Of a DNA stretch of 64,000 nt, positions 1-64,000 are shown piece by piece. Source of the DNA: Fibrobacterota bacterium. Its GTDB lineage: Bacteria; Fibrobacterota; Fibrobacteria; UBA11236. The stretch's first letter is position 1. Each line of letters begins with the position of its first letter. The translations under genes and the position numbers were made by a program. The notes under the pieces are model-generated. The model was not told the DNA's origin. It made no database searches and saw only the letters and a program-made list of their open reading frames with translations. The DNA lies in NCBI GenBank assembly GCA_947466585.1, contig CANIEU010000006.1:1-64000 (forward strand), read 5' to 3'.

Positions 1-6
1 AGACGG

Positions 7-42
7 CAAAACGCCTTCCGGTTCCTCCGGGAGGCGTTTTTT
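7..42 (+). terminator. Intrinsic terminator of an upstream gene outside the window
   Basis: The left arm AAAACGCCTTCCGG pairs with TCCGGGAGGCGTTTT across a short loop and is followed by a run of T. It would end a + strand transcript that begins before the window. A second hairpin follows at once. Confidence 0.75.
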
Positions 43-47
43 GTTTG

Positions 48-82
48 CCCCATCCGGTTATCCGGGTGGGGATTTTTTGTTT
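48..82 (+). terminator. Second tandem intrinsic terminator
   Basis: CCCCATCCGG pairs with CCGGGTGGGG (one G-T wobble) and is followed by ATTTTTTGTTTT. With the hairpin at 7-42 it forms a double terminator. Farther on, 127-150 is a very GC-rich hairpin without a T-tract, lying downstream of the minus-strand yihY-like gene. Confidence 0.65.
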
Positions 83-234
83 TAAAGAGTTTGATGCTGA
101 GGGCTAATGGAACCAGCCCAATGTCCGCCCCCCGCCTGCGCGGGGGGGGCTCCAGCGGAGAGCGGGTATGGTCTGCGGAGAAAACCGGAGGGAAGACGGT
201 CGACGGAGAACTCCCGATCCCCTACCCTGAATAA

Positions 235-1179
235 TTACCGATGTTTTTTAGCAGCGAGCGCTTCTGCCTGCGCGTCGCTTTGTTCATCCTCATGCCGGCT
301 GGTGACCTGGGTGAACTCGGCACCGAAGAAGAGGATTTGCGCGGAGTAGTACACCCAAAAGAGAATGACGACGAAAGAGCCGGCAGCGCCGTATACGGAA
401 CTGAACGAACTGCGACCGAGGTAAAAGCCGATCAACGTGCGCCCGATGGTAAACAGGAGCGCCGCCATGCCGGCACCGAGCCAGACATTGCGCCACCGCA
501 CCTTGGTGTCAGGTAGGATCTTGTAAATCGAAGCGAAAAGTACGGTGGTGACGGCGAAGGAGAGCAAGCCGTTTAGAATGTAGAGAATGGGAAAAAGATA
601 CCCTGGCAATAACCAGGAGAGATATTTGCCCACCGCGGAAAGCCCGGTGCTTAAGGCCAAGGAAACCAGCAGGAGAAACCCTATCGTGAGTACAAGGGAA
701 AACGACAGGAGGCGTTGTCGAATTAGCGACCAGAGCCCTTTCCCCCGGCGCGGTGGGGATTCCCAGATGATGTTGAGCGCCTCCTGCAACTGCGCGAATG
801 CGCCGGTGGCACCGATCAGAAGCACGCAGAGGCCGACGATAGACGCGATGATGCCCGTGGTCGGCTCCCAGGTCGTGTTGAGCAAGGCGCGGACGTACTC
901 CATCCCGGATGATCCCAGCAGGCCTTCAAGTTCGCGCAGGATGCCTTCCCGGGCACGAAGCTGTCCGAAAAAGAATCCCGCAACGGCGATGAGGATGAGC
1001 AGTAAAGGCGCGAGGGAAAAAATGGTGTAATAGGCCAGGGCGGCGGCAAGACGTGAAGCCCCGTCACGGTTCCATTCAATGAAGGTTTCCCGAGTAAGCC
1101 GAACATAATGATCCACTCGGGGGTATCGGGCCAGAAGCGATGCAAGAGAGCGGGAAATCCGTATCAGATACTGTTTCAT
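235..1179 (-). CDS. YihY family inner-membrane protein
   Basis: This is a 314-residue polytopic membrane protein of the YihY/UPF0761 family, once misannotated as ribonuclease BN. The family signature LAAALAYYTIFSLAPLLLI begins near residue 44 and about six membrane segments follow; the tail is charged and hydrophilic. The function of the family is not settled. I start at the ATG at 1179 (MKQYLIRISRS) because the only longer option is a TTG at 1266 that adds an atypical leader; no strong Shine-Dalgarno is seen for either. It stands alone, transcribed away from the sugar-dehydrogenase operon. Confidence 0.85.
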   Translation of the reverse strand: MKQYLIRISRSLASLLARYPRVDHYVRLTRETFIEWNRDGASRLAAALAYYTIFSLAPLLLILIAVAGFFFGQLRAREGILRELEGLLGSSGMEYVRALLNTTWEPTTGIIASIVGLCVLLIGATGAFAQLQEALNIIWESPPRRGKGLWSLIRQRLLSFSLVLTIGFLLLVSLALSTGLSAVGKYLSWLLPGYLFPILYILNGLLSFAVTTVLFASIYKILPDTKVRWRNVWLGAGMAALLFTIGRTLIGFYLGRSSFSSVYGAAGSFVVILFWVYYSAQILFFGAEFTQVTSRHEDEQSDAQAEALAAKKHR

Positions 1180-1368
1180 GGGGGCGGGCGGGGTGAAGCG
1201 TGGACCAGAAAACGAGCGGTCTTCCGTTATCGGGCTGGGAGAGAAATGGGCGTTACCTGTTGGCAAGAAGGTAAATGCTCACGGGCATAGTTAGATTGTC
1301 AGAACAAGCCTGAATTTTCGTCGATATTTATCCCCTTCCCATGGAAGGGTGCCTTGAGGATGGATGGC

Positions 1369-2709
1369 ATGGTCGTTTCTCGCAAAATTGCGGTGGTGGG
1401 ACTTGGTTATGTGGGGCTCCCGATCGCCGTACATTTTGGCCGTAATCAGGCAAAAACGGATGGGAGTCAAGCCATTATCCGTACCCCCGTTGTGGCATTT
1501 GACATCAACCCGACGCGGATTGCCGAGCTCCGGGACTCTCACGACCGTAACCGGGATCTCGGGTCTGCGGATTTCGATGGTGCGGCGGTCGAGTTCACCT
1601 CGGAGGCGGGTCGTCTCAAGGATGCGGACTTCCTGATCGTGACCGTGCCCACTCCGGTGGATTCGGCAAATCGTCCTAACTTCACGCCGCTTCGCATGGC
1701 CTCGGCGACGGTAGGACGAAACCTCTCCCCTGGCGCCATCGTGGTGTTTGAAAGCACGGTGTATCCCGGCGCGACCGAAGAGATTTGCGCACCCATCCTC
1801 GAGCGCGAATCGGGACTTCGGTGCGGAGTCGATTTTAAAATCGGATACTCGCCCGAGCGCATCAATCCCGGAGATCACGAACACACGTTTACGAAGATCA
1901 CCAAGGTGGTTGCGGGCATGGATGCCGAAACCCTTGAGATCGTCGCCGCCGTTTACGGAAGCGTGGTGAAGGCGGGTGTTTACAAAGCCGCCTCGATCAA
2001 GGTCGCCGAAGCCGCCAAGGTGATCGAGAACACCCAGCGCGATGTGAACATCGCCTTGGTCAACGAGCTTGCCCTGATTTTCCAGCGGGCGGGCATCGAC
2101 ACCCAGGACGTGTTGGCTGCCGCACGGACAAAGTGGAACTTTCTCCCCTTCTCCCCCGGTCTCGTAGGCGGCCACTGCATCGGGGTCGACCCCTACTACC
2201 TGACGCACAAAGCCGAAGAACTGGGATACCATCCGCAGATGATTCTTTCGGGTCGCCATATCAACGACGGCATGGGCGCCTATGTGGCCCGTGAAACCGT
2301 GAAACGGATGTTGCAAGAAGCCCCGGCCAAAAACGCGAAGGCGCCGTCCGGTCGTCCGCTTGTAACCGTGCTGGGCCTGACCTTCAAGGAAGACGTGCCC
2401 GACCTGCGCAACAGCAAGGTAGCCGATATCCTCGCTGAACTGGCGACCTTCGGCATCGATGTGCAGGTGGCCGATCCGTTGGCCTATCCGGAAGAAGCGC
2501 TCCACGAATACGGCGTCACCCTGACGCCCCTTGAACAGTTGAAGCCGGCGCAAGCGGTCATCGTCGCGGTCGCGCATGCTCCCTTTAAAAAGTTGGGTTG
2601 GGAAGGCATCCGGGCGCTGCTGCATGCGGGATCCGGGGTGGTCGCCGACGTGAAGAACCTTCTCCCGCGGGAATCGAAGCCCGAGGGCGTTACACTGTGG
2701 AGATTGTGA
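1369..2709 (+). CDS. UDP-N-acetylhexosamine 6-dehydrogenase (TviB/WbpO/WbpA type)
   Basis: This is a 446-residue NAD-dependent nucleotide-sugar dehydrogenase that oxidises C6 of a UDP-sugar to the uronic acid in the cytoplasm. Visible motifs are the Rossmann loop GLGYVGLP near residue 13, [16 protein letters not shown], and the catalytic cysteine in [20 protein letters not shown], a form typical of the TviB/WbpO branch acting on UDP-GlcNAc or UDP-GalNAc rather than UDP-glucose (family knowledge). GAGG lies nine bases before the ATG at 1369; an in-frame ATG at 1360 is possible. Its stop overlaps the next ATG by one base (TGATG), so the two are translationally coupled. It opens the + strand sugar-precursor operon. 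Confidence 0.88.
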
Positions 2710-3728
2710 TGACCGCTCCGGCTAAACTCTTTATCACCGGTACGGCCGGGTTCATCGGATTTCATTTGGCGAAGCTCTGTCTGGAGCGCGGACACGCGGT
2801 GACCGGGTACGACATCGTCAACGACTATTACGATCCGTCCATCAAGGAAGCCCGTCTCAAGATTCTGGCGGCCTACCCGAAATTCACCTTCCACCGCGCC
2901 AACCTGACCGACAAGGAGAAGATGTTCTCCGTATTCCGGGAAGAGCATCCCGAAATCGTGGTCAATCTCGCGGCTCAGGCGGGGGTGCGTTACAGTTTGG
3001 AAAACCCGAACGCATACGTGGATGCCAACTTGGTCGGCTTCATGAACGTCTTGGAAGCCTGCCGCTACCACGACGTGAAGCATCTCACCTACGCTTCGAC
3101 CAGCTCGGTCTACGGCGCCAATACGAATATGCCGTTCTCGGAGCATGAGGGCGTGAATCATCCCCTGACCTTGTACGCCGCCACCAAGAAGGCGAATGAA
3201 ATGATGGCGCATACGTACAGCCATCTCTTCCGTCTGCCCACCACGGGATTACGGTTCTTCACGGTGTATGGCCCCTGGGGACGCCCGGACATGGCCTTGT
3301 TCCTGTTCACCAAGAACATCCTCGCGGGCAAGCCGATCAACGTCTTCAACCACGGTAAACACCGCCGTGACTTCACCTATGTCGACGACATTGTGGAAGG
3401 CGTTTACCGCACGGCCATCCAGCCCGCAAAGCCGAATCCCGATTGGGACAGCAACAACCCGGATCCTGCCACCAGCAATGCGCCGTTCCGCATTTATAAC
3501 ATCGGGAACAACGCCAAGGTGGAATTGATGGATTATATCCGGGTGCTGGAAGAAAAACTGGGTAAAAAAGCCGAGTTGAACCTCATGCCCTTGCAAGCCG
3601 GCGATGTGCCCGATACCTTCGCAAACGCGGACAATCTGATGCGCGATACCGGTTTCAAGCCTTCCACGTCGGTCGAAACCGGCATTGGACGCTTCGTGGA
3701 TTGGTATCGGGAGTATTACAAGGTTTGA
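2709..3728 (+). CDS. UDP-uronate 4-epimerase (CapI/LspL/TviC-like)
   Basis: This is a 339-residue extended short-chain dehydrogenase of the NAD-dependent epimerase family. The NAD-binding motif is [12 protein letters not shown] near residue 9, the catalytic Ser/Tyr/Lys set is in STSSVYGAN and YAATKK, and [18 protein letters not shown] is typical of UDP-glucuronate 4-epimerases. Placed one base after a uronate-forming dehydrogenase, it probably interconverts the gluco and galacto forms of that UDP-uronic acid (inference). Whether the substrate is N-acetylated depends on the dehydrogenase and cannot be told here. A longer ORF frame exists upstream, but the TGATG junction marks the ATG at 2709 as the start. 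Confidence 0.88.
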
Positions 3729-3733
3729 GCGCG

Positions 3734-5071
3734 GTGGCTCTCTCGGGTTGGGGGCGAACCCCCGTTGTCACCGCCGAGGGTGATATTCCCGATTCCCTTC
3801 GGGAAACAGTCGACGATGTCTCCTCCCCTGCACTGCCCCGCGGATTGGGCCGCAGCTACGGCGATGCATCGCTTCCTGCGCTGGGAGAACGCTTTCTCGA
3901 AACCACGCGCCTCGACCGCTTCATCTCCTTCGACGCCGCCACCGGAATTCTGATCGCCGAGAGCGGTGTTTCCCTACACGCGATTCTCCAAGTATTCGTG
4001 CCGCGCGGCTGGTTTCTGCCGGTCACACCGGGTACCCAATGGGTGACTCTCGGCGGTGCGGTGGCGAGCAACGTACACGGCAAGAACCACCACCATTGCG
4101 GGTCGATCGAGCATTTCGTCACGGAGCTCGAGGTCGCAACGCCCGCAGGCGTTCGCCACTGCACGCCGACCGAGGATGCGGACCTTTTTCGCGCGACGGT
4201 GGGCGGTTACGGACTCACCGGACTCATCACCCGCATCGGCTTGCGCCTGAAGCGTATCGCCTCGCCCCGCGTGCGAACACGCGGATTGAAGACCCCGAAC
4301 CTGGCAGGCCTCTTTGAAGGATTTCGGGAACACGACAACGGGTACGAGTATTCGGTGGCGTGGGTCGATACCCTCGCGCGCGGGAATTCCATGGGCCGCG
4401 GCGTGCTGCTGCTGGGAGACCATGAAGGGCAAGGCACCGTACCGGAAAAGGCAAAGCCCCCGAAGGTCCCCGGCCATACCTTTTTCAACGTTCCGTTTTC
4501 CGCACCGCACGGGATTCTGCAACCCTGGGCGCTACGCCTGTTCAATACCGCGTATTATCGCATTCCCCGTTCCGGAAAAGAACACACCGCGGGTTACGAA
4601 GGTTTCTTTTATCCGCTCGATGTGATCGGCAACTGGAACCGCATGTACGGACCTCAGGGATTTTTTCAGTACCAGTTCGTGATTCCCGACCCCGACGGTT
4701 CTGGTGCGGGCGAGGCCGGGGTGCACGCAGGTCTTGAATTTTTAACCCGTCACGGAATGGGTTCCTTTCTCGCGGTGCTGAAGCGCTGCGGGGACGATGC
4801 GGTGATGCTGCCGTTCTGCCGGCGGGGATTTACCTTGGCGCTTGACATTCCCCATCGCGGCGCGGAAACCCTTCGCCGCCTTGACGAATTGGATCGCATC
4901 GTGCTCGAATTCGGAGGCCGCGTGTATCTGACCAAGGATGCCAGGCTGTCGCGCGACACGTTCCGCGCGATGTATCCCGAATGGGAAGAGTGGATGCGCG
5001 CCGTGAAACGCGTCAACCCCGAAGGCCAGGGACGTTCGTTGTTATCGGAAAGGTTGGGACTGTGGGATTGA
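3734..5071 (+). CDS. DprE1-like decaprenylphosphoryl-ribose 2-oxidase (FAD)
   Basis: This is a 445-residue FAD-linked oxidase of the VAO/ALO fold. In DprE1 the family oxidises C2 of polyprenyl-phosphoryl-ribose, the first half of the epimerisation to the arabinose donor. Visible motifs are GWGRTP at the N-terminus, PRGLGRSYGDASL, and GGAVASNVHGKNHH, the FAD-binding DprE1 signature. Near the C-terminus LEFGGRVYLTKDA and MYPEWEEW match the DprE1 active-site block and keep the essential lysine (about Lys401), while the position of mycobacterial Cys387 is alanine (about Ala369). I chose GTG 3734 because it gives the family N-terminus; a TTG at 3725 overlapping the previous stop is an alternative. 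Confidence 0.82.
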   Translation: MALSGWGRTPVVTAEGDIPDSLRETVDDVSSPALPRGLGRSYGDASLPALGERFLETTRLDRFISFDAATGILIAESGVSLHAILQVFVPRGWFLPVTPGTQWVTLGGAVASNVHGKNHHHCGSIEHFVTELEVATPAGVRHCTPTEDADLFRATVGGYGLTGLITRIGLRLKRIASPRVRTRGLKTPNLAGLFEGFREHDNGYEYSVAWVDTLARGNSMGRGVLLLGDHEGQGTVPEKAKPPKVPGHTFFNVPFSAPHGILQPWALRLFNTAYYRIPRSGKEHTAGYEGFFYPLDVIGNWNRMYGPQGFFQYQFVIPDPDGSGAGEAGVHAGLEFLTRHGMGSFLAVLKRCGDDAVMLPFCRRGFTLALDIPHRGAETLRRLDELDRIVLEFGGRVYLTKDARLSRDTFRAMYPEWEEWMRAVKRVNPEGQGRSLLSERLGLWD

Positions 5072-5832
5072 ACACAAATACACGCGTACCGTCCTCGGGA
5101 CGCATCGCCATCTTCGGCACCACCTCAGGAATCGCCCGGGAAGTGAGCCGCGCCTTCGTACGCGAAGGTCATGATCTGGTCCTGATCGGGCGCAGTGCCG
5201 AGGCGCTGCGTGCCGAGGCAGCCGATCTCGAAGTGCGCGGAAACCGCCCAGTTCCCGTTTGTGTTTGGGATTTGCTCGATCGTCAGCATCATGCGGAACG
5301 CTTCGCCGAACTTGTTTCGAACACGGAACTCTCCGGTGTCTTTTTTGCGGCCGGGGTGCTCTACCCCGAAAAAGATTTGGAAAACGACGGAGATCTGACC
5401 CGTCACCTTTTCGACATGAACCTCACTGAAACCATCGTGGTGTTGAACCTTTTCGCCCACCACCTGCAACGGCAGGGAGGCGGATTCCTGTCGGTGCTCT
5501 CTTCCGTGGCCGGAGATCGCGGCCGTGCGGCCAATAAGACCTACGGAGCCTCCAAAGCCGGTTTGACGGCCTATCTCGAAGGCCTGCGTGCCGCGATGCA
5601 GGGCACCGGCGTGCGCGTTCAAACCGTGAAACCGGGACCGGTCCGTACGCCCATGACCGACGGGTACAAGGGTCCCGCAATCCTGCTGGCCGAACCTGAG
5701 GCCGTGGCCCGGGATATCGTACGTGGCATTCGCTCTGGTAAGGCCGTGGTCTATACTCCGGGATTTTGGCGTCTGGTCATGGCGATCATCCGGGCACTCC
5801 CGGAATCCCTCGCGCGCAAGGTTCCGGGATGA
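5062..5832 (+). CDS. DprE2-like short-chain dehydrogenase
   Basis: This is a 256-residue short-chain dehydrogenase/reductase with the nucleotide loop GTTSGIA near residue 19 and a YGASKAG catalytic motif. Its position directly after the DprE1-like oxidase, overlapping it by 10 bases, indicates the DprE2 role: NADH-dependent reduction of the 2-keto intermediate to polyprenyl-phosphoryl-arabinose. Sequence alone would only say SDR; the assignment rests on context. GTG 5062 has GGAAAGG eight bases upstream; a TTG at 5068 is less likely. The stop overlaps the next gene as ATGA. Confidence 0.78.
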   Translation: MGLNTNTRVPSSGRIAIFGTTSGIAREVSRAFVREGHDLVLIGRSAEALRAEAADLEVRGNRPVPVCVWDLLDRQHHAERFAELVSNTELSGVFFAAGVLYPEKDLENDGDLTRHLFDMNLTETIVVLNLFAHHLQRQGGGFLSVLSSVAGDRGRAANKTYGASKAGLTAYLEGLRAAMQGTGVRVQTVKPGPVRTPMTDGYKGPAILLAEPEAVARDIVRGIRSGKAVVYTPGFWRLVMAIIRALPESLARKVPG

Positions 5833-6740
5833 GTGCCGAAAGACGTGCCGTCAGGAAATCGGGGTTCTCTACCCTATCCGCGGGCATACGCCTTGTGCGC
5901 CCTGCGCACTGGGTTAAAAACATTTTCGTTCTCGCGGGTATATTCTTCGCAGGAAAACTGTTCGATCTCGGCTTATTGATCAAGGTCGGCGGTGCCTTCG
6001 CCGCATTTTGCCTCGCCTCCGGCGCCGTCTATGCACTGAACGACCTGCTCGATCGCGAGGCCGATGCGCGCCATCCCCGCAAGCGCAATCGCCCCGTCGC
6101 CTCGGGTGCGATCGGGGTGCCTGTGGCCTTTGCGCTCGCATTGCTTTGCGGAGCAGGCGCCCTCGCCCTGTCTGCGGCATTGGGATACCGCCTACTCGCC
6201 ATCACCGCGTGTTACCTACTCATCAACATCGCCTATACGCGGTCTCTCAAACATGTGGTGCTCGTGGACGTATTCTGCATTGCGTCCGGCTTTCTGCTGC
6301 GCCTGCTGGCGGGCACATCGGGTGTCGGTATCCCGCCGTCGCAATGGTTCGTGCTCTGCACCTTTCTGCTGAGCCTGTTCCTCGGATTTTCGAAGCGCTA
6401 CGCCGAACGCATGGACGATACCCAGGATGCGGAATCGAAACGCGCGGTGGTCGATGAATACACGCCGGACTTTTTACGCATGCTGCTCGCGGTCACGCTG
6501 GCCTGCACCTTGATGACCTACGGCCTGTACACGATGAGCCCTCGCACGGTGGAGGTCCACCGTACGCAAGGGCTGATCTACACGCTGCCCTTCGCGGCCT
6601 TCGTAATGTTCCGGTATCTCTGGCTGGTGACGCGCCGCGGTTTCGGGGAGAACCTCGCCGGCGAATTGTTCCGCGACAAAGCGATGCTTTTCGGCATCGC
6701 GATTTACATCGCGTCGGCCGGCTTGCTGCTCTTCCGGTAG
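5829..6740 (+). CDS. UbiA-family polyprenyl-phosphate phosphoribosyltransferase (DPPR synthase-like)
   Basis: This is a 303-residue polytopic UbiA prenyltransferase. In the DPPR-synthase branch (Rv3806c type) it moves 5-phosphoribose from PRPP to a polyprenyl phosphate, giving the substrate that DprE1/DprE2 convert to the arabinose donor after dephosphorylation. RPAHWVKN and NDLLDREADARHPRKRNRP (the NDxxDxxxD metal site), followed later by SKRYAERMDD, are typical of that branch. The ATG at 5829 overlaps the preceding stop (ATGA). No phosphatase gene sits alongside, so a general phosphatase may act. The last 37 bases overlap the convergent glycosyltransferase. Confidence 0.82.
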   Translation: MSAERRAVRKSGFSTLSAGIRLVRPAHWVKNIFVLAGIFFAGKLFDLGLLIKVGGAFAAFCLASGAVYALNDLLDREADARHPRKRNRPVASGAIGVPVAFALALLCGAGALALSAALGYRLLAITACYLLINIAYTRSLKHVVLVDVFCIASGFLLRLLAGTSGVGIPPSQWFVLCTFLLSLFLGFSKRYAERMDDTQDAESKRAVVDEYTPDFLRMLLAVTLACTLMTYGLYTMSPRTVEVHRTQGLIYTLPFAAFVMFRYLWLVTRRGFGENLAGELFRDKAMLFGIAIYIASAGLLLFR

Positions 6741-7567
6741 AGCGCCTTCACCTTCGCCTGCACGAAGGCGCGGTAATTCTTGCTCTTCAGCAACCCGCGA
6801 ATCGCGTACGAGAGAAAATAAAAGACGGCGCGCGGCACCCCGAGCTTTTCTTCTTGCCGTAACACGACCCACTGGTAGAGTGATTTACGCAGCTTGCCGC
6901 GCGACAACGATCCCGGATGAATCCGGTAGCGGGCCAGCGCGTCGGGAAGGCCTACGGCATGCGGCGTGCGCTTTAACAGGTTGAGCCAAAGCGCATAATC
7001 CTCGCTTTGCAGAATGTCGGGCATGTACTGCTTGCCGAGCACATGACTGTCATACACGGTCGTCAGGCAACTGATGGTGCAGGAGTAGAGCAGTTCGGCA
7101 TGCGTTACGGTCGCGGGGGGTGTGATCGGGTTTCCGAACTCGAGGCCATGCTGATCGATGAGGCGGTAGCCGGTATGCGTGAACACCAGTCCCTGTGCGC
7201 GCATCGCGCCGATCTGCCGCTCGAGCTTTTCGGGCATCCACAGGTCGTCAGCATCGAGGAAGGCGATGTATCGGCCGCGCGCCTCCCCGATGGCGAGGTT
7301 GCGCGCAGGGCCCGGGCCCAACCGCTCGGTACGGGACAATATCCGAATGCGCGGCTCTTGCGCTGCGTAGCGTTCCGCGATGGCCAGCGTATCGTCGGTG
7401 GAAGCGGCGTTGACAATCAACAATTCCCAATCCGCAAAGGATTGCGCCATCACGCTCTGAATGGTTTGTTCGAGGTAACGCTCGGCATTGTAACACGGGG
7501 TGATCACGGAAACCGCGGGGCCAGAATGGTCGACGGCCCCTGAAGGTGCCGAGGAATTCACCACCAT
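6704..7567 (-). CDS. Family 2 glycosyltransferase
   Basis: This is a 287-residue GT2 enzyme with a GT-A fold: VSVITPCYNAERYL near residue 19 binds the nucleotide and FLDADDLW carries the metal-binding DxD. It should transfer a sugar from a nucleotide donor onto the growing lipid-linked repeat unit; donor and acceptor cannot be told. It is the last gene of the minus-strand glycan array. Its start overlaps the previous gene by 10 bases; a GTG at 7561 would give a four-base overlap like most other junctions in the array. Confidence 0.85.
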   Translation of the reverse strand: MVVNSSAPSGAVDHSGPAVSVITPCYNAERYLEQTIQSVMAQSFADWELLIVNAASTDDTLAIAERYAAQEPRIRILSRTERLGPGPARNLAIGEARGRYIAFLDADDLWMPEKLERQIGAMRAQGLVFTHTGYRLIDQHGLEFGNPITPPATVTHAELLYSCTISCLTTVYDSHVLGKQYMPDILQSEDYALWLNLLKRTPHAVGLPDALARYRIHPGSLSRGKLRKSLYQWVVLRQEEKLGVPRAVFYFLSYAIRGLLKSKNYRAFVQAKVKALYRKSSKPADAM

Positions 7568-8493
7568 ATTCTGCCTCCGTAGCGCCGGATGCGCGCGAAG
7601 GCGGTGGCCGAAAGCGGCCGCGCGGCGAATTGGGGTTCACGCCGCATTTTCAAAAACTCCGCCACGGCCCCGGCCACCATGCGCGCGTCGGGACAACGGA
7701 CGAAAATCTTGAGTGCCCAAACCGGAACGGAAAGCCAGCGGAAGAAGGCGGGAAGAAACCGGTGGTTCGTCAATAGGGTGTTGCGCAACAAGAGGAACCA
7801 TTTGCGTTTGTTCACGAGCCGACCTGCACCGGACTGCCAGTGCAAGACGCAGATTTCTGGATCATAGACGATGCGGTAACCCGACTCGATGAGGAGATAG
7901 CTGAGAAACAGTTCCTCCTGCGAGAAGAAAAATTCTTCGGGGTACAGGCCTCCCTGCAAGGCGCTTTTGCGCAAGGCGTGCCCGGCACCCACGAAATAGG
8001 ACGTCTCAAAACCTTCGTTGGGCGGCAGCTTTTTGTTCCAGTGCGGGAACTCGTTGGCGCGGATGCCCCCTTCCCCGTTCACGATCTTGAAGGCCATCGC
8101 GCCGAGAGTGGCATCCGCATGAAAGCGGGCCGAGATTTTTTCAAGCGGTTGTGCAGAGAGAAATTCAGCATCGTCATCAAGGAACACCAGGATTTCTCCG
8201 GTGGCTTTTTGGATACCCAGATTTCTGCCACCGGCCACACCGAGGTTGCGGTCCGCCCGGATGCAGCGCAACCCGGGCATCCTCTCTTCGAACTCTCGCA
8301 AGACCGCGGATGTGCCATCCGTGGAGGCGTTGTCGATCACAAGGATTTCAACTAAGTCCGGCACATGGCCCCGGAGCGCGGTCAGCGATTTACGTATATC
8401 CGCTTCGCGGTTGTATGTGATCAGGATGATACTGATCGCAGATGCGGTTTCATCGGTCGATGGGGCAGTTTGCGAATGCGGATTCGGATTCAC
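7558..8493 (-). CDS. Family 2 glycosyltransferase, rhamnosyltransferase-like
   Basis: This is a 311-residue GT2 protein with IILITYNREADI at the start of the GT-A fold, DNASTDGT, RNLGVAGGRNLG and the DxD region VFLDDDAEF. The layout resembles WbbL-like rhamnosyltransferases, but the donor is uncertain. The start is the GTG at 8493, whose GTGA overlaps the stop of the preceding gene; a longer in-frame ATG at 8535 would lie inside that gene. It belongs to the co-translated minus-strand array. Confidence 0.83.
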   Translation of the reverse strand: MNPNPHSQTAPSTDETASAISIILITYNREADIRKSLTALRGHVPDLVEILVIDNASTDGTSAVLREFEERMPGLRCIRADRNLGVAGGRNLGIQKATGEILVFLDDDAEFLSAQPLEKISARFHADATLGAMAFKIVNGEGGIRANEFPHWNKKLPPNEGFETSYFVGAGHALRKSALQGGLYPEEFFFSQEELFLSYLLIESGYRIVYDPEICVLHWQSGAGRLVNKRKWFLLLRNTLLTNHRFLPAFFRWLSVPVWALKIFVRCPDARMVAGAVAEFLKMRREPQFAARPLSATAFARIRRYGGRIWW

Positions 8494-9623
8494 GAAACAA
8501 GTTCCTTCATCAATCCCGCATAGCGATGGACGCAAACGGGGATGGTGTAGTTCAACGATTTCAAATGGGCTCCGCGGATCCGCTCGGGATCGGGCGCCTG
8601 CAAGGCGGAATGCACGGCGGTTGCAATTGCTTCCGCATCGCCCATCGGGCAGAGGGCACCAAGGGCGCCAGCATCGAGAAAATCACGGGGTCCCGAGGGG
8701 CAATCCGTAGCGACGATGGGAATGTCGAGGTAGGCGGCTTCCATCAAGACGTGGCCGGGATCCTCCCACAACGAGGTGAGGACGAAGACGTCCGCACGGA
8801 CCAGCCATTTATAGGGGTTTGTCACGAATCCGGCTAGAAGTACGTCGTTTTGCAAGCCAAGCGCCGCAATCTCCGCCTCAAGCCGGGCGCGATCCTCGCC
8901 TTCGCCCAGAATCACGAGGCGACTATGCGTTTGGGCGTGCACGCGCGCAAACGCCCGCACCAAGGTCGAAAAATCCTTTTGCCGGGTAAGGCGCCCGATC
9001 CCCATCAAAACCGGGCGATCCTTGGAATCGAGCCAAGCGTGTCCCGCGGGCTCGCGCGCGCTTTCCAGAATGCCTGCGTCGATCACCGGGTTGTCGATGC
9101 GGTGCAGACGCTCGGGAGAAATACCCTGCTTGAGCAACAGGTTCCGGGTGTTTTCAGTGAGTGGAATCACGGCTTCGCTGCGAAACTGCAAGTGCTTCCA
9201 CAGAAAGCGGCGGAAACGATTGAAGGTCGGTATGCCCTGCACGCTCAGTACCACCTTGGGGCGGTGGGGAGAAAACCGGAGCACCAGCATCGGCAGAAAC
9301 CCCAGGAGACAGACCAGCAGAATGTCGGGCTTGCGCCGCTGCAGATAAAACCACAAAACCGGAAAGGAAAAAAGCGCGAGCAGAGCCATGGAAACACGGT
9401 AACCGGCACCGTGCCGTGGCAGCCGCGGAAAGACGGCGGCGCCCCGAAAATCGACCAGACGGATGGAGTTTTCGGTGAGGAACGATTCGGCGCCCTGCCA
9501 TTCATCGCGCACACGGATCAGATCGACGTCGAACCCTTCGGAACGCAACCCCTTCGAAATATTCAAGACGGCACGAATGGTACCGATATGCCCCATGTAC
9601 GGGGACCAAACTGTCACCCGCAT
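8490..9623 (-). CDS. Family 4 glycosyltransferase
   Basis: This is a 377-residue GT-B fold retaining glycosyltransferase of family GT4. The C-terminal domain has MGIGRLTRQKDF, VILGEGEDR and the donor-binding segment LWEDPGHVLMEAAYLDIP. The sugar is unknown. The start is the ATG at 9623, preceded by a clear GGAGG four bases upstream. The reading frame stays open to 9893, but that leader is a degenerate 12-bp repeat plus the end of the preceding gene and is not credible protein. Confidence 0.87.
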   Translation of the reverse strand: MRVTVWSPYMGHIGTIRAVLNISKGLRSEGFDVDLIRVRDEWQGAESFLTENSIRLVDFRGAAVFPRLPRHGAGYRVSMALLALFSFPVLWFYLQRRKPDILLVCLLGFLPMLVLRFSPHRPKVVLSVQGIPTFNRFRRFLWKHLQFRSEAVIPLTENTRNLLLKQGISPERLHRIDNPVIDAGILESAREPAGHAWLDSKDRPVLMGIGRLTRQKDFSTLVRAFARVHAQTHSRLVILGEGEDRARLEAEIAALGLQNDVLLAGFVTNPYKWLVRADVFVLTSLWEDPGHVLMEAAYLDIPIVATDCPSGPRDFLDAGALGALCPMGDAEAIATAVHSALQAPDPERIRGAHLKSLNYTIPVCVHRYAGLMKELVS

Positions 9624-9637
9624 CGATCCTCCGGCTT

Positions 9638-9685
9638 CAGCAACACCGTCAACAAAACCGTCCGCAACACCTTCAGTGACACCGC
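9638..9685 (-). repeat. Degenerate 12-bp tandem repeat in an operon gap
   Basis: Four units of 12 bp (CAGCAACACCGT, CAACAAAACCGT, CCGCAACACCTT, CAGTGACACCGC on the + strand) fill half of the 94-base gap between two glycosyltransferase genes. Read on the minus strand in the downstream gene's frame they would spell a four-residue repeat of the G-V-x-D/E kind, but no start codon precedes them in that frame. Confidence 0.55.
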
Positions 9686-9717
9686 AACTCCTTCCAGATT
9701 CCGGGGGTGAACGGTCG

Positions 9718-10872
9718 TCATTGGCCCTCCATGCAAAGCAAATATGCCTTTGCGGCGGTGCGGGAATCAAACCGGTAGAGCCCGGACCGTGCGACTGATA
9801 ACAGGGCGCGCGCTTGGTCTGGGTTTTGGAGACTTTCCAAGATGCCGGCGGCCAATCGTTGGGGATCGCCGACTGGCACCAAGATGCCCCCACGCCCGTC
9901 GAGAAGGATCTCGCGGGGACCGCTCAGACAATCCGTGGAAACACAGGGTACACCGAGGGCCACGGCCTCGATGAGGGCATTGGGGAGGCCCTCAAACAGG
10001 GAGGAAAGCACGAACAGGTCTGCGCGGCGAACGAGGGCGTGCGGATTCTCCAGGAACCCGGGAAAGGCGATGTCCGCCTCCACCCCCAAGCTGCGTGTCA
10101 AAGCCTCCAGTGCGGTACGATCCGGCCCCTCTCCGAGGATGAGAAGCCTGCAGGGAATGTGGGCCCGCACGAGAGCGAATGCCCGGATCAGGGTCCCGAA
10201 ATCTTTTTGCGGAGCGAGCCGCCCCACCGCGATCACAAGCGCCCCTCCCGCTCCATTCAAAAAAGGGTGGGAAGCGTTCCCCATCTCGGCCTCTCCGGCT
10301 TCCAAAAGACCGGGATCAAAGGTCGGATTGTATAACACCCGAACCTGGGAAGGCGAAAGGCCGATGGTCTCGGCAAGGTCGCGCGCACCATCGCCCGCAT
10401 TTGCTGCGATGCGATCCGCCCAAGGATAGATCAGTCGCATCAACAGCAACAGAACGCGCCCTTTGAGGCGACCCGCGCCCAAGAGACCGGCATAGGTTCC
10501 GCGCTCGCGCGAGACGGCATTGCGCTCGGTCACGATTACCTTGGAAGGACGCCCCGCCAAAAGGTTCGCCATGACCGCGATGATGTTGGCGAAATTCTGT
10601 GCGCTGATCACCCAGTCCGGGCGGGTGCGGCGCAGGTGCAAGGCCAGCGGGATCAGGCTGGTAAGGGCGCGAGCAGCGGAAAGCCGCACGATCTTCGGCG
10701 CATCGGGACCCGAAGTGAAATGTTCGCTGTTTCCGAAAGTGGCCACCTCGGCCTGCACGCCGAGCGCGCGGAACTCGCGACTCAGGATGACCATGCCGCG
10801 CTCCACGCCTCCATCCCGGAAGTAGGGATGAAAAAACAGAACGCGACGTACGGATTTCGTCACGACTTCCAT
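9718..10872 (-). CDS. Family 4 glycosyltransferase
   Basis: This is a 384-residue GT-B, GT4-type enzyme. The N-terminal domain begins VRRVLFFHPYFRDGGVERG; the C-terminal domain has AVGRLAPQKDFGTL, LILGEGPDR and the donor-site signature FEGLPNALIEAVALGVP. The same signature occurs almost unchanged in the gene at 12262-13455, so the two may use related donors. The ATG at 10872 overlaps the previous gene by 13 bases; GTG 10863 would give the four-base GTGA overlap seen elsewhere. Confidence 0.87.
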   Translation of the reverse strand: MEVVTKSVRRVLFFHPYFRDGGVERGMVILSREFRALGVQAEVATFGNSEHFTSGPDAPKIVRLSAARALTSLIPLALHLRRTRPDWVISAQNFANIIAVMANLLAGRPSKVIVTERNAVSRERGTYAGLLGAGRLKGRVLLLLMRLIYPWADRIAANAGDGARDLAETIGLSPSQVRVLYNPTFDPGLLEAGEAEMGNASHPFLNGAGGALVIAVGRLAPQKDFGTLIRAFALVRAHIPCRLLILGEGPDRTALEALTRSLGVEADIAFPGFLENPHALVRRADLFVLSSLFEGLPNALIEAVALGVPCVSTDCLSGPREILLDGRGGILVPVGDPQRLAAGILESLQNPDQARALLSVARSGLYRFDSRTAAKAYLLCMEGQ

Positions 10873-11513
10873 GCCGGTTTATGAGCCGTGGAGAAATGTC
10901 CCAGGTAATAGGATGCGTTCCGACGGCGGAAATACGGAACGGAATCCAGGCTCCGGTCCAACACGGCACCCGCAACCGTGAAGGATGCGCGCAGCGGAGA
11001 CAAGAATCCCGGGAGCAGATCGCGGAGCACTGCGCAAAGCATGCCGCACACGCCGCCGAGTTTTTGTACCGTCACGGTTTCAAACCCGCGGCGTAGCAGG
11101 AGATCCCGCATCTCCTCGGCCGACCAACGGGAACGATCCGCGATGGGCCCGTGCGGCGTGTCTCCGTATAAAAAAGGCTCGAAGAGATAGAGTCGGCCCC
11201 CCGGTTTCAAAATGCGATACGCCTCCGAAAGGGCCTCCGGCGTTTCGGTTTCTCCGTTCAGATACATCGCCACCATCGAGATCAGAACGACATCCGCGGA
11301 TGCATCCTCCAACGGTGATTTGCCGGTGCGCAGGTCGAAGGGAAGGTCTCCCTCAAAACCAAGCGCGAGATAATGGCAGCCTTTGTCGCGGAACAGGCGG
11401 GCATGCCCCCCGTCCTTTTTGCCACCGAGTTCCACAACGGAGACGCCGCATTCATCGAGGCTGCGTAGGCGTTCCCAGGTGAGGCGGCGCAACAGACTTT
11501 GATCCTTCAGCAT
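10860..11513 (-). CDS. Class I SAM-dependent methyltransferase
   Basis: This is a 217-residue Rossmann-type methyltransferase: VVELGGKKDGGH stands where the SAM-binding loop is expected, followed by SADVVLISMVAMYL and RILKPGGRLYLFEPF, the motif IV/post-IV region of methyltransferase type 11. In this locus it may methylate a sugar of the glycan or its non-reducing end (inference). The ATG overlaps the deacetylase stop by seven bases (ATGCTGA), indicating coupling. Confidence 0.75.
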   Translation of the reverse strand: MLKDQSLLRRLTWERLRSLDECGVSVVELGGKKDGGHARLFRDKGCHYLALGFEGDLPFDLRTGKSPLEDASADVVLISMVAMYLNGETETPEALSEAYRILKPGGRLYLFEPFLYGDTPHGPIADRSRWSAEEMRDLLLRRGFETVTVQKLGGVCGMLCAVLRDLLPGFLSPLRASFTVAGAVLDRSLDSVPYFRRRNASYYLGHFSTAHKPAWKS

Positions 11514-12265
11514 CTGCCGGCCGCCTTTGCATAGAGCAAATACCCCTGCGTCAGGGTCGCCTCCAGAATCGATTCCGAAAACCGGCTGACCGGGATGCGC
11601 GGGATTTCAAAGGGGCGATCGACCCGGAACGCGCCGACGCGCGTGGTGACGGCGAGTCGATAGCCGCACGCGCGCACCAATTCGACGGTGCCCGGCGCGT
11701 AATCTCCGAACGGGTAGCAGAAGGTCTCCACGGGTTTTCCCAGCCAGTCTTCGAGTACCGCTTTCGAATCGCACAGTTCGCGCCGCTGCACCTCCGGATC
11801 AAGCCGCGACAGCTTGGGGTGCGACAGGGTATGCGAACCGATGGTGATGCCGGGCAGGGCGGCGAGTTCCCGCACATGGTCGCGCGACATCATCGGAAGC
11901 CCGCCTCGAAACGCGGGCGATCCCAGCGCATCCCAGGCGATGAAGATCGTCGCCGGAATGCCGCGTTCCACGCAAGCGGGAATCGCGCATTCGTAGTTGT
12001 CGAGATAGCCGTCGTCGAAGGTGACCGCCACCGCATCATCGGCAACGGGTTTCGATCTGGCCTGTTCTACCAATTCCAGCAGGCCTGATACGGTTTTGTG
12101 CGACCGAATCCATTCGAGATGCTGCAGAAAAGGGGCGCGTCCCACCCCGAAGGTCGGGCCGGGTTCTCCGACCGAATGATACATGAGGCAGGAAGGCGAA
12201 GGTTGCGGTCGCAACGCCGCCAGCATGCGGATCGCGGTACGACGCGCGGCGTTTCCCGCACTCAC
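11507..12265 (-). CDS. Polysaccharide deacetylase (NodB homology domain, CE4)
   Basis: This is a 252-residue carbohydrate esterase family 4 protein. The metal- and acid-binding motifs are in order: TFDDGYLDN (motif 1), SHTLSHPKL (motif 2, two metal histidines) and CYPFGDY (motif 3). It probably removes N- or O-acetyl groups from the glycan or a lipid-linked precursor. No signal peptide is seen, so it may act in the cytoplasm. The start is a GTG whose GTGA overlaps the stop of the preceding gene. Confidence 0.87.
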   Translation of the reverse strand: MSAGNAARRTAIRMLAALRPQPSPSCLMYHSVGEPGPTFGVGRAPFLQHLEWIRSHKTVSGLLELVEQARSKPVADDAVAVTFDDGYLDNYECAIPACVERGIPATIFIAWDALGSPAFRGGLPMMSRDHVRELAALPGITIGSHTLSHPKLSRLDPEVQRRELCDSKAVLEDWLGKPVETFCYPFGDYAPGTVELVRACGYRLAVTTRVGAFRVDRPFEIPRIPVSRFSESILEATLTQGYLLYAKAAGRC

Positions 12266-13455
12266 GGATTCACCCCGGGTTGCATGGATTGCAATATAAT
12301 CCCGGCATATTGACGGCCGATCGCCTCAGGATGAAAGCGGGCCAGCGCACCACCGGCCACGGCCGCCCGCCGACGGGCCTCTTCGGGATCGCCCAGCATT
12401 TCCGCAATGGCAACGGCGAGTCCCTCCGCATCGCCCACCGGCACGAGCCACCCGCCGCGGCCGTCGAGAAGGATCTCGCGCGGTCCGGTGGGGCAGTCCG
12501 TCGACACGGAAGGCACGCCGAGCGCGACGGCCTCCAGCAAGGCGTTGGGCAAGCCCTCGAACCGGGAGGTCAGCGCGAAGGCCTGCACGTGCTTCAGGAG
12601 CACATAGGGATTGGACGCATGCCCGTAGAATCGAACCGCATGCGCGATACCCAGGCTGGCGGCAAGGGCTATCAGGGTGGCGCGGTCTCGCCCCTCCCCC
12701 ACCACCAACAGGCGGGCGGAAAAATCGGGGCGGAGTTGTAACGCCCGCGCGAAGCCGCGCACCAGCGTGGCCACATCCTTTTCCCACGAGAGGCGTCCCA
12801 CGTAGGCAATGATGGGATCGCACGTCTCCAGAAATTCTTGCAAACCCGCATCTTCTCCGATGCCCATCACGGGTTGCGCCGCTTGGGCGCGCAGCCCTTC
12901 CGGATCCACGGGATTGTGTACCACGCGGACACGATCGGGCGGAAGGCCGGTGAGTACGCGTGCCGATTCCGCCGCACCGGAGGAATTCGCCACAACGAAG
13001 GCGCATGCCCGGTAGACCCATCCTTTTGCTTTAAGCACCACGGTGCGAATGATCCGTCGTTTCCACGAAGCACCTTGCTGCGATAGCGCCGTACGACTGT
13101 TCGAGCTTTCACGATGGATCACGGGAATGCCGAAGAGTGCGGCAATGGGAATGCACAACACCGAAGATTGTACGGTGAGAATGCAATCCGGACGGCGGCG
13201 GATCAGGTCAAGGACGAAACCGGGGAGCAGCGCGAACGCCGTCCGCGTTCTCCCGCCGGAGGCCGCAAATCGGTTCCGGGCACGCACCAACGTGACGCGG
13301 GGGTCGAACAAGGCGGCAATCTCGGCATTGCAACGCGCGCAATGCACCTCGATCTCGAATCCGCAATCGGCCAGCGCGGCGGTGATGCGGACCATCGCGC
13401 GTTCGAGGCCACCGGATTCCACCGAGGGAAAGAAAATGACGACGCGGGTGTTCAC
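12262..13455 (-). CDS. Family 4 glycosyltransferase
   Basis: This is a 397-residue GT4 enzyme with VVIFFPSVESGGLERAMV at the N-terminus, AYVGRLSWEKDVATL, LLVVGEGRDRATL and FEGLPNALLEAVALGVP in the donor domain. It is a close relative of the gene at 9718-10872. The reading frame extends far upstream without a stop, but the GTGA overlap with the methyltransferase stop places the start at GTG 13455 and gives a normal GT4 length. Confidence 0.87.
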   Translation of the reverse strand: MNTRVVIFFPSVESGGLERAMVRITAALADCGFEIEVHCARCNAEIAALFDPRVTLVRARNRFAASGGRTRTAFALLPGFVLDLIRRRPDCILTVQSSVLCIPIAALFGIPVIHRESSNSRTALSQQGASWKRRIIRTVVLKAKGWVYRACAFVVANSSGAAESARVLTGLPPDRVRVVHNPVDPEGLRAQAAQPVMGIGEDAGLQEFLETCDPIIAYVGRLSWEKDVATLVRGFARALQLRPDFSARLLVVGEGRDRATLIALAASLGIAHAVRFYGHASNPYVLLKHVQAFALTSRFEGLPNALLEAVALGVPSVSTDCPTGPREILLDGRGGWLVPVGDAEGLAVAIAEMLGDPEEARRRAAVAGGALARFHPEAIGRQYAGIILQSMQPGVNP

Positions 13456-14102
13456 GTCGATTTCAATCGGAAGCCAAGGCCTGCGGCAAAAAGGTTCGGC
13501 ATGGTACTTTGGGCCTTGCCCACCAATGCGCCCACCGCACCGTATGAATTTCCAGGATAGACGTGCGATTCCCGCACCACCTGCAACCCGTGGCGTCGAA
13601 AATAGGTCAGGAGCACGGTACGGTTGGTAAAGAACACATGCCCGCCGCGCCGGACCTTGTTTTGATACGGCACGCGACCCGTCAACATCTCCCACCGTTG
13701 TTTTAGGGAACTGAAGTTCGGCACTGCAATGACGGATTCGCGGGATGCGCTGCGTAGCCAATCGAAAAACGCATCCGGATCGAAGATGTGTTCGAGCACA
13801 TCGATGAGAACCGCAATGTCGACTTTTTCGGGGAATGCGGAAAACTCGCCCTGAAACGCTTGGATTCCGGCACGGCGGCAGGCCTCGCAAGCCTCCGCGC
13901 TTACGTCGATGGCGCGCAGGTCGGATGGTGGAAATCCGGCTTCGACCAACAGGTTCAAAAAGACACCGGGGCCGCATCCGAAATCACCGATCACCTTGCC
14001 CTTGTCCTCGTTTTGAAACAGGCGCAGTGCATTGAGGTGCTTCGTGTGCACCTCTTGCCCGCCGCTCCATCGCCGGTCCCAAAATTCGCCCATCGTGGCC
14101 AT
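13452..14102 (-). CDS. SAM-dependent methyltransferase (MetW-like fold)
   Basis: This is a 216-residue class I methyltransferase. The SAM loop is IGDFGCGPGVFLN near residue 38, and LIDVLEHIFDPDAFF is the usual motif IV region with the EH pair shared by MetW and UbiG-like enzymes. Its place among glycosyltransferases suggests a sugar methyltransferase rather than methionine synthesis (inference). GGAGG stands just upstream of the ATG at 14102. It ends in a GTGA overlap with the following glycosyltransferase. Confidence 0.78.
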   Translation of the reverse strand: MATMGEFWDRRWSGGQEVHTKHLNALRLFQNEDKGKVIGDFGCGPGVFLNLLVEAGFPPSDLRAIDVSAEACEACRRAGIQAFQGEFSAFPEKVDIAVLIDVLEHIFDPDAFFDWLRSASRESVIAVPNFSSLKQRWEMLTGRVPYQNKVRRGGHVFFTNRTVLLTYFRRHGLQVVRESHVYPGNSYGAVGALVGKAQSTMPNLFAAGLGFRLKST

Positions 14103-14131
14103 AAATCCTCCGCAACTGCTTCGGTGCTTGC

Positions 14132-15259
14132 CTAGTGTAAGATAGGCAAGATACGTTTCGCCCGCTGTTCCCAGGTATAGTCGCGCACCGCTTCAGCGCG
14201 TGCTGTGGCCCCCAGACGCGCACGCAAGGCCGCATCCGAAAGCCGACCCACCGCGCGCACCCATGCGTCCAGATCATCCGGATCGGCGAGCAACGCATTG
14301 CGGTCGTCTTCCAAAACCTCGCGCAACACGGGCAGGTCGGAACACAGAATGGCTTTTCCGGACGCCATATATTCGAACATTTTGAGGGGAGACATCCACT
14401 GCGCCACATCGCCGTAATTTCCACTTACCGCGACACGCCGTAAATACGGCATCAGCAGCACGTCCATCCTGGCAAGCGTCTCGGGAACGCGTTCGTTGGG
14501 TATGTGACCATGAAAGACCACATTCGCGGAAGGGCTTGCGGAATTCCGCCACCGTTCGATATCCGCGGGCGACCCGCCGAAAACATGATACTGATTCTGG
14601 GGATCCCGAAGCGCGAGCGCAAGGAGGATTTCCATTCCCTTGCCGGCATGTAGGCTCCCCACATAGCCGATCGAAAGCGGGGATCCGGAAGGCCCCGGTT
14701 CCGAAGGTGCGGAGTACAAACCGGCGTTAACCGCGTCATGCAAAACCCGGATCTTCGCTTCGGGAACGCCAAAATCGACAAAATATTTCCGGAGACTTTC
14801 GGAGATGACCACCAAACGGAGCAGGCGGGGATTGCGGAAAACCCCCAATCGATCGAGCAGGCGCGCCATGCGGCCCTCGCGAGACACTGGCCCGTGCAAT
14901 TCAAGCACGGTACGGATTCCGAGAATCGGGAAAACCACTCCGGCCCACAGATTGCGCGTGATGCACAGGTCCGGCCTACCCGTAAGACGCATCCACAAAC
15001 CCCAGGCCCCGACGTATACCAGATCGAGCCAGCCCTTGGGGTGCCAGCGCATCCAAGGCGTTTTGACGAGGCGGAAGGCGGCTGTAACGCCATAAAAAAC
15101 AAACGGTTCGGTAACCCCGAGGTCGCGCAGCCACTCGTTCGGAACGATCAAGGTCACCGCATGGCCTTCACCCGCCAAGGCTTCGCACATCTTCATGATG
15201 TGAACGCTGTTGGCAGAGCGCGAAGGAACGGAAGCGTTGGCGAAATAGAAGATCCTCAT
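14132..15259 (-). CDS. Family 4 glycosyltransferase
   Basis: This is a 375-residue GT-B glycosyltransferase. MRIFYFANASVPSRSANSVH opens the N-terminal domain, with IGYVGSLHAGKGMEILL and MSPLKMFEYMASGKAIL in the donor domain; the usual E-x7-E block is replaced by the LKMFEYMA form common in fucosyl/mannosyltransferase-like GT4 proteins. The start ATG overlaps the stop of the Wzz-Wzy fusion gene (ATGA). Confidence 0.85.
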   Translation of the reverse strand: MRIFYFANASVPSRSANSVHIMKMCEALAGEGHAVTLIVPNEWLRDLGVTEPFVFYGVTAAFRLVKTPWMRWHPKGWLDLVYVGAWGLWMRLTGRPDLCITRNLWAGVVFPILGIRTVLELHGPVSREGRMARLLDRLGVFRNPRLLRLVVISESLRKYFVDFGVPEAKIRVLHDAVNAGLYSAPSEPGPSGSPLSIGYVGSLHAGKGMEILLALALRDPQNQYHVFGGSPADIERWRNSASPSANVVFHGHIPNERVPETLARMDVLLMPYLRRVAVSGNYGDVAQWMSPLKMFEYMASGKAILCSDLPVLREVLEDDRNALLADPDDLDAWVRAVGRLSDAALRARLGATARAEAVRDYTWEQRAKRILPILH

Positions 15260-17442
15260 GCGGACTCTCCGTCGGCCCGAACCACGGCCTCGGCTGATGG
15301 AGCCCGATAGATGAGGCGCGCGAGAGCGAAGGCGTAGATGCCGAACGCCTTGGTAATCAAATGTTCCTTGGTTTCGATCATAAAAGCGATCAGCACCACC
15401 AGGGGAAGTACCCAATTGACCATCGTTTCTAAGGCGTGATACCGCAGAATGCGGCGCACGAAAAAACCGAGCATGCAGGTGTAATACAGGATGACTATCG
15501 GCAATCCGAGAGCGTAATACATTTGGACATAGGCGGAATCGTGTCGTCCATCAAATATCGAACGGAAAAACCCGGTTCCCAGGACGGTTTCAATCCGCAA
15601 TGCGGGCACCGGCATGTCCGAAAACTGCTGGATCGAGTTGGACTTCAGAAGCAGCATGAACGGTTCCTTGGCCCTGCGCACAATGCTGTTCAATCGCCAG
15701 TCGAGATCGGGGGAAATGAGAGACACGAGCAATCGGATTTGATCGAAATACAGAAAGAATAGGGCCAACAAAATAGTGACCACGATGATCACGGGAATCC
15801 GGATGCGGGAGCCCCCCGTCAGGGTGAAGGCCGCGACGAAAAGCATGGCGATCAACAGACCCGTTCGTCCCGACATAATGACAGAAATGACTGCAAGCAC
15901 GATGGTGAGGATGCACAATACGGCCACTCCCAGTTTCGGGCCGGCCCGCAGACGAATCAGGGATGAGATCACACCAAGGGATTGAACGACGGAAAAGGAA
16001 GCCGCGGCGCCGCTGGAAAAGCCCGGGGGGCTGGAGGCGTAGGCCAGATCCCAGTTTCCCGTCTGTTTCACAATACTCGCCAGCCAGATGCGGTAATCTT
16101 CCGAGAAAAAGCTGTAGATGTGTATGCCGGATTGAATCAAAACCACCCACATCACACAGGCGTGAAAACGGTTCCAGCTGTATCCGATCAACCTTAGATA
16201 GAGGTGGCTCGCGAGCAGCGGCGCATAGATGAATTCCGCAATGATCGATGTCGCATCCTTGTCACCTCCGAGCAGCATCAAGCCGGTCGAATACAAGAAC
16301 ACGGAGAACACGACTAGATAGGTTCCCAGGTTCTCATGGATGTCCTCGAACACCCAGATCAGCTTGTGGCGCAGCGCAACGAGAAAGAGGATCGTGACCG
16401 CCATGCGCGGAGTCGCGAACGAAGGAAGCACCTTGAAGGCGACGTTGTAAAAGATCATGAACAACAACAGAACGGCGAAGGGCGGCCAGATTCCCCGACC
16501 TGTCTCCCCTAAAGTTGCCGTACGGGCCGCTCCATCGGGTGCGCTCGCTTCATTTTCACTTCTACCAAGGGGCGCTCGCAAACCGAAATACAGCCCACGC
16601 GTCTTCGGATCACGGAAAACGAAAAACCACGTTCCGAGAATAGCGCCCAGTAGCAAGGAGAGCCCGAGCAGCATTTTCCGTTTGGGTTCTACCCGATGCT
16701 GAGGAATCGTCGGCTGCTGCCAAATTTCCGAAACGACAGGCCCGGCCGTGAGGGCCTTATCGTTCTCGACGGCGATCCGCGCCCTCAGCAGTTCACGCAA
16801 TTCCGGGTTTGAGGTGCGCACCAACTGGTCGGACAGCAGCCGTTCCGTCGCGCGCGCCTCCGCCCGTACCTTTTCCTGAAGACTAAACTCCGCCGCGCGA
16901 ACCACCGCACGGGCAACATCGCGCGCCAAGGTGGAATCCGCCGCCCGCGTCCAAAGGGTCACGCCGATCGGACCGTCTAAGGTCCGGATCAGGCGGACCC
17001 GCACCAATCGCCGGGCCATGTATTCTGCCGCCGCTTCCACGCTTGGTGGATGGGTGGGATCGAAATCCATGCCGGGTAAAAGTTCCGGACGCAACCCCTG
17101 TTCACGCACCACGTCTTCGAGTACCTCGCGGGTGGTCAGGAGTTTCAAAAAGTGTTCCATGCGAACAGATTTTTCCGCAACCCGGCCGATGGAATAGGAC
17201 GCATTTTTCGGGAGATCGGTTTTCACCGCCAGCACGGAGGTCGCTTCGTAGTATGTCGAGGCGGTGAGCCCGCGCCACAACCCCACGAGCCCGAAGGTCA
17301 ATACGATCAATGCCAGCGGGTAACGCTTCCGCCAGAGGAGACGGAACAATTCAAACGTGTCGGCGCCGATACGCGCGACCAAGCCCATGACCGGACCGAT
17401 GCGCACACCGTCTCCCGGCTTTCCCTCCACGTCGGATTTCAC
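15256..17442 (-). CDS. Fusion of a Wzz-like chain-length domain and a Wzy/O-antigen-ligase-like polymerase
   Basis: The 728-residue protein joins two parts normally made separately. Residues up to about 280 have the polysaccharide co-polymerase plan: a membrane helix near residues 42-59, a periplasmic, partly helical stretch with SIGRVAEKSVRMEHF and long charged helices, and a second helix (RKMLLGLSLLLGAILG). From about residue 315 to the end there are roughly ten further membrane segments with SGRTGLL, the conserved patch of O-antigen ligase/polymerase proteins, and a large extracytoplasmic loop. It probably polymerises repeat units while setting their length (inference). Start GTG 17442 makes a GTGA overlap with the preceding Wzz gene. 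Confidence 0.8.
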   Translation of the reverse strand: MKSDVEGKPGDGVRIGPVMGLVARIGADTFELFRLLWRKRYPLALIVLTFGLVGLWRGLTASTYYEATSVLAVKTDLPKNASYSIGRVAEKSVRMEHFLKLLTTREVLEDVVREQGLRPELLPGMDFDPTHPPSVEAAAEYMARRLVRVRLIRTLDGPIGVTLWTRAADSTLARDVARAVVRAAEFSLQEKVRAEARATERLLSDQLVRTSNPELRELLRARIAVENDKALTAGPVVSEIWQQPTIPQHRVEPKRKMLLGLSLLLGAILGTWFFVFRDPKTRGLYFGLRAPLGRSENEASAPDGAARTATLGETGRGIWPPFAVLLLFMIFYNVAFKVLPSFATPRMAVTILFLVALRHKLIWVFEDIHENLGTYLVVFSVFLYSTGLMLLGGDKDATSIIAEFIYAPLLASHLYLRLIGYSWNRFHACVMWVVLIQSGIHIYSFFSEDYRIWLASIVKQTGNWDLAYASSPPGFSSGAAASFSVVQSLGVISSLIRLRAGPKLGVAVLCILTIVLAVISVIMSGRTGLLIAMLFVAAFTLTGGSRIRIPVIIVVTILLALFFLYFDQIRLLVSLISPDLDWRLNSIVRRAKEPFMLLLKSNSIQQFSDMPVPALRIETVLGTGFFRSIFDGRHDSAYVQMYYALGLPIVILYYTCMLGFFVRRILRYHALETMVNWVLPLVVLIAFMIETKEHLITKAFGIYAFALARLIYRAPSAEAVVRADGESA

Positions 17443-18275
17443 GTGCGGGGTGCGCGGGGTGCCCGGGCTTCGGACCAGGCGCGCATCCAATCCTTCTGGT
17501 CACGAAGTAGAATCAAAACGAATCCCGATAGGGCGAGCCCTGCGAACAGGGAGACCAGTATCACCAAAATCCGGTTTGAAGAATCAGGTTTGAGTGGCCG
17601 CCGCAGATCTCCGACCACATCGAAGGCGCTGGCTCCCTGATACATGAAGTTTTCGAGCTGCGAAGCGATCAACTCCTGTAGTTTGTCGCGGAGCATCGGA
17701 TCCTGGGTCACTGCGAGTTGGGTTTCAAGGAATGCCACGTTCCGTTCCATGTCGATCCGGGCATCGTTGCGCATCTTCTCGTTGAGAACTTCGAGATACG
17801 AGCGCATCACTTTCAGCGAGAGGTCCGCTTGCCGGGTGGTAACCATGAGGCCGAGATAGGACTTGCCCCCGGAGGTTACGAGCATGGACTGGAGGGTCTG
17901 AGCCCCCTCGCGAGACGAAGGCGCGGGCTTGCGCCAATTCTTTTCATTCGCATCCCACAATTTGGGATAGAGAACAGGAAGCAAGGTGTCGCGGCGCACC
18001 ACCATTTCGGCGATTTCTTCACTGAGCACGATGAAGTCCATTTTTTCGATCAGTGTATTCTGGAACGGTCTCAGACTGATTCCGCTGATGGAGAAATTAC
18101 CTCCCCCTCGGCCCATGCCGGATTCTTTGGGAAAGACATTAACCTTGACGGTGTAGGCCGATGCCGAAAAAATGGCATAGAGAATCCCGAGAATCAGAAA
18201 CGGAAGCGCGCCCAACACCAGCCTTTTCCGGTTGGTCCACAAATACGCACCGTTTTTCAGAAGTTCTTCCCACAT
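17439..18275 (-). CDS. Wzz-like polysaccharide co-polymerase
   Basis: This is a 278-residue protein with two membrane helices, near residues 19-37 and 240-260, around a periplasmic domain, the PCP/Wzz topology. After the second helix only a short basic tail follows, so there is no tyrosine-kinase domain. FQNTLIEKMDFIVLSEEI and GLMVTTRQADLSLKVM fit the Wzz base and helical regions, though similarity is at the architecture level. It should regulate chain length together with the fused Wzz domain encoded immediately downstream. The end overlaps that gene by four bases. Confidence 0.75.
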   Translation of the reverse strand: MWEELLKNGAYLWTNRKRLVLGALPFLILGILYAIFSASAYTVKVNVFPKESGMGRGGGNFSISGISLRPFQNTLIEKMDFIVLSEEIAEMVVRRDTLLPVLYPKLWDANEKNWRKPAPSSREGAQTLQSMLVTSGGKSYLGLMVTTRQADLSLKVMRSYLEVLNEKMRNDARIDMERNVAFLETQLAVTQDPMLRDKLQELIASQLENFMYQGASAFDVVGDLRRPLKPDSSNRILVILVSLFAGLALSGFVLILLRDQKDWMRAWSEARAPRAPRT

Positions 18276-18304
18276 TCTTACCTACCGGTTTTTCGAAGTG
18301 AATC

Positions 18305-18364
18305 AAATCGTGCTTTGAATCGTGTTCTAGATCGCGCCATTAATCGCGCTTCAAATCGTGTTTT
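18305..18364 (-). repeat. Five-unit 12-bp tandem repeat at a gene end
   Basis: Five consecutive 12-bp units (AAATCGTGCTTT, GAATCGTGTTCT, AGATCGCGCCAT, TAATCGCGCTTC, AAATCGTGTTTT on the + strand) share ATCGYG at a fixed phase. The last units encode the C-terminus and stop codon of the glycosyltransferase at 18340-19482; the others fill the gap before the wzz-like gene. Confidence 0.75.
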
Positions 18365-19482
18365 TTGTGAAATCCGGACGTACCGGAATGTAGCAATGGC
18401 CTCTGCTGGGCTTCTTCCTCAAGAATGTCCGCATAATCGTGGGCAACAGAGTCCCAGTCGCGCAGGGCATCCAGCGGGAGGTCGGGATAGGGTTCCCGGA
18501 GCAGTGCATCCGCCAGTACATCGGACAAAGCCGGGACATCCCCGTACTCGACCAAACTTCCGAAACCTTCGCCGATGGCGTCTTCGTTACCGCTGTTGAG
18601 AGTTCCCACCGTCAGGGTGCCGCAGGCGTTGGCCTCCAGATGGACCAGTCCAAAGCCTTCAAAAAAGAACCGGTCCGAATGCGATGGCAGCGCATTGATG
18701 CGCGCGCGACGGTAGGCGGCGGCGAGTTCCGCATCGTCCAATGGTCCGGCAAAATCGACCGGCAATTTCTCGCGCCGAATGCGTTCGAGCACCGGCGTCG
18801 CATCCGGCGTCACCAGATCCACCGCCCCGACCACGCGCACGCGCAAGTCGGGCACCTGCTTACGTGTCAAGGCGACGGCATCCAGCAGAAAGTCGAACCC
18901 TTTGCGGGCCTTGAGATTCCCAACGAAAAGGATTTCGCGTTGACGAGGCTCGCCCCCGTGCACGAACTTCCTCTTGTCGACCCCCAAGGTCACGACCGTA
19001 AACCGAGCCCGAACCCCTTCCTCCTCCATGCGGCGGCGCGTATAGCGGCTGATGGGAAGCACGCGCGCGGCGCGTTGCAGCAACGTTTTGAAGAAGGGAA
19101 TGTCTTTGAGGAAATACACCGCATAGGAACCGCACTGCGTCAGTACGCAGGGAATCCCCTTCATTCGGGCGAACAGCCATCCTGCCGGGCCGAAATGCTC
19201 CACCAGCACCAGCACGCCGTCATAGGGGCCACGGGCCACCCGAAACAACGTGATCAGATCGCGCAGCACGTACCACGGCCACAAGCGCGGGTGCCAGGTG
19301 ATGCGTTCTCCGGTAAGTCGATCCATGGCTCGGCCGCGACCGGAAAGATTTCCGCTTGTATCCGCCGTCACCACATCGAGCTCAACCCGGCCGGTTCGTC
19401 CGAGGGCTTCCACCAGCGAACCACAGAGCACGCCGTAGCCATTCTTGGATCGAAGCGATGACGCCAGAACCAGCCACCTCAC
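18340..19482 (-). CDS. Family 4 glycosyltransferase
   Basis: This is a 380-residue GT-B enzyme of GT4 type with NGYGVLCGSLVEAL near the N-terminus, ILFVGNLKARKGFDFLL and FFEGFGLVHLEANACG in the donor domain. Its last eight residues (KKHDLKRD) are encoded by the 12-bp tandem repeat and are unlikely to matter to the fold. The start is GTG 19482, where GTGA overlaps the methyltransferase stop; the frame extends upstream to 19719 but inside that gene. Confidence 0.85.
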   Translation of the reverse strand: MRWLVLASSLRSKNGYGVLCGSLVEALGRTGRVELDVVTADTSGNLSGRGRAMDRLTGERITWHPRLWPWYVLRDLITLFRVARGPYDGVLVLVEHFGPAGWLFARMKGIPCVLTQCGSYAVYFLKDIPFFKTLLQRAARVLPISRYTRRRMEEEGVRARFTVVTLGVDKRKFVHGGEPRQREILFVGNLKARKGFDFLLDAVALTRKQVPDLRVRVVGAVDLVTPDATPVLERIRREKLPVDFAGPLDDAELAAAYRRARINALPSHSDRFFFEGFGLVHLEANACGTLTVGTLNSGNEDAIGEGFGSLVEYGDVPALSDVLADALLREPYPDLPLDALRDWDSVAHDYADILEEEAQQRPLLHSGTSGFHKKHDLKRD

Positions 19483-20279
19483 GCGGCCTCCGCATCGGAG
19501 GATGAGGATGTAGGCGGATTGGTAGCGGACACATTGCCTGCAACGCGCACCTCGCACAATAAGCCCATTCCGAACAGGCCAGGCCACAGGCGGTTGAGAA
19601 CCGGAATGCCGCGATAAGCGACCAGTTCGGAACGTTCCTCCACGCCGAGCGCACGCAGCCACCACCGCATGTCGGTCAGGGTCCAGAACCGCAGATGCTC
19701 GCCGGGGTGCACGCGCCACTGCATGGGAAAACGCCCCCTTAACATGCGCAACCGGTAGGGAAAGTAGCCCGAGTTGGGCACACTAAAAAACACCGACTTG
19801 CGGGCGCGCCCGAGCGCATCGCGCAACACCTCTTCGGGATTGGGAAGATGTTCAAGCACTTCGAAAAACAAGATGTGGTCGGCGGGCGGCAGCGAAGCCA
19901 TGCCCGGAGACTGCAGATCGAGACGCACCGCCTCGATGCCGCGCTCCTCCAAAAAGGCCAGTACGAAAGGGCTCACGTCGGCGCCCAGGGGCACAATCGA
20001 CTTGAGTTCGCGCATCCGGGCGAGAATGCCTCCATCGCCGCACCCCACATCCACGACCCGCGCGCCGGGAGCCACCCGGGCCGCTGACCATTCGGCGCGA
20101 AACAGCTGGAACCCGTTCAGTTCCCCTGGCCCTTCTGCAAGGCGATCGCACCAATAGGCGTCGTAATCGGCCGAAGGCACGCCCAAGGCGGGTGTGTGAA
20201 AGGTCAGATGGCCGATGGCCCGCCACTCTTCGCGAACCCGTTGCCAGGCGCGCCGCATTCCCGTCTGCCAGCGGCTCAT
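19479..20279 (-). CDS. SAM-dependent methyltransferase
   Basis: This is a 266-residue class I methyltransferase with VVDVGCGDGGILARM near residue 72 as SAM loop and FFEVLEHLPNPEEVL as motif IV. It is the third methyltransferase in the array and probably modifies a glycan sugar or caps the chain. The start is the ATG at 20279, overlapping the preceding stop (ATGA); the long upstream extension of the frame is antisense-like and rejected. It ends with a Ser-rich tail. Confidence 0.8.
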   Translation of the reverse strand: MSRWQTGMRRAWQRVREEWRAIGHLTFHTPALGVPSADYDAYWCDRLAEGPGELNGFQLFRAEWSAARVAPGARVVDVGCGDGGILARMRELKSIVPLGADVSPFVLAFLEERGIEAVRLDLQSPGMASLPPADHILFFEVLEHLPNPEEVLRDALGRARKSVFFSVPNSGYFPYRLRMLRGRFPMQWRVHPGEHLRFWTLTDMRWWLRALGVEERSELVAYRGIPVLNRLWPGLFGMGLLCEVRVAGNVSATNPPTSSSSDAEAA

Positions 20280-21244
20280 CGCACCCCCCGCGGCTTCACC
20301 AGCATCCGGTAAATATTCCCGACGGTCTGCACCAACCGGCTGGCGGTGTAGACGAGTGCGCCGCCCGGATTGAGATCCAGATACCGCCGGAACAAACCGA
20401 TGCCGAGACTGTCGCACGCCAGATTGTATCCGTTCGAGTAGTAAACGAATTTGCCGGGGAAGGCGAAAAAGAAATCCCAATTCAGGTTGAGCATTTCGCG
20501 ATTGCGATAACGCACGGTACGTGATTTTTTGACTCCGACCCCACGGGTGATCGAATCCACCGCGCTGGGCAAGGTGTACACGTACAACGGCTCGTTGATG
20601 AACAGCATGCGGGTCGAACGCGGCATACGCAGCCAAGGATTCGAAGTCAGAAACGGCTCTTCCGCAAAGGGATGTTGCCGCCACACGGCGGTGCGTACGA
20701 CGCCCTTCTTGTCGCCCATGTTCCGATGCCGAAAGATGAGCGACCACATGTCGGCCTTCCACGGATTTTGCGGAAACCGGGTTCCCCAAACGGCGCCCCC
20801 TTCATCCACGCACAGGGACCACACGCCGAAAAATTCCCGGTCCAGACCCTGCCTATTCAGGTCCGCCCAGTGGTGCAGATAACGTTCCACCGCGTTCGGC
20901 ATCAACCAGTCATCGCTGTCGAGTTGCAGAAAGAATTCGCCGCACGCCTCTGAGAGTCCGCGGTTCAAGGCGATATGCATGCCACCGTTTCGTTCGAGAC
21001 TTACGCAGCGTGCCAGGAATGGCAGCCCGGGAAGCAATGCAGCCAGAACGTGTTGGGTGTCATCCGTGGATCCATCGTCCACAACGATCCATTCGAAAGT
21101 TTTCAGTGTTTGCAAGCGTAACGATTCCGCCACCCTTGGCAACAGATGCCCACGATTGAAAGCCGGAGTGCAAATCGTCAACACGGGATCGGATCGATCC
21201 GCTTCGTTGATAATTTTTTTTTTCGGTACGGTGGCCGTGTCCAT
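20276..21244 (-). CDS. Family 2 glycosyltransferase
   Basis: This is a 322-residue GT2 protein. TICTPAFNRGHLLPRV near residue 23 and VVDDGSTDDTQ form the nucleotide site, and LDSDDWLMP carries the DxD metal motif. The C-terminal third has an aromatic, amphipathic stretch (LNWDFFFAFPGKFVYYSN) that may contact the membrane. The ATG at 21244 is preferred over a TTG one codon earlier. Between it and the ABC exporter gene lie 61 bases without a clear signal. Confidence 0.85.
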   Translation of the reverse strand: MDTATVPKKKIINEADRSDPVLTICTPAFNRGHLLPRVAESLRLQTLKTFEWIVVDDGSTDDTQHVLAALLPGLPFLARCVSLERNGGMHIALNRGLSEACGEFFLQLDSDDWLMPNAVERYLHHWADLNRQGLDREFFGVWSLCVDEGGAVWGTRFPQNPWKADMWSLIFRHRNMGDKKGVVRTAVWRQHPFAEEPFLTSNPWLRMPRSTRMLFINEPLYVYTLPSAVDSITRGVGVKKSRTVRYRNREMLNLNWDFFFAFPGKFVYYSNGYNLACDSLGIGLFRRYLDLNPGGALVYTASRLVQTVGNIYRMLVKPRGVR

Positions 21245-21305
21245 CAATCCCGCATTTCCTTCCCCTGTTCCGGAGTTGCGCCGTCGCGGGCATTCCGTGT
21301 CGGGC

Positions 21306-23093
21306 TTAAACGATTTGTTGAAATCCCGCGTTGTGGGCGAGCAATTCCTGATAAGTTCCCTCGCCCGCGAGCCTTCCCTTTTCGATCAGGAACAAGCGGT
21401 CGCAGGCGCGGACCGTGGTCATGCGGTGCGCGACCATCACGATGGTGAGATTGCCCCGCAAACCTTCGATGGCTTCCACGAAATCCCGCTCCGTCGCATT
21501 GTCGAGCGCGGAGGTCGCCTCGTCGAGAACCAGAATGGAAGGGGATGCATACAGTGCTCGCGCGATGCCCACGCGCTGCCGTTGCCCGCCCGAAATGCGA
21601 ACGCCGCGTTCTCCCACCCGGGTATGAATCCCGGAGGGCAGCGACCGGACCAGGTCCTCAAGTTGCGCATCCCGGATGGCGGCCTCGAGTCTGCCTGCAT
21701 CCACTTCCGACTCGGGAATCCCCAGGGCGATGTTCTGCCCCAATGTTGAATCGGTCAGAAAAATGTTTTGCGGCACATAGCCGATGCGGGAGCGCCAGGC
21801 GGGAAGTCCCGCAAAAATATCCCCGCCCTCGGCGAGAATACGGCCCGACTGCGGCTCAAGCAACCCGAGAAGCAGATCGACGATCGTAGTTTTCCCCGAT
21901 CCCGAGGGTCCCACGAATCCGGTCACCTCTCCGCGACGGATGTCGAGACTGAGATCCCGCACCGACGGCGTCGCTGCCCCCGGATAGGTGTAGGAAACGT
22001 CGCGGAACGCAATCGCGACATCCGCGGGCGTCTCTTCGGCGGGCATGGACTCGCCGTCCGTGCCGCTGGAAGCCTGGTTCAGTGTCAAGTCCGCATGGAT
22101 GCGCTCCACCGAGCCCGCGGAAAAACGCAACGTGTTCCAGGCGAACATAAATTCGTTGAGCGCCGGCATCAGGCGGATCGCCGCGATCCCGAAAAGGCTG
22201 AGAAAGGAAACGATCTCGGCGGTGTTGCGGCCTTGCGCATGAAAGACCAGCGCCATGACCAACAATCCGGTGACCGCGCAGGTCTCTATCACCGGTTTGA
22301 CCGCCGTGGCCATCACTTGCTTGAAGATCTGGCCGCGCGCATAGGCGCGCCCCGCCGCCGTGAAAGCGTCCACGAACCAGCCTTCGCGCCCGAGGATACG
22401 AATGTCCTTCAGGCCGCCCAAACCTTCCTGAACGGCCTGAATCATCGCCTTGCGGGCCTTGCGGGACTGCATTCCGTGATAGGTCACCCGCTGCCTAAGT
22501 ACCCGCAAAGACAACCCGGCCACAGATCCCAGAAACACCAGCGCGAAAGTGGTCACGCGGGGATCGGCCCAAAACAAAAGTGCCGCGATGCCGAGAATGA
22601 GCACAGCATTCATCACCAAGCGGAGCAGGGATTCGAGCACCTCTTTGGAAACGATGTAGGCTTCCTGGGTGGCGTTGCGCACCAGTTCGGCGCTGTTGCG
22701 GCCAAGATGAAAGGTGTAAGGCGCCCGCATGTAACCGGAAAACACTTTTTCGCCCAGATCGTTGAAGACTTTATGGACGAAACGGGCGAACTCGAGGTTG
22801 TAATAAACCGAGTAGGCGTTCTTCACCAAAAAAATAAGGATTAGCAGTACCGCACCATAAACCAGCAAGTCGCCGGAACTCTGAATATGCAAAGCCGAGA
22901 GCACGGGCCCGAGCAACGGGCTCTCCAAGGCCTTCGCAGGCGTGGCCACGACCACCACAAATGCCGGAATGACACCGACTCCGACGACTTCCAAGGCCGC
23001 GGAAACCAGCATCATCAAAAACAAAACCGCCATCCGCGCCTTGTCGCGCGCGGAGAGCAATTCCATGGTCCTGCCCAACGAAGCGCGCAGCAT
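21306..23093 (-). CDS. ABC exporter (MsbA/PglK-like), candidate glycan flippase
   Basis: This is a 595-residue half transporter: about six membrane helices in the first 330 residues, then one ATPase domain with Walker A GPSGSGKTT, signature ISGGQRQRVGIARAL, Walker B ILVLDEATSAL and an H-loop in VAHRM. Two copies should form an exporter. No Wzx gene is present in the window, so this protein could flip the lipid-linked repeat unit as PglK does (inference from context); an exporter for another substrate is possible. It starts six bases after the stop of the export-protein gene. Confidence 0.85.
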   Translation of the reverse strand: MLRASLGRTMELLSARDKARMAVLFLMMLVSAALEVVGVGVIPAFVVVVATPAKALESPLLGPVLSALHIQSSGDLLVYGAVLLILIFLVKNAYSVYYNLEFARFVHKVFNDLGEKVFSGYMRAPYTFHLGRNSAELVRNATQEAYIVSKEVLESLLRLVMNAVLILGIAALLFWADPRVTTFALVFLGSVAGLSLRVLRQRVTYHGMQSRKARKAMIQAVQEGLGGLKDIRILGREGWFVDAFTAAGRAYARGQIFKQVMATAVKPVIETCAVTGLLVMALVFHAQGRNTAEIVSFLSLFGIAAIRLMPALNEFMFAWNTLRFSAGSVERIHADLTLNQASSGTDGESMPAEETPADVAIAFRDVSYTYPGAATPSVRDLSLDIRRGEVTGFVGPSGSGKTTIVDLLLGLLEPQSGRILAEGGDIFAGLPAWRSRIGYVPQNIFLTDSTLGQNIALGIPESEVDAGRLEAAIRDAQLEDLVRSLPSGIHTRVGERGVRISGGQRQRVGIARALYASPSILVLDEATSALDNATERDFVEAIEGLRGNLTIVMVAHRMTTVRACDRLFLIEKGRLAGEGTYQELLAHNAGFQQIV

Positions 23094-23098
23094 GGGAC

Positions 23099-25849
23099 TC
23101 AGTAGAGCGCTACGATGACGCCGGCGGTGACCGCGATTTGGAAAAGGACTTGCGTGATTTGCGCCACAGCCGCAAGGTAATCGCGCGCCGGCAACTTCGG
23201 AGGCACCACGATGGAACCGCCCGGTTCCACCGGATATCCCTTGAAGGTGCGATACCACGGCGTCGTAGCGGGAGAAACCACCGAGCCGTCGGGAGCGATG
23301 TAGAACGTGTGACGATAATCTCCAAAATCGTTCACGCCGCCGGCCTTGGAAAGCACTTCGCCGATGGTATTGGTTTTGGAAGTGAAGATGACGTTGGTGG
23401 GCGAATAAACTTCGCCGAGCACCGAAAGCGTGCTCGGGAAATGACTGACCGTCACGTTATCTCCGTTTTCAAGCACGATGTCCCAGTCCGTTCCGGCGAA
23501 TTTGTAACTGCGGTCGAGACGCATGAGAATGCGGCCGAGATAGGGGGCACGGCGGATTTCGTCCACCAAGGCGCGCCGACGCTCGAGCGCTCCCGAAATT
23601 AAGGCCCGATCCGTTTCAGCGACCGTTTGCTGCAAGCGACCCTGCAGCTGATCTTCGAGCCGGCGTCCAATCTCCTCGGCATGCCTCAATTGCTGGGCGC
23701 GCACGCTCTCGCGCAAAAAGACCAGCGCCGGCAGATAGGCGTCCTTGGTAAAACCGCCCGCACGACGGACCACGCTGCTCAGGCGCTCGCCAGGAACGAA
23801 TTCATACGTCCCCGGGAAATTAAACTCTCCGCCCAAGGTGATCTGCGAGCTCTCACCCGACTTTACCACGGCGCGGACATACACGGCATCGCCATCTTCC
23901 AGCGCGAACTCTGCCTTGCCCTCGAGGATATCCTTCAGGCGCATCACCTTCACAGAGCGAGTCATCACGCTGTCGTCGACGATCTTCCGCCGCACCACTT
24001 CCACATTGAGTTTGAAGCTGTTCTTGGTCAGGCCACCGGCGCTCATCACCAGTTCACGCACGCCGAGACCTTCGGATAGGTTAAACGTGCCGGGATGATT
24101 CACCGCACCGTAAATCCCCACGCTGGAAACCAGCACATAGTCGCCGCGCGAAAACACCTTGAGTTCATCGAAGGGCTTGAGTTCGAGATTCTCGGGGCCG
24201 CGCGGATTTTCGAGAACCTTGCCCAACTTCACCTTGATCAGGCGCGAATACACCGAATCTCCGTTCGGGCTGTATTCCACGCGTACCAAATGCGCCTGCC
24301 CCAAATGGGCATCACCCAATCCGCCCGCCAGAATGACCAGATCGGAAATCGCCATCGCATCGCGGAAATCATAATCCGCGGGGCGCCGCACGGCACCGCT
24401 GATCCGGACGCTGGGCCGCGAAGTGATCTGATAGCGGTTGTAAAACACCACCGTGTCGCCGGGTTGCAATGGAACCTTGGCACCTTTGGTGAAAACATCG
24501 GCGGGAGAAAAGCTGAGCAAGGTGGGACGTTCGTCATCGGGAGACGGGCGCTTGATATGTCCGTATTCGAAAAAGGTTTCGCCCTTCAAATCTTTGATGG
24601 TGGGAACCAGATCCCGAACCGTCATGCCCGGCTTATATTGGAAGCTTCCCGGGCGATTCACGTTTCCGGTCAGATATACCGCATCGTCGAGCTTGTCGAG
24701 CAGGCGGTCTACAAACAGAATGTCGCCGTCCTGGATGTTGACGTTCGACTTGCCTTCCGCCTTTTCCATATCGACATCGAGCACCACGTAACGTTTGTTA
24801 CCCTGCACGCGATCGACGCGCACTCTGCCCTTTTGGGCGTTCGGCAACAGCCCGCCGGCGAGTTCGACCGCCTCAAGCGCTTTCAGCGAGCCTTTGATTT
24901 CGTAAATCGCCGGACGTTTCACCATGCCCACGACCGCCACCTGCGTCTTGGCCAAGGGAACGAAGATCGCATCTCCCGGAAGCAACTGGATATCACCCTT
25001 GTTGCTTCCCTTGATCAACAGGTCATAAATATCCAACACCGAAATCGTTTTGCCGCCACGACGCAGCTCGATGAAGCGCAGCGAACCGATTGAAGTGATC
25101 CCGCCGCTGCGGAACAGTGCCGAAGTGATCGTCGCCCCCGCCGGAATCACGAAGGATCCCGGACGGGAAACCTCGCCCAGCACCAAAATGCGAATGCTTT
25201 TCAGTCGACCGAGACTGACGGAGGCGGTGACACCCTGGATCTTTTGAATTTCCCGCGTCAGCAATTCCTGAGCAGTGGCAAAGCGCAGGCCCGAAATGCG
25301 GATCGGGGGTAGCGGAGGGAAATGAACCATGCCCTCGTTATCGACGACCACCGTCTGGTTGCCGCTTTCGCGTCCCCAGGTGGAAATCTGGATCTCATCT
25401 CCTGTAGACAGGATGTATTCCGGCAGTGCGGGCGCGTTCGCACCCAACCCGGTGACATCGGTGTTCTGGAAAAACGATTCTCCGAAGCGCGACATCCATT
25501 TAGGAAATCGAAAACCCTGCGCACGGGCACCCGACCCGCCGACGGTGCGCTTTTCACCGGAACGCGACGACCAATCTTCATCCAACTCCTCGCCGGAGAC
25601 CGCGGGAGGAAGTTGGACATCTTCCGCCTTCTGCTTCTCGGCGAGGATGCGCTTTTGGATTTCTTGATTGGAAACGTCCTTCAAATCCGGAAATTTGGCC
25701 TTGGCGACCTCGATCATTTCGGGAGTCACCTGCGTGCCCGACTGAACAGCCTTGATGGCTTCCTGCACCTGCTGCGGATCCGGGGACTGCGCCCCAGCAC
25801 TGAGGAGGCAGAGGGTCAGTGACGCAGCAAAAAAGAAGGTTTTCCGCAT
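23099..25849 (-). CDS. Large SLBB-domain polysaccharide export protein (Wza/OPX-like)
   Basis: The 916-residue protein has a signal peptide (KTFFFAASLTLCLLSAGA) and then a polysaccharide-export domain around residues 140-225 (YILSTGDEIQISTWG). A series of about six SLBB modules follows, recognisable from repeats of the form VxGxVxRPGxF, e.g. VLGEVSRPGSF, LTGNVNRPGSF, ISGAVRRPADY and IYGAVNHPGTF. Wza itself is about 380 residues; such long multi-SLBB versions occur in FCB-group bacteria (family knowledge). The last 20 residues form a membrane helix. It should build the periplasm-to-surface channel for the polymer made by this locus. Confidence 0.88.
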   Translation of the reverse strand: MRKTFFFAASLTLCLLSAGAQSPDPQQVQEAIKAVQSGTQVTPEMIEVAKAKFPDLKDVSNQEIQKRILAEKQKAEDVQLPPAVSGEELDEDWSSRSGEKRTVGGSGARAQGFRFPKWMSRFGESFFQNTDVTGLGANAPALPEYILSTGDEIQISTWGRESGNQTVVVDNEGMVHFPPLPPIRISGLRFATAQELLTREIQKIQGVTASVSLGRLKSIRILVLGEVSRPGSFVIPAGATITSALFRSGGITSIGSLRFIELRRGGKTISVLDIYDLLIKGSNKGDIQLLPGDAIFVPLAKTQVAVVGMVKRPAIYEIKGSLKALEAVELAGGLLPNAQKGRVRVDRVQGNKRYVVLDVDMEKAEGKSNVNIQDGDILFVDRLLDKLDDAVYLTGNVNRPGSFQYKPGMTVRDLVPTIKDLKGETFFEYGHIKRPSPDDERPTLLSFSPADVFTKGAKVPLQPGDTVVFYNRYQITSRPSVRISGAVRRPADYDFRDAMAISDLVILAGGLGDAHLGQAHLVRVEYSPNGDSVYSRLIKVKLGKVLENPRGPENLELKPFDELKVFSRGDYVLVSSVGIYGAVNHPGTFNLSEGLGVRELVMSAGGLTKNSFKLNVEVVRRKIVDDSVMTRSVKVMRLKDILEGKAEFALEDGDAVYVRAVVKSGESSQITLGGEFNFPGTYEFVPGERLSSVVRRAGGFTKDAYLPALVFLRESVRAQQLRHAEEIGRRLEDQLQGRLQQTVAETDRALISGALERRRALVDEIRRAPYLGRILMRLDRSYKFAGTDWDIVLENGDNVTVSHFPSTLSVLGEVYSPTNVIFTSKTNTIGEVLSKAGGVNDFGDYRHTFYIAPDGSVVSPATTPWYRTFKGYPVEPGGSIVVPPKLPARDYLAAVAQITQVLFQIAVTAGVIVALY

Positions 25850-25988
25850 AGGCTTGGATCTGGCTCCTGGTCCCGAAATCCGGAACGGGTCGGGAAAAAC
25901 GGTACACTTTGATCGCTGAACAGAAGCACGGGGATTCCGGAAGCGTTCAGCGGAAAAAACGAATTAAAAAAACCTTTAAGTCCTTGTA

Positions 25989-26017
25989 ATTTAACCAGAT
26001 CATGGGGGTCTGGTCAA
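25989..26017 (-). promoter_or_regulatory. Possible sigma-70 promoter for the export gene
   Basis: On the minus strand TTGACC (26017-26012) stands 17 bases before TTAAAT (25994-25989), about 140 bases before the ATG of the export gene. The -35 box overlaps the end of the pseudo-receiver gene. It fits the consensus moderately; no other promoter-like pair is obvious in this gap. Confidence 0.35.
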
Positions 26018-26490
26018 CGCAATGCGATCAGAATGAGAGCCGTCCAAAGCGGTACCATGGCCAAACCGAACCATGCTGCATGCTTTAAATATGTCGACCG
26101 TACCAAGGAACGATGGTAGGCCGACGTTCGACTCAGGGTGAAATTCAGGGCTTCCCGGCGCAAGGGCAGCTGGAGGATGTCATGCGCCCCCCAAAGCAGG
26201 TAGCGGCATGCCTGGGATTGATTCGTACCTCCTGCGGCCACGAGCACGATGGCATTCTCCCGGACCAAGCGAAAAAACCGGAAAAACCGTTCGGGATAAC
26301 CGCTGATGGCTTCCGCGTCGACGATCACCAATGCCGGACGATGGGCCCGAAATTTGTGCACGCCGTCGAGACGGGTTCGGGTATGCTCCACAAAGTAGCC
26401 GTAGCCATTCAGAACCAATCGAAGTTCATCATGCTGCACACTACGCCCAATCAAGAGGGCACGATTTTTTTTTGCGTCGCTAAAAGGCAT
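26014..26490 (-). CDS. Pseudo-receiver domain protein with a C-terminal membrane anchor
   Basis: This 158-residue protein resembles a response-regulator receiver domain: RALLIGR as first strand, ALVIVDAE with Asp58 where the phosphate acceptor would be, then IVLVAAGG and HDILQLPLRRE. The acidic pair normally at the end of the first strand is missing, and the conserved Thr/Ser and Lys are not evident, so phosphorylation is doubtful. Residues about 137-156 form one membrane helix followed by only a residue or two, a tail anchor. It lies six bases after the WecA-like gene and before the export gene, so it may regulate assembly at the membrane (inference). Confidence 0.6.
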   Translation of the reverse strand: MPFSDAKKNRALLIGRSVQHDELRLVLNGYGYFVEHTRTRLDGVHKFRAHRPALVIVDAEAISGYPERFFRFFRLVRENAIVLVAAGGTNQSQACRYLLWGAHDILQLPLRREALNFTLSRTSAYHRSLVRSTYLKHAAWFGLAMVPLWTALILIALR

Positions 26491-26496
26491 TCCGAC

Positions 26497-27786
26497 TTAG
26501 CGATCTCCGGCCAACACCGCCGGGCGGCCAACGCCGGAACGCACCAGTTCCAAACGTTCGCCCACCGATTCCGACAGAACCGGCCGGGGCGAACCGGTTT
26601 CGGCGGCGGTGCGCGCGGCCGATTCGGTCATGGAGAAGAGCTCGTAGTAACGGGCGTAACGGCGCGCCAAACGGACGCTTTCGGGGTAAACTCCGCCGAT
26701 CACCCAAGACCGCAATGCTTTTCTCAAGGCGCCGGTCTGAATGAAACCCAAGCGATTGAGCAGAAAATAAACCGCCACAATCAGGTAGGCGATGATGGCT
26801 CCTTCCCATTGCCAGGTCAGCTTGGGAAGCAGCACCGCAGTGGCGGTGAAACCCGAGGCCAGCAAGAGCAGCAAGGACGTGGCCTGCATGTGTGATAGTC
26901 CGGCATACACGAGACGGTGATGCATGTGTTCGTTGTCGGCAAGGAACATGCGGGTAACGCGTTGCCCCAGATCCTTGCTCCGCACTTGTAAAAACCGGCG
27001 TGCCATGGCCACGGCGGTGTCCAGCAACGGGTAGCCTGCGAGCAGAATGGGGATGATCGCACTATGGTTCACGTTGGGAAGCTCGTGAATCCGGAGAGTG
27101 AGCACGCCGAGCATGGCGCCGAGAAACTGGGACCCCGTGTCTCCCAGAAAAACCTTGCGGCGGCGTTGCAAATTGTAATAGAGGAAGCCGATGGTGGCGC
27201 CCGAAAGCACGATGCAGACCCCGAGCGGATTGCGCGCGCCGGCCACAAAGGACAATACTCCCACACCCGCGAATCCGGCAAGTGAAACGCTTGCAGCCAA
27301 CCCGTCGATTCCGTCGATGATGTTGACCGCGTTCATGAGTCCGACCATCCAGAAAATGGAGACCACGAGACCCATTCCCCCGAGCGAATAGGTCGCTCCA
27401 AACAGGGAGACTTTGTCGAAGTGCAGCCCGAAAACACAGACGACCACGCCGGCCAGCAAAAACTGCAGAAGAAATTTTGCCTTGTATCCTAGCGAAAGCA
27501 CGTCATCCAGTGTGCCGGCGATCAAAAGAAACAAGCTGACGAACACAATGGAGAGAAGGAGTTTCGCGCTGGGATCCCAAAGCTTGAAAACCTGGGCGAT
27601 GGTCAGAAGCACGAGGAAGGTGAGCACAATGCCGGCCCCGCCCAGACGGGGAATCACCGCTTGGTGCACCTTGCGGTGACCCGGTAGATCGGCGAAGTGC
27701 CTGGCCACCGGCGAGCGGATCAGCAGCCCCAAAAAAAGAATCGAGAGCGAAGCCGCGGCTGCCAGCAGGGAGATTAAGGAAAGCAC
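26497..27786 (-). CDS. WecA/TagO-like polyprenyl-phosphate sugar-1-phosphate transferase
   Basis: This 429-residue polytopic protein belongs to the MraY/WecA family, which starts glycan assembly by moving HexNAc-1-phosphate from a UDP-sugar to undecaprenyl phosphate. Motifs in order are HRKVHQAVIPRLGG, GTLDDVLSLG (Asp pair), NAVNIIDGIDGLAA, FLGDTGSQFLG and HMHHRL, the last typical of the WecA/TagO branch. About eleven membrane helices are followed by an extra cytoplasmic tail of about 70 residues not found in WecA. GTG 27786 is preceded by AGAGGA at good spacing. It heads the minus-strand glycan array. Confidence 0.87.
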   Translation of the reverse strand: MLSLISLLAAAASLSILFLGLLIRSPVARHFADLPGHRKVHQAVIPRLGGAGIVLTFLVLLTIAQVFKLWDPSAKLLLSIVFVSLFLLIAGTLDDVLSLGYKAKFLLQFLLAGVVVCVFGLHFDKVSLFGATYSLGGMGLVVSIFWMVGLMNAVNIIDGIDGLAASVSLAGFAGVGVLSFVAGARNPLGVCIVLSGATIGFLYYNLQRRRKVFLGDTGSQFLGAMLGVLTLRIHELPNVNHSAIIPILLAGYPLLDTAVAMARRFLQVRSKDLGQRVTRMFLADNEHMHHRLVYAGLSHMQATSLLLLLASGFTATAVLLPKLTWQWEGAIIAYLIVAVYFLLNRLGFIQTGALRKALRSWVIGGVYPESVRLARRYARYYELFSMTESAARTAAETGSPRPVLSESVGERLELVRSGVGRPAVLAGDR

Positions 27787-28343
27787 GATGTCCTCTTTTC
27801 CCGTGTCGGGGACTCACCCCGGGTTTGAATCCGCATTCCCGGCTTACTGGCTGCGCCAGAAAGAAACGGGCGCGAATCGGATCTCGCACATGATCTTACG
27901 AATGAACTCCTACTTGAACTCGAATTATTCAGCATCTGGGTAAAATATAATACGGGACCTGAGGCGGCTATTGACACATTAACTCATCCTAAAAAAGTCG
28001 ATAACGCCACTTCAATGCCGGAAAGGTGTGGCATCCAGAAAAATTCCACCTTTTTTCTAGGCTTATTTAACTCAAATATCAAAAATGGGGGGACTTTTTG
28101 TCCCCACCTTCACCAGCCTGAAACACGGAGAATAAACCCGCATGATTGTGGTTTGCACGTATGATTCGGATTTTGGTCGTTTTTTGGCCATTTCCGATAA
28201 CAGGACTGCGCAGAAAATTGCACTACATGGGCGGTTCAGGAAGAAACGGGCAGATCAGTCACCGCGAGAAGAGCCCGATAGGGTGACCGGATGGTCGGAT
28301 CCGGGCCGGAGAGGGGAGAAAAACCCGCTGCGTCAGAAAAAAG
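27787..28343. other. 557-base gene-free stretch
   Basis: I find no convincing gene. Bases 27930-28130 are AT-richer than the surroundings, and on the minus strand TATTAT/TATATT lies near 27945-27955 without a good -35 box. AAAGGTG near 28023 can pair with CACCTTT near 28051, followed by T on the + strand, a weak terminator-like hairpin. A 69-codon ORF at 28142-28351 runs into the tRNA and is not believable. The stretch probably carries the leader and promoter of the glycan array. Confidence 0.4.
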
Positions 28344-28420
28344 TGGGGTGAACGAGGGGACTTGAACCCCCGACCAGCGGTACCACAAACCGCTGCTCTA
28401 CCAACTGAGCTACGTCCACC
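28344..28420 (-). tRNA. tRNA-His (anticodon GTG)
   Basis: A full cloverleaf reads on the minus strand. The acceptor GTGGACG pairs with CGTTCAC, and an extra G at position -1 opposite C73, the hallmark of tRNA-His, is present. The anticodon loop is TTGTGGT within an AGCGG/CCGCT stem region; the T-loop GTTCAAGTC and an encoded CCA are intact. Confidence 0.95.
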
Positions 28421-28432
28421 ACGAGGGGTGCA

Positions 28433-28461
28433 AAGCTAAATCCCGGCGGAAAACTTGACAA
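28433..28461 (-). promoter_or_regulatory. Possible promoter of tRNA-His
   Basis: On the minus strand TTGTCA (28461-28456) is 17 bases from TAGCTT (28438-28433), placing a start about ten bases before the tRNA. The match is partial. Co-transcription from the lipoprotein gene upstream is an alternative. Confidence 0.3.
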
Positions 28462-28491
28462 GGGCCAAGGGTATACGGTGTGCAACCGGAT

Positions 28492-29223
28492 TCAATCGAC
28501 TCGCTCGTAGCCTTCTGGAACCGGCAAGACGAATGGGTCTTTTTTCCAGGGAGGTGATGCGACCCAGTCCCGAATCCTCAGCACCAACAGGGATTCCTCG
28601 CCCGAAAAAATTTCGGCTTGTTCCGCGATCACCATGCCCCCGTGCGCGCGATGGAGCGAGTAGCGTAAGGTAAGGTGGGTCGAGCGCACTTCCCGGCAGA
28701 TCCCTGTGGCGGGATCGATCCGGGCCTCCCACGGCTCCCCGTTGTAAACCCATTGCACCCGGCCCGTGGAATCAGAGGTGAACTGTGTGCGCGCCGAGTC
28801 GGATTCCGGAAAACCCGGCAAAGGATTTCCCCAAAGAAAGCCGAGGGCCGCATGCGCATCCGGCAAGTCCAGTGGCAAGTCGTCTTCGGCGTGCAACGGC
28901 CCCGAACCGGTGCGCACCTGACGCTTGTCGTGTCGCACTAACAACCAGGATCCGTCCTGCCACAACCACGACGCGGCCAGCAGCGAGGGGAAACCGAACA
29001 CGTCGAGCCGGTAGCGCACGCCGGGCTGGGCGTACAATCGAGTCGAAAGCGGAAGAGCGCCCCGCATACGCGGCAGTAATCCCAAATCTGCCTGCAAGGT
29101 CGCAGCAGCCGGATGTTTAGGAGGCAATTGACCACGGGCCACTGCCATGCCCCACGGATCCCGGAGCGGCGGCGCGCAGGCCGTCATCAACGAAGCGCAT
29201 GCCAGCGCGAGCAAATATTTCAC
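28492..29223 (-). CDS. Outer-membrane lipoprotein of unknown function (LolB/LolA-like fold possible)
   Basis: This is a 243-residue lipoprotein: KYLLALACASLMTAC is a lipoprotein signal with the lipidated cysteine near residue 16. The mature part is rich in short beta-like stretches (YRLDVFGFP, SWLLVRHDKRQVRTG, RVQWVYNGEPWEARIDP), compatible with the curved sheet of the LolA/LolB family, but I cannot confirm it. GTG 29223 overlaps the TPR gene stop as GTGA, so the three genes 31444-28492 form one operon (PASTA, TPR, lipoprotein). Confidence 0.65.
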   Translation of the reverse strand: MKYLLALACASLMTACAPPLRDPWGMAVARGQLPPKHPAAATLQADLGLLPRMRGALPLSTRLYAQPGVRYRLDVFGFPSLLAASWLWQDGSWLLVRHDKRQVRTGSGPLHAEDDLPLDLPDAHAALGFLWGNPLPGFPESDSARTQFTSDSTGRVQWVYNGEPWEARIDPATGICREVRSTHLTLRYSLHRAHGGMVIAEQAEIFSGEESLLVLRIRDWVASPPWKKDPFVLPVPEGYERVD

Positions 29224-31073
29224 TGCGTCTCCCTTGCCCCGTCCGATACGGGGCATTGCAGCAAGACGGCGTGTTTCGGATCGATGGCGCGAAGCCGTCG
29301 CCACAAGATGCAGGCTGCGTGACGATCGTCTTGCGCAATCATCACCTTCACTAGGTGATCGAGCACCGCGGGATCGCCGGGCATCGCGAAGGCGGCACGC
29401 TCCAAAAAGACGCGCGCCGAATCGTTGGCCCCGGTTTTAAAAAACCACCAGCCCTTGGAATCGAGATAGGCGCCGTTTTCGGGATCGAGTGCCAAAGCGC
29501 GATCGAGCAGCGCGCCGGCTTCCGCCAGTTCGGTGGCGGGAGTGGTGTCCTGCTCGACGATGGTGTAGGCGAGATAGTTCATCCCCAATGCGTGCAGGGT
29601 GTCGCGCGCGACCAGGTCGCGCAGCAGAGACTTGGCGCCTGCCCGATCCCCAAGCTGCTCACGCAACGCACCGGCCTCGAACAGCCCCGTGCGTTGACCC
29701 GAATTGCGCGCGAGCACTGCCTCGAAACGTTCCAGGGCCATGCGTCGTTCGCGGCGTGCGGCGGCGCTGTCCGCAAAAACCGAGGGCCTCTCCCAACCGC
29801 CCCGGGGCGAGAGGTCGCGGGCAAGGCGCGCGTGCGCGAGGCCTTCCAGCAAACGCGCCCGATCGGCCCCCAGACTGTCGCCACTTGGATAGGCCAGCAG
29901 CGAATCGGAGCGGGCGACGGCTTCGGAGCGATGGCCGAACGCGCCGAGCGCGCCGAGCGCACCGAGCGCATATTCGGCGTAGCCTGCACGCGCGCGCGCG
30001 TCCGGAGAAAGCGGTGCGAGCTTCAAGGCTTTCGCCAAGCGCTCACGGGCATCGCGTTTGCCCAGTTCGAGTGCTGCCGATCCGGCCAACTCTTCATAGC
30101 TGGCTTCGTCCGGGTACTCCTTTGCCAAACGCGCGGCCGCTTTGTAAGCCTCTTTGTAACGCCCGACTTCGAACAGCAACGAGGCCTGCAGCGAACGCAC
30201 ACCCGCATTGTCGGGCGTGTCCTTGAGCAGCAACACGGTGACGGCCAAGGCTTGTTCCGGACGGTTCGCGACAGCATACGCCCGCGCCAGCAACCACGCA
30301 TTCTCCCCAGCCGGTTCGACGCTAGCGAGGCGCTCGGCTACCTCAAGCATCGAAAGTTCCATCCCCTTGGTATCGTAGTACCCGGCCAAGGCACGACCGT
30401 AAGAAGGTTGTCCCGTGACCTCCCATCCCGCCCGCAGCGCGGGGATCAGAGCTTCGGGCCGCCCCAACTGACCGTAGGCGCGGGCGAGCCGTTCCATCAG
30501 GCGCTGCGGATAGTCTAGACGCGGCAACAGCCGCTCCACGGCGGCGGCGTAACCTTCCCAATCGCCCGCCTCCTCCAGCAATCCGGCGAGCATGTAGAGC
30601 ACATCGGCATCGTCTTCGTTGAGCGCATTCGCGGAGCGGTAATGGCGCAACGCGGTGGCGCCATCCTCCGCGCGCAAGGCCACTTCGCCGAGCACCTTCC
30701 GTTCCGAAAAGGTCAGCGAGGTAGTATGCCCGACCAGTGCCACGCACGCGCGCGCCGTGGCCACGGAGGAATCCACTTCACCGGCTTCCCGCAAATGATC
30801 GAGGTAAATGAAACACAGGTCGCGGCTCCCGGCGTCGTGCCGAAAGGCCAGGCTGTACCACGCAAGGGCGGCGGCGGGGTCGCCCATGCGTTCCGATTCG
30901 CGCGCGAGCAGAAAATATTCGCGTGCCGCGGAGATTTCTTCGGGAGTGCGCACCGGAGCGGGATTTCGCGCCGCCGCGTCAAAGGCGAAAACATGGAGGA
31001 GCGCCGCGATGCAGCAGCAGAACGCCCGGGCAAACGCGCTCAGTTTCACGCGCGGATACACGCGCGGATTCAT
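29220..31073 (-). CDS. Exported tetratricopeptide-repeat protein
   Basis: The 617-residue protein has a hydrophobic N-terminal signal (FCCCIAALLHVFAF) and is otherwise almost wholly helical TPR repeats, recognisable from regular A-x3-Y and alanine/leucine spacing, e.g. RESERMGDPAAALAWYSLAF and AEAGALLDRALALDPENGAY. It probably scaffolds a periplasmic or outer-membrane complex. A run of G-A-L repeats (ALGALGALGAF) sits near residue 380. Start ATG 31073 overlaps the PASTA gene stop (TAATG). The substrate is unknown. Confidence 0.78.
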   Translation of the reverse strand: MNPRVYPRVKLSAFARAFCCCIAALLHVFAFDAAARNPAPVRTPEEISAAREYFLLARESERMGDPAAALAWYSLAFRHDAGSRDLCFIYLDHLREAGEVDSSVATARACVALVGHTTSLTFSERKVLGEVALRAEDGATALRHYRSANALNEDDADVLYMLAGLLEEAGDWEGYAAAVERLLPRLDYPQRLMERLARAYGQLGRPEALIPALRAGWEVTGQPSYGRALAGYYDTKGMELSMLEVAERLASVEPAGENAWLLARAYAVANRPEQALAVTVLLLKDTPDNAGVRSLQASLLFEVGRYKEAYKAAARLAKEYPDEASYEELAGSAALELGKRDARERLAKALKLAPLSPDARARAGYAEYALGALGALGAFGHRSEAVARSDSLLAYPSGDSLGADRARLLEGLAHARLARDLSPRGGWERPSVFADSAAARRERRMALERFEAVLARNSGQRTGLFEAGALREQLGDRAGAKSLLRDLVARDTLHALGMNYLAYTIVEQDTTPATELAEAGALLDRALALDPENGAYLDSKGWWFFKTGANDSARVFLERAAFAMPGDPAVLDHLVKVMIAQDDRHAACILWRRLRAIDPKHAVLLQCPVSDGARETQ

Positions 31074-31444
31074 TACCGACCGCGCTGCGGGTGAAAAACG
31101 GGCTCGGGCCCGCGGCTCAGTTGCACCCACACCCGGCGCCCCTGTTTCACGACCGATCCGGAGTCGGGAGTCTGCGAGAGCACCCGTCCCACGGGCACCG
31201 AACGGCTGTAATCACCGGCAGTGTCGACCGCAAAACGCAATCCCTGGCCGTGCAATTTCCCGGCTGCGGTCACGGTATCCAGGCGCCCCAAATAAGGGAC
31301 GGTGGTCACCGGACGAAACCGGCCAGCGGCCCAAGGCATCACGAAAAGGTCCACCACGAAAAAGACGGCCAAAAAAAGGGCGCACCAAATGATGAAGGCG
31401 GGAACGAATGGGCGGGTCAGGAAGCGGGGAGGGCTGGAAGGCAT
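31073..31444 (-). CDS. Single-pass membrane protein with one PASTA domain
   Basis: This is a 123-residue protein: a short cytoplasmic N-terminus, one helix (about residues 16-36), then an extracytoplasmic PASTA domain (VTTVPYLGRLDTVTAAGKLH, GRVLSQTPDSGSVVKQG). PASTA domains bind muropeptides or the cell wall in kinases and penicillin-binding proteins; here the domain stands alone without kinase or transpeptidase. It leads an operon with the TPR protein and lipoprotein, suggesting a cell-envelope function (inference). Confidence 0.78.
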   Translation of the reverse strand: MPSSPPRFLTRPFVPAFIIWCALFLAVFFVVDLFVMPWAAGRFRPVTTVPYLGRLDTVTAAGKLHGQGLRFAVDTAGDYSRSVPVGRVLSQTPDSGSVVKQGRRVWVQLSRGPEPVFHPQRGR

Positions 31445-31455
31445 GGGGGGAAAAT

Positions 31456-31567
31456 AGTAGGTAGACGTTAGTAGGTAGTAGGTAGAGAACGCAGAAAACA
31501 GAAATATCGAAAGAAGAATCCTCTTACTTCGGCTCTCCTCCCTCTACCGTCTACCGTCTACCGTCTC
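31456..31567. repeat. Inverted heptamer element A
   Basis: Left arm (31456-31490): consecutive 7-bp units TAGTAGG, TAGACGT, TAGTAGG, TAGTAGG, TAGAGAA. Right arm (31542-31567): TCTACCG three times then TCTCCTC. The arms are largely reverse complements around a 50-base spacer. The right arm forms the stop codon and last residues of the CorC-like gene. Confidence 0.8.
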
Positions 31568-32923
31568 CTCACCGACGTCCACGCGGTCAATCAACACCTT
31601 GTCTACACGGTGACCGTCCATGTCCATCACTTCGTAACTCCAGCTCGCGCTTTCGAACCGGTCCCCGGCGCTCGGAATCCTGTCGAGGCGGCCCATCACG
31701 AACCCCCCGAGAGTCTGGTAATTCTCCTCGTCGTCGCGGGTGAAGGCTTCCGTATCATCCAGAAGTTCCTCCACCTCAACCAGTGGTTTGGTGCCGTCCA
31801 CCAGCCAGGAACCGTCGGCGCGGCGCACCGAATCGGGTTCGTCCCTGGCGTGCGCATGCGACCGCAACGTGCCGTCGTGGGGGAGATTGAGCGCGTCGCC
31901 GAGAATGTTGCGCATCACGTCGTCGAGCGTTACGAGTCCCAGAATGCTTCCGTACTCGTCTGATACGAAGGCCATCGTACCGCCCGAGACGCGGAAGGCC
32001 TCCAACGCCTTGAGCACGTTAAGCGAGTCGGGAATCACCGGCACCGGGATCGCCATGCCCACAAGGTCGAGCGACCGCCCAGACAGTACGCGGGCCAGCA
32101 AGTCCTTCGCGTGCACCACCCCGAGCAATTCATCGAAGCTTCCGCGACACACGGGAAAACGCGAATAGGGATGTTCGGCGAGAAAGGTGAGCAACTCATC
32201 GGCACCGGCTTCCGCATCGAGCCATTCAATGTCGGGTCGAGGCGTCATCAGCGAGGTGATGCGGCGGTCGCCCATCTCGATCACGCTCTCCATCATCTCG
32301 CGCTGGCTGAAATGGAAGAGGCCCGCCTGCGTGCCTTGGGCGAGGATCAGCGCGATCTCCTCTTCGGTCACCGGAGCTTCTTCCTGACGGCGAATGCCGA
32401 ACAGCCGCAAAATCCCCAGCGTAGAAAGGTTGAGGAATTGCACCACCGGAGCAGCGCCCCGACTGAGGCCGGTCATAAAACCCGCAGTATGACGAGAAAT
32501 GGATTCGGCATGCCGCAGCGCGAACGCCTTTGGCACCAGCTCGCCCAGCACGACCTGAAAATAGGTCACCACTACCACAACCACGAATAGAGACGCACCG
32601 TGACTGTATTTGGCAAGCAGGGGCATGCCGTGGATGCGGTCGAAATAAGCTGCGAGTTTTTCGGCGATGGCCACACCGCCGTAAGCACCCGCCAACGTGC
32701 CCACCAAGGTGATTCCCACCTGAACCGTCGCCAGGAACTTACCCGGATCGGCGATCAGATCGAGCGCGCGCCGCGCCTTGGCGTCGCCGGATTCGGCGAG
32801 CTGCTGCAGTCTGGCTTTCCGGCTCGAAACCAATGCGATTTCGGACATCGAAAACAGGCCGTTCGCGAGGATCAGGAACAGGATGACCAGGCTTTCCCAG
32901 CCCAGAATCTCAGTGAGGATCAT
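31544..32923 (-). CDS. CNNM/CorC-family transporter (DUF21, CBS pair, CorC_HlyC)
   Basis: The 459-residue protein has the order of the family: an N-terminal DUF21 membrane domain with four helices and SMSEIALVSSRKARLQQL near residue 25, a CBS pair (SLMTPRPDIEWLD and FVSDEYGSILGLVTLDDV) and a C-terminal CorC/HlyC domain (TLGGFVMGRLDRIPSAGD). Members are linked to Mg2+/Co2+ transport or resistance; older names call them haemolysins. The ATG at 32923 gives the proper N-terminus. The final GRR and stop derive from the heptamer repeat. Confidence 0.88.
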   Translation of the reverse strand: MILTEILGWESLVILFLILANGLFSMSEIALVSSRKARLQQLAESGDAKARRALDLIADPGKFLATVQVGITLVGTLAGAYGGVAIAEKLAAYFDRIHGMPLLAKYSHGASLFVVVVVVTYFQVVLGELVPKAFALRHAESISRHTAGFMTGLSRGAAPVVQFLNLSTLGILRLFGIRRQEEAPVTEEEIALILAQGTQAGLFHFSQREMMESVIEMGDRRITSLMTPRPDIEWLDAEAGADELLTFLAEHPYSRFPVCRGSFDELLGVVHAKDLLARVLSGRSLDLVGMAIPVPVIPDSLNVLKALEAFRVSGGTMAFVSDEYGSILGLVTLDDVMRNILGDALNLPHDGTLRSHAHARDEPDSVRRADGSWLVDGTKPLVEVEELLDDTEAFTRDDEENYQTLGGFVMGRLDRIPSAGDRFESASWSYEVMDMDGHRVDKVLIDRVDVGEETVDGRR

Positions 32924-32937
32924 GGGGCAATAATAAG

Positions 32938-33117
32938 GAAATGCGAAATGAGAAATGAGAAATGAGGAAAGAATGCAAGAAATAAGAGGAATTGGGCGCA
33001 TGGGGCCTCGCGTTCCGTACAGTCGCTCGCGCCACGATTCCGGGCCTCAAAAACCCCGTGTTCAACTGATTTTGGGGCCCTATTTCTCATTTCTCATTTC
33101 CCATTTCTCATTCTTCT
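32938..33117. repeat. Inverted heptamer element B
   Basis: Left arm (32938-32972): units GAAATGC, GAAATGA, GAAATGA, GAAATGA, GGAAAGA. Right arm (33082-33117): ATTTCTC, ATTTCTC, ATTTCCC, ATTTCTC, ATTCTTC. The spacer is about 110 bases. It fills the divergent gap between the CorC-like gene and aspS, so both promoters must lie within or beside it. Confidence 0.8.
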
Positions 33118-33172
33118 TTCCCTGAATTCAACTAAATTTCCCCCTCTCACGGACAACCACCGGAATTCACGC

Positions 33173-34999
33173 ATGCATCTCTACCGTTCCCACACCTGCG
33201 GCGCACTCCGCAAGGAACACGTCGGCCAAACCGTTAAGCTCTCGGGCTGGGTCTTCCGCCGCCGCGACCACGGCCATTTCCTGTTCATCGACCTGCGCGA
33301 TCATTACGGCGTATCACAACTCGTGTTCCACCCCGAGCGCGACTTCTTCGACGGCGCCACGCGTCTCAAGTATGAGAGCGTCATCACCGTGACCGGCCAT
33401 GTGGTCGCACGCGAGCCGAACACCGTCAACCCGGCCATGCCCACCGGTGAAGTCGAAATCGTCGTCGATGCCCTCGAGATTCAGTCAGTCGCCGAACCTC
33501 TTCCTTTCCTCGTCGACGACAAAGACGGCGGCCCCGAAGAACTGCGCCTGCGTTACCGCTTCCTCGATTTGCGCCGCGAAAAGTTGCACCGCAACATCGT
33601 GCTGCGCTCGCAGATCATCGCCTCGCTACGCCGCCGCATGACCGATCAGGGTTTCATGGAGTTCCAGACGCCCATCCTCACCTCGAGCTCGCCCGAGGGC
33701 GCACGTGACTTCCTCGTGCCCAGCCGCATTCATCCGGGCCGCTTCTACGCGCTTCCGCAGGCGCCGCAGCAGTTCAAACAGCTGCTCATGGTCGCCGGTT
33801 TCGACCGCTACTTCCAAATCGCCCCGTGCTTCCGCGACGAAGACGCGCGCGCCGATCGCTCGCCTGGCGAGTTCTACCAGCTCGATATCGAAATGAGCTA
33901 CGTCACGCAAGACGATGTATTCGCCGCAGTGGAACAGGTCGTTCACGGCGTGTTCCAGGAATTCTCCACCTGGAAAATGGACGGAGCGCCCTTCGTGCGC
34001 ATCCCGTTCCGCGAGTCCATGCTCAAGTACGGCAGCGACAAACCCGACCTGCGCATCCCTATCGAAATCCGTGACGTCTCAGACGTCTTTCGCGAAAGCG
34101 GCTTCGCCGCCTTCGCCAACGCCGTCAAGGCCGGTGCCGTGGTGCGCGCCATTCCCGTGAAAGATCTCGCCGGCCAGCCGCGCAGCTTCTACGACAAGCT
34201 CGGCGACTTCGCCCAAAGCCTCGGCGCCAAGGGCCTCGCCTATCTGGTGTACTCGGCAGACGGCGTAAAAGGCCCGATCGCCAAGTTCCTCACGCCCGAG
34301 CAGCTCGAAGCCCTGCGCACGCAGTGCGCGGCAGAGCCCGGCGATGCGGTATTCTTCGTCTGCGACAAGGAAGGGGCCGCCGCCAAAATTGCCGGCCAAT
34401 TGCGCGTCAAGCTCGGCCGCGATCTCGACCGCGTCGAGAAAGACATCTTCCGTTTCTGCTGGATCGTCGATTTCCCCATGTTCGAAATGGACGAAGAGAC
34501 CAACAGCGTGGCGTTCTCGCACAACCCGTTCTCGATGCCGCAGGGCGGCATGGAAGCGCTACTCACCAAGAACCCGCTCGACATCCTCGCCTACCAGTAC
34601 GACATCGTCTGTAACGGCATCGAGCTCTCCTCCGGTGCGATCCGTAACCATAAGCCCGAAGTCATGTACAAGGCCTTCGAGATCGCCGGCTACGGACCCG
34701 AAGTGGTTGACCAGAAGTTCGGTGGAATGATCAACGCGTTCAAGCTCGGCGCGCCTCCTCACGGCGGCATTGCGCCGGGTGTCGATCGCATGGTGATGCT
34801 TATCGCTCAGGAAGAAAGCATCCGCGAAGTGATCGCCTTCCCCATGAACCAGAAGGCTCAGGACTTGATGATGGGCGCTCCCTCGGAAGTTCTGGAGAAA
34901 CAGCTCAAGGAGCTGCATATCCAGGTCGACCCGAAGGTGGTGGCGGAGCTCAAAAAGAAGGAAGCCGAAGCTGCGGCCGCCGCCGCCACAGAAGGCTAA
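33173..34999 (+). CDS. aspS: Aspartyl-tRNA synthetase, bacterial type
   Basis: The 608-residue class II synthetase attaches aspartate to tRNA-Asp. In order are an OB-fold anticodon-binding domain (residues about 1-110, [20 protein letters not shown]), the catalytic core with class II motif 2 in [19 protein letters not shown], a bacterial GAD insertion (about 290-430), and motif 3 in [12 protein letters not shown]. The short Ala/Glu-rich tail ([14 protein letters not shown]) is extra. Whether it also charges tRNA-Asn cannot be told here. No good Shine-Dalgarno precedes ATG 33173; heptamer element B lies just upstream. A tRNA-Asp gene is 2.7 kb downstream. Confidence 0.97.
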
Positions 35000-35009
35000 T
35001 CCGCCCGCC

Positions 35010-35456
35010 TCAAATCCACCTCACCGTCGTCCGGGCTTTAGCAATTGGCGTCGCAGGTGCTTTCCGGTTGATAGGTGAACAGCCGTCGGTAAACACGAGT
35101 CCAGCTCCGGAATTGAGCGCGAAGGTCGCTGTCAGCGGCTGTGCGATGGAAAATCCCGGCCCGATGCTGTAACGGGTCTCACGATATTGATAGGTGAACG
35201 TCGGCGTTTCCCGAACCTGCACCGTTTGCAGAAGCGCCCGGATTTCGCCGTCCACAAAACCGCCGACGGCGGCGTCACCCAAAACGGTGAACCCACCCAG
35301 CCCCGACCGCAGCCCCATTTGAAAATCGGATCCGAAGGAGAGGCGCGGTTCCACGAACAGTTCCTGCGCGCCGACCGCACCGGAGCACAGGAAGCTCAAG
35401 GTGGAAAACGAGATTCCGGTCAGGAAAACCGGGATTCGCGGAGACGTTGGACGCAT
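35010..35456 (-). CDS. Small exported protein, probably a beta-rich outer-membrane protein
   Basis: The 148-residue product starts MRPTSPRIPVFLTG with a signal-like segment ending in GAVGAQE. The mature part alternates polar and apolar residues with glycines (LFVEPRLSFGSDFQMGL, TRYSIGPGFSIAQP, ATFALNSGAGLVF), as in barrel strands. The last 30 residues look unlike a strand, and another frame continues with a more strand-like end, so a frameshift near 35090 is possible. It faces aspS tail to tail. Family not recognised. Confidence 0.5.
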   Translation of the reverse strand: MRPTSPRIPVFLTGISFSTLSFLCSGAVGAQELFVEPRLSFGSDFQMGLRSGLGGFTVLGDAAVGGFVDGEIRALLQTVQVRETPTFTYQYRETRYSIGPGFSIAQPLTATFALNSGAGLVFTDGCSPINRKAPATPIAKARTTVRWI

Positions 35457-35533
35457 TGCGGCCGAATATACAATGGGAACCGATTGGGAATTTTCCGGAT
35501 CGGCAAAGACCAACACCCCGGTTAAAAACCGAT

Positions 35534-35902
35534 TTACGGGGACTGGATGTGGTTTTTGACGTCGAGCGTCTTGCCGAATTCGGCCTTGAGCCGGCGCGCA
35601 ACCTCTTCGAGCGTGAGCTTAGTGGTGATCAGATCGATCTCCAGCTCGGCTGCGCGCTTGGCCACCTTTTCGGGCGGAACATGCGCGTTCGTGAAAAGGA
35701 TGGCCACGATGTCGACCTCTTCTGCCACCTGCATCAGGCGTGTGTGCACCAGATTCGTGACAAGAAGCACGTTCGAAAAATCGTCGGTGAGTTCGTTGGG
35801 GTCTGTGCCGGTAAACGCAAGATCCACGGTTTCGTGAAGCAGCTCTGGCCCAACGAGGGTGCCCTCGATGGCGTCGAGTATGGAACGAAGATCCGTTTGC
35901 AT
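35534..35902 (-). CDS. DRTGG-domain protein
   Basis: This is a 122-residue protein resembling the DRTGG domain (PF07085): NELTDDFSNVLLVTNLVHT, VDIVAILFTNAHVPPE and IDLITTKLTLEEVARRL match the strand-helix order and the usual end with a regulator-like helix. The domain is found beside CBS domains in kinases and hydrogenase regulators; its ligand is uncertain. The frame is open further upstream, but ATG 35902 gives the natural domain boundary. Confidence 0.6.
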   Translation of the reverse strand: MQTDLRSILDAIEGTLVGPELLHETVDLAFTGTDPNELTDDFSNVLLVTNLVHTRLMQVAEEVDIVAILFTNAHVPPEKVAKRAAELEIDLITTKLTLEEVARRLKAEFGKTLDVKNHIQSP

Positions 35903-36171
35903 GGCGAAAGCGTGCCTGAAGTAACGCAAATGGGCAACCCGAAAACCAGGCTGACCGTGCGAAAGTGTTAGGGTTGCGGCTCCTGTCTCATATACGGGAA
36001 TAAAGGTAATCTGCTCTACGCGGTTTCTGTAAAGGGGGGCGAGGTCTTTGTGGGCCCGATTCCTGTCGGGAACCCCCGGGATCGCTCGCTGTGCGCTCCC
36101 GCGCATCATTTATACTTGGGACGGAGCCAAACCGCTCCGCCCAACGTCCATCTTCGCAAGAAAGGGACCGC

Positions 36172-37143
36172 ATGACCGCCATTCCGCACACGCTCATGTT
36201 CGCCGCCTCCGATGCCGAAAAGGTCTTGCTCGGCGGCGAGTCGGAGCAAAATTTCGTGCGGCTCGAAAACGCTCTCGGCGTGCGCCTCCTCACGCGCAAC
36301 TCCGGAGTGACCGTACAGGCGCCCGATGCCGCCGCCGCACAACGCGCCTTGGCGACGCTCGCCAAAATGCGCGAGACCCTCAAGACCGGCCAGCACCTCT
36401 CCGAATTCTACGTCGACGAACTCGTGCGTCTTTCCCTCGGCAAGCCCGACGCCAAAGCCTTCGTGCCTTCGCTCGAAAAGCCGGTGCTTATCGATCGCTA
36501 CGGCAAACCCGTGCAACCGAAAACCCTGGGGCAGGCGCGCTTTCTTCAAATCATCCGCGAGCACGACATCGTCTTCGCCGCCGGTCCTGCAGGGACGGGC
36601 AAAACCTTCATGGCAGTGGCCATGGCCGTGCAGGCACTCGAGAAAAAGCTGGTGGATCGCGTCATCCTTTGCCGGCCCGCGGTGGAATCTGGAGAAAGCC
36701 TCGGGTTTCTGCCAGGCGTGATCTCCGAAAAAATCGCGCCCTACATGCGGCCGTTGCACGACTCCCTCAGCGTCATGCTGCCCACCGAACGCCTGCGGGA
36801 ATACTGGGACGGAAACTCCATCGAGATCGCGCCGCTGGCTTACATGCGTGGGCGCACCCTGAGCCGCAGCTTCGTGATTCTCGATGAAGCACAGAACACC
36901 ACCGTGGCCCAAATGAAAATGTTCCTGACGCGCCTCGGACCAGGCACGCGCGCTGTACTTACAGGCGACGAAAGTCAGGTCGATCTCGGGATCCGCGAAA
37001 AGTCGGGCTTTTCCCATGCCCGACGCATTCTTGCCGGCATCGAGGGTATCGGGCAGATCGAGATGGGCCTCGAGGATATCGTGCGCCATCGGCTGGTTCG
37101 CGAAATCATCCGTGCTTACGAGACCAACGGGGTACGGGAATAA
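36172..37143 (+). CDS. phoH: PhoH-like ATPase
   Basis: The 323-residue protein has the PhoH/YbeZ plan: an N-terminal KH-like region (about 10-70), then a P-loop with Walker A GPAGTGKT near residue 138 and Walker B FVILDEAQN near 234, plus LTGDESQVDL. The family is linked to RNA metabolism and usually lies beside the endonuclease gene ybeY, which is absent here. AAAGGGA stands four bases before ATG 36172, which excludes the longer upstream frame. Confidence 0.92.
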   Translation: MTAIPHTLMFAASDAEKVLLGGESEQNFVRLENALGVRLLTRNSGVTVQAPDAAAAQRALATLAKMRETLKTGQHLSEFYVDELVRLSLGKPDAKAFVPSLEKPVLIDRYGKPVQPKTLGQARFLQIIREHDIVFAAGPAGTGKTFMAVAMAVQALEKKLVDRVILCRPAVESGESLGFLPGVISEKIAPYMRPLHDSLSVMLPTERLREYWDGNSIEIAPLAYMRGRTLSRSFVILDEAQNTTVAQMKMFLTRLGPGTRAVLTGDESQVDLGIREKSGFSHARRILAGIEGIGQIEMGLEDIVRHRLVREIIRAYETNGVRE

Positions 37144-37262
37144 AAGCGCGCGGGAATAACCGATTTTGACCTTGAATCCCGCGCCATGGAATCATATCTT
37201 TCTCCCCGCTTTGGGCGTTCCGCCAGGCAATTCAGCCTGACTGGTTCGAAAGCGGTGTGTTG

Positions 37263-37487
37263 ATGCGGTTTTTCAGCAAAAAAAACTACCTCGGACTTGG
37301 CCTCGGCCTCCTGCTCCTCTTGGTGGGATTTTTCCTGCTGGGTCAAAAGCCCGCCAACAATAGCCTCGCGCTGAACGTGGCGCCCTTTGTCCTGCTTTTC
37401 GCTTATCTGGTGGTCATCCCCTGGAGCCTCTGGAAAAGCGACAGCAAGACCGAAAAAGCTGAGGGCGACGCGAACAAGGGCGTTTAG
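37263..37487 (+). CDS. Small two-helix membrane protein (DUF3098-like)
   Basis: The 74-residue protein begins MRFFSKKNYLGLGLGLLLLL and has two membrane helices (about 10-28 and 38-57) with a charged tail. F-x-K-x-N-Y before the first helix and GFFLLG after it resemble the DUF3098 family of FCB-group bacteria. ATG 37263 is chosen; GTG 37257 adds two residues. Its last codons GGC GTT TAG are the first bases of tRNA-Val, a ten-base overlap. Confidence 0.65.
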   Translation: MRFFSKKNYLGLGLGLLLLLVGFFLLGQKPANNSLALNVAPFVLLFAYLVVIPWSLWKSDSKTEKAEGDANKGV

Positions 37488-37554
37488 CTCAGTTGGTTAG
37501 AGCATCTGCTTTACATGCAGAGGGTCGCTAGTTCAAATCTTGCAACGCCCACCA
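37478..37554 (+). tRNA. tRNA-Val (anticodon TAC)
   Basis: The acceptor stem GGGCGTT/AACGCCC, D-arm AGCTCAGTTGGTTAGAGC, anticodon stem TCTGC/GCAGA around TTTACAT, T-loop GTTCAAATC and encoded ACCA form a complete cloverleaf. Its 5' end overlaps the stop of the preceding small gene. Confidence 0.95.
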
Positions 37555-37672
37555 ACGCTTTTTCGCAGGTTTGGTTCGGAGGAATCCGAAGGTTACTTCG
37601 GAGAGTTTTGAAGGATTGACCTTGGTTTGGTTTTGGGTTCGATTTTTGTTCTTGGTTTTTGATTTTGGCTTT

Positions 37673-37749
37673 GGAGTGGTAGCTCAATTGGTTAGAGTAC
37701 TAGCCTGTCACGCTAGGGGTTGCGAGTTCAAGTCTCGTCCATTCCGCCA
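37673..37749 (+). tRNA. tRNA-Asp (anticodon GTC)
   Basis: The acceptor GGAGTGG/CCATTCC, anticodon stem CTAGC/GCTAG around CTGTCAC, T-loop GTTCAAGTC, discriminator G and CCA are all present. The 118-base spacer from tRNA-Val ends in a G/T-rich stretch (37620-37672) of TTGG and TTTT runs. A GACAC-GAAA-GTGTC tetraloop hairpin follows at 37755-37768. Confidence 0.95.
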
Positions 37750-37773
37750 TCCTTGACACGAAAGTGTCGCACG

Positions 37774-37806
37774 AAACTCCCGCCGGCAACGGCGGGAGTT
37801 TTTTGT
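37774..37806 (+). terminator. Intrinsic terminator of the tRNA operon
   Basis: AAACTCCCGCC pairs with GGCGGGAGTTT around GGCAAC, followed by six T. It lies 25 bases after tRNA-Asp and should end the phoH/DUF3098-like/tRNA transcript. Confidence 0.88.
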
Positions 37807-37980
37807 TTCCGGATTAAACCCCGCGCAGTGCGGCAGCCACCGGACACCGCCCCCGAGATGCCAAGACCCGGCAACCGACCCCATCGCACCCGATCCGTTC
37901 GGATCCGTCCCTTCGGCTTCTTTCCACTAGAATCGCCCTTTTCTCCTGCAAAAAAAACGCCCAGCATATAGGTTAGAAGT

Positions 37981-40185
37981 ATGCCCTATTCCATTTTGAA
38001 CTTTGAGCCCCTCCGCGCACTGCAATCGGGGACGCACTCCGATCCGTTTACCTGCTTGGGATTTCACGTACTTCCTTCGCGAGAAGGCAACGGCTCGGTG
38101 ATCCGCGTATTTAACCCCGCGTTCCGCGGCGTTTCCATCGAGCACGAAGGCCATGTCACACCCTGCGAAAACCTTTCGGGGAACGGTTGTTTCGAGGCCG
38201 TGTTTCCGGAGCGCATAGCATTTTTTCCTTACCGCGTGTACGCCTTTTTGCATTCGGGTCATACGGCGACTTTCGAAGATCCGTATGCGTTTCTACCGGT
38301 GCTGAGCGATTTCGACCTGCACCTGATTGCGCAGGGAACCCATTACCGCTTGTGGGACAAACTGGGTGCCAATCCCATGACGCATCAAGGCGTCGACGGC
38401 GTGCATTTCGCGATCTGGGCCCCCAATGCCCGCGGCGTTTCTGTGATCGGTGATTTCAACGGCTGGAATCCGCGCAGTCACATGCTCCGCCGTCGCGACC
38501 CGCACGGCGTCTGGGAAATCTTCGCGCCAGGCGTTCGCCCGGGTTTCTGCTACAAGTTCGCCGTGCATGGCGCCGACGGCGTTACGCGCGAGAAGATGGA
38601 TCCCGTGGGCCGCGAGTCCGAGCTCCGTCCGCGCACCGGTTCGGTGGTGCCCGACCCCACCCCCTATCACTGGCAGGCGGCGGAATGGGAAGGCCGGCGC
38701 GCCGATGTGCAAACCGACCGGGCCGCCTTCTCGGTTTATGAAGTGCAACTGGGATCGTGGCGCGGCGACTCCGGCGCCAAGGAACAGGTGACCTATGGCG
38801 AGCTCGCCGAAACCTTGGTGCCCTACGTGCGCGACATGGGCTATACGCATATCGAGCTGATGCCGATCCAGGAACACCCGCTCGACGAGTCGTGGGGATA
38901 CCAGGTGACCGGGTATTATGCGCCCACGCGGCGGCACGGTTCGCCCCGCGACTTCAAGGCCTTCGTCGACGCCTGCCACCTAGCCGGCATCGGGGTGATC
39001 CTCGACTGGGTGCCCGCGCATTTTCCGGAAGACCCGCACGCCTTGTGCGTGCTCGACGGAACCGAACTCTACGCCCACGAAGATCCGCGCCGGGGCAAAC
39101 ACCCCGAGTGGGGCACCATGATCTTCAACTACGGCCGCCGCGAGGTCGCCAACTTCCTCATCGCCAACGCATTGTTCTGGCTAGAGGAATACCGCATCGA
39201 CGGACTTCGGGTGGATGCCGTCGCCTCCATGCTTTACCTCGACTACGCCCGCCGCGACGGCGAGTGGCTCCCCGCCCCGGGCGGCAGCAACATCAACGGC
39301 GAAGCCGTGGAATTTCTCAAGCACCTCAACAGCGTGGTCGCGGAGCGTTGCCCCCACCGCGTGATGATCGCCGAAGAAAGCACGGCCTTTCCCGGTGTCA
39401 CCCGGCGCCCCGAAGAAGGTGGCCTTGGATTCCAATACAAGTGGAACATGGGCTGGATGCACGATTTTCTCACTTACATCTCCAAAGATCCGATCCATCG
39501 GCGGTATCACCACGACCAATTGACCTTCGAGATGTCATACGCCTTCACGGAGCGCTTCATGCTGCCGCTGTCACACGACGAAGTGGTGCACGGCAAAGGG
39601 TCCCTGATCCGCAAAATGCCCGGAGATGACTGGCAGAAGTTCGCTAACAACCGCGCTACCTTCGCCTACCTGTTCGCGCATCCGGGTAAGAAGCTGCACT
39701 TCATGGGCCTCGAATTCGGCCAATGGGACGAATGGAAGGTGAAGGGCGGCCTCGACTGGCATCTTGTTCAGCCCGGAGGATTGCACGTAGGTCTGCAAAA
39801 TCTGGTGCGCGACCTGAACCGCCTCTACCGCACCGAACCCGCCCTACGCGAGCTCGACCTGTCTCACGAGGGTTTCGAGTGGATCGACTTCCATGATCGC
39901 GACCAGAACGTCATCAGTTTTTTACGGCGTGGTCACGAGTCCGCCGATACGCTCGTGTGCGTGTTCAACTTCAGCCCAGTCCCCCGCCACGAATATCGCA
40001 TCGGCGTGCCGCGCTTCGGCCATTATCAGGAGATCCTCAACACCGATGCCGGAATGTACGGCGGCGGAAACGTGGGCAACCTAGGCGGCAAAGCGGCAGA
40101 ACAGATCCCCGCGCACAACTTTCAGGATTCGGTCTGCCTCAGCCTGCCGCCTCTCGGCGCAGTCTGGCTGAAATCGCAGGGGTGA
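37981..40185 (+). CDS. glgB: 1,4-alpha-glucan branching enzyme
   Basis: The 734-residue protein makes alpha-1,6 branches in glycogen. In order are an N1 carbohydrate-binding module (1-115), the CBM48 module with FAIWAPNARGVSVIGDFNGW (about 140), the GH13 barrel, and a C-terminal beta domain. Catalytic residues are the nucleophile in GLRVDAVAS (Asp412) and the acid in MIAEEST (Glu465); LPLSHDEVVHGK carries the last conserved Asp. The length equals E. coli GlgB. No other glycogen gene is nearby. Confidence 0.97.
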   Translation: MPYSILNFEPLRALQSGTHSDPFTCLGFHVLPSREGNGSVIRVFNPAFRGVSIEHEGHVTPCENLSGNGCFEAVFPERIAFFPYRVYAFLHSGHTATFEDPYAFLPVLSDFDLHLIAQGTHYRLWDKLGANPMTHQGVDGVHFAIWAPNARGVSVIGDFNGWNPRSHMLRRRDPHGVWEIFAPGVRPGFCYKFAVHGADGVTREKMDPVGRESELRPRTGSVVPDPTPYHWQAAEWEGRRADVQTDRAAFSVYEVQLGSWRGDSGAKEQVTYGELAETLVPYVRDMGYTHIELMPIQEHPLDESWGYQVTGYYAPTRRHGSPRDFKAFVDACHLAGIGVILDWVPAHFPEDPHALCVLDGTELYAHEDPRRGKHPEWGTMIFNYGRREVANFLIANALFWLEEYRIDGLRVDAVASMLYLDYARRDGEWLPAPGGSNINGEAVEFLKHLNSVVAERCPHRVMIAEESTAFPGVTRRPEEGGLGFQYKWNMGWMHDFLTYISKDPIHRRYHHDQLTFEMSYAFTERFMLPLSHDEVVHGKGSLIRKMPGDDWQKFANNRATFAYLFAHPGKKLHFMGLEFGQWDEWKVKGGLDWHLVQPGGLHVGLQNLVRDLNRLYRTEPALRELDLSHEGFEWIDFHDRDQNVISFLRRGHESADTLVCVFNFSPVPRHEYRIGVPRFGHYQEILNTDAGMYGGGNVGNLGGKAAEQIPAHNFQDSVCLSLPPLGAVWLKSQG

Positions 40186-40219
40186 TATCGACTTTTTGAG
40201 ATACTCGCTAGCCCGCGCT

Positions 40220-40537
40220 TTAACCAAAAGGCCAGAGCGGGCAGATCTCTTTCGCGTGCACCAATGCGGTCTCTCGGATGTTGGTCTTGCCGCTCCCGGC
40301 GACGGGCGATTCGCCGAGGCCACGGGTCACGCGCACCATTTCGGCGACCAACCGGTCGAGGCTCTTATCGGCGGATTCCTGGTCGGCCTCGCCCGTTCGA
40401 GCGGAACGGCGCATGACGGCGACGCCGGCGCGCACGAGGTCGCGCAGATTGCGGGAACACGGGACGGTGAAACTCATTCCCGCATTGCGGGCGGCGCCCA
40501 CGGCGGTGGCCCAAAGTCGGGTTTCAAGGTTTTCCAT
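40220..40537 (-). CDS. Hypothetical protein downstream of the MNIO gene
   Basis: The 105-residue product is not recognised. It is mostly helical in look (SRNLRDLVRAGVAVMRRS, SADKSLDRLVAEMVRV) with two cysteines, Cys27 and Cys99, the second in the C-terminal sequence ICPLWPFG. No signal peptide is seen. It is co-directional with the DUF692/MNIO gene, separated by heptamer element C. It could be a partner or substrate of that enzyme, but there is no direct evidence. An antisense ORF on the + strand is weaker. Confidence 0.5.
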   Translation of the reverse strand: MENLETRLWATAVGAARNAGMSFTVPCSRNLRDLVRAGVAVMRRSARTGEADQESADKSLDRLVAEMVRVTRGLGESPVAGSGKTNIRETALVHAKEICPLWPFG

Positions 40538-40610
40538 AGACTCACATCGTTAGGAATGGAACGAGACGGATCGGTTAGAACGACCTTCAACTTAGAAATC
40601 GGAAGCAGGA

Positions 40611-40677
40611 CGGTAGTAGGTAGAGAACATGATGGACAAAACCCTGTTCCAAACTAACGTCTAACGTCTACCTACTT
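40611..40677. repeat. Inverted heptamer element C
   Basis: Left arm 40611-40628 has units of TAGTAGG/TAGAGAA type; 16 bases (40613-40628) equal bases 31475-31490 of element A exactly. Right arm 40653-40677: ACTAACG, TCTAACG, TCTACCT, ACTTTCA. The spacer is 24 bases. The right arm contains the stop of the MNIO gene. Confidence 0.75.
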
Positions 40678-41527
40678 TCATACCCTCCACCAGCCGCTTC
40701 GCCTTCAATACCTCGGCGTGCACCACTTCGAAGGGCGGGATTTCATCGTCCCACTCCACCAAGGTGGGAGCGCCCCCGCAACCGGCGTAGGCCTCTTTGT
40801 AAAGCTCCCACACTTCGTCCCGGACCGGATGGTCGTGAGTGTCCAGAACGTAGGCGCCCATGTCGCTGTGACCGGCAAGATGCATCTGAATCACTCGCGA
40901 CAGATCGAGACCGCGCAAGTAAGTGTGCGGATCGAATCCGTGATTGCGCGAAGAGACATAAATGTTGTTGACGTCGAGTATCATGCGGCAGTCGGCTTTC
41001 TCGACCACCTTGCGGTAGAACTCCCACTCCGGCATGGTACCCTTCGTCGCTTCCGCCACCGCAGATAGGTTCTCGATCCCCAACGGCAGCTCAAGAAAAT
41101 CCTGGGCTACGCGGGCCCGGTCGGCGACGTAGGCGGCGGTCTTTTCGCTGTAGGGCAGCGGGTACAGGTCGTGGTAATGGTGGCCACCGAACCGGGTCCA
41201 ACACAGGTGATCACTGAACCAAGGGGCCTTCACCCGGCGGGCCAGAGCTTTAAGCCTGCGCAGGTAGTCGAAATCTAGGGGGTCGGCCGACCCGAGCGAG
41301 AGGCAAACCCCGTGCAAAACCAACGGGTAGCGTTCCGCGATCCGGTGCAGATTGTACGCGGGGATCCCCGAAGCATCCATGAAATTCTCGGAAATGATCT
41401 CGAAGAAGTCCACTTCGGGCCAATGTTCGAAGAGATGCGGGTAATGAGGAATGCGGAGCCCAAGCCCGAAACCCAGGTGCCCGGAGGTCTTGGTAACGGT
41501 CGAGGCCCGATCCGAAGCAGGTTTCAT
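40661..41527 (-). CDS. MNIO-family (DUF692) multinuclear iron oxidase
   Basis: This 288-residue TIM-barrel protein belongs to DUF692, the family of MbnB, TglH and BufB, which use two or three iron ions to modify cysteine residues of peptides. Typical segments are LGFGLGLRIPHY, FFEIISENFMDA, LHGVCLSLGSADPLD, WFSDHLCWTRFGGHHYHDL, ENLSAV, ILDVNNIYVSS and QMHLAGHSD, which carry the iron-binding His/Asp/Glu/Asn residues. The usual companions (DUF2063 partner, short Cys-rich precursor) are not beside it. ATG 41527 is preferred over an earlier in-frame start. The tail VGRR and stop lie in repeat element C. Confidence 0.88.
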   Translation of the reverse strand: MKPASDRASTVTKTSGHLGFGLGLRIPHYPHLFEHWPEVDFFEIISENFMDASGIPAYNLHRIAERYPLVLHGVCLSLGSADPLDFDYLRRLKALARRVKAPWFSDHLCWTRFGGHHYHDLYPLPYSEKTAAYVADRARVAQDFLELPLGIENLSAVAEATKGTMPEWEFYRKVVEKADCRMILDVNNIYVSSRNHGFDPHTYLRGLDLSRVIQMHLAGHSDMGAYVLDTHDHPVRDEVWELYKEAYAGCGGAPTLVEWDDEIPPFEVVHAEVLKAKRLVEGMKVGRR

Positions 41528-41660
41528 GCTGACAAAACTACTTGATTCCCCTTCGTTCAAGGCGGGTGCCGGAAAGCGGATTTCCTTTTATGACAATCAC
41601 TTAACTCTACTAATCCGGAATATTCAAATCCTTTCAATAATTTCCCTTCTCAAACATTTA

Positions 41661-41688
41661 TTGACAAGAAGGTTTTTTTGGTTAAATA
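41661..41688 (+). promoter_or_regulatory. Sigma-70-like promoter of the small barrel gene
   Basis: A perfect TTGACA (41661-41666) is 16 bases from TAAATA (41683-41688). Transcription would start just before the tandem 26-bp repeats, leaving an 80-base leader before ATG 41777. Confidence 0.6.
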
Positions 41689-41693
41689 GTGCG

Positions 41694-41745
41694 CAGTTTG
41701 AGGCCCACAAAGCCTCTGACAGTTTGAGGCCGATAAGACCTCTGA
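41694..41745 (+). repeat. Two tandem 26-bp hairpin repeats in the 5' leader
   Basis: Two adjacent 26-bp units (41694-41719 and 41720-41745) begin CAGTTTGAGGCC and end CCTCTGA. Each can fold, GAGGC with GCCTC in the first and GAGGC with a GACCTC arm in the second. They lie between promoter and Shine-Dalgarno, so they may act on mRNA stability or translation. Confidence 0.75.
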
Positions 41746-41776
41746 CAAATGGTCCACCACTTTTCAAGGAGTTCTC

Positions 41777-42259
41777 ATGAAAAAGCTCACCCTTCTCGCG
41801 GCCGTGTTCGGCCTTGCTGTTGCGGCTCACGCTCAGGCCCCGCTCGGCTTGCCGATCAAGGCCCTTGGTTATGACGTGACTTGGAATCAGGTCAGCGCCC
41901 GCGTGGGTTTGTCGCAGAACACGAACCTGGATCTCGGCGTCAACCTCGGTTATGACGACACCCAGGCCAGCGACAAGTTCGGCTACGGTGTTTCGGCCAT
42001 CTACCTGGTGAACCTCCACAACTGGGGCCCCGTCAGCACGAACCTCGCCGGTGGTGTCAACCTCGGCAAGGCCGTCGCCGTCAGCGACCTCGGCGTGAAG
42101 GCTCTCGCGGCGTTCCAGCCCGAAATCCTTTTGCTCGACCATATCCTGGTCTCCACCCGCTTCGGCTGGGAACTGGATGTGACGCCGGACGTGAAACTGG
42201 CCACGGTCGGTCAGGGCGTGAGCATCGTCACGGGCGCCAACTTCAAGATCGTATTCTAA
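41777..42259 (+). CDS. Small outer-membrane beta-barrel protein
   Basis: The 160-residue product has a classic signal peptide (MKKLTLLAAVFGLAVAAHA, cleaved before QAP). The mature chain shows about eight amphipathic strands (e.g. SARVGLSQNTNLDLGVNLGY, FGYGVSAIYLVNL, VSIVTGANFKIVF), ending in phenylalanine as barrel proteins do for Bam recognition. A good AAGGAG, clear promoter, hairpin leader and strong terminator suggest an abundant monocistronic porin-like protein. Family not recognised. Confidence 0.8.
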   Translation: MKKLTLLAAVFGLAVAAHAQAPLGLPIKALGYDVTWNQVSARVGLSQNTNLDLGVNLGYDDTQASDKFGYGVSAIYLVNLHNWGPVSTNLAGGVNLGKAVAVSDLGVKALAAFQPEILLLDHILVSTRFGWELDVTPDVKLATVGQGVSIVTGANFKIVF

Positions 42260-42280
42260 GTCGACCCTCGGTCGCAGAAA

Positions 42281-42317
42281 AAAGCCCGCCTGAGTCTCAC
42301 TCAGGCGGGCTTTTTTT
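42281..42317 (+). terminator. Strong intrinsic terminator
   Basis: AAGCCCGCCTGAGT pairs with ACTCAGGCGGGCTT around CTC and is followed by seven T. It ends the small barrel transcript and, with A-rich bases on the other side, may also serve the convergent manA. Confidence 0.92.
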
Positions 42318-42364
42318 ATGCGGGGTTTTTTATTCCGGTTTTTCCTAACCGGCGAGGGCCGGGA

Positions 42365-43435
42365 TTACGCGGTGCCCCCGCCCGGACCGAACAGGGCGTC
42401 GATGGCGGCGGGCGCATGCCCGGCGACACGCAGCGGTTCTCGAACCTCATCCGCGGACTCCGGAACGAAACTGAGAAGCAGTTCTGCGTTGGTCGAGGCT
42501 TCCACCGCCACCACGGAATGACACGCGGGAATCATGGCGGTATTCCCCACCCCGAGATGCATTACATCGCCGGCCACGGGTCGCATCGTGACCGAACCCG
42601 CCAACACCGTCACCACCCGGAAGCGGCCGTGCGTTTCAAGGCGCGCCGGCCCGTGAAATACAGACCACTTCACCAGCGCAAAATACGGACACGCGACAAG
42701 CCAGGTTTCGACATGCGAACCGTGGGTCACGGTCAACGGCGGGATGTGGTAACCGGCGCGGGCGCGGGTGTCGGCCACGGCTGCTCCCTCGGCGACATGC
42801 AGGGCGCGGGGGGTTCCGTGGGCATCTACGCGACCCCAATCGTAAAGTCGGAAGGTCGTGTCGGAATTTTGTTGCACTTCGTACAACAAAAGGCCCTCGG
42901 TTATGGCATGCACCGTGCCCGCCGGAATGAAAAACGTATCGCCTTTGCGGGCCGGAAGGCGCTGCAGCACCGTCTCGCAGGCCGGAGAGGTCAGCAGGGC
43001 CAAGGTTTCTTCACGGGAACGCCCCTCGGGACGCACCCCCACAATCAGGGCCGCATCGGGAAAGGCATCCACCACATACCAGCACTCGGTTTTGGCCTCG
43101 CCGAGAGGACTGCCGTCGCCCGGATGCACCTGCACGGAGAGTTTTTCACGCGCGCCAATGAATTTGTACAGCAAGGGGAACAAAACAGGCGAGGTCGAGG
43201 TTCCCCGGAGGTCACCGAGCAATTCGAGTGCGTTCCCGGCCAGAACCTCCGTGAGTGTTTGACCGGACAGTTGCCCCTCTGCGACGGGAGTGGGTGCTTC
43301 GGGTCGATCGGACAACTCCCACGACTCTCCCATGCGATCATCCCCGGCCGTACCTTTTTGTAAAAGCCGCCACAGCATGTCACCACCCCACGGTTTGGGG
43401 AGCAACACGGGTGAGAATTTGAGGAGGGGAAGCAC
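42365..43435 (-). CDS. manA: Class I mannose-6-phosphate isomerase
   Basis: This 356-residue cupin enzyme interconverts mannose-6-phosphate and fructose-6-phosphate and so feeds GDP-mannose sugars. The zinc site is visible in LSVQVHPGD, TECWYVVD and GTVHAI; KPWGGD near residue 14 is the usual N-terminal motif. The start is GTG 43435 with no obvious Shine-Dalgarno. It may supply precursors for the glycan locus, though it is 15 kb away. Confidence 0.88.
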   Translation of the reverse strand: MLPLLKFSPVLLPKPWGGDMLWRLLQKGTAGDDRMGESWELSDRPEAPTPVAEGQLSGQTLTEVLAGNALELLGDLRGTSTSPVLFPLLYKFIGAREKLSVQVHPGDGSPLGEAKTECWYVVDAFPDAALIVGVRPEGRSREETLALLTSPACETVLQRLPARKGDTFFIPAGTVHAITEGLLLYEVQQNSDTTFRLYDWGRVDAHGTPRALHVAEGAAVADTRARAGYHIPPLTVTHGSHVETWLVACPYFALVKWSVFHGPARLETHGRFRVVTVLAGSVTMRPVAGDVMHLGVGNTAMIPACHSVVAVEASTNAELLLSFVPESADEVREPLRVAGHAPAAIDALFGPGGGTA

Positions 43436-43747
43436 AATGAAAAAGTAGGAAGGATCGGCGCGGGTAGGGAGCCGGGAAAATGCCGTCTTCTTTACGTCAT
43501 TCCGGGGCGCTTCGTCAACCTTTTTTTGTGGATGGGCGAGAATAAATTTTTCGATACGCCCCTGCGTTCATTGGCTGTGAATACAAGGTGAACTGACAAC
43601 CTTTTTGTCATAAGGATTGAGAAATCTCGCCAAAAAATCGAGCCGCACAACGGGGGATAGACAGGGAAAACTTTTCCCGGAATAAACCGGGCGAGGTCGA
43701 GGGGAACGGTATTATCTTATCGCCTCCTAATAAGAATTTGCACCCAG
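43436..43747. promoter_or_regulatory. 312-base divergent gap before dnaA, possible origin region
   Basis: No gene fits. TGTGGATGG (43528-43536) and TGTGAATAC (43575-43583) each match the DnaA-box complement TGTGGATAA at seven of nine positions. AT-rich patches lie at 43541-43552 and 43710-43740. This is too little to call an oriC, but it is the only candidate here. Promoters of manA and dnaA must lie inside. Confidence 0.3.
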
Positions 43748-45178
43748 ATGAACCTTGGATTGAATCCCGAACTCCGCCACCCGTCCCGCCCCGCGCTGTG
43801 GACGGAACTCCTGGATCAACTGCGGGATCGCATTCCGGAAACCGCCTACAATACCTGGTTCTCGCACCTGCATCTCGCAGAAACTTCTGCGCAAGGGTGG
43901 ACGATCGGCGTTCCCAATGCCTTCATGCTCGAGTACGTGGAGCACCACTACCGCGCTATCCTTGAAGAGGCCGCCCGCAAAGTGACGGGTGAATCGGTTG
44001 TGGTGGGTTTCGCCATCAGCACCACGCCCGCGCTGGACTTCGACACCTTCCATCCCGCCTCCGGCGAGGGAAACGGTGCGGATGCTGCGACCGCCTCGGG
44101 TTCCGCAACGGCGCACTCTATTAGCTCTACGAGCCACGCCGCCATCGTAGATGCCACCATCCCCCTGATGGCCCGTTATACCTTCGACGATTTTGTGATC
44201 GGCGAGTGCAACCAACTGGCCCACGCCGCCTGCATGGCCGTCGCCGAGGCTCCGGGCCGCAACAAATTCAACCCGCTGGTGCTGCATGGTGGCGCGGGCA
44301 TGGGCAAAACCCACCTGCTCCAGGCCATCGCCCATTTTTGCCGCGAGAACGATACTGCGCGCAAGATCGTGTACCGTACTTCCGAGGAATTCACACGCGA
44401 ATACATCGCCTTCGTTCAAAAGAACAAGGATTCGCGCGCGTTTTACAAGTCGTATCAAGATGCCGATCTACTTTTGATCGATGACATCCAGTTCCTTGCC
44501 GGCAAGCCGGGCACCCAAGACGAGTTCTTCAACATCTTCAGCGCGCTGCTTTCGTTCAATCGTCAGATCGTGATCACCTCCGACCGCCCCCCGGCGCAGA
44601 TCGAAGGCCTGCACGCCCGCCTGATTTCCCGTTTCGACACCGGCCTGCTCGCAGACTTGCAACCTCCCGGCCTCGAAACCCGCCTCGCCATTCTGCGTAA
44701 AAAGGCGGAGTCCGATGCGGAATCATGCATCGACGGCGAAGTGCTCGACTACGTGGCGCGCCACGTCACCTCGAACGTGCGCGAACTCGAAGGCACGCTC
44801 ATCAAGCTCTCGGCTTACGCCTGCTTCTCGGGCGCGCCGCTCACGGTAGGCATCGCCAAGCAAATCCTCGGCGACACCGTCCGTAACCGCGGCCGCCGTG
44901 TCACCCTGCGCGGCATCATCGATGCCACCGCCGCCGAGTTCGGCATTCCCGCCGCCCAATTGACCTCGCAAACGCGCCGTAAAAACGTCGCCGAGCCGCG
45001 CCATGTCGCCATGTTCCTGGCGCGTCAGCTCACCGACAACTCGCTGCACACCATCGGGCTGTCCTTCGGGCGCGACTATTCCACCGTGATCCACAGCGTC
45101 AAGCGCGCCGAGACCATGGTGGAAACCGATCCGGCTTTCGCCGCGCGCGTCGAGAGTTTGCGCCAGCGTCTCGGTTAA
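43748..45178 (+). CDS. dnaA: Chromosomal replication initiator DnaA
   Basis: The 476-residue protein has all DnaA parts: domain I (about 18-90, RIPETAYNTWFSHL), a low-complexity linker (about 100-135), the AAA+ domain with Walker A GGAGMGKTHLLQA (about 180) and Walker B DLLLIDDIQFL, arginine finger region SRFDTGL, and the domain IV helix-turn-helix AEPRHVAMFLARQL with GRDYSTVIHSVKR for DnaA boxes. dnaN, recF and gyrB do not follow; the Tol operon does. The start ATG 43748 gives the normal domain I. Confidence 0.95.
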   Translation: MNLGLNPELRHPSRPALWTELLDQLRDRIPETAYNTWFSHLHLAETSAQGWTIGVPNAFMLEYVEHHYRAILEEAARKVTGESVVVGFAISTTPALDFDTFHPASGEGNGADAATASGSATAHSISSTSHAAIVDATIPLMARYTFDDFVIGECNQLAHAACMAVAEAPGRNKFNPLVLHGGAGMGKTHLLQAIAHFCRENDTARKIVYRTSEEFTREYIAFVQKNKDSRAFYKSYQDADLLLIDDIQFLAGKPGTQDEFFNIFSALLSFNRQIVITSDRPPAQIEGLHARLISRFDTGLLADLQPPGLETRLAILRKKAESDAESCIDGEVLDYVARHVTSNVRELEGTLIKLSAYACFSGAPLTVGIAKQILGDTVRNRGRRVTLRGIIDATAAEFGIPAAQLTSQTRRKNVAEPRHVAMFLARQLTDNSLHTIGLSFGRDYSTVIHSVKRAETMVETDPAFAARVESLRQRLG

Positions 45179-45330
45179 TACCCGATCATCCTTTCCACCG
45201 CAGCATTTCTGGGCGTGCACCAAGGCACGCACCTAGGCGCACGTAATATCCGGGGCGCGTTGGTTTTTCACACTTAAATTTCGACCTTAATGGTTCGATA
45301 CGGGTTTTCAAACCCCGATCAGGAGCCGGC

Positions 45331-46041
45331 ATGCAAGAATCCGCCTTTCTCTCCATTCTCGCCAACTCTGGCCCGGTGACATGGGTCACCGTGGGGAGCA
45401 TGTTCCTGCTCTCCATCGGCGTCTGGACCATTCTGTTGCGCAAAGCCTCTTCAAATCGGCGGCAACTTCGCTCGCTCGTTAAGTGGGAAAAAGATCTCGG
45501 CAACACCCCGAGCCTGCAAGAATTCGCCCGGCTGGCGAAAATCCTTCCCGACTCCCCCATGAGCCGCGTGACCCGCGGCGTACTGCGCGAAATCGAAGGC
45601 ATGTCGCGGTACGTCTCCTACGATTCGTTGAACGCGCGCGGCCAACTGGTCACCGAAAGCATCGAGCGCACCGTCGATTCCGAAAAGGATCAAAACGAAC
45701 GGGGCATGACCTTCCTCGCCTTTTGCACGGCTACCGGCCCGTTGATCGGCCTGCTCGGTACGGTCTGGGGCATCATGGATACCTTCTTCGCCATCGGCCG
45801 CCATGGCTCGGCCGACATCACGGTGGTCGCGCCCGGCATCGCCGAAGCCCTGATGGCGGTGCTCGCGGGCCTGCTCGTGGCCATTCCCGCCTCGCTGGGC
45901 TACAACGCCTTCGCGGGCTTCAACCGCCGCGCCGAATCCTTCCTCTACAACTTCGGATCCGAAATGGTGAGTGCCTTCAAGCGCGCCGACCTCGTCGCCC
46001 TCGAAACCGCACAATCCTCCCAAGCCGCCGGGCAAGGTTAA
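45331..46041 (+). CDS. tolQ: TolQ-like proton channel subunit
   Basis: The 236-residue protein has three membrane helices (about 17-36, 130-150, 165-190) with GPLIGLLGTVWGIMDTF and IAEALMAVLAGLLVAIPA, the MotA/TolQ/ExbB channel motifs. With TolR it uses the proton gradient to drive TolA and keep the outer membrane attached during division. AGGAG precedes ATG 45331 at good spacing. First gene of the tol-pal operon. Confidence 0.93.
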   Translation: MQESAFLSILANSGPVTWVTVGSMFLLSIGVWTILLRKASSNRRQLRSLVKWEKDLGNTPSLQEFARLAKILPDSPMSRVTRGVLREIEGMSRYVSYDSLNARGQLVTESIERTVDSEKDQNERGMTFLAFCTATGPLIGLLGTVWGIMDTFFAIGRHGSADITVVAPGIAEALMAVLAGLLVAIPASLGYNAFAGFNRRAESFLYNFGSEMVSAFKRADLVALETAQSSQAAGQG

Positions 46042-46056
46042 CGGGAAGTATCGATC

Positions 46057-46485
46057 ATGCGCCGCCGCGAACCGCTCAAGGCCAACGCCGAGCTCAATCT
46101 CGTCAACATCATCGACGTGATCTTCGCCATTCTCGTGGTGTTCATGATCACGGCGCCGCTGACGACCCAAGGCGTCAAGGTCGAGCTCCCGCGCGCGCAA
46201 GCAGGCAGCCTCAGTGAAAAAAAAGCGCTTGAAATCACCATCACCCGCCAGCGTGAAATCCTAATCGACAACAACGCCTCGACCCTCCAGGACTTCGAGC
46301 GCGATTTTCACGCAGCCTTCAGCGGCGATCCCGAAACCGCCATCCTCATCAATAGCGACCGCACCGTTCCGTATGGTATCGTGATGGAGGTCGTCGCCGC
46401 GGTCAATCGCCAGGGCGGCAAGAAGCTGGGATTTTTGACCGACCCGCAATCCGCACAAGCTCCACAAGCTGCGGGGGGGCTCTGA
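46057..46485 (+). CDS. tolR: TolR-like protein
   Basis: The 142-residue ExbD/TolR protein has one N-terminal helix with the proton-path aspartate in NIIDVIFAILVVFMITAP (about residue 20) and a periplasmic domain ending in PYGIVMEVVAAVNRQGGKK, a typical TolR helix. It lies 15 bases after tolQ and works with it as the motor. Confidence 0.92.
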   Translation: MRRREPLKANAELNLVNIIDVIFAILVVFMITAPLTTQGVKVELPRAQAGSLSEKKALEITITRQREILIDNNASTLQDFERDFHAAFSGDPETAILINSDRTVPYGIVMEVVAAVNRQGGKKLGFLTDPQSAQAPQAAGGL

Positions 46486-46491
46486 AAGCCC

Positions 46492-47178
46492 ATGGGTTCC
46501 GACTTCGCGGCGGCAAGGCCGTCGGATCGCTGGTTGGTGATCGTCACGGTGGTGCATGGCGCCTTCTTGGTGGTTCTGTTCGGCTACGCACTCTTCGCCC
46601 CCAAGCCCAAACGGGTGGTGGCGGTGTTCGAACTGGTCTCTGCGGAACGCCCGAAGCTGCGGCCTTTGGCTCCCAAGGATCCGGAACCGCCGGTAGAAAA
46701 GCCTCCCGAACCGACTCGCGCTCCCGAAGCTCCGGCACTCACTTCGAAACCCAAAAATCCGGTCTCTGCTTCCAAGCCGGAACCCAAGGTGACCCGTCCC
46801 GCGCCTCCGGATCCGACCTTGCCCGTGAAGGAAGTTCCGCAAGAAAATTCCAACAACAATCCCGTGCAGGTCAGCAACGCCCCCGCCGATCCGCGTCTTG
46901 CATCTTGGGCCGGTCGGGTGAAACGGCTCGTCGAACCGAAATGGAATCCACCATCGGGTGTCGGTGCAGAAAACGGGGCCAAAACAGTGATCAGCTTCGA
47001 AGTCCAGCGCGACGGGAACATCGAAAACGTGACGGTGAAGCAAAGTTCGGGAACCCAGTTGCTCGACGATTTGGCCAAACGCACTATTCAAAGGTTGGAG
47101 CGCGTGGCACCCATTCCCGAGAGTTTCCCAGGCGATCTATTGAAAGTCAGCTATGAGTTCATTTACAACGGCGATTAA
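46492..47178 (+). CDS. tolA: TolA-like envelope-spanning protein
   Basis: The 228-residue protein has an N-terminal helix (about 15-35), a proline/lysine-rich spacer (about 55-125) and a C-terminal TonB/TolA domain (RDGNIENVTVKQSSGTQLLD). It links the inner-membrane motor to TolB and Pal. By domain alone TonB is possible, but its place between tolR and tolB decides for TolA. Its end overlaps tolB by 26 bases. Confidence 0.85.
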   Translation: MGSDFAAARPSDRWLVIVTVVHGAFLVVLFGYALFAPKPKRVVAVFELVSAERPKLRPLAPKDPEPPVEKPPEPTRAPEAPALTSKPKNPVSASKPEPKVTRPAPPDPTLPVKEVPQENSNNNPVQVSNAPADPRLASWAGRVKRLVEPKWNPPSGVGAENGAKTVISFEVQRDGNIENVTVKQSSGTQLLDDLAKRTIQRLERVAPIPESFPGDLLKVSYEFIYNGD

Positions 47179-48457
47179 GAAGACCCGGATCGGGGGCCTG
47201 TCGCTGGCACTCCTTCTGATCGGGACGCTGCGCGGAGGCGCGCCTGCGCAAGACGTGGTCATCACCTCGGAGCAGCGCGGAACCGAGATGATCGCGCTCG
47301 GCCAACTCGATTTCACCTGCTCCAAAGGCAACCCAAAATCTCTCACGCTCACCCCCGGCGAAATCCTCGGCGGCGATCTCGATTTCAGCGGGCGTTTCCG
47401 CATCGTGCGCGCGCCCACGTTGACGCCTGCGGCCAAGGCGCTGTTCGCTCAGGAGGGTGCTCTCGCCTACCTGCGCGGTGATTACACGCTCGAGAACGAC
47501 CGTTATGCGTTGCAAACCGAGCTCGTAGATCTCGAAAGCGGCGAAATCATTTTGCGCAAAAAATTCACCGGCCCCCGCGACGAGATCCGCCGCGCCGCCC
47601 ACCAATTCGCCGATGAAATGGTGTATCAGCTGTTCGGCGAAAAAGGGTTCGCGCTCAGCCGCATCGCCTATGTGAACCGCAGAGCGAATGGAAACGGGGG
47701 CTCCAAGGAAATCTGGGTGATGGACTACGATGGCGGCGATCCGCACGCGGTCACGCGCAACGGCAGCATCAACCTGAGCCCGGTTTTCGCGGGCACCCGC
47801 GACCGATTGATCTACACCAGTTACGCGCTCGGCAGTCCGCAGTTCTACCTCACCGATCCCGACCATCCCTCGCCCCAGCTCGCCTTCGGCGCCCGCGGCA
47901 TGAGCAGCGCGCCCGCATGGAACCGCCACGATCAGGAACTGGCCTACGCTTCCACAGAAGATGGCAACAGCGAGATTTATCGCCGCGCGCTCGGTGCCGG
48001 CAACAAGGGCGAGCGCCTCACCTTTTCAGGAAGCATCGAAACCTCGCCAAGCTGGTCTCCCAACGGGCAGGAACTCGTCTTCATATCGGACCGCTCCGGC
48101 AACCCCATGCTGTACGTGATGGACCGCGACGGCTCCAACACCCGCCGCATCACCTACGACTTCCCCTACTGCGGCTCGCCGGCATGGTCTCCTAAAGGCG
48201 ATCGCATCGCGTTTTCCGTGCTCGACGAGGGCAACAACTTCTCGATCTACACCGTCGCCCCCGATGGGAGCGACCCCCAGCGGGTAGCCACCGGAGGCAG
48301 CAATGAAAGCCCCGCGTGGAGCCCGGACGGACGATTTTTGGCATTCAGTTCGACCCGGTCTGGCACCGCCGAGATTTATGTGATGCGCGCGGACGGAGGC
48401 AACCTGCGTCGCCTGACCTGGTCGGGCGGAAACACCATGCCCTCATGGTCCGAATAA
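47153..48457 (+). CDS. tolB: TolB periplasmic beta-propeller
   Basis: The 434-residue protein has a signal peptide (GGLSLALLLIGTLRGGAPAQ), an N-terminal alpha/beta domain (about 35-170) and a six-bladed WD40-like propeller with repeats such as ETSPSWSPNGQELVFISDRS and ESPAWSPDGRFLAFSSTRSG. TolB binds Pal and TolA. The ATG lies inside the end of tolA, which suggests coupled translation. Confidence 0.95.
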   Translation: MSSFTTAIKKTRIGGLSLALLLIGTLRGGAPAQDVVITSEQRGTEMIALGQLDFTCSKGNPKSLTLTPGEILGGDLDFSGRFRIVRAPTLTPAAKALFAQEGALAYLRGDYTLENDRYALQTELVDLESGEIILRKKFTGPRDEIRRAAHQFADEMVYQLFGEKGFALSRIAYVNRRANGNGGSKEIWVMDYDGGDPHAVTRNGSINLSPVFAGTRDRLIYTSYALGSPQFYLTDPDHPSPQLAFGARGMSSAPAWNRHDQELAYASTEDGNSEIYRRALGAGNKGERLTFSGSIETSPSWSPNGQELVFISDRSGNPMLYVMDRDGSNTRRITYDFPYCGSPAWSPKGDRIAFSVLDEGNNFSIYTVAPDGSDPQRVATGGSNESPAWSPDGRFLAFSSTRSGTAEIYVMRADGGNLRRLTWSGGNTMPSWSE

Positions 48458-48497
48458 TTCATGGATAATCCGGGGTGTAACAGCGATCTGCGCAATT

Positions 48498-48544
48498 TTG
48501 ACACAGAATTGCTTTTGACCGCCTCCCTCCTTATTTGGTAACTT
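48498..48544 (+). promoter_or_regulatory. Possible promoter(s) before pal
   Basis: The 163-base gap before pal holds TTGACA at 48498 and TTGACC at 48515; the second is 18 bases from TAACTT (48539-48544). This would let pal be made above the level of the rest of the operon. Match to consensus is partial. Confidence 0.3.
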
Positions 48545-48620
48545 CTGAATTACTGCCTTTTTCCGTTGAATCCGGATTGAGGCAACATCTTTCCATTTTC
48601 TTCTGATTCAGGAGTACCGC

Positions 48621-49163
48621 ATGAAAAACAAACTATGGCTCGTTTCCGTCCTCGTCGGCGCAGCCCTGTTCGCCGGTTGTTCGAAGCGCCCGCCTCCGCC
48701 TCCGCCGTCGGAACCGACTCCGCCCGCCGTGGAAGCCCCCAAGGCTGAGCCGACCCCGGCACCCGTTGTCGAAGCGCCCAAGGTCGACACGACCGCGGAA
48801 CACCTCGCCCGCGTCAAGGGTCTCATCGCACAGGCCGTCAAAACGATTTACTTCGCCTATGATCAAAGCTCGCTCAGCACCGAGGGCAAGGCCACCGCCG
48901 AAGCCATCGCCAAGCTGCTCCAAGACGCTCCCGGTATGACCTTGCGTATCGAAGGCCATTCGGACGAACGCGGCACGAACGAGTACAACCTCGCGCTCGG
49001 CGAACGCCGCGCTCAGGCTGTGCAGCAATATCTCGTCAGCTACGGCGTTGAGGCTTCGCGCCTCACGGTTCTCAGCTACGGTGAAGAAAAGCCCGCTTCG
49101 GACGGCAAGGATGAATCTTCCTGGTCGCTCAATCGTCGCGTGGAATTCACCCCCTCGTTCTAA
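48621..49163 (+). CDS. pal: Peptidoglycan-associated lipoprotein Pal
   Basis: The 180-residue lipoprotein has the lipobox LFAGC (Cys21), a proline/alanine-rich linker (about 24-60) and an OmpA-like domain with IYFAYDQSSLSTEG and LRIEGHSDERGTNEYNLALG, which binds diaminopimelate in peptidoglycan. It anchors the outer membrane and is the partner of TolB. AGGAG precedes the ATG. Confidence 0.95.
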   Translation: MKNKLWLVSVLVGAALFAGCSKRPPPPPPSEPTPPAVEAPKAEPTPAPVVEAPKVDTTAEHLARVKGLIAQAVKTIYFAYDQSSLSTEGKATAEAIAKLLQDAPGMTLRIEGHSDERGTNEYNLALGERRAQAVQQYLVSYGVEASRLTVLSYGEEKPASDGKDESSWSLNRRVEFTPSF

Positions 49164-49169
49164 GTGCGG

Positions 49170-49979
49170 ATGAACCCCACGGGTTTGCAAAGGACGGCCC
49201 TCCCGGCAACGGGAAGGCTGTCCTTTTTGTTTGGAACCGTGTCGCTGATCCTCGGCGCGGGTTTGAGCGGTTGTTCCCAAATGACCGTTTTGCGCACTCA
49301 CGAATTGCGGAAGGTTGAAACCGAAGTCCAGGAATCCCGCAAGGAAATCGCGGGACTCCAAAAATCGGTGGACGACCTGAACCTGCAACAAGGCGGCAGC
49401 ACCAACAAGATGCGCGCGGATCTTACCTCGCTGCTCACCGACCTGCAGGGCCAGATCAGCCAGCTGCATTCCGAGATCGACGAGACGCAGCATCGGCTCT
49501 CCCAGCTCAATCAGAAACTCGACAAGCTCGATCAGCGCAAGGTGATGCCCGTTGCGGCCGATACCAGCGGGGGTAAAAACACCCCTGCGACGGTCAAGGT
49601 GGTTCCCGGCCTCGATCTGGAGCATTTGTTCGGACAGGCGCGCGAAGATTACATCCGCGGCCGGTACGACCTGGCTTACCAAGGCTTCAAATCGCTTTAC
49701 GAGAAAACCGATGCGGGCGCCTGGCGCGAACAATCCCTTTACTGGATGGCCGAATGCCTGTTGCGGGGCGAGAAACCCGATCGCGCGCTCGAACTGTTCC
49801 AGCGCGTTTCCACCGAGTTTCCGGATGGTTCGCAACGCTGCGCCGCCCGTCTCAAGGTCGGCTTGATGTACGACCAGAAGCAGGACATCGTCCATCGTAA
49901 CGAGGCCTTGAACCAGTTGATCACCGATTGTCCGCAGACCAACGAAGCCGCGCGGGCTAAAGAGATTCTAAAGCCTTAA
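49170..49979 (+). CDS. cpoB: CpoB/YbgF-like Tol-Pal accessory protein (lipoprotein)
   Basis: The 269-residue protein has a coiled coil (about 35-125, with SQLHSEIDETQHRLSQLNQK) and C-terminal TPR repeats (about 150-265, GRYDLAYQGFKSLYEK), the CpoB layout. Unlike E. coli CpoB, which is soluble, this one has a lipobox (AGLSGC) and should be membrane-anchored. CpoB coordinates wall synthesis with Tol constriction. GTG 49164 is an alternative start, two codons earlier. Confidence 0.87.
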   Translation: MNPTGLQRTALPATGRLSFLFGTVSLILGAGLSGCSQMTVLRTHELRKVETEVQESRKEIAGLQKSVDDLNLQQGGSTNKMRADLTSLLTDLQGQISQLHSEIDETQHRLSQLNQKLDKLDQRKVMPVAADTSGGKNTPATVKVVPGLDLEHLFGQAREDYIRGRYDLAYQGFKSLYEKTDAGAWREQSLYWMAECLLRGEKPDRALELFQRVSTEFPDGSQRCAARLKVGLMYDQKQDIVHRNEALNQLITDCPQTNEAARAKEILKP

Positions 49980-50177
49980 CGGGTTAACCCGTTAACGACG
50001 CGGCGCCGCCGACAGGCAGGTACCCTGGTTCCCGAGGGACCCCGAAAAAGGGGTGGCCCGGGAAGTTCTCGCCCCCCCACTCTCCGTCCTTTTCCACCGT
50101 CGCACTTTGAAACTGGAATTTAAGGGCTCGAGCCGCCCTCCCCTCGCAGAATTTGGACGGCGACTTACCTTTCGGGC

Positions 50178-51395
50178 ATGTCACCCGACCATTCGACCCA
50201 ACCGAATTTCGCCATGCGACTGATCGCCGGACGCGCCTTTCTCATTGTGCGCATGTTGCTGTTTACGGCGACCTTGGCGTGCTTGTATCTGAACCGGAAC
50301 GTGTGGGCTTCCGCCTTTTTGCTGGGTTCGTTGTTTGTGGGCGTATGGGGTCCCCTCAAGGTGGATCACGAGGACATCGAACAGCCGGCGGCGTTGTTCT
50401 GGATGAAGCTCGGTGACAAGCTGCTCGTGAATCTTCTCTTTCTCGCACTCTTTCTACGTCTGTTCTGGGCGCCCGGCCGCGATGCGCCCATCATTTTGTG
50501 GGCCGGTTTGATGATACTGACCTTCCGCAACGTCTTTTACCTGATCTTTTCGGTGAGCCTGCTGAAGGAGCACCGTGTGCTGCCGCTCAACACGTTCTGG
50601 GGCAAAGCCACCAACGTGGCGCTCATCGTAACCTTGGTGCTATATACGCTCGACACGACGCCGCTCTTTCACGGAGGCGAGGCGATCCACTTCGCGCGTA
50701 TTTCCATGGTGATCAGTATTCTGTTGATGATCTCCACGGGCATCGGATACCTGTATTTCTATTACCGCGACGAGGCTTCACGCAAACCCATTTCATTGGC
50801 CACCCAGGTCACCTTCAGCCGCATCCTGCTGGCGCCGGTGTTCGTGTGGGTGTTCTTTTACGACAGCGATCTCGTCTATCAAAACAACCATCTGATTTTC
50901 AAGATCATGGCCGCTCTTCTGGCGATTTTCTTCGTGGTGAGCGACGGGCTCGACGGCTACCTCGCACGCAAACGCGGCGAGGTGAGCCAACTGGGGAAAT
51001 ACCTCGATCCTTATTCGGACAAGATCTCCAACATGATCATCTTTCTGTGCTTTTTGGCCTCGGGCTATGCGACGGTGTGGATGGTGGCGGTGATCTTCTT
51101 CCGTGAATCCACGGTCGAAACGTTGCGCACACTGGCGGCCGCGTCGGGCGTGACCATCGATGCGCGCCGCAGCGGAAAATGGAAGACGGCTTTGCAAGGC
51201 ACGGCGGTGATTGCGATTCTGGTGCTCGAAATCGCGGATACCCTGGTCCAGCGTTATAACCCGGGCCTGCCCTACTGGTCGCAGATCTGGAGTTACACGC
51301 CGCACGCCTTGATGGGTGCCGTGGCCGTGATGACCTTACTCTCGGGCATTGATTACTTCACCGGCAACCGGAAGGTGCTGGAGCAGTATTTTTAA
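50178..51395 (+). CDS. CDP-alcohol phosphatidyltransferase with a degenerate N-terminal half
   Basis: The 405-residue membrane protein has the full catalytic motif DGLDGYLARKRGEVSQLGKY followed by D-PYSD (the D-G-x2-A-R-x8-G-x3-D-x3-D pattern) near residues 255-280, so the C-terminal half should transfer a phosphatidyl group from CDP-diacylglycerol, possibly to glycerol-3-phosphate as in PgsA. The N-terminal half (about 15-175) has the same helix plan (WMKLGDKLLVNLLFLALFLR compared with DKISNMIIFLCFLASG) but lacks the motif. Typical PgsA is about 190 residues. Confidence 0.82.
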   Translation: MSPDHSTQPNFAMRLIAGRAFLIVRMLLFTATLACLYLNRNVWASAFLLGSLFVGVWGPLKVDHEDIEQPAALFWMKLGDKLLVNLLFLALFLRLFWAPGRDAPIILWAGLMILTFRNVFYLIFSVSLLKEHRVLPLNTFWGKATNVALIVTLVLYTLDTTPLFHGGEAIHFARISMVISILLMISTGIGYLYFYYRDEASRKPISLATQVTFSRILLAPVFVWVFFYDSDLVYQNNHLIFKIMAALLAIFFVVSDGLDGYLARKRGEVSQLGKYLDPYSDKISNMIIFLCFLASGYATVWMVAVIFFRESTVETLRTLAAASGVTIDARRSGKWKTALQGTAVIAILVLEIADTLVQRYNPGLPYWSQIWSYTPHALMGAVAVMTLLSGIDYFTGNRKVLEQYF

Positions 51396-51404
51396 GAGGT
51401 GAAC

Positions 51405-51484
51405 CGTTCACAGTTCACGGTTTACAGTAAACTTCTGAAAAACAAGAACACCTTACTGTCTACTGATTACTGTACACTGTCGAC
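51405..51484. repeat. Inverted heptamer element E
   Basis: Left arm (51405-51432): GTTCACA, GTTCACG, GTTTACA, GTAAACT. Right arm (51453-51484): TTACTGT, CTACTGA, TTACTGT, ACACTGT. It lies between convergent genes; the right arm encodes the last residues and TAA stop of the transglutaminase-like gene. Confidence 0.65.
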
Positions 51485-52327
51485 TAAGCTCTCTCCCGTT
51501 TCCACCGTCAATTCGATCGACATTTCCGACCGGGCGAAGCCATTGAATCCGCCGGTCAAAGGGGCGGCGTCGGCGGGTTCGGCCGCCGCGGCAACGGAAA
51601 TATGCTCTTCGCCGGCAAGCCCACCGCGGGTGGAATCGTAGGGCAACCACCCGGCGCCCGGCAACAGAACTTCGGCCCAGGCATGCATATGCTGGCGTTC
51701 TCCCGGCGCAGCCGGCAGGTAGCCGCTGACGAAGCGGGCGGCAATTCCCTGAAAACGGCAACAGGCCACGAAGAGCACTGCAAAATCGCGGCACGACCCA
51801 TGGCCGTCGCGCAAGGTGGTTTCGGGATCGAGCGGCGCTCCGGTGAGACGCGACACGTCGCGCAAGATGCCGTACATGCGCGCCGCGAGCGCCTCGAGAA
51901 ACTTCAGCGTGTCGGGTCCGGTCTCGGCGGCCAGGGCAGCGGCGAAGGCGGGCACGTCGGTGCCGAGCGCATCGGTGCGCAACCACGCGGCCATCTGGGT
52001 TTCCAGATAACCATGGTCGGAATAATCGATTGGAAAGCGCGCACCGCGTTGGTCCAACACCGGCAGAAAGCGGTGCGTGGTTTCACCCGTGCTCTCCATG
52101 GCGATGCGGAATTCCTGCGCCGAGCCCTCGAAGGAGACGAAGGTCACGGGATTTCCCTCGGCATCCAGAATGGTCTGGGTTTGCCGCGCGCGCGGGTAGA
52201 GCGAAAGCCGGAAACCGTCGAGCCGCAGACACGCATCGGCGCGCGGCTGCATGCGGAAGGTATGCGGGCCGAGCGCGACGGGCTGATCGTAACGGTAGGT
52301 GGTAGTATGCCGGATCCGAAAGCGCAT
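51467..52327 (-). CDS. Transglutaminase-like cysteine protease domain protein
   Basis: The 286-residue protein has an N-terminal beta domain (RIRHTTTYRYDQPVALGPH, the usual start of the family) and a transglutaminase-like domain with the catalytic triad in GSCRDFAVL (Cys), HMHAWAEVLL (His) and PYDST (Asp). In this known gene cluster it accompanies the Anbu peptidase, alpha-E protein and ATP-grasp enzyme, thought to make and remove a peptide tag or metabolite. Its end lies inside heptamer element E. Confidence 0.9.
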   Translation of the reverse strand: MRFRIRHTTTYRYDQPVALGPHTFRMQPRADACLRLDGFRLSLYPRARQTQTILDAEGNPVTFVSFEGSAQEFRIAMESTGETTHRFLPVLDQRGARFPIDYSDHGYLETQMAAWLRTDALGTDVPAFAAALAAETGPDTLKFLEALAARMYGILRDVSRLTGAPLDPETTLRDGHGSCRDFAVLFVACCRFQGIAARFVSGYLPAAPGERQHMHAWAEVLLPGAGWLPYDSTRGGLAGEEHISVAAAAEPADAAPLTGGFNGFARSEMSIELTVETGESLVDSVQ

Positions 52328-52335
52328 GGGCGCTC

Positions 52336-53226
52336 CTAGACCAGACCGGCGCGGGACGATGAGCGCGAAGAACGCGCAGACGCGGACTTCCGCGTCTTGG
52401 TTGCCTTGGCGGCTTTGGGCGCCTTGGGTGCCTTAGTCGTCTTAGGCGTCTTAGGCGCCTTAGGCGATTTGGACGATTTGGACGCCTTGGCTTCTCCAGC
52501 GCGCTTTTCGGCCTCGAACAAACCATCGTACCATGCCGGCGACAACTGGTTCACCGAATCGCGCAAGCGACCCTGCCACCAATCCGCGTTCTCCTGCATG
52601 TCCTGCTTGGTGAAACGCTTCTCGACCATGCGGAACGAGCCCTTGCGGTACATCACCACGTCCACGGGAAAATCCACGTCGGCGGCGCTGATGCGCGTAG
52701 AGTCGAAGGCGAGGCTGCCCACCTTGAGCGCGAAGGGAATCGAATCACCGTGCTTGAGGGTGCGGTCGAGCACCGGCTTGCCGTAAGCCGCCGCGCCGAT
52801 GATCTGGTAGGGCGTGCCCTCTCCGACCTCGACCCAATTTCCCTGCGGGTACAACAGGTAAAGCTTGTGCTCCTTGTCGCCGGAGAATTGGCCGCCCATG
52901 AGCACGTGGATGTTGAAGTGCAGACCGGCGGCTTCGAGCGCTGCGCCGTCTTCTTCGGCGACGCGGCGCACCTGCGTGGCGTAGCAGTTCAAGGCCTTGA
53001 AAAGACGGTCGAACGTGCGGCCGCGCTTTTCCATGGCTTCGTCGAAATACGTGAGCGACTTGTCGCGCACCGAGCGCAGGCCCGAGGTCATGATGAAAAA
53101 GGAGGACTTGGGACCTTGATAGACCTTGACCTTTTTGGCGGTGATGACCTCGCTGCCGGAGGTGATGCGCGAGTCGGCGATACCGACGAGCCCGTCTTCC
53201 AGATTGATACCGAGACAGAATGTGAT
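52336..53226 (-). CDS. Anbu proteasome-like peptidase, apparent ATC start
   Basis: This is a 296-residue N-terminal nucleophile hydrolase of the Anbu family (bacterial proteasome beta homologue). Reading from 53226 gives TFCLGINLEDGLVGIADSR right after the start codon; counting that Thr as 1, Asp17 and Lys33 are in place, the proteasome catalytic set. The start codon itself is ATC (another ATC precedes it) with AAGGGG six bases upstream, and no in-frame ATG, GTG or TTG exists nearby. An ATG at 53091 would delete the active site. The last 55 residues are a Lys/Ala/Pro/Ser-rich, histone-like tail. Confidence 0.85.
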   Translation of the reverse strand: MTFCLGINLEDGLVGIADSRITSGSEVITAKKVKVYQGPKSSFFIMTSGLRSVRDKSLTYFDEAMEKRGRTFDRLFKALNCYATQVRRVAEEDGAALEAAGLHFNIHVLMGGQFSGDKEHKLYLLYPQGNWVEVGEGTPYQIIGAAAYGKPVLDRTLKHGDSIPFALKVGSLAFDSTRISAADVDFPVDVVMYRKGSFRMVEKRFTKQDMQENADWWQGRLRDSVNQLSPAWYDGLFEAEKRAGEAKASKSSKSPKAPKTPKTTKAPKAPKAAKATKTRKSASARSSRSSSRAGLV

Positions 53227-53257
53227 GATAAACCCCTTTGTTGTCTGATCGAAAGGA

Positions 53258-53434
53258 GACGGTAGACGGTAGTTGGTAGTCGGTAGAGAACTTCAGAAGC
53301 AACGAGTGTGAACGAAGAATCCCGAACAGTGGTGGATTGAGTTTAAAATCTCGACCTCATACAGAATTAGACTTTGTTCCTGTTTTTTCTTTTCTGTTTT
53401 CTCAACCGTCTACCGTCTACCTACTACCGTCTTT
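53258..53434. repeat. Inverted heptamer element D
   Basis: Left arm (53258-53291): GAGACGG, TAGACGG, TAGTTGG, TAGTCGG, TAGAGAA. Right arm (53402-53434): TCAACCG, TCTACCG, TCTACCT, ACTACCG. The spacer is about 110 bases. It sits between the alpha-E gene and anbu, so the anbu leader contains it. Confidence 0.8.
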
Positions 53435-53437
53435 CCC

Positions 53438-54451
<1,014 letters not shown>

Positions 54452-54491
54452 AAGTCGCTCCCCATCTTATTCAAGCGCTGATTCGCGTTCA

Positions 54492-55949
54492 TCATAGGCC
54501 GCCCCCCGTAAGCGGGTTAGCCGGCAACACCCACGTATCCTTGCTGCCGCCGCCCTGAGACGAATTCACCACCAGCGAACCCTTTTTAAGCGCCACGCGC
54601 GTGAGGCCTCCGGGCATGATATGGATGTCGCGGCCGTAAAGCGCGAAGGGGCGCAGATCGACATGCCGCCCTTCGGCCTGGCCGTCGATCATCACCGGCG
54701 AGCGCGACAATGACAGCGTGCGCTGGGCAATAAAGTTGCGCGGGTTGTCCTTGATGCGCAGCGCCCATTCCGCCAGCACAGCGGAAGTGGCATGCGGTCC
54801 GATCAACACGCCGTAACCACCCGAATCGTTGGCGGTCTTGATCACCAGTTCGGCCATGTGTTCGAGCACGTATTTCTGCTGCTCGGGCACCCAGCACATA
54901 TAGGTATCCACGTTGGGCAGGATGATCTCCTCGCCGAGGTAGTACTTGATGATCTGCGGCACGTAGGCGTAGATCACCTTGTCATCGGCCACGCCCGTGC
55001 CCGGCGCATTGGCGATGGCCACGCGTCCCGCACGATAAGCCTCCATCAAACCGGGCACCCCGAGCATCGAGTCGGAACGGAAGGTGAGCGGATCAAGAAA
55101 GTCGTCGTCGATGCGACGATAGAGCACGTCCACGCGTTTGAACCCGCGCGTGGTGCGCATGTTCAACCATCCGTCGCGCATCACCAGATCGCTTCCGGTG
55201 ACCAGTTCCACGCCCATTTGCTGGGCCAAAAAAGAATGCTCGAAATAAGCGGAGTTCTGTGTGCCCGGCGTGAGCACCGCCACCACGGGAGCTTGGTCTC
55301 CGCGCGGCCCGAGGAATTGCAGCATGTCGAGCAGACGGCTCGGGTAATCTTCCACCGGACGCGGGTTGATGGCGCCGAAGATCTGCGGAAACGCGCGCTT
55401 CATCACTTGCCGGTTGCCGATCATGTACGACACGCCCGAGGGGCAGCGCAGGTTGTCTTCGAGTACGTAGAGTTTGCCGTCGGCGTCCTTCACCAGATCG
55501 CTGCCGGTGATATGACACCATACGCCCCAAGGCGGGTTCAACCCGCGACACTCTTTGCGATAGCCCGTAGCCGAACGGATGAGCTCACCGGGAATGATCC
55601 CGTCGCGCACAATGCGCTGTTCGTGATACACATCGCTGAGAAAAAGATTGAGTGCCTGAATGCGCTGGCGCAAACCGCGTTCGATGAGGTCCCATTCGGC
55701 CGCTTCAATGATGCGCGGCAACACGTCGAACGGAAAAATGCGCTCGAGTCCGGCCTGGCTGTTGTACACGTTGAAGGTGATGCCCAGATCGAACAGGGCT
55801 TTTTCGGCCGCCTGCTGGCGCATGGCCAACTCCCCTTCGGGCAGCGCCTTCAGATTCTCGACAAGGAGACTCGCGCCCGGCCTGGGCTGCCCGGCGGCGG
55901 CGAAGAGCTCATCGTAGAACCCACCGGGATCATATGCGTCCAACCTCAT
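54492..55949 (-). CDS. Circularly permuted ATP-grasp enzyme (amidoligase type)
   Basis: The 485-residue protein belongs to the circularly permuted ATP-grasp family (DUF404/DUF407). Typical segments are PFDVLPRIIEAAEWDLIERG, NPPWGVWCHITGSDLVKD, YVLEDNLRCPSGVSYM, NAPGTGVADDKVIYAYVP and GGYGVLIGP, which form the nucleotide and metal sites. It probably makes a peptide bond in an unknown product. ATG 55949 starts the MRLDAYDPGGFYDE N-terminus common in the family. First gene of the four-gene minus-strand cluster. Confidence 0.92.
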   Translation of the reverse strand: MRLDAYDPGGFYDELFAAAGQPRPGASLLVENLKALPEGELAMRQQAAEKALFDLGITFNVYNSQAGLERIFPFDVLPRIIEAAEWDLIERGLRQRIQALNLFLSDVYHEQRIVRDGIIPGELIRSATGYRKECRGLNPPWGVWCHITGSDLVKDADGKLYVLEDNLRCPSGVSYMIGNRQVMKRAFPQIFGAINPRPVEDYPSRLLDMLQFLGPRGDQAPVVAVLTPGTQNSAYFEHSFLAQQMGVELVTGSDLVMRDGWLNMRTTRGFKRVDVLYRRIDDDFLDPLTFRSDSMLGVPGLMEAYRAGRVAIANAPGTGVADDKVIYAYVPQIIKYYLGEEIILPNVDTYMCWVPEQQKYVLEHMAELVIKTANDSGGYGVLIGPHATSAVLAEWALRIKDNPRNFIAQRTLSLSRSPVMIDGQAEGRHVDLRPFALYGRDIHIMPGGLTRVALKKGSLVVNSSQGGGSKDTWVLPANPLTGGGL

Positions 55950-56246
55950 CGCGCCTCCCCATTTTCATGCCCTTATTCCGCCCGATTTAGCCGGTACCGG
56001 AACAACATTATGGGTTAGCAATTCCCAATCCAAGGGAAATAATAGGCGAACAATAAGTTCAAAACGGGCTCGGATGGCAACAAAGTGCGTGATCACGAAA
56101 AGAAAGCTTCCCAATTAGCCGTCCTTGTCCAATTTTGTCGTCCAAATTGTCTAAATCTGTCGGCAAATGGATGTCACGGGGCGCCCTGGGCTACTGCGGG
56201 GCGATTCACACGGCGCCACAACGGTCACCGGCTATCTTTACGTCTT
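55950..56246. other. 297-base divergent gap
   Basis: It separates the ATP-grasp cluster (minus) from tldD (plus) and should hold both promoters, but I see no strong -35/-10 pair. TTGTC recurs every 10-12 bases at about 56125, 56135 and 56147, with CTGTC at 56157, a possible operator-like or repeat pattern of low significance. Confidence 0.3.
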
Positions 56247-57644
56247 ATGGACCTCTCCAAAGCTCAACGCATTTTTCAGGCTGGCCGCGATGGCGGAGCT
56301 GATTTCATCGAAATTTTCGAGGAAGAAACCCGGCACGCCGGAGTCGCCTTCAAGGACCGTAAGGTGGAGTCGGCCTCGGCCGGCACCGATTACGGCATCG
56401 GCCTGCGCCTGCTGTTCGGTACCGAAGTGCTCTATGCGCACACCAGCAAGGATGACGAAGAGCACCTGCTCAAGCTGATCGCGGCACTCACCTTGGGACG
56501 TTCGGGAAAGAGTGCGGCATTGCCCACCGATCTCGACACCCCATTGGCCGCGCTGCGGGGAACCCCTGGCGCCTTGGAACACCGCATCGTGCGCGACCCG
56601 CGCACCGTGGGGCAGGAAAACAAACTCGACCTGTTGCGCCGTGCCGACGACGCCGCGCGCCGGTTCTCCACCCAGGTCACGCAGGTACAAACCCGCGCGG
56701 CCGACACGGTGTCCAACATCCTCATCGCCAACAGTGAGGGATTGTGGGTGACCGACACACGCACCCGCAGCCGCTTTTATGTGAACGTGACCGCCGGCGA
56801 CGGCAGCGAAATTTTTACGGCAGGAGAATCCCCCGGCGCGCAACGCGGCTTTGAATTCTTCGAAGGCCTCGATGTGGAACACCATGCCCGCGAGGCCGCG
56901 GAGCGCGCCGTGCGCATGCTCTCCGCCGGTTACGTGCAGGGCTGCAAAATGCCCGTGGTCATGGGCAATGGTTTCGGCGGCGTGATTTTCCACGAAGCCT
57001 GCGGTCATTTGCTTGAGACCGAAGGCGTGCGCCGCAAGGCTTCCGCTTTCGCCGGCAAACTCGGCGAACAAATCGCCCACAGCGCCGTGACCGCCATCGA
57101 CGACGGCACCATTGCCAATTCGTGGGGCTCCATCGGCGTCGACGACGAGGGCCGCGCCCCCGAGAAAACGGTGCTCATCGAGAACGGCGTGCTCAAGACC
57201 TACATGAGCGACCGCGTCGGCGCCCAGGAGACCGGCGTGGCCCTCTCCGGCAGCGCGCGACGCGAGAGTTACCAATATGCACCGGTGTCGCGCATGCGCA
57301 ACACCTATATCGCCGCCGGATCGCACACGCCCGCCGAAATACTCGCCAGCGTGGAAGACGGACTGTATGCGAAGAAACTCGGCGGCGGATCGGTGAATCC
57401 CGCTACCGGCGAGTTCAACTTCGCGGTGGAAGAAGGTTACCGCATCCGCGGCGGAAAAATCGCGGAACCCGTGCGCGGCGCAACGCTCATTGGCAAAGGC
57501 GCGGAAATCCTTCCCTTGATTTCGATGGTCGCAAACGATCTTGAAATCGCCGCCGGCATGTGCGGCGCATCGAGCGGAAGCATTCCCGTGACCGTGGGGC
57601 AGCCGACGCTGCGTGTGGACAGTATTTTGGTGGGAGGACGGTGA
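56247..57644 (+). CDS. tldD: TldD metalloprotease subunit
   Basis: The 465-residue protein carries the active-site motif HEACGHLLE (HExxxH, about residue 249) and FTAGESPGAQRGFEFFEG of the TldD subunit. TldD and TldE form a zinc protease that cleaves unfolded peptides, e.g. microcin leader or CcdA. The frame extends upstream to 56085, but ATG 56247 gives the family N-terminus (MDLSKAQRIFQAG). tldE follows after heptamer element F. Confidence 0.93.
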   Translation: MDLSKAQRIFQAGRDGGADFIEIFEEETRHAGVAFKDRKVESASAGTDYGIGLRLLFGTEVLYAHTSKDDEEHLLKLIAALTLGRSGKSAALPTDLDTPLAALRGTPGALEHRIVRDPRTVGQENKLDLLRRADDAARRFSTQVTQVQTRAADTVSNILIANSEGLWVTDTRTRSRFYVNVTAGDGSEIFTAGESPGAQRGFEFFEGLDVEHHAREAAERAVRMLSAGYVQGCKMPVVMGNGFGGVIFHEACGHLLETEGVRRKASAFAGKLGEQIAHSAVTAIDDGTIANSWGSIGVDDEGRAPEKTVLIENGVLKTYMSDRVGAQETGVALSGSARRESYQYAPVSRMRNTYIAAGSHTPAEILASVEDGLYAKKLGGGSVNPATGEFNFAVEEGYRIRGGKIAEPVRGATLIGKGAEILPLISMVANDLEIAAGMCGASSGSIPVTVGQPTLRVDSILVGGR

Positions 57645-57777
57645 GGAGAAATATGAAATATGAAATAGGAAATAGGAAAGGAACGAAAAGCACCAAGCAC
57701 ATGGTTTAGCGGAAACTTGCTTTCTCTCCTCGTTCTAATTTCTGATTTCATATTTCTGATTTCTGATTTCTGATTTC
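57645..57777. repeat. Inverted heptamer element F
   Basis: Left arm (57645-57685): GAGAAAT, ATGAAAT, ATGAAAT, AGGAAAT, AGGAAAG. Right arm (57738-57777): GATTTCA, TATTTCT, GATTTCT, GATTTCT, GATTTCC. The spacer is about 50 bases. It starts directly after the tldD stop and ends 23 bases before tldE. Confidence 0.8.
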
Positions 57778-57800
57778 CACCTCTTTTCAGAAGGCTCCTG

Positions 57801-59165
57801 ATGACCTCCCCCTCCCTCTCCCCCCAGCAGGCTATCGATTTTCTCTTCGCCGCTGCCAAGACGAAAGGCGCAAACGCCTACGACGCCGTAGCCGGAGAAT
57901 CGGAAAGCCTCGGTGTCGAGCTTTTTGAAGGCAAGGTCAAGAGCACCGAGATCTCCAACTCGCGCGGCATCGGCATCCGCTTGTTCCGCGACGGCAGACC
58001 GGGCTTCGCCTTCACCGAGCGCCTGACGCACGATGCGCTCGCCCGCACGGTGGAAGACGCCTGGAGCCACGCGGGATTGACCGACCCCGTGGATCTCGAA
58101 CTTCCGCAGCCCGCGCAGCTCGCCGACCTCGACCTGCAATCGTTTAATCCCACTTTGGAGAACGTCACCCTCGATGAGATGAAATCGCTGGGACTCGAGC
58201 TCGAAATTCAAGCCAAGAACGGCCCGCATGCGGATGCGCGCATCGAAAACGTGCCGTATCTCGGCGTCTCCCGCAGCGGGGGATATTCCCTGATCGCGAA
58301 TTCGAATGGCGTGCTGTACGAATCGAGGTCGAATAGTGTTTCGGCCTATGTGGGCGTGGTCGCCAAGCAAGGCGAGATCAAGAAAATGGGCGTGTTCGGT
58401 CGAGGGGGTCGCCACTTCAACCACACGTTGTTCGACCCCGCCTACATGGCCCGCATGGCGGTGGAGCGCGGTATCGAATTGTTGGACGCGGCGCCGGTGC
58501 CCTCAGGCGCTTATCCGGTGGTGTTCTCGCATCGCGTGAGCGAGCAACTCTTCGGCATGTTCGGCTCGCCGTTCTTCGCCGAGGCGGCGCAAAAAAGTCA
58601 GTCGCGCCTCAAGGACAAGGTCGGTGAGCGCATCGCGTCGCCGCTGTTCAACCTCGTCAGCGATCCGCTGCTGCCCGGCATGCCCGGCTCGCACCTCTTC
58701 GACGGCGAAGGCGTCGCATCGCAACGGCTCGAAGTCGTGAAGGACGGCGTGCTACAAACCTACCTGTACAATTTGGAGTCGGCAAAAAAAGCGGGCGTGG
58801 TGCCCACGGGCACGGGTTCGCGCGGTTACTCCGGAAAAGCCGGGACCGGTTTTGCGAATTACCTCGTTCCGCTGGGAACGCATTCGGTGGAAGATCTTTT
58901 GGCGCAGCATCCGAAATGTCTTTTGATCGTAAAGCTCGAAGGCGGCTCGGGATGTTCGGCCATCTCCGGAGAAATCTCCATCGGCGCGCAAGGGTTCCTT
59001 TACGAAAACGGAGCGCGCGTGCGCGCGGTGGATCGGATCACACTGAGCACGAACTTCTTCGATCTGCTGCAGAACATCGAGGGATTCTCGAACGAGTATT
59101 CCGACGCGTTCTCGTCGGTCAAGGTGCCGGACGTGCTGGTGAACCCGGTGCATGTGGCGGGGTGA
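57801..59165 (+). CDS. tldE: TldE (PmbA) subunit
   Basis: The 454-residue protein is the second subunit of the TldD/TldE protease: ELFEGKVKSTEISNSRGIGI near residue 40, GLSR-like SRSGGYSLIANSNG, and GGSGCSAISGEISIGAQGF near the C-terminus. Like other TldE it lacks the HExxxH motif. Whether it is co-transcribed with tldD through the 156-base gap with its inverted repeat is open. Confidence 0.92.
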   Translation: MTSPSLSPQQAIDFLFAAAKTKGANAYDAVAGESESLGVELFEGKVKSTEISNSRGIGIRLFRDGRPGFAFTERLTHDALARTVEDAWSHAGLTDPVDLELPQPAQLADLDLQSFNPTLENVTLDEMKSLGLELEIQAKNGPHADARIENVPYLGVSRSGGYSLIANSNGVLYESRSNSVSAYVGVVAKQGEIKKMGVFGRGGRHFNHTLFDPAYMARMAVERGIELLDAAPVPSGAYPVVFSHRVSEQLFGMFGSPFFAEAAQKSQSRLKDKVGERIASPLFNLVSDPLLPGMPGSHLFDGEGVASQRLEVVKDGVLQTYLYNLESAKKAGVVPTGTGSRGYSGKAGTGFANYLVPLGTHSVEDLLAQHPKCLLIVKLEGGSGCSAISGEISIGAQGFLYENGARVRAVDRITLSTNFFDLLQNIEGFSNEYSDAFSSVKVPDVLVNPVHVAG

Positions 59166-59232
59166 CTTACAATTATTTTTTCTCGTCCCATTTTGGTTCT
59201 GATTATTGAGTGGAGAACGGTAAACGAATAAA

Positions 59233-60228
59233 ATGAAGATCACGGTTCCCTTCTCCATTCTCGACCTCGCGCCGATTCCCGAAGGCTCGAACGCCTCCGA
59301 CGCGTTACGGAACAGCCTGGGTCTCGCGCAGCATGCGGAACGATGGGGTTACAACCGCTACTGGCTCGCCGAGCATCACAATTTTATCGGGATCGCCAGC
59401 GCCGCCACATCCGTGTGTATCGCGTATGTCGCAGCCGGGACCCAAACGATCCGCCTCGGTGCCGGTGGCATCATGCTGCCGAACCATTCGCCGCTTGTGA
59501 TTGCCGAACAATTCGGCACGCTTGAGGCCCTGCATCCCGGCCGTATCGACCTGGCCCTGGGGCGTGCACCGGGCACCGACCGCGAGACCGTACGCGCATT
59601 GCGGCGGCATCCCGAAGATTCGGACGCTTTTCCCCAAGACGTATTGGAATTGCAAGCCTATTTCGCCGCTCCCCAAGAGGGACAACGCGTGCAGGCCGTA
59701 CCCGGAACCGGTCTTGAAGTTCCCTTGTGGATTCTCGGTTCGAGTTTGTTCGGAGCACGGCTGGCGTCCGAGCTGGGGCTGCCTTATGCTTTCGCTTCAC
59801 ACTTTGCCTCGGCCTCCCTCATTCCCGCGTTGCAAATCTATCGGAATGGCTTCCGGGCCTCAAAACAGTTGGAGCGCTCGTATGCGATGGCCGGCGTCAA
59901 TGTGGTGGTCGCCGACACCGATGCGGAGGCGCGCCGTCTCTTCACCTCGGTACAACAACAGTTTACGGGAATCCTGAGGGGCGTCCGGCGCCGTATTCAA
60001 CCACCCATCGAGGACATCGATTCCTTTTGGACTCCCGAGGAGCGCGTGCGTGCAAGCGAGATGCTGAGGTACGCCTTCGTAGGCTCGCCGGAGACCGTCC
60101 GCTCCGGGTTAAGTGGATTTTTAAAGGCCACGGGGGTGGACGAGGTGATCGTGACCACGATGCTTCATGACCATGGTGCGCGTATCCGGTCGTATGAGTT
60201 GCTGGCGGAGATAGCGGGAAGCTTGTAA
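59233..60228 (+). CDS. Luciferase-like flavin monooxygenase (LLM class)
   Basis: The 331-residue TIM-barrel protein begins [20 protein letters not shown], with WLAEHHN and [20 protein letters not shown], the signatures of the luciferase-like LLM family often labelled MsnO8. It binds reduced flavin; the substrate is unknown. No partner reductase lies next to it. Confidence 0.9.
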
Positions 60229-60301
60229 TCCGGAAATTAGACGCGCTCATCCTTCTGAAGGGTTGTCACAACTCGGAGCAAAAACCGCTTAAATTGGCTT
60301 C

Positions 60302-60592
60302 ATGCATTCTACCAACGTCACCACCTGGCTCGGCACCACCGCCGCGCTTCTCACCAGCATCTCCTTCGTGCCGCAAGTACTCAAAATCCTGAAGACGGGA
60401 AATACCTCTGGAATTTCCCTCATCATGTATGCCTTATTCGTCACCGGCGTCGCCTGCTGGCTCGTGTGGGGAATGTTTCTGGGGCAAACACCCGTCGTCA
60501 TCGCCAACGGACTGACGCTGATCCTTTCATCAGCCGTTCTGTTCCTCAAAATCAGGGCGGTGGCACAGGGTCGCGAAAACCTTTGGGATTAA
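60302..60592 (+). CDS. SemiSWEET sugar transporter (PQ-loop protein)
   Basis: The 96-residue protein has three membrane helices and the PQ-loop SFVPQVLKILKTGNTSGIS after the first helix start, the SemiSWEET pattern. These work as dimers and pass sugars such as sucrose or glucose. A second conserved patch is FVTGVACWLVWG. It is alone; no promoter is clear in the 73-base gap before it. Confidence 0.88.
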   Translation: MHSTNVTTWLGTTAALLTSISFVPQVLKILKTGNTSGISLIMYALFVTGVACWLVWGMFLGQTPVVIANGLTLILSSAVLFLKIRAVAQGRENLWD

Positions 60593-60638
60593 GCGGGCGC
60601 TCACCGGTAAAGTTGTTGGGAAAAGGCATTTTTAGTCC

Positions 60639-61247
60639 GTGAGTCTGCCCCAACCGTTGAACCGTCCGCACATTCGCCTCGCCAGCCGGATCTTCCACCG
60701 GCTTCTCGGTCACTTGACGCGCGACCCACTCGCCTTCCATTATGCGGTGCGTATTTTCATCGGGACCGCATTTCTTTGGATCCTGCTACAACGCCTGGGC
60801 GATACCCACGCCATCTGGGCGATCATCAGTATGGTGTTTGTCACGGAACCGCACATCAAAAGCGCGATGGAAAGTTTCCGTTTGCGCCTTTACAATACCG
60901 CCGTGGGTTGCGCCATCGCCATTCTCTCGCTGATGATCGCAGGTCCGCGCGCGTGGACGCTCCCGATCGGCGTGACGCTCGCGGTACTGCTCTCGACGCG
61001 CGCCCCCTCCTCCCCCGCCAGTTGGCGGTCCACCCCCATCGCCGCCGGGGTGGTTCTCACTGCCGGATTGACGGCCAAGTCGTGGTCGGTGGGGTTGCAG
61101 GTCGCGCTGATCCGCGCCGGCGAAGTGTTGCTCGGCGGATTCACCGCCATCGCCATCGCTTGGCTGGTGGCCTTGGTCTGGCTTCCCGAAGAAGAGAAGC
61201 TTTCCGAGGAAAAAAAGGCCGAAACGGGAGAAGGAACGCCTGTGTGA
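60639..61247 (+). CDS. FUSC-like membrane protein
   Basis: The 202-residue protein has about five to six membrane helices and AIWAIISMVFVTEPHIKSAM followed by RLYNTAVGCAIAI, which resembles the N-terminal half of FUSC/aromatic-acid exporter proteins (YccS/AaeB type). It lacks the large cytoplasmic half of those. The start is GTG 60639. The function is unknown; small-molecule efflux is a guess. Confidence 0.65.
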   Translation: MSLPQPLNRPHIRLASRIFHRLLGHLTRDPLAFHYAVRIFIGTAFLWILLQRLGDTHAIWAIISMVFVTEPHIKSAMESFRLRLYNTAVGCAIAILSLMIAGPRAWTLPIGVTLAVLLSTRAPSSPASWRSTPIAAGVVLTAGLTAKSWSVGLQVALIRAGEVLLGGFTAIAIAWLVALVWLPEEEKLSEEKKAETGEGTPV

Positions 61248-61290
61248 GCGGGATCGGGCTTTCCTACCTTTCCCCCTGCGTTTCTCGAAG

Positions 61291-61697
61291 GAAGCGGACT
61301 GGATGGCCGCTGGTTTCCGCGCAAGCGGGGGCTGGAGGAAAGTCCGGGCACCACAGGACAGGATGCCGGCTAACGGCCGGACGCCGCGAGGCGATGGAAA
61401 GTGCCACAGAAAATAAACCGCCCCCGGTGACTTCGGTCGCCGACGGGTAAGGGTGAAACGGCGAGGTAAGAGCTCACCGCGTTCGTGGCAACACGAATGG
61501 CAGGGCAAACCCCATCCGGTGCAAGACCAAATAGGGCAGCCTGCTCACGCACGGACGGTTCGTCCGGTTGCGGCGTAAGTCGCATGGGTTGCCGGGTAGG
61601 TTGCTAGAGGCGCACAGTAATGTGCGTCCCAGAGGGATGGCCATCCCGTGCGTCGCAAGACGTGCGAGACAAAACCCGGCTTACAGGTCCGCTTTTT
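61291..61697 (+). ncRNA. rnpB: RNase P RNA, bacterial class A
   Basis: The catalytic RNA that trims tRNA 5' leaders. Helix P1 forms from AAGCGGAC near 61292 and GTCCGCTT near 61687. The conserved cores are visible: GAGGAAAGTCCGGGC, GGGTGAAACGGCGAGGTAAG, GTGCAAGACCAAATAGG, CCAGAGGGATGGCC, and ACAAAACCCGGCTTACAGG near the end. Length about 407 bases. T6 at the end may serve as terminator. ORFs overlapping it are accidental. Confidence 0.95.
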
Positions 61698-61728
61698 TCG
61701 GGAAATCCACAATCCGGACAGACCGGGT

Positions 61729-61824
61729 ATTCGTACCGATATTCGTACTCCTACTCGTACGCGTACTCGTACTCGAATTAAAAACCGCAGCGAGTACGAG
61801 TAGGAGTACGAAGTACGAGTACGA
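61729..61824 (+). repeat. Inverted hexamer element G, hairpin next to a start codon
   Basis: Left arm (61729-61776) has 6-bp units CGTACT, CCTACT, CGTACG, CGTACT, CGTACT. Right arm (61791-61824) has CGAGTA, CGAGTA, GGAGTA and further GTACGA. The arms can form a stem of about 30 pairs with a 14-base loop, ending at the ATG of the Omp85-like gene. Confidence 0.8.
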
Positions 61825-63593
61825 TGAAGTTCATGCGCCGCACATTCCGGATTCCATCCCTCGCCTTTCTGATTTTCGGATTCGCGATGATCGCGCACGC
61901 TGGCGAAGACCGTTTCTTCAAGGCGACTCCAGGGTTCAGTCGCGCCAAAGATCTGCCCGACAGCCTCCAGGGCTCCGTCTCGACGATCGAGTTCCACATC
62001 TACGACGCCTTTGAAGGCTCCGAAACCCACAGCCCCTTGGAACGCGGGCTCTACGAGCTCGGGAACCAACTGCACATCGACACGCGCGAAGCCACCCTGC
62101 GCCGCCGACTTCCCTTCCGCAACGGCGACAGCGTGAGCATCGACGGCTTACAGGAAGCGGAGAAACACCTGCGCGCCGAAGAATTTTTGGCGGATGCCAT
62201 CATCGAGGTGCAGCGGCTTCCCGATTCGACCTTTGCAGTGAAGGTCACTACCTATGACCAATGGAGCACCGTACTCGGCGTCAGCTTGGCCCGCAAGGGC
62301 GGAGAATGGACCGGCTGGCTGGGACCGGTGGAAAGCAATCTGCTCGGCACGGGCCAACGTCTCGGATTTTTCCTGAGTCACGACATCGAACGGGACAGCC
62401 GCTGGCTCGACTACAGCAATACCGCATTCACCCCGTGGCGCCTGAACCTGCTGGGCCAATATGCCTGGCTCTCCGACGGCTTTTCGTACGCCTTCGGGCT
62501 CTCGAATCCGATCCGCACGCGCGGACAACGGTGGGGATTCGCACTATCCGCCACAGGCTACGAGTTCTCCGAAACCCAATATCTCTCCGGAAACGACCTC
62601 GACCGCCTCGCAGACGAGGGCCGACTTGACTCGGCGGGACGCAGGCTGATCGGCGGATCCACGGTTCTCGGCCAATGGCAACGCACGCAAAGCCAAAGCC
62701 TTTACGCCGGAGTGACCCGCTCCTACGGGACGACTTTGAAGCGTTCGATCACGCCCTTCTACCAACGGTACACCCGCGACACGGTTCCCAACTATGGCTA
62801 CGGCGTTCCGCTCGTAGTGCGATCCACTCGTGACAGCCTCGGCATCCCCCTCGTGCGCCCCGCCTACGATACCCGCAACGACGAGATCCTCGGCGCCACT
62901 ATCAGCATCTATCGATACGCCTTTAAAACAGTGCACAACTTCCGCAACCTCAAATGGAGTGAGAACATCGAGACGGGTTGGCGTCTATCGGCCTCTGCGG
63001 GACAAAACCAAGGTTGGCTGGGGGCGCAGAGCCAAAGCGCCTATCTCGCTTACGCGGGCGTATACAACGACGCTTGGCACGACGCCCTCTTTTTCAACTC
63101 GTCGGCGTCGCTGCGGCATTTCGTGAACGGAACAGGCGCCGTTGAAAACGGTTCGGCTACCGGCTCAATCGAAACCCAATGGAAACCCCTACCCCTGATC
63201 GCGTCGGTGTTGATCGCCCAGTACGACCAAATCTTTGCGAGCCCGCAGGCGCAACGCCTTTATCTCGGTGAGGAGTCCGGCTTGCTGGGCTATCCGAACT
63301 TCTATTACGCCGGTCGCAAACGCATTTTGGCTTCTGCGGAGCAGCGCATTTTCCCGCCATGGGAATTCGCGACCGTGGCTCCCGCCTTGGCCGCATTCGT
63401 GAATGCGGGGAATGCGTGGGATGACGGTAATCTCCGCGCGGGGGACCTGCACTATGCCGCAGGCATCGGACTCCGGCTCGGGGCAACGCGCTCGGTACAA
63501 AAAGTCGTGAACCATATCAATCTGACGTGGCCGGTCGGAGAAAAAAACGTACACGGTCCGGTATTCGGATTGCGCGCGGCCAAGAGCTTGTGA
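61824..63593 (+). CDS. Omp85-like outer-membrane protein
   Basis: The 589-residue protein has a signal peptide (SLAFLIFGFAMIAHA), a region with one or two POTRA-like modules (about 70-145, RRRLPFRNGDSVSIDGLQEA, ADAIIEVQRLPDSTFAVKV) and a barrel from about residue 150 (GWLGPVESNLLGTGQRLGFF) to the end, with FVNAGNAWDDG as a late strand. This fits the BamA/TamA/bacterial surface antigen superfamily in a short form. The role is unknown. Translation may be affected by the hairpin that ends on its ATG. Confidence 0.75.
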   Translation: MKFMRRTFRIPSLAFLIFGFAMIAHAGEDRFFKATPGFSRAKDLPDSLQGSVSTIEFHIYDAFEGSETHSPLERGLYELGNQLHIDTREATLRRRLPFRNGDSVSIDGLQEAEKHLRAEEFLADAIIEVQRLPDSTFAVKVTTYDQWSTVLGVSLARKGGEWTGWLGPVESNLLGTGQRLGFFLSHDIERDSRWLDYSNTAFTPWRLNLLGQYAWLSDGFSYAFGLSNPIRTRGQRWGFALSATGYEFSETQYLSGNDLDRLADEGRLDSAGRRLIGGSTVLGQWQRTQSQSLYAGVTRSYGTTLKRSITPFYQRYTRDTVPNYGYGVPLVVRSTRDSLGIPLVRPAYDTRNDEILGATISIYRYAFKTVHNFRNLKWSENIETGWRLSASAGQNQGWLGAQSQSAYLAYAGVYNDAWHDALFFNSSASLRHFVNGTGAVENGSATGSIETQWKPLPLIASVLIAQYDQIFASPQAQRLYLGEESGLLGYPNFYYAGRKRILASAEQRIFPPWEFATVAPALAAFVNAGNAWDDGNLRAGDLHYAAGIGLRLGATRSVQKVVNHINLTWPVGEKNVHGPVFGLRAAKSL

Positions 63594-63725
63594 ACCACGG
63601 CTCGCACGCTGCGGAACAAGACCATTTCCGTGTAAAAAGCCCGGACTTTTTGGCAAGGCTGGAAGTAAATTAACCGTCCCGGGAATACCCCTGATCTCGG
63701 GTGTTCTACCCTCACGGAAACCTTC

Positions 63726-64000
63726 ATGCTCGCCCGAAAACTCGCCAAATACCTGCTCTTGATCGCGGACTTCGCCGCCATCAATGTCGCTTTGGCCATC
63801 CTGTTCTGGCTCCACTACCGCAGCGGCTGGTTCACGGGGATGCAGAACCTCGGCCGCAGCTACCTTGATTTCGCCCAGCTCGGGTTGCTGGTCAGCATCG
63901 TCTGGCTGCTTTATTTCTTCTTTCGCGGACTGTACCGGGATTGGTCACTGCACTCCCGCGCGGTACACGTCGCCCTCGTCTCCCGCGACATCACGCTGTT
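63726..64000 (+). CDS. Membrane N-terminus of a glycan biosynthesis protein, cut by the window
   Basis: The 91 residues visible start MLARKLAKYLLLIADFAAIN and contain two or three membrane helices with LYFFFRGLYRDWSLHSR. This resembles the N-terminal membrane part of polyprenyl glycosylphosphotransferases (WbaP type) or WbpM/FlaA1-type dehydratases; the catalytic part lies beyond the window, so the two cannot be told apart. It may open a second glycan locus. Confidence 0.6.
   Translation, partial: MLARKLAKYLLLIADFAAINVALAILFWLHYRSGWFTGMQNLGRSYLDFAQLGLLVSIVWLLYFFFRGLYRDWSLHSRAVHVALVSRDITL

Follow-up and report, generated by a model that had tools for sequence, protein, structure and literature searches.

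The window analysed here (a stretch of 64,000 nucleotides from a Fibrobacterota bacterium, contig CANIEU010000006.1) contains a single open reading frame whose N-half is of the Wzz type and whose C-half is of the Wzy type. This frame is probably a natural fusion of a Wzz-type co-polymerase and a Wzy-type polymerase, located in a Wzy-dependent cluster for a surface or extracellular polysaccharide, and it is likely that one protein is made from it in the living cell. The identity of the two parts is well supported. The frame and its parts are as follows:

15256..17442, minus strand: fused wzz-wzy open frame of 728 codons, with no internal stop; the only full-length match in its own genome is itself
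16603..17442, minus strand: Wzz part, codons 1-280, with TM1 (~43-61), a periplasmic domain, a Pro-rich stretch and TM2 (~258-276) (PF02706, profile relatives, hydropathy)
16492..16602, minus strand: cytoplasmic linker, codons 281-317 (about 30-40 residues), partly without typical coding signal (codon statistics, frame stops)
15259..16491, minus strand: Wzy-type polymerase part, codons 318-728 (~410 residues), with at least nine helices (homologues at L054:9992-11269 and L057:1432-2742; hhalign to Wzy_C proteins)
15859..15873, minus strand: SGRTG motif in the polymerase part, with R and T conserved across all three homologues (alignments)
15529..15543, minus strand: HDSAY motif in the polymerase part, with D and Y conserved across all three homologues (alignments)

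The frame opens with GTG at 17442 (with TTG at 17490, a possible in-frame start further upstream, the length would be 744 aa). The unbroken frame of 728 codons given in a preliminary description of this DNA was confirmed, on the minus strand, which that description had left unstated. It is not a chance open frame, since its N-half passes the Pfam Wzz cut-off and its C-half has full-length stand-alone homologues.

The N-half matches the Pfam Wzz family (PF02706) over residues 29-114 of the fusion with a marginal score (26.3 bits against a cut-off of 25.5; 9.3e-6), and Pfam also returns a weak GNVR match. Hydropathy places two helices within residues 1-280, and the layout is that of the PCP-1 type: two membrane helices flanking a periplasmic domain, with a Pro-rich stretch before TM2 (hydropathy and a tail alignment with 26 relatives). 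The two-helix co-polymerase proposed beforehand is thus borne out by the PF02706 score, the hydropathy and the stand-alone relatives described below, supporting a co-polymerase of the PCP-1 type predicted to form a ring oligomer and to control chain length. The PCP-2a co-polymerases (Wzc) are likewise single proteins of ~700 aa in which a Wzz domain is followed by a long C-terminal extension. Their extension is a cytoplasmic kinase, whereas that of the fusion is a multi-helix membrane polymerase; Pfam found no kinase family in the fusion and the C-half is polytopic, so that the C-terminal kinase of the PCP-2a proteins was not found.

The C-half has at least nine helices from residue ~318 on in a simple hydropathy scan, against the 10-14 published for Wzy polymerases, which are polytopic (PMC12004945). 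Searches of Pfam, NCBIfam and PDB sequences gave no useful match to it, including no direct match to Pfam Wzy_C (PF04932), a family that at E 0.001 matched nothing anywhere in the genome of the window. Its best homologue is a stand-alone protein of 425 aa from Anaerovirgula multivorans (L054:9992-11269), 27% identical over query residues 8-415 (E 2e-27), that is, nearly the whole C-half, with the motifs in common. Unlike the fusion, this protein stands alone; its cluster also encodes a Wzx-type flippase (PF01943), and adjacent genes resemble those of glycosyltransferases. It was found by a motif-steered scan of genome contigs, using short peptide patterns directed at SGRTG and HDSAY; in the alignments that steered these patterns all rows except that of the window were script-made and are not evidence, and the match was confirmed with the real window protein. 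A second, more distant homologue, also stand-alone, is present in G177 (L057:1432-2742, 436 aa).

When the C-half and the Anaerovirgula row were compared by hhalign with the Wzy_C proteins of the phylum, a probability of 91% was obtained over 356 columns (score 54.6), against 31.2 (11%) for reversed columns, below 20 for block shuffles, 21.7 for a Wzx profile and 12.2 for an NADH-dehydrogenase profile, the last two control profiles being thin. The C-half of the window alone gave 3%, and the Wzy_C assignment therefore leans on the Anaerovirgula homologue. In these alignments SGRTG and HDSAY fall onto the SxSR and HNxxL regions of Wzy_C, respectively. Of the O-antigen polymerase/ligase-like identity proposed in the preliminary description, the stand-alone homologues and the Wzy_C profile match stand, while the direct PF04932 match does not; together they support a complete Wzy-type polymerase with predicted activity. 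No relative of the C-half was found in its own phylum or among the plasmids and viral contigs searched; those weak matches within the phylum that were inspected were rejected as unrelated proteins or shadow frames. Outside the phylum, the scans consisted of short peptide patterns and of a sample of genomes from the class and order to which Anaerovirgula belongs. AlphaFold2 models were too low in confidence for use (pLDDT 42 for the fusion from its single sequence and 41 for the C-half with one homologue), as was Foldseek on the latter.

The surrounding genes of the cluster are as follows:

17439..18275, minus strand: free Wzz-like protein of 278 aa, whose stop overlaps the fusion start (PF02706 4.2e-4, 21.0 bits, below the 25.5 cut-off)
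21306..23258, minus strand: MsbA/PglK-type ABC exporter, which probably acts as the flippase of the pathway (PF00005, PF00664; 308.6 bits for MsbA and 296.9 bits for PglK, each below its model cut-off)
23099..25849, minus strand: Wza-like outer-membrane export protein with several SLBB domains (PF02563 1.1e-13; SLBB 2.1e-53, 7 stretches)
26497..27786, minus strand: WecA-like initiating sugar-phosphate transferase (PF00953 4.6e-33; ECA_wecA 121.8 bits, below the cut-off)
6704..15415, minus strand: glycosyltransferases, methyltransferases and a polysaccharide deacetylase, 3' of the fusion on the same strand (domain searches)

No Wzx-type flippase was seen among the window genes scanned, and the ABC exporter occupies the place expected for one. 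In G008, a genome of the same family, an ORF of 888 aa (probably the export protein, by size and place), a Wzz and an ABC exporter lie in a row, with a sub-cut-off Wzy_C protein further on; the same arrangement being found there, an ABC exporter would seem to be a usual component of the cluster. Positions 3701-6740 (plus strand) hold genes that resemble DprE1, DprE2 and decaprenyl-phosphate phosphoribosyltransferase, a set known in actinobacteria from the synthesis of the arabinose donor; G003 also seems, by eye, to have ORFs similar to this set next to Wzz (L006). Other observations in the window were: a methyltransferase gene (13452-14102, minus strand) overlapping the over-extended start of the glycosyltransferase ORF at 12262-13977, whose true start probably lies ~180 codons downstream; a member of the MbnB/TglH/ChrH family, whose enzymes modify RiPPs (40661-41560, minus strand); and an ORF of 589 aa without a Pfam match at 0.001 (61824-63593, plus strand).

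The phylum was surveyed with a Wzz profile made from the Wzz half of the fusion, the upstream gene and a protein of G003, searched against 168 genomes; the survey is a sample from the best matches listed and not a full census. About two dozen close Wzz matches among those listed are stand-alone frames of roughly 280-380 aa, and the only long frame among the strong matches listed is that of the window (747 aa). Wzz frames of ~700 aa were rejected as Wzy fusions: in about 20 judgeable loci of 30 they have only 1-3 helices, which makes them Wzc-like. Six more Wzz frames (three of them of 589-1074 aa) showed no polytopic extension, and none of 13 long Wzy_C frames of the phylum carries a Wzz domain. 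The fusion is therefore unique among the matches examined, Wzz relatives standing alone and long Wzy_C frames being without Wzz; the search for the same fusion in related genomes, suggested in the preliminary description, gave no second case among the matches listed. Nor was a natural Wzz-Wzy fusion found described in the literature searched, which consisted mostly of papers available without subscription.

The closest unfused gene order is that of G167, in the same phylum, where wzz (L096:8093-9070) and wzy (L096:6819-8090; PF04932 2.2e-16) are separate genes 2 bp apart, adjoining an ORF of 971 aa that is Wza-like by eye; its Wzy is a standard PF04932 protein, unlike that of the window. In G003, G091 and G092 the gene directly after a Wzz encodes a polytopic protein that Pfam does not name, a pairing made by position only. 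A second Wzz copy on contig C23 of G003 (L006:4328-5136) is split over two frames, being a pseudogene or an assembly error.

These gene orders bear on the first alternative, that adjacent ordinary wzz and wzy genes were merged, in the assembly or in the strain, when the linker changed slightly in length. The preliminary description held that relatives with two genes would imply such an error; adjacent genes do exist, clearly in G167 and by position in the other three genomes, but none of these pairs is orthologous to the halves of the fusion, so that a junction error is made more plausible and not proven. By codon statistics derived from the neighbouring genes, the fused frame is supported as far as ~codon 288 and once more from ~320 on, whereas in codons ~289-318 the frame signal is lost and another frame is favoured (minimum of -7.2 log units in a 25-codon window). 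Only 0.05% of null windows are as low, and the sole null gene reaching that level does so at a trimmed start. Such a loss of signal would be expected of a linker derived from former intergenic DNA, and also of a length error where two genes meet; both alternative frames carry stops in or near the stretch. Against a merger, the conserved genes inspected in the window are intact, which argues against frequent sequence errors; the fused frame has neither ATG nor GTG between codons 258 and 328 with which a separate polymerase could begin; and one-change splits tried by hand led to sizeable overlaps or weak starts. We regard a merger of two genes as unlikely, yet as the strongest competitor of the natural fusion.

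A real fusion in which the Wzz part is a degenerate remnant, only the free Wzz works and the gene amounts to a plain Wzy with a passive anchor seems very improbable. The two Wzz-type domains in tandem are 26% identical, the free Wzz also being one of the profile sequences, and the Pfam score of the fused one is marginal, but the latter retains TM1, the periplasmic domain, the Pro-rich stretch and TM2, with a normal coding signal up to TM2. Least probable of all is that the C-half acts not as a chain polymerase but as a ligase, or as some other enzyme for lipid-linked glycans within the same superfamily: Wzy_C spans polymerases and O-antigen ligases (the Pfam description reads 'O-Antigen ligase') and sequence alone does not tell them apart, but this half is physically joined to Wzz, a regulator of polymerisation, the genome has no other PF04932 protein and the Wza-like exporter of the cluster points to an exported chain.

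For the natural fusion, the neighbouring free Wzz has consequences for stoichiometry. The fusion GTG overlaps the TGA stop of this gene (17441-17439) as GTGA, which suggests coupled translation. Just upstream of the free Wzz gene (18300-18360, minus strand) imperfect CACGATT-like repeats are visible by eye, although a tandem repeat program reported none. In the WzzE-WzyE complex of the enterobacterial common antigen of Pectobacterium, a Wzz-type co-polymerase is likewise physically paired with a Wzy-type polymerase, at a ratio of ~8 Wzz to 1 Wzy and with Wzy among the membrane helices of the ring (PMC10030265); these are two separate proteins, whereas in the window they are covalently joined and a second, free Wzz lies upstream. 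The idea that the fusion fixes the stoichiometry is doubtful in view of this free Wzz and of the published ratio: a 1:1 fusion alone mismatches ~8:1, whereas a ring mostly of free Wzz with one fused subunit would match. More likely, the fusion supplies a minority subunit of the ring.

A mechanism can be proposed tentatively on this basis, in which a tethered polymerase sits in a mixed Wzz ring completed by the separately encoded Wzz, placing one polymerase per ring. Lipid-linked units would probably be flipped by the PglK/MsbA-like ABC exporter, and we infer that the fused Wzz part would join a ring with free Wzz from the directly upstream gene. The linker, of ~40 residues, is predicted to stay cytoplasmic because an even number of helices precedes it, which suits the N-terminus of Wzy; it may hold the Wzy part among the membrane helices of the ring. 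The polymerase would thereby be delivered together with its own chain-length regulator, and the Wza-like protein would serve as the exit for the product.

Every relative examined has Wzz and Wzy apart, so that the frame either represents a natural fusion of a rare kind or results from an error at the junction. If it were a junction error, the locus would be a polysaccharide cluster of the ordinary sort, its Wzy being very divergent. If true, the fusion would bear on how Wzz and Wzy contact one another and on how a ring of regulators comes to be paired with one polymerase, the published complex being of low resolution. It would mean that the C-terminus of Wzz and the N-terminus of Wzy can sit close together on the cytoplasmic side, and a covalent link made in nature would provide cryo-EM with a ready construct.
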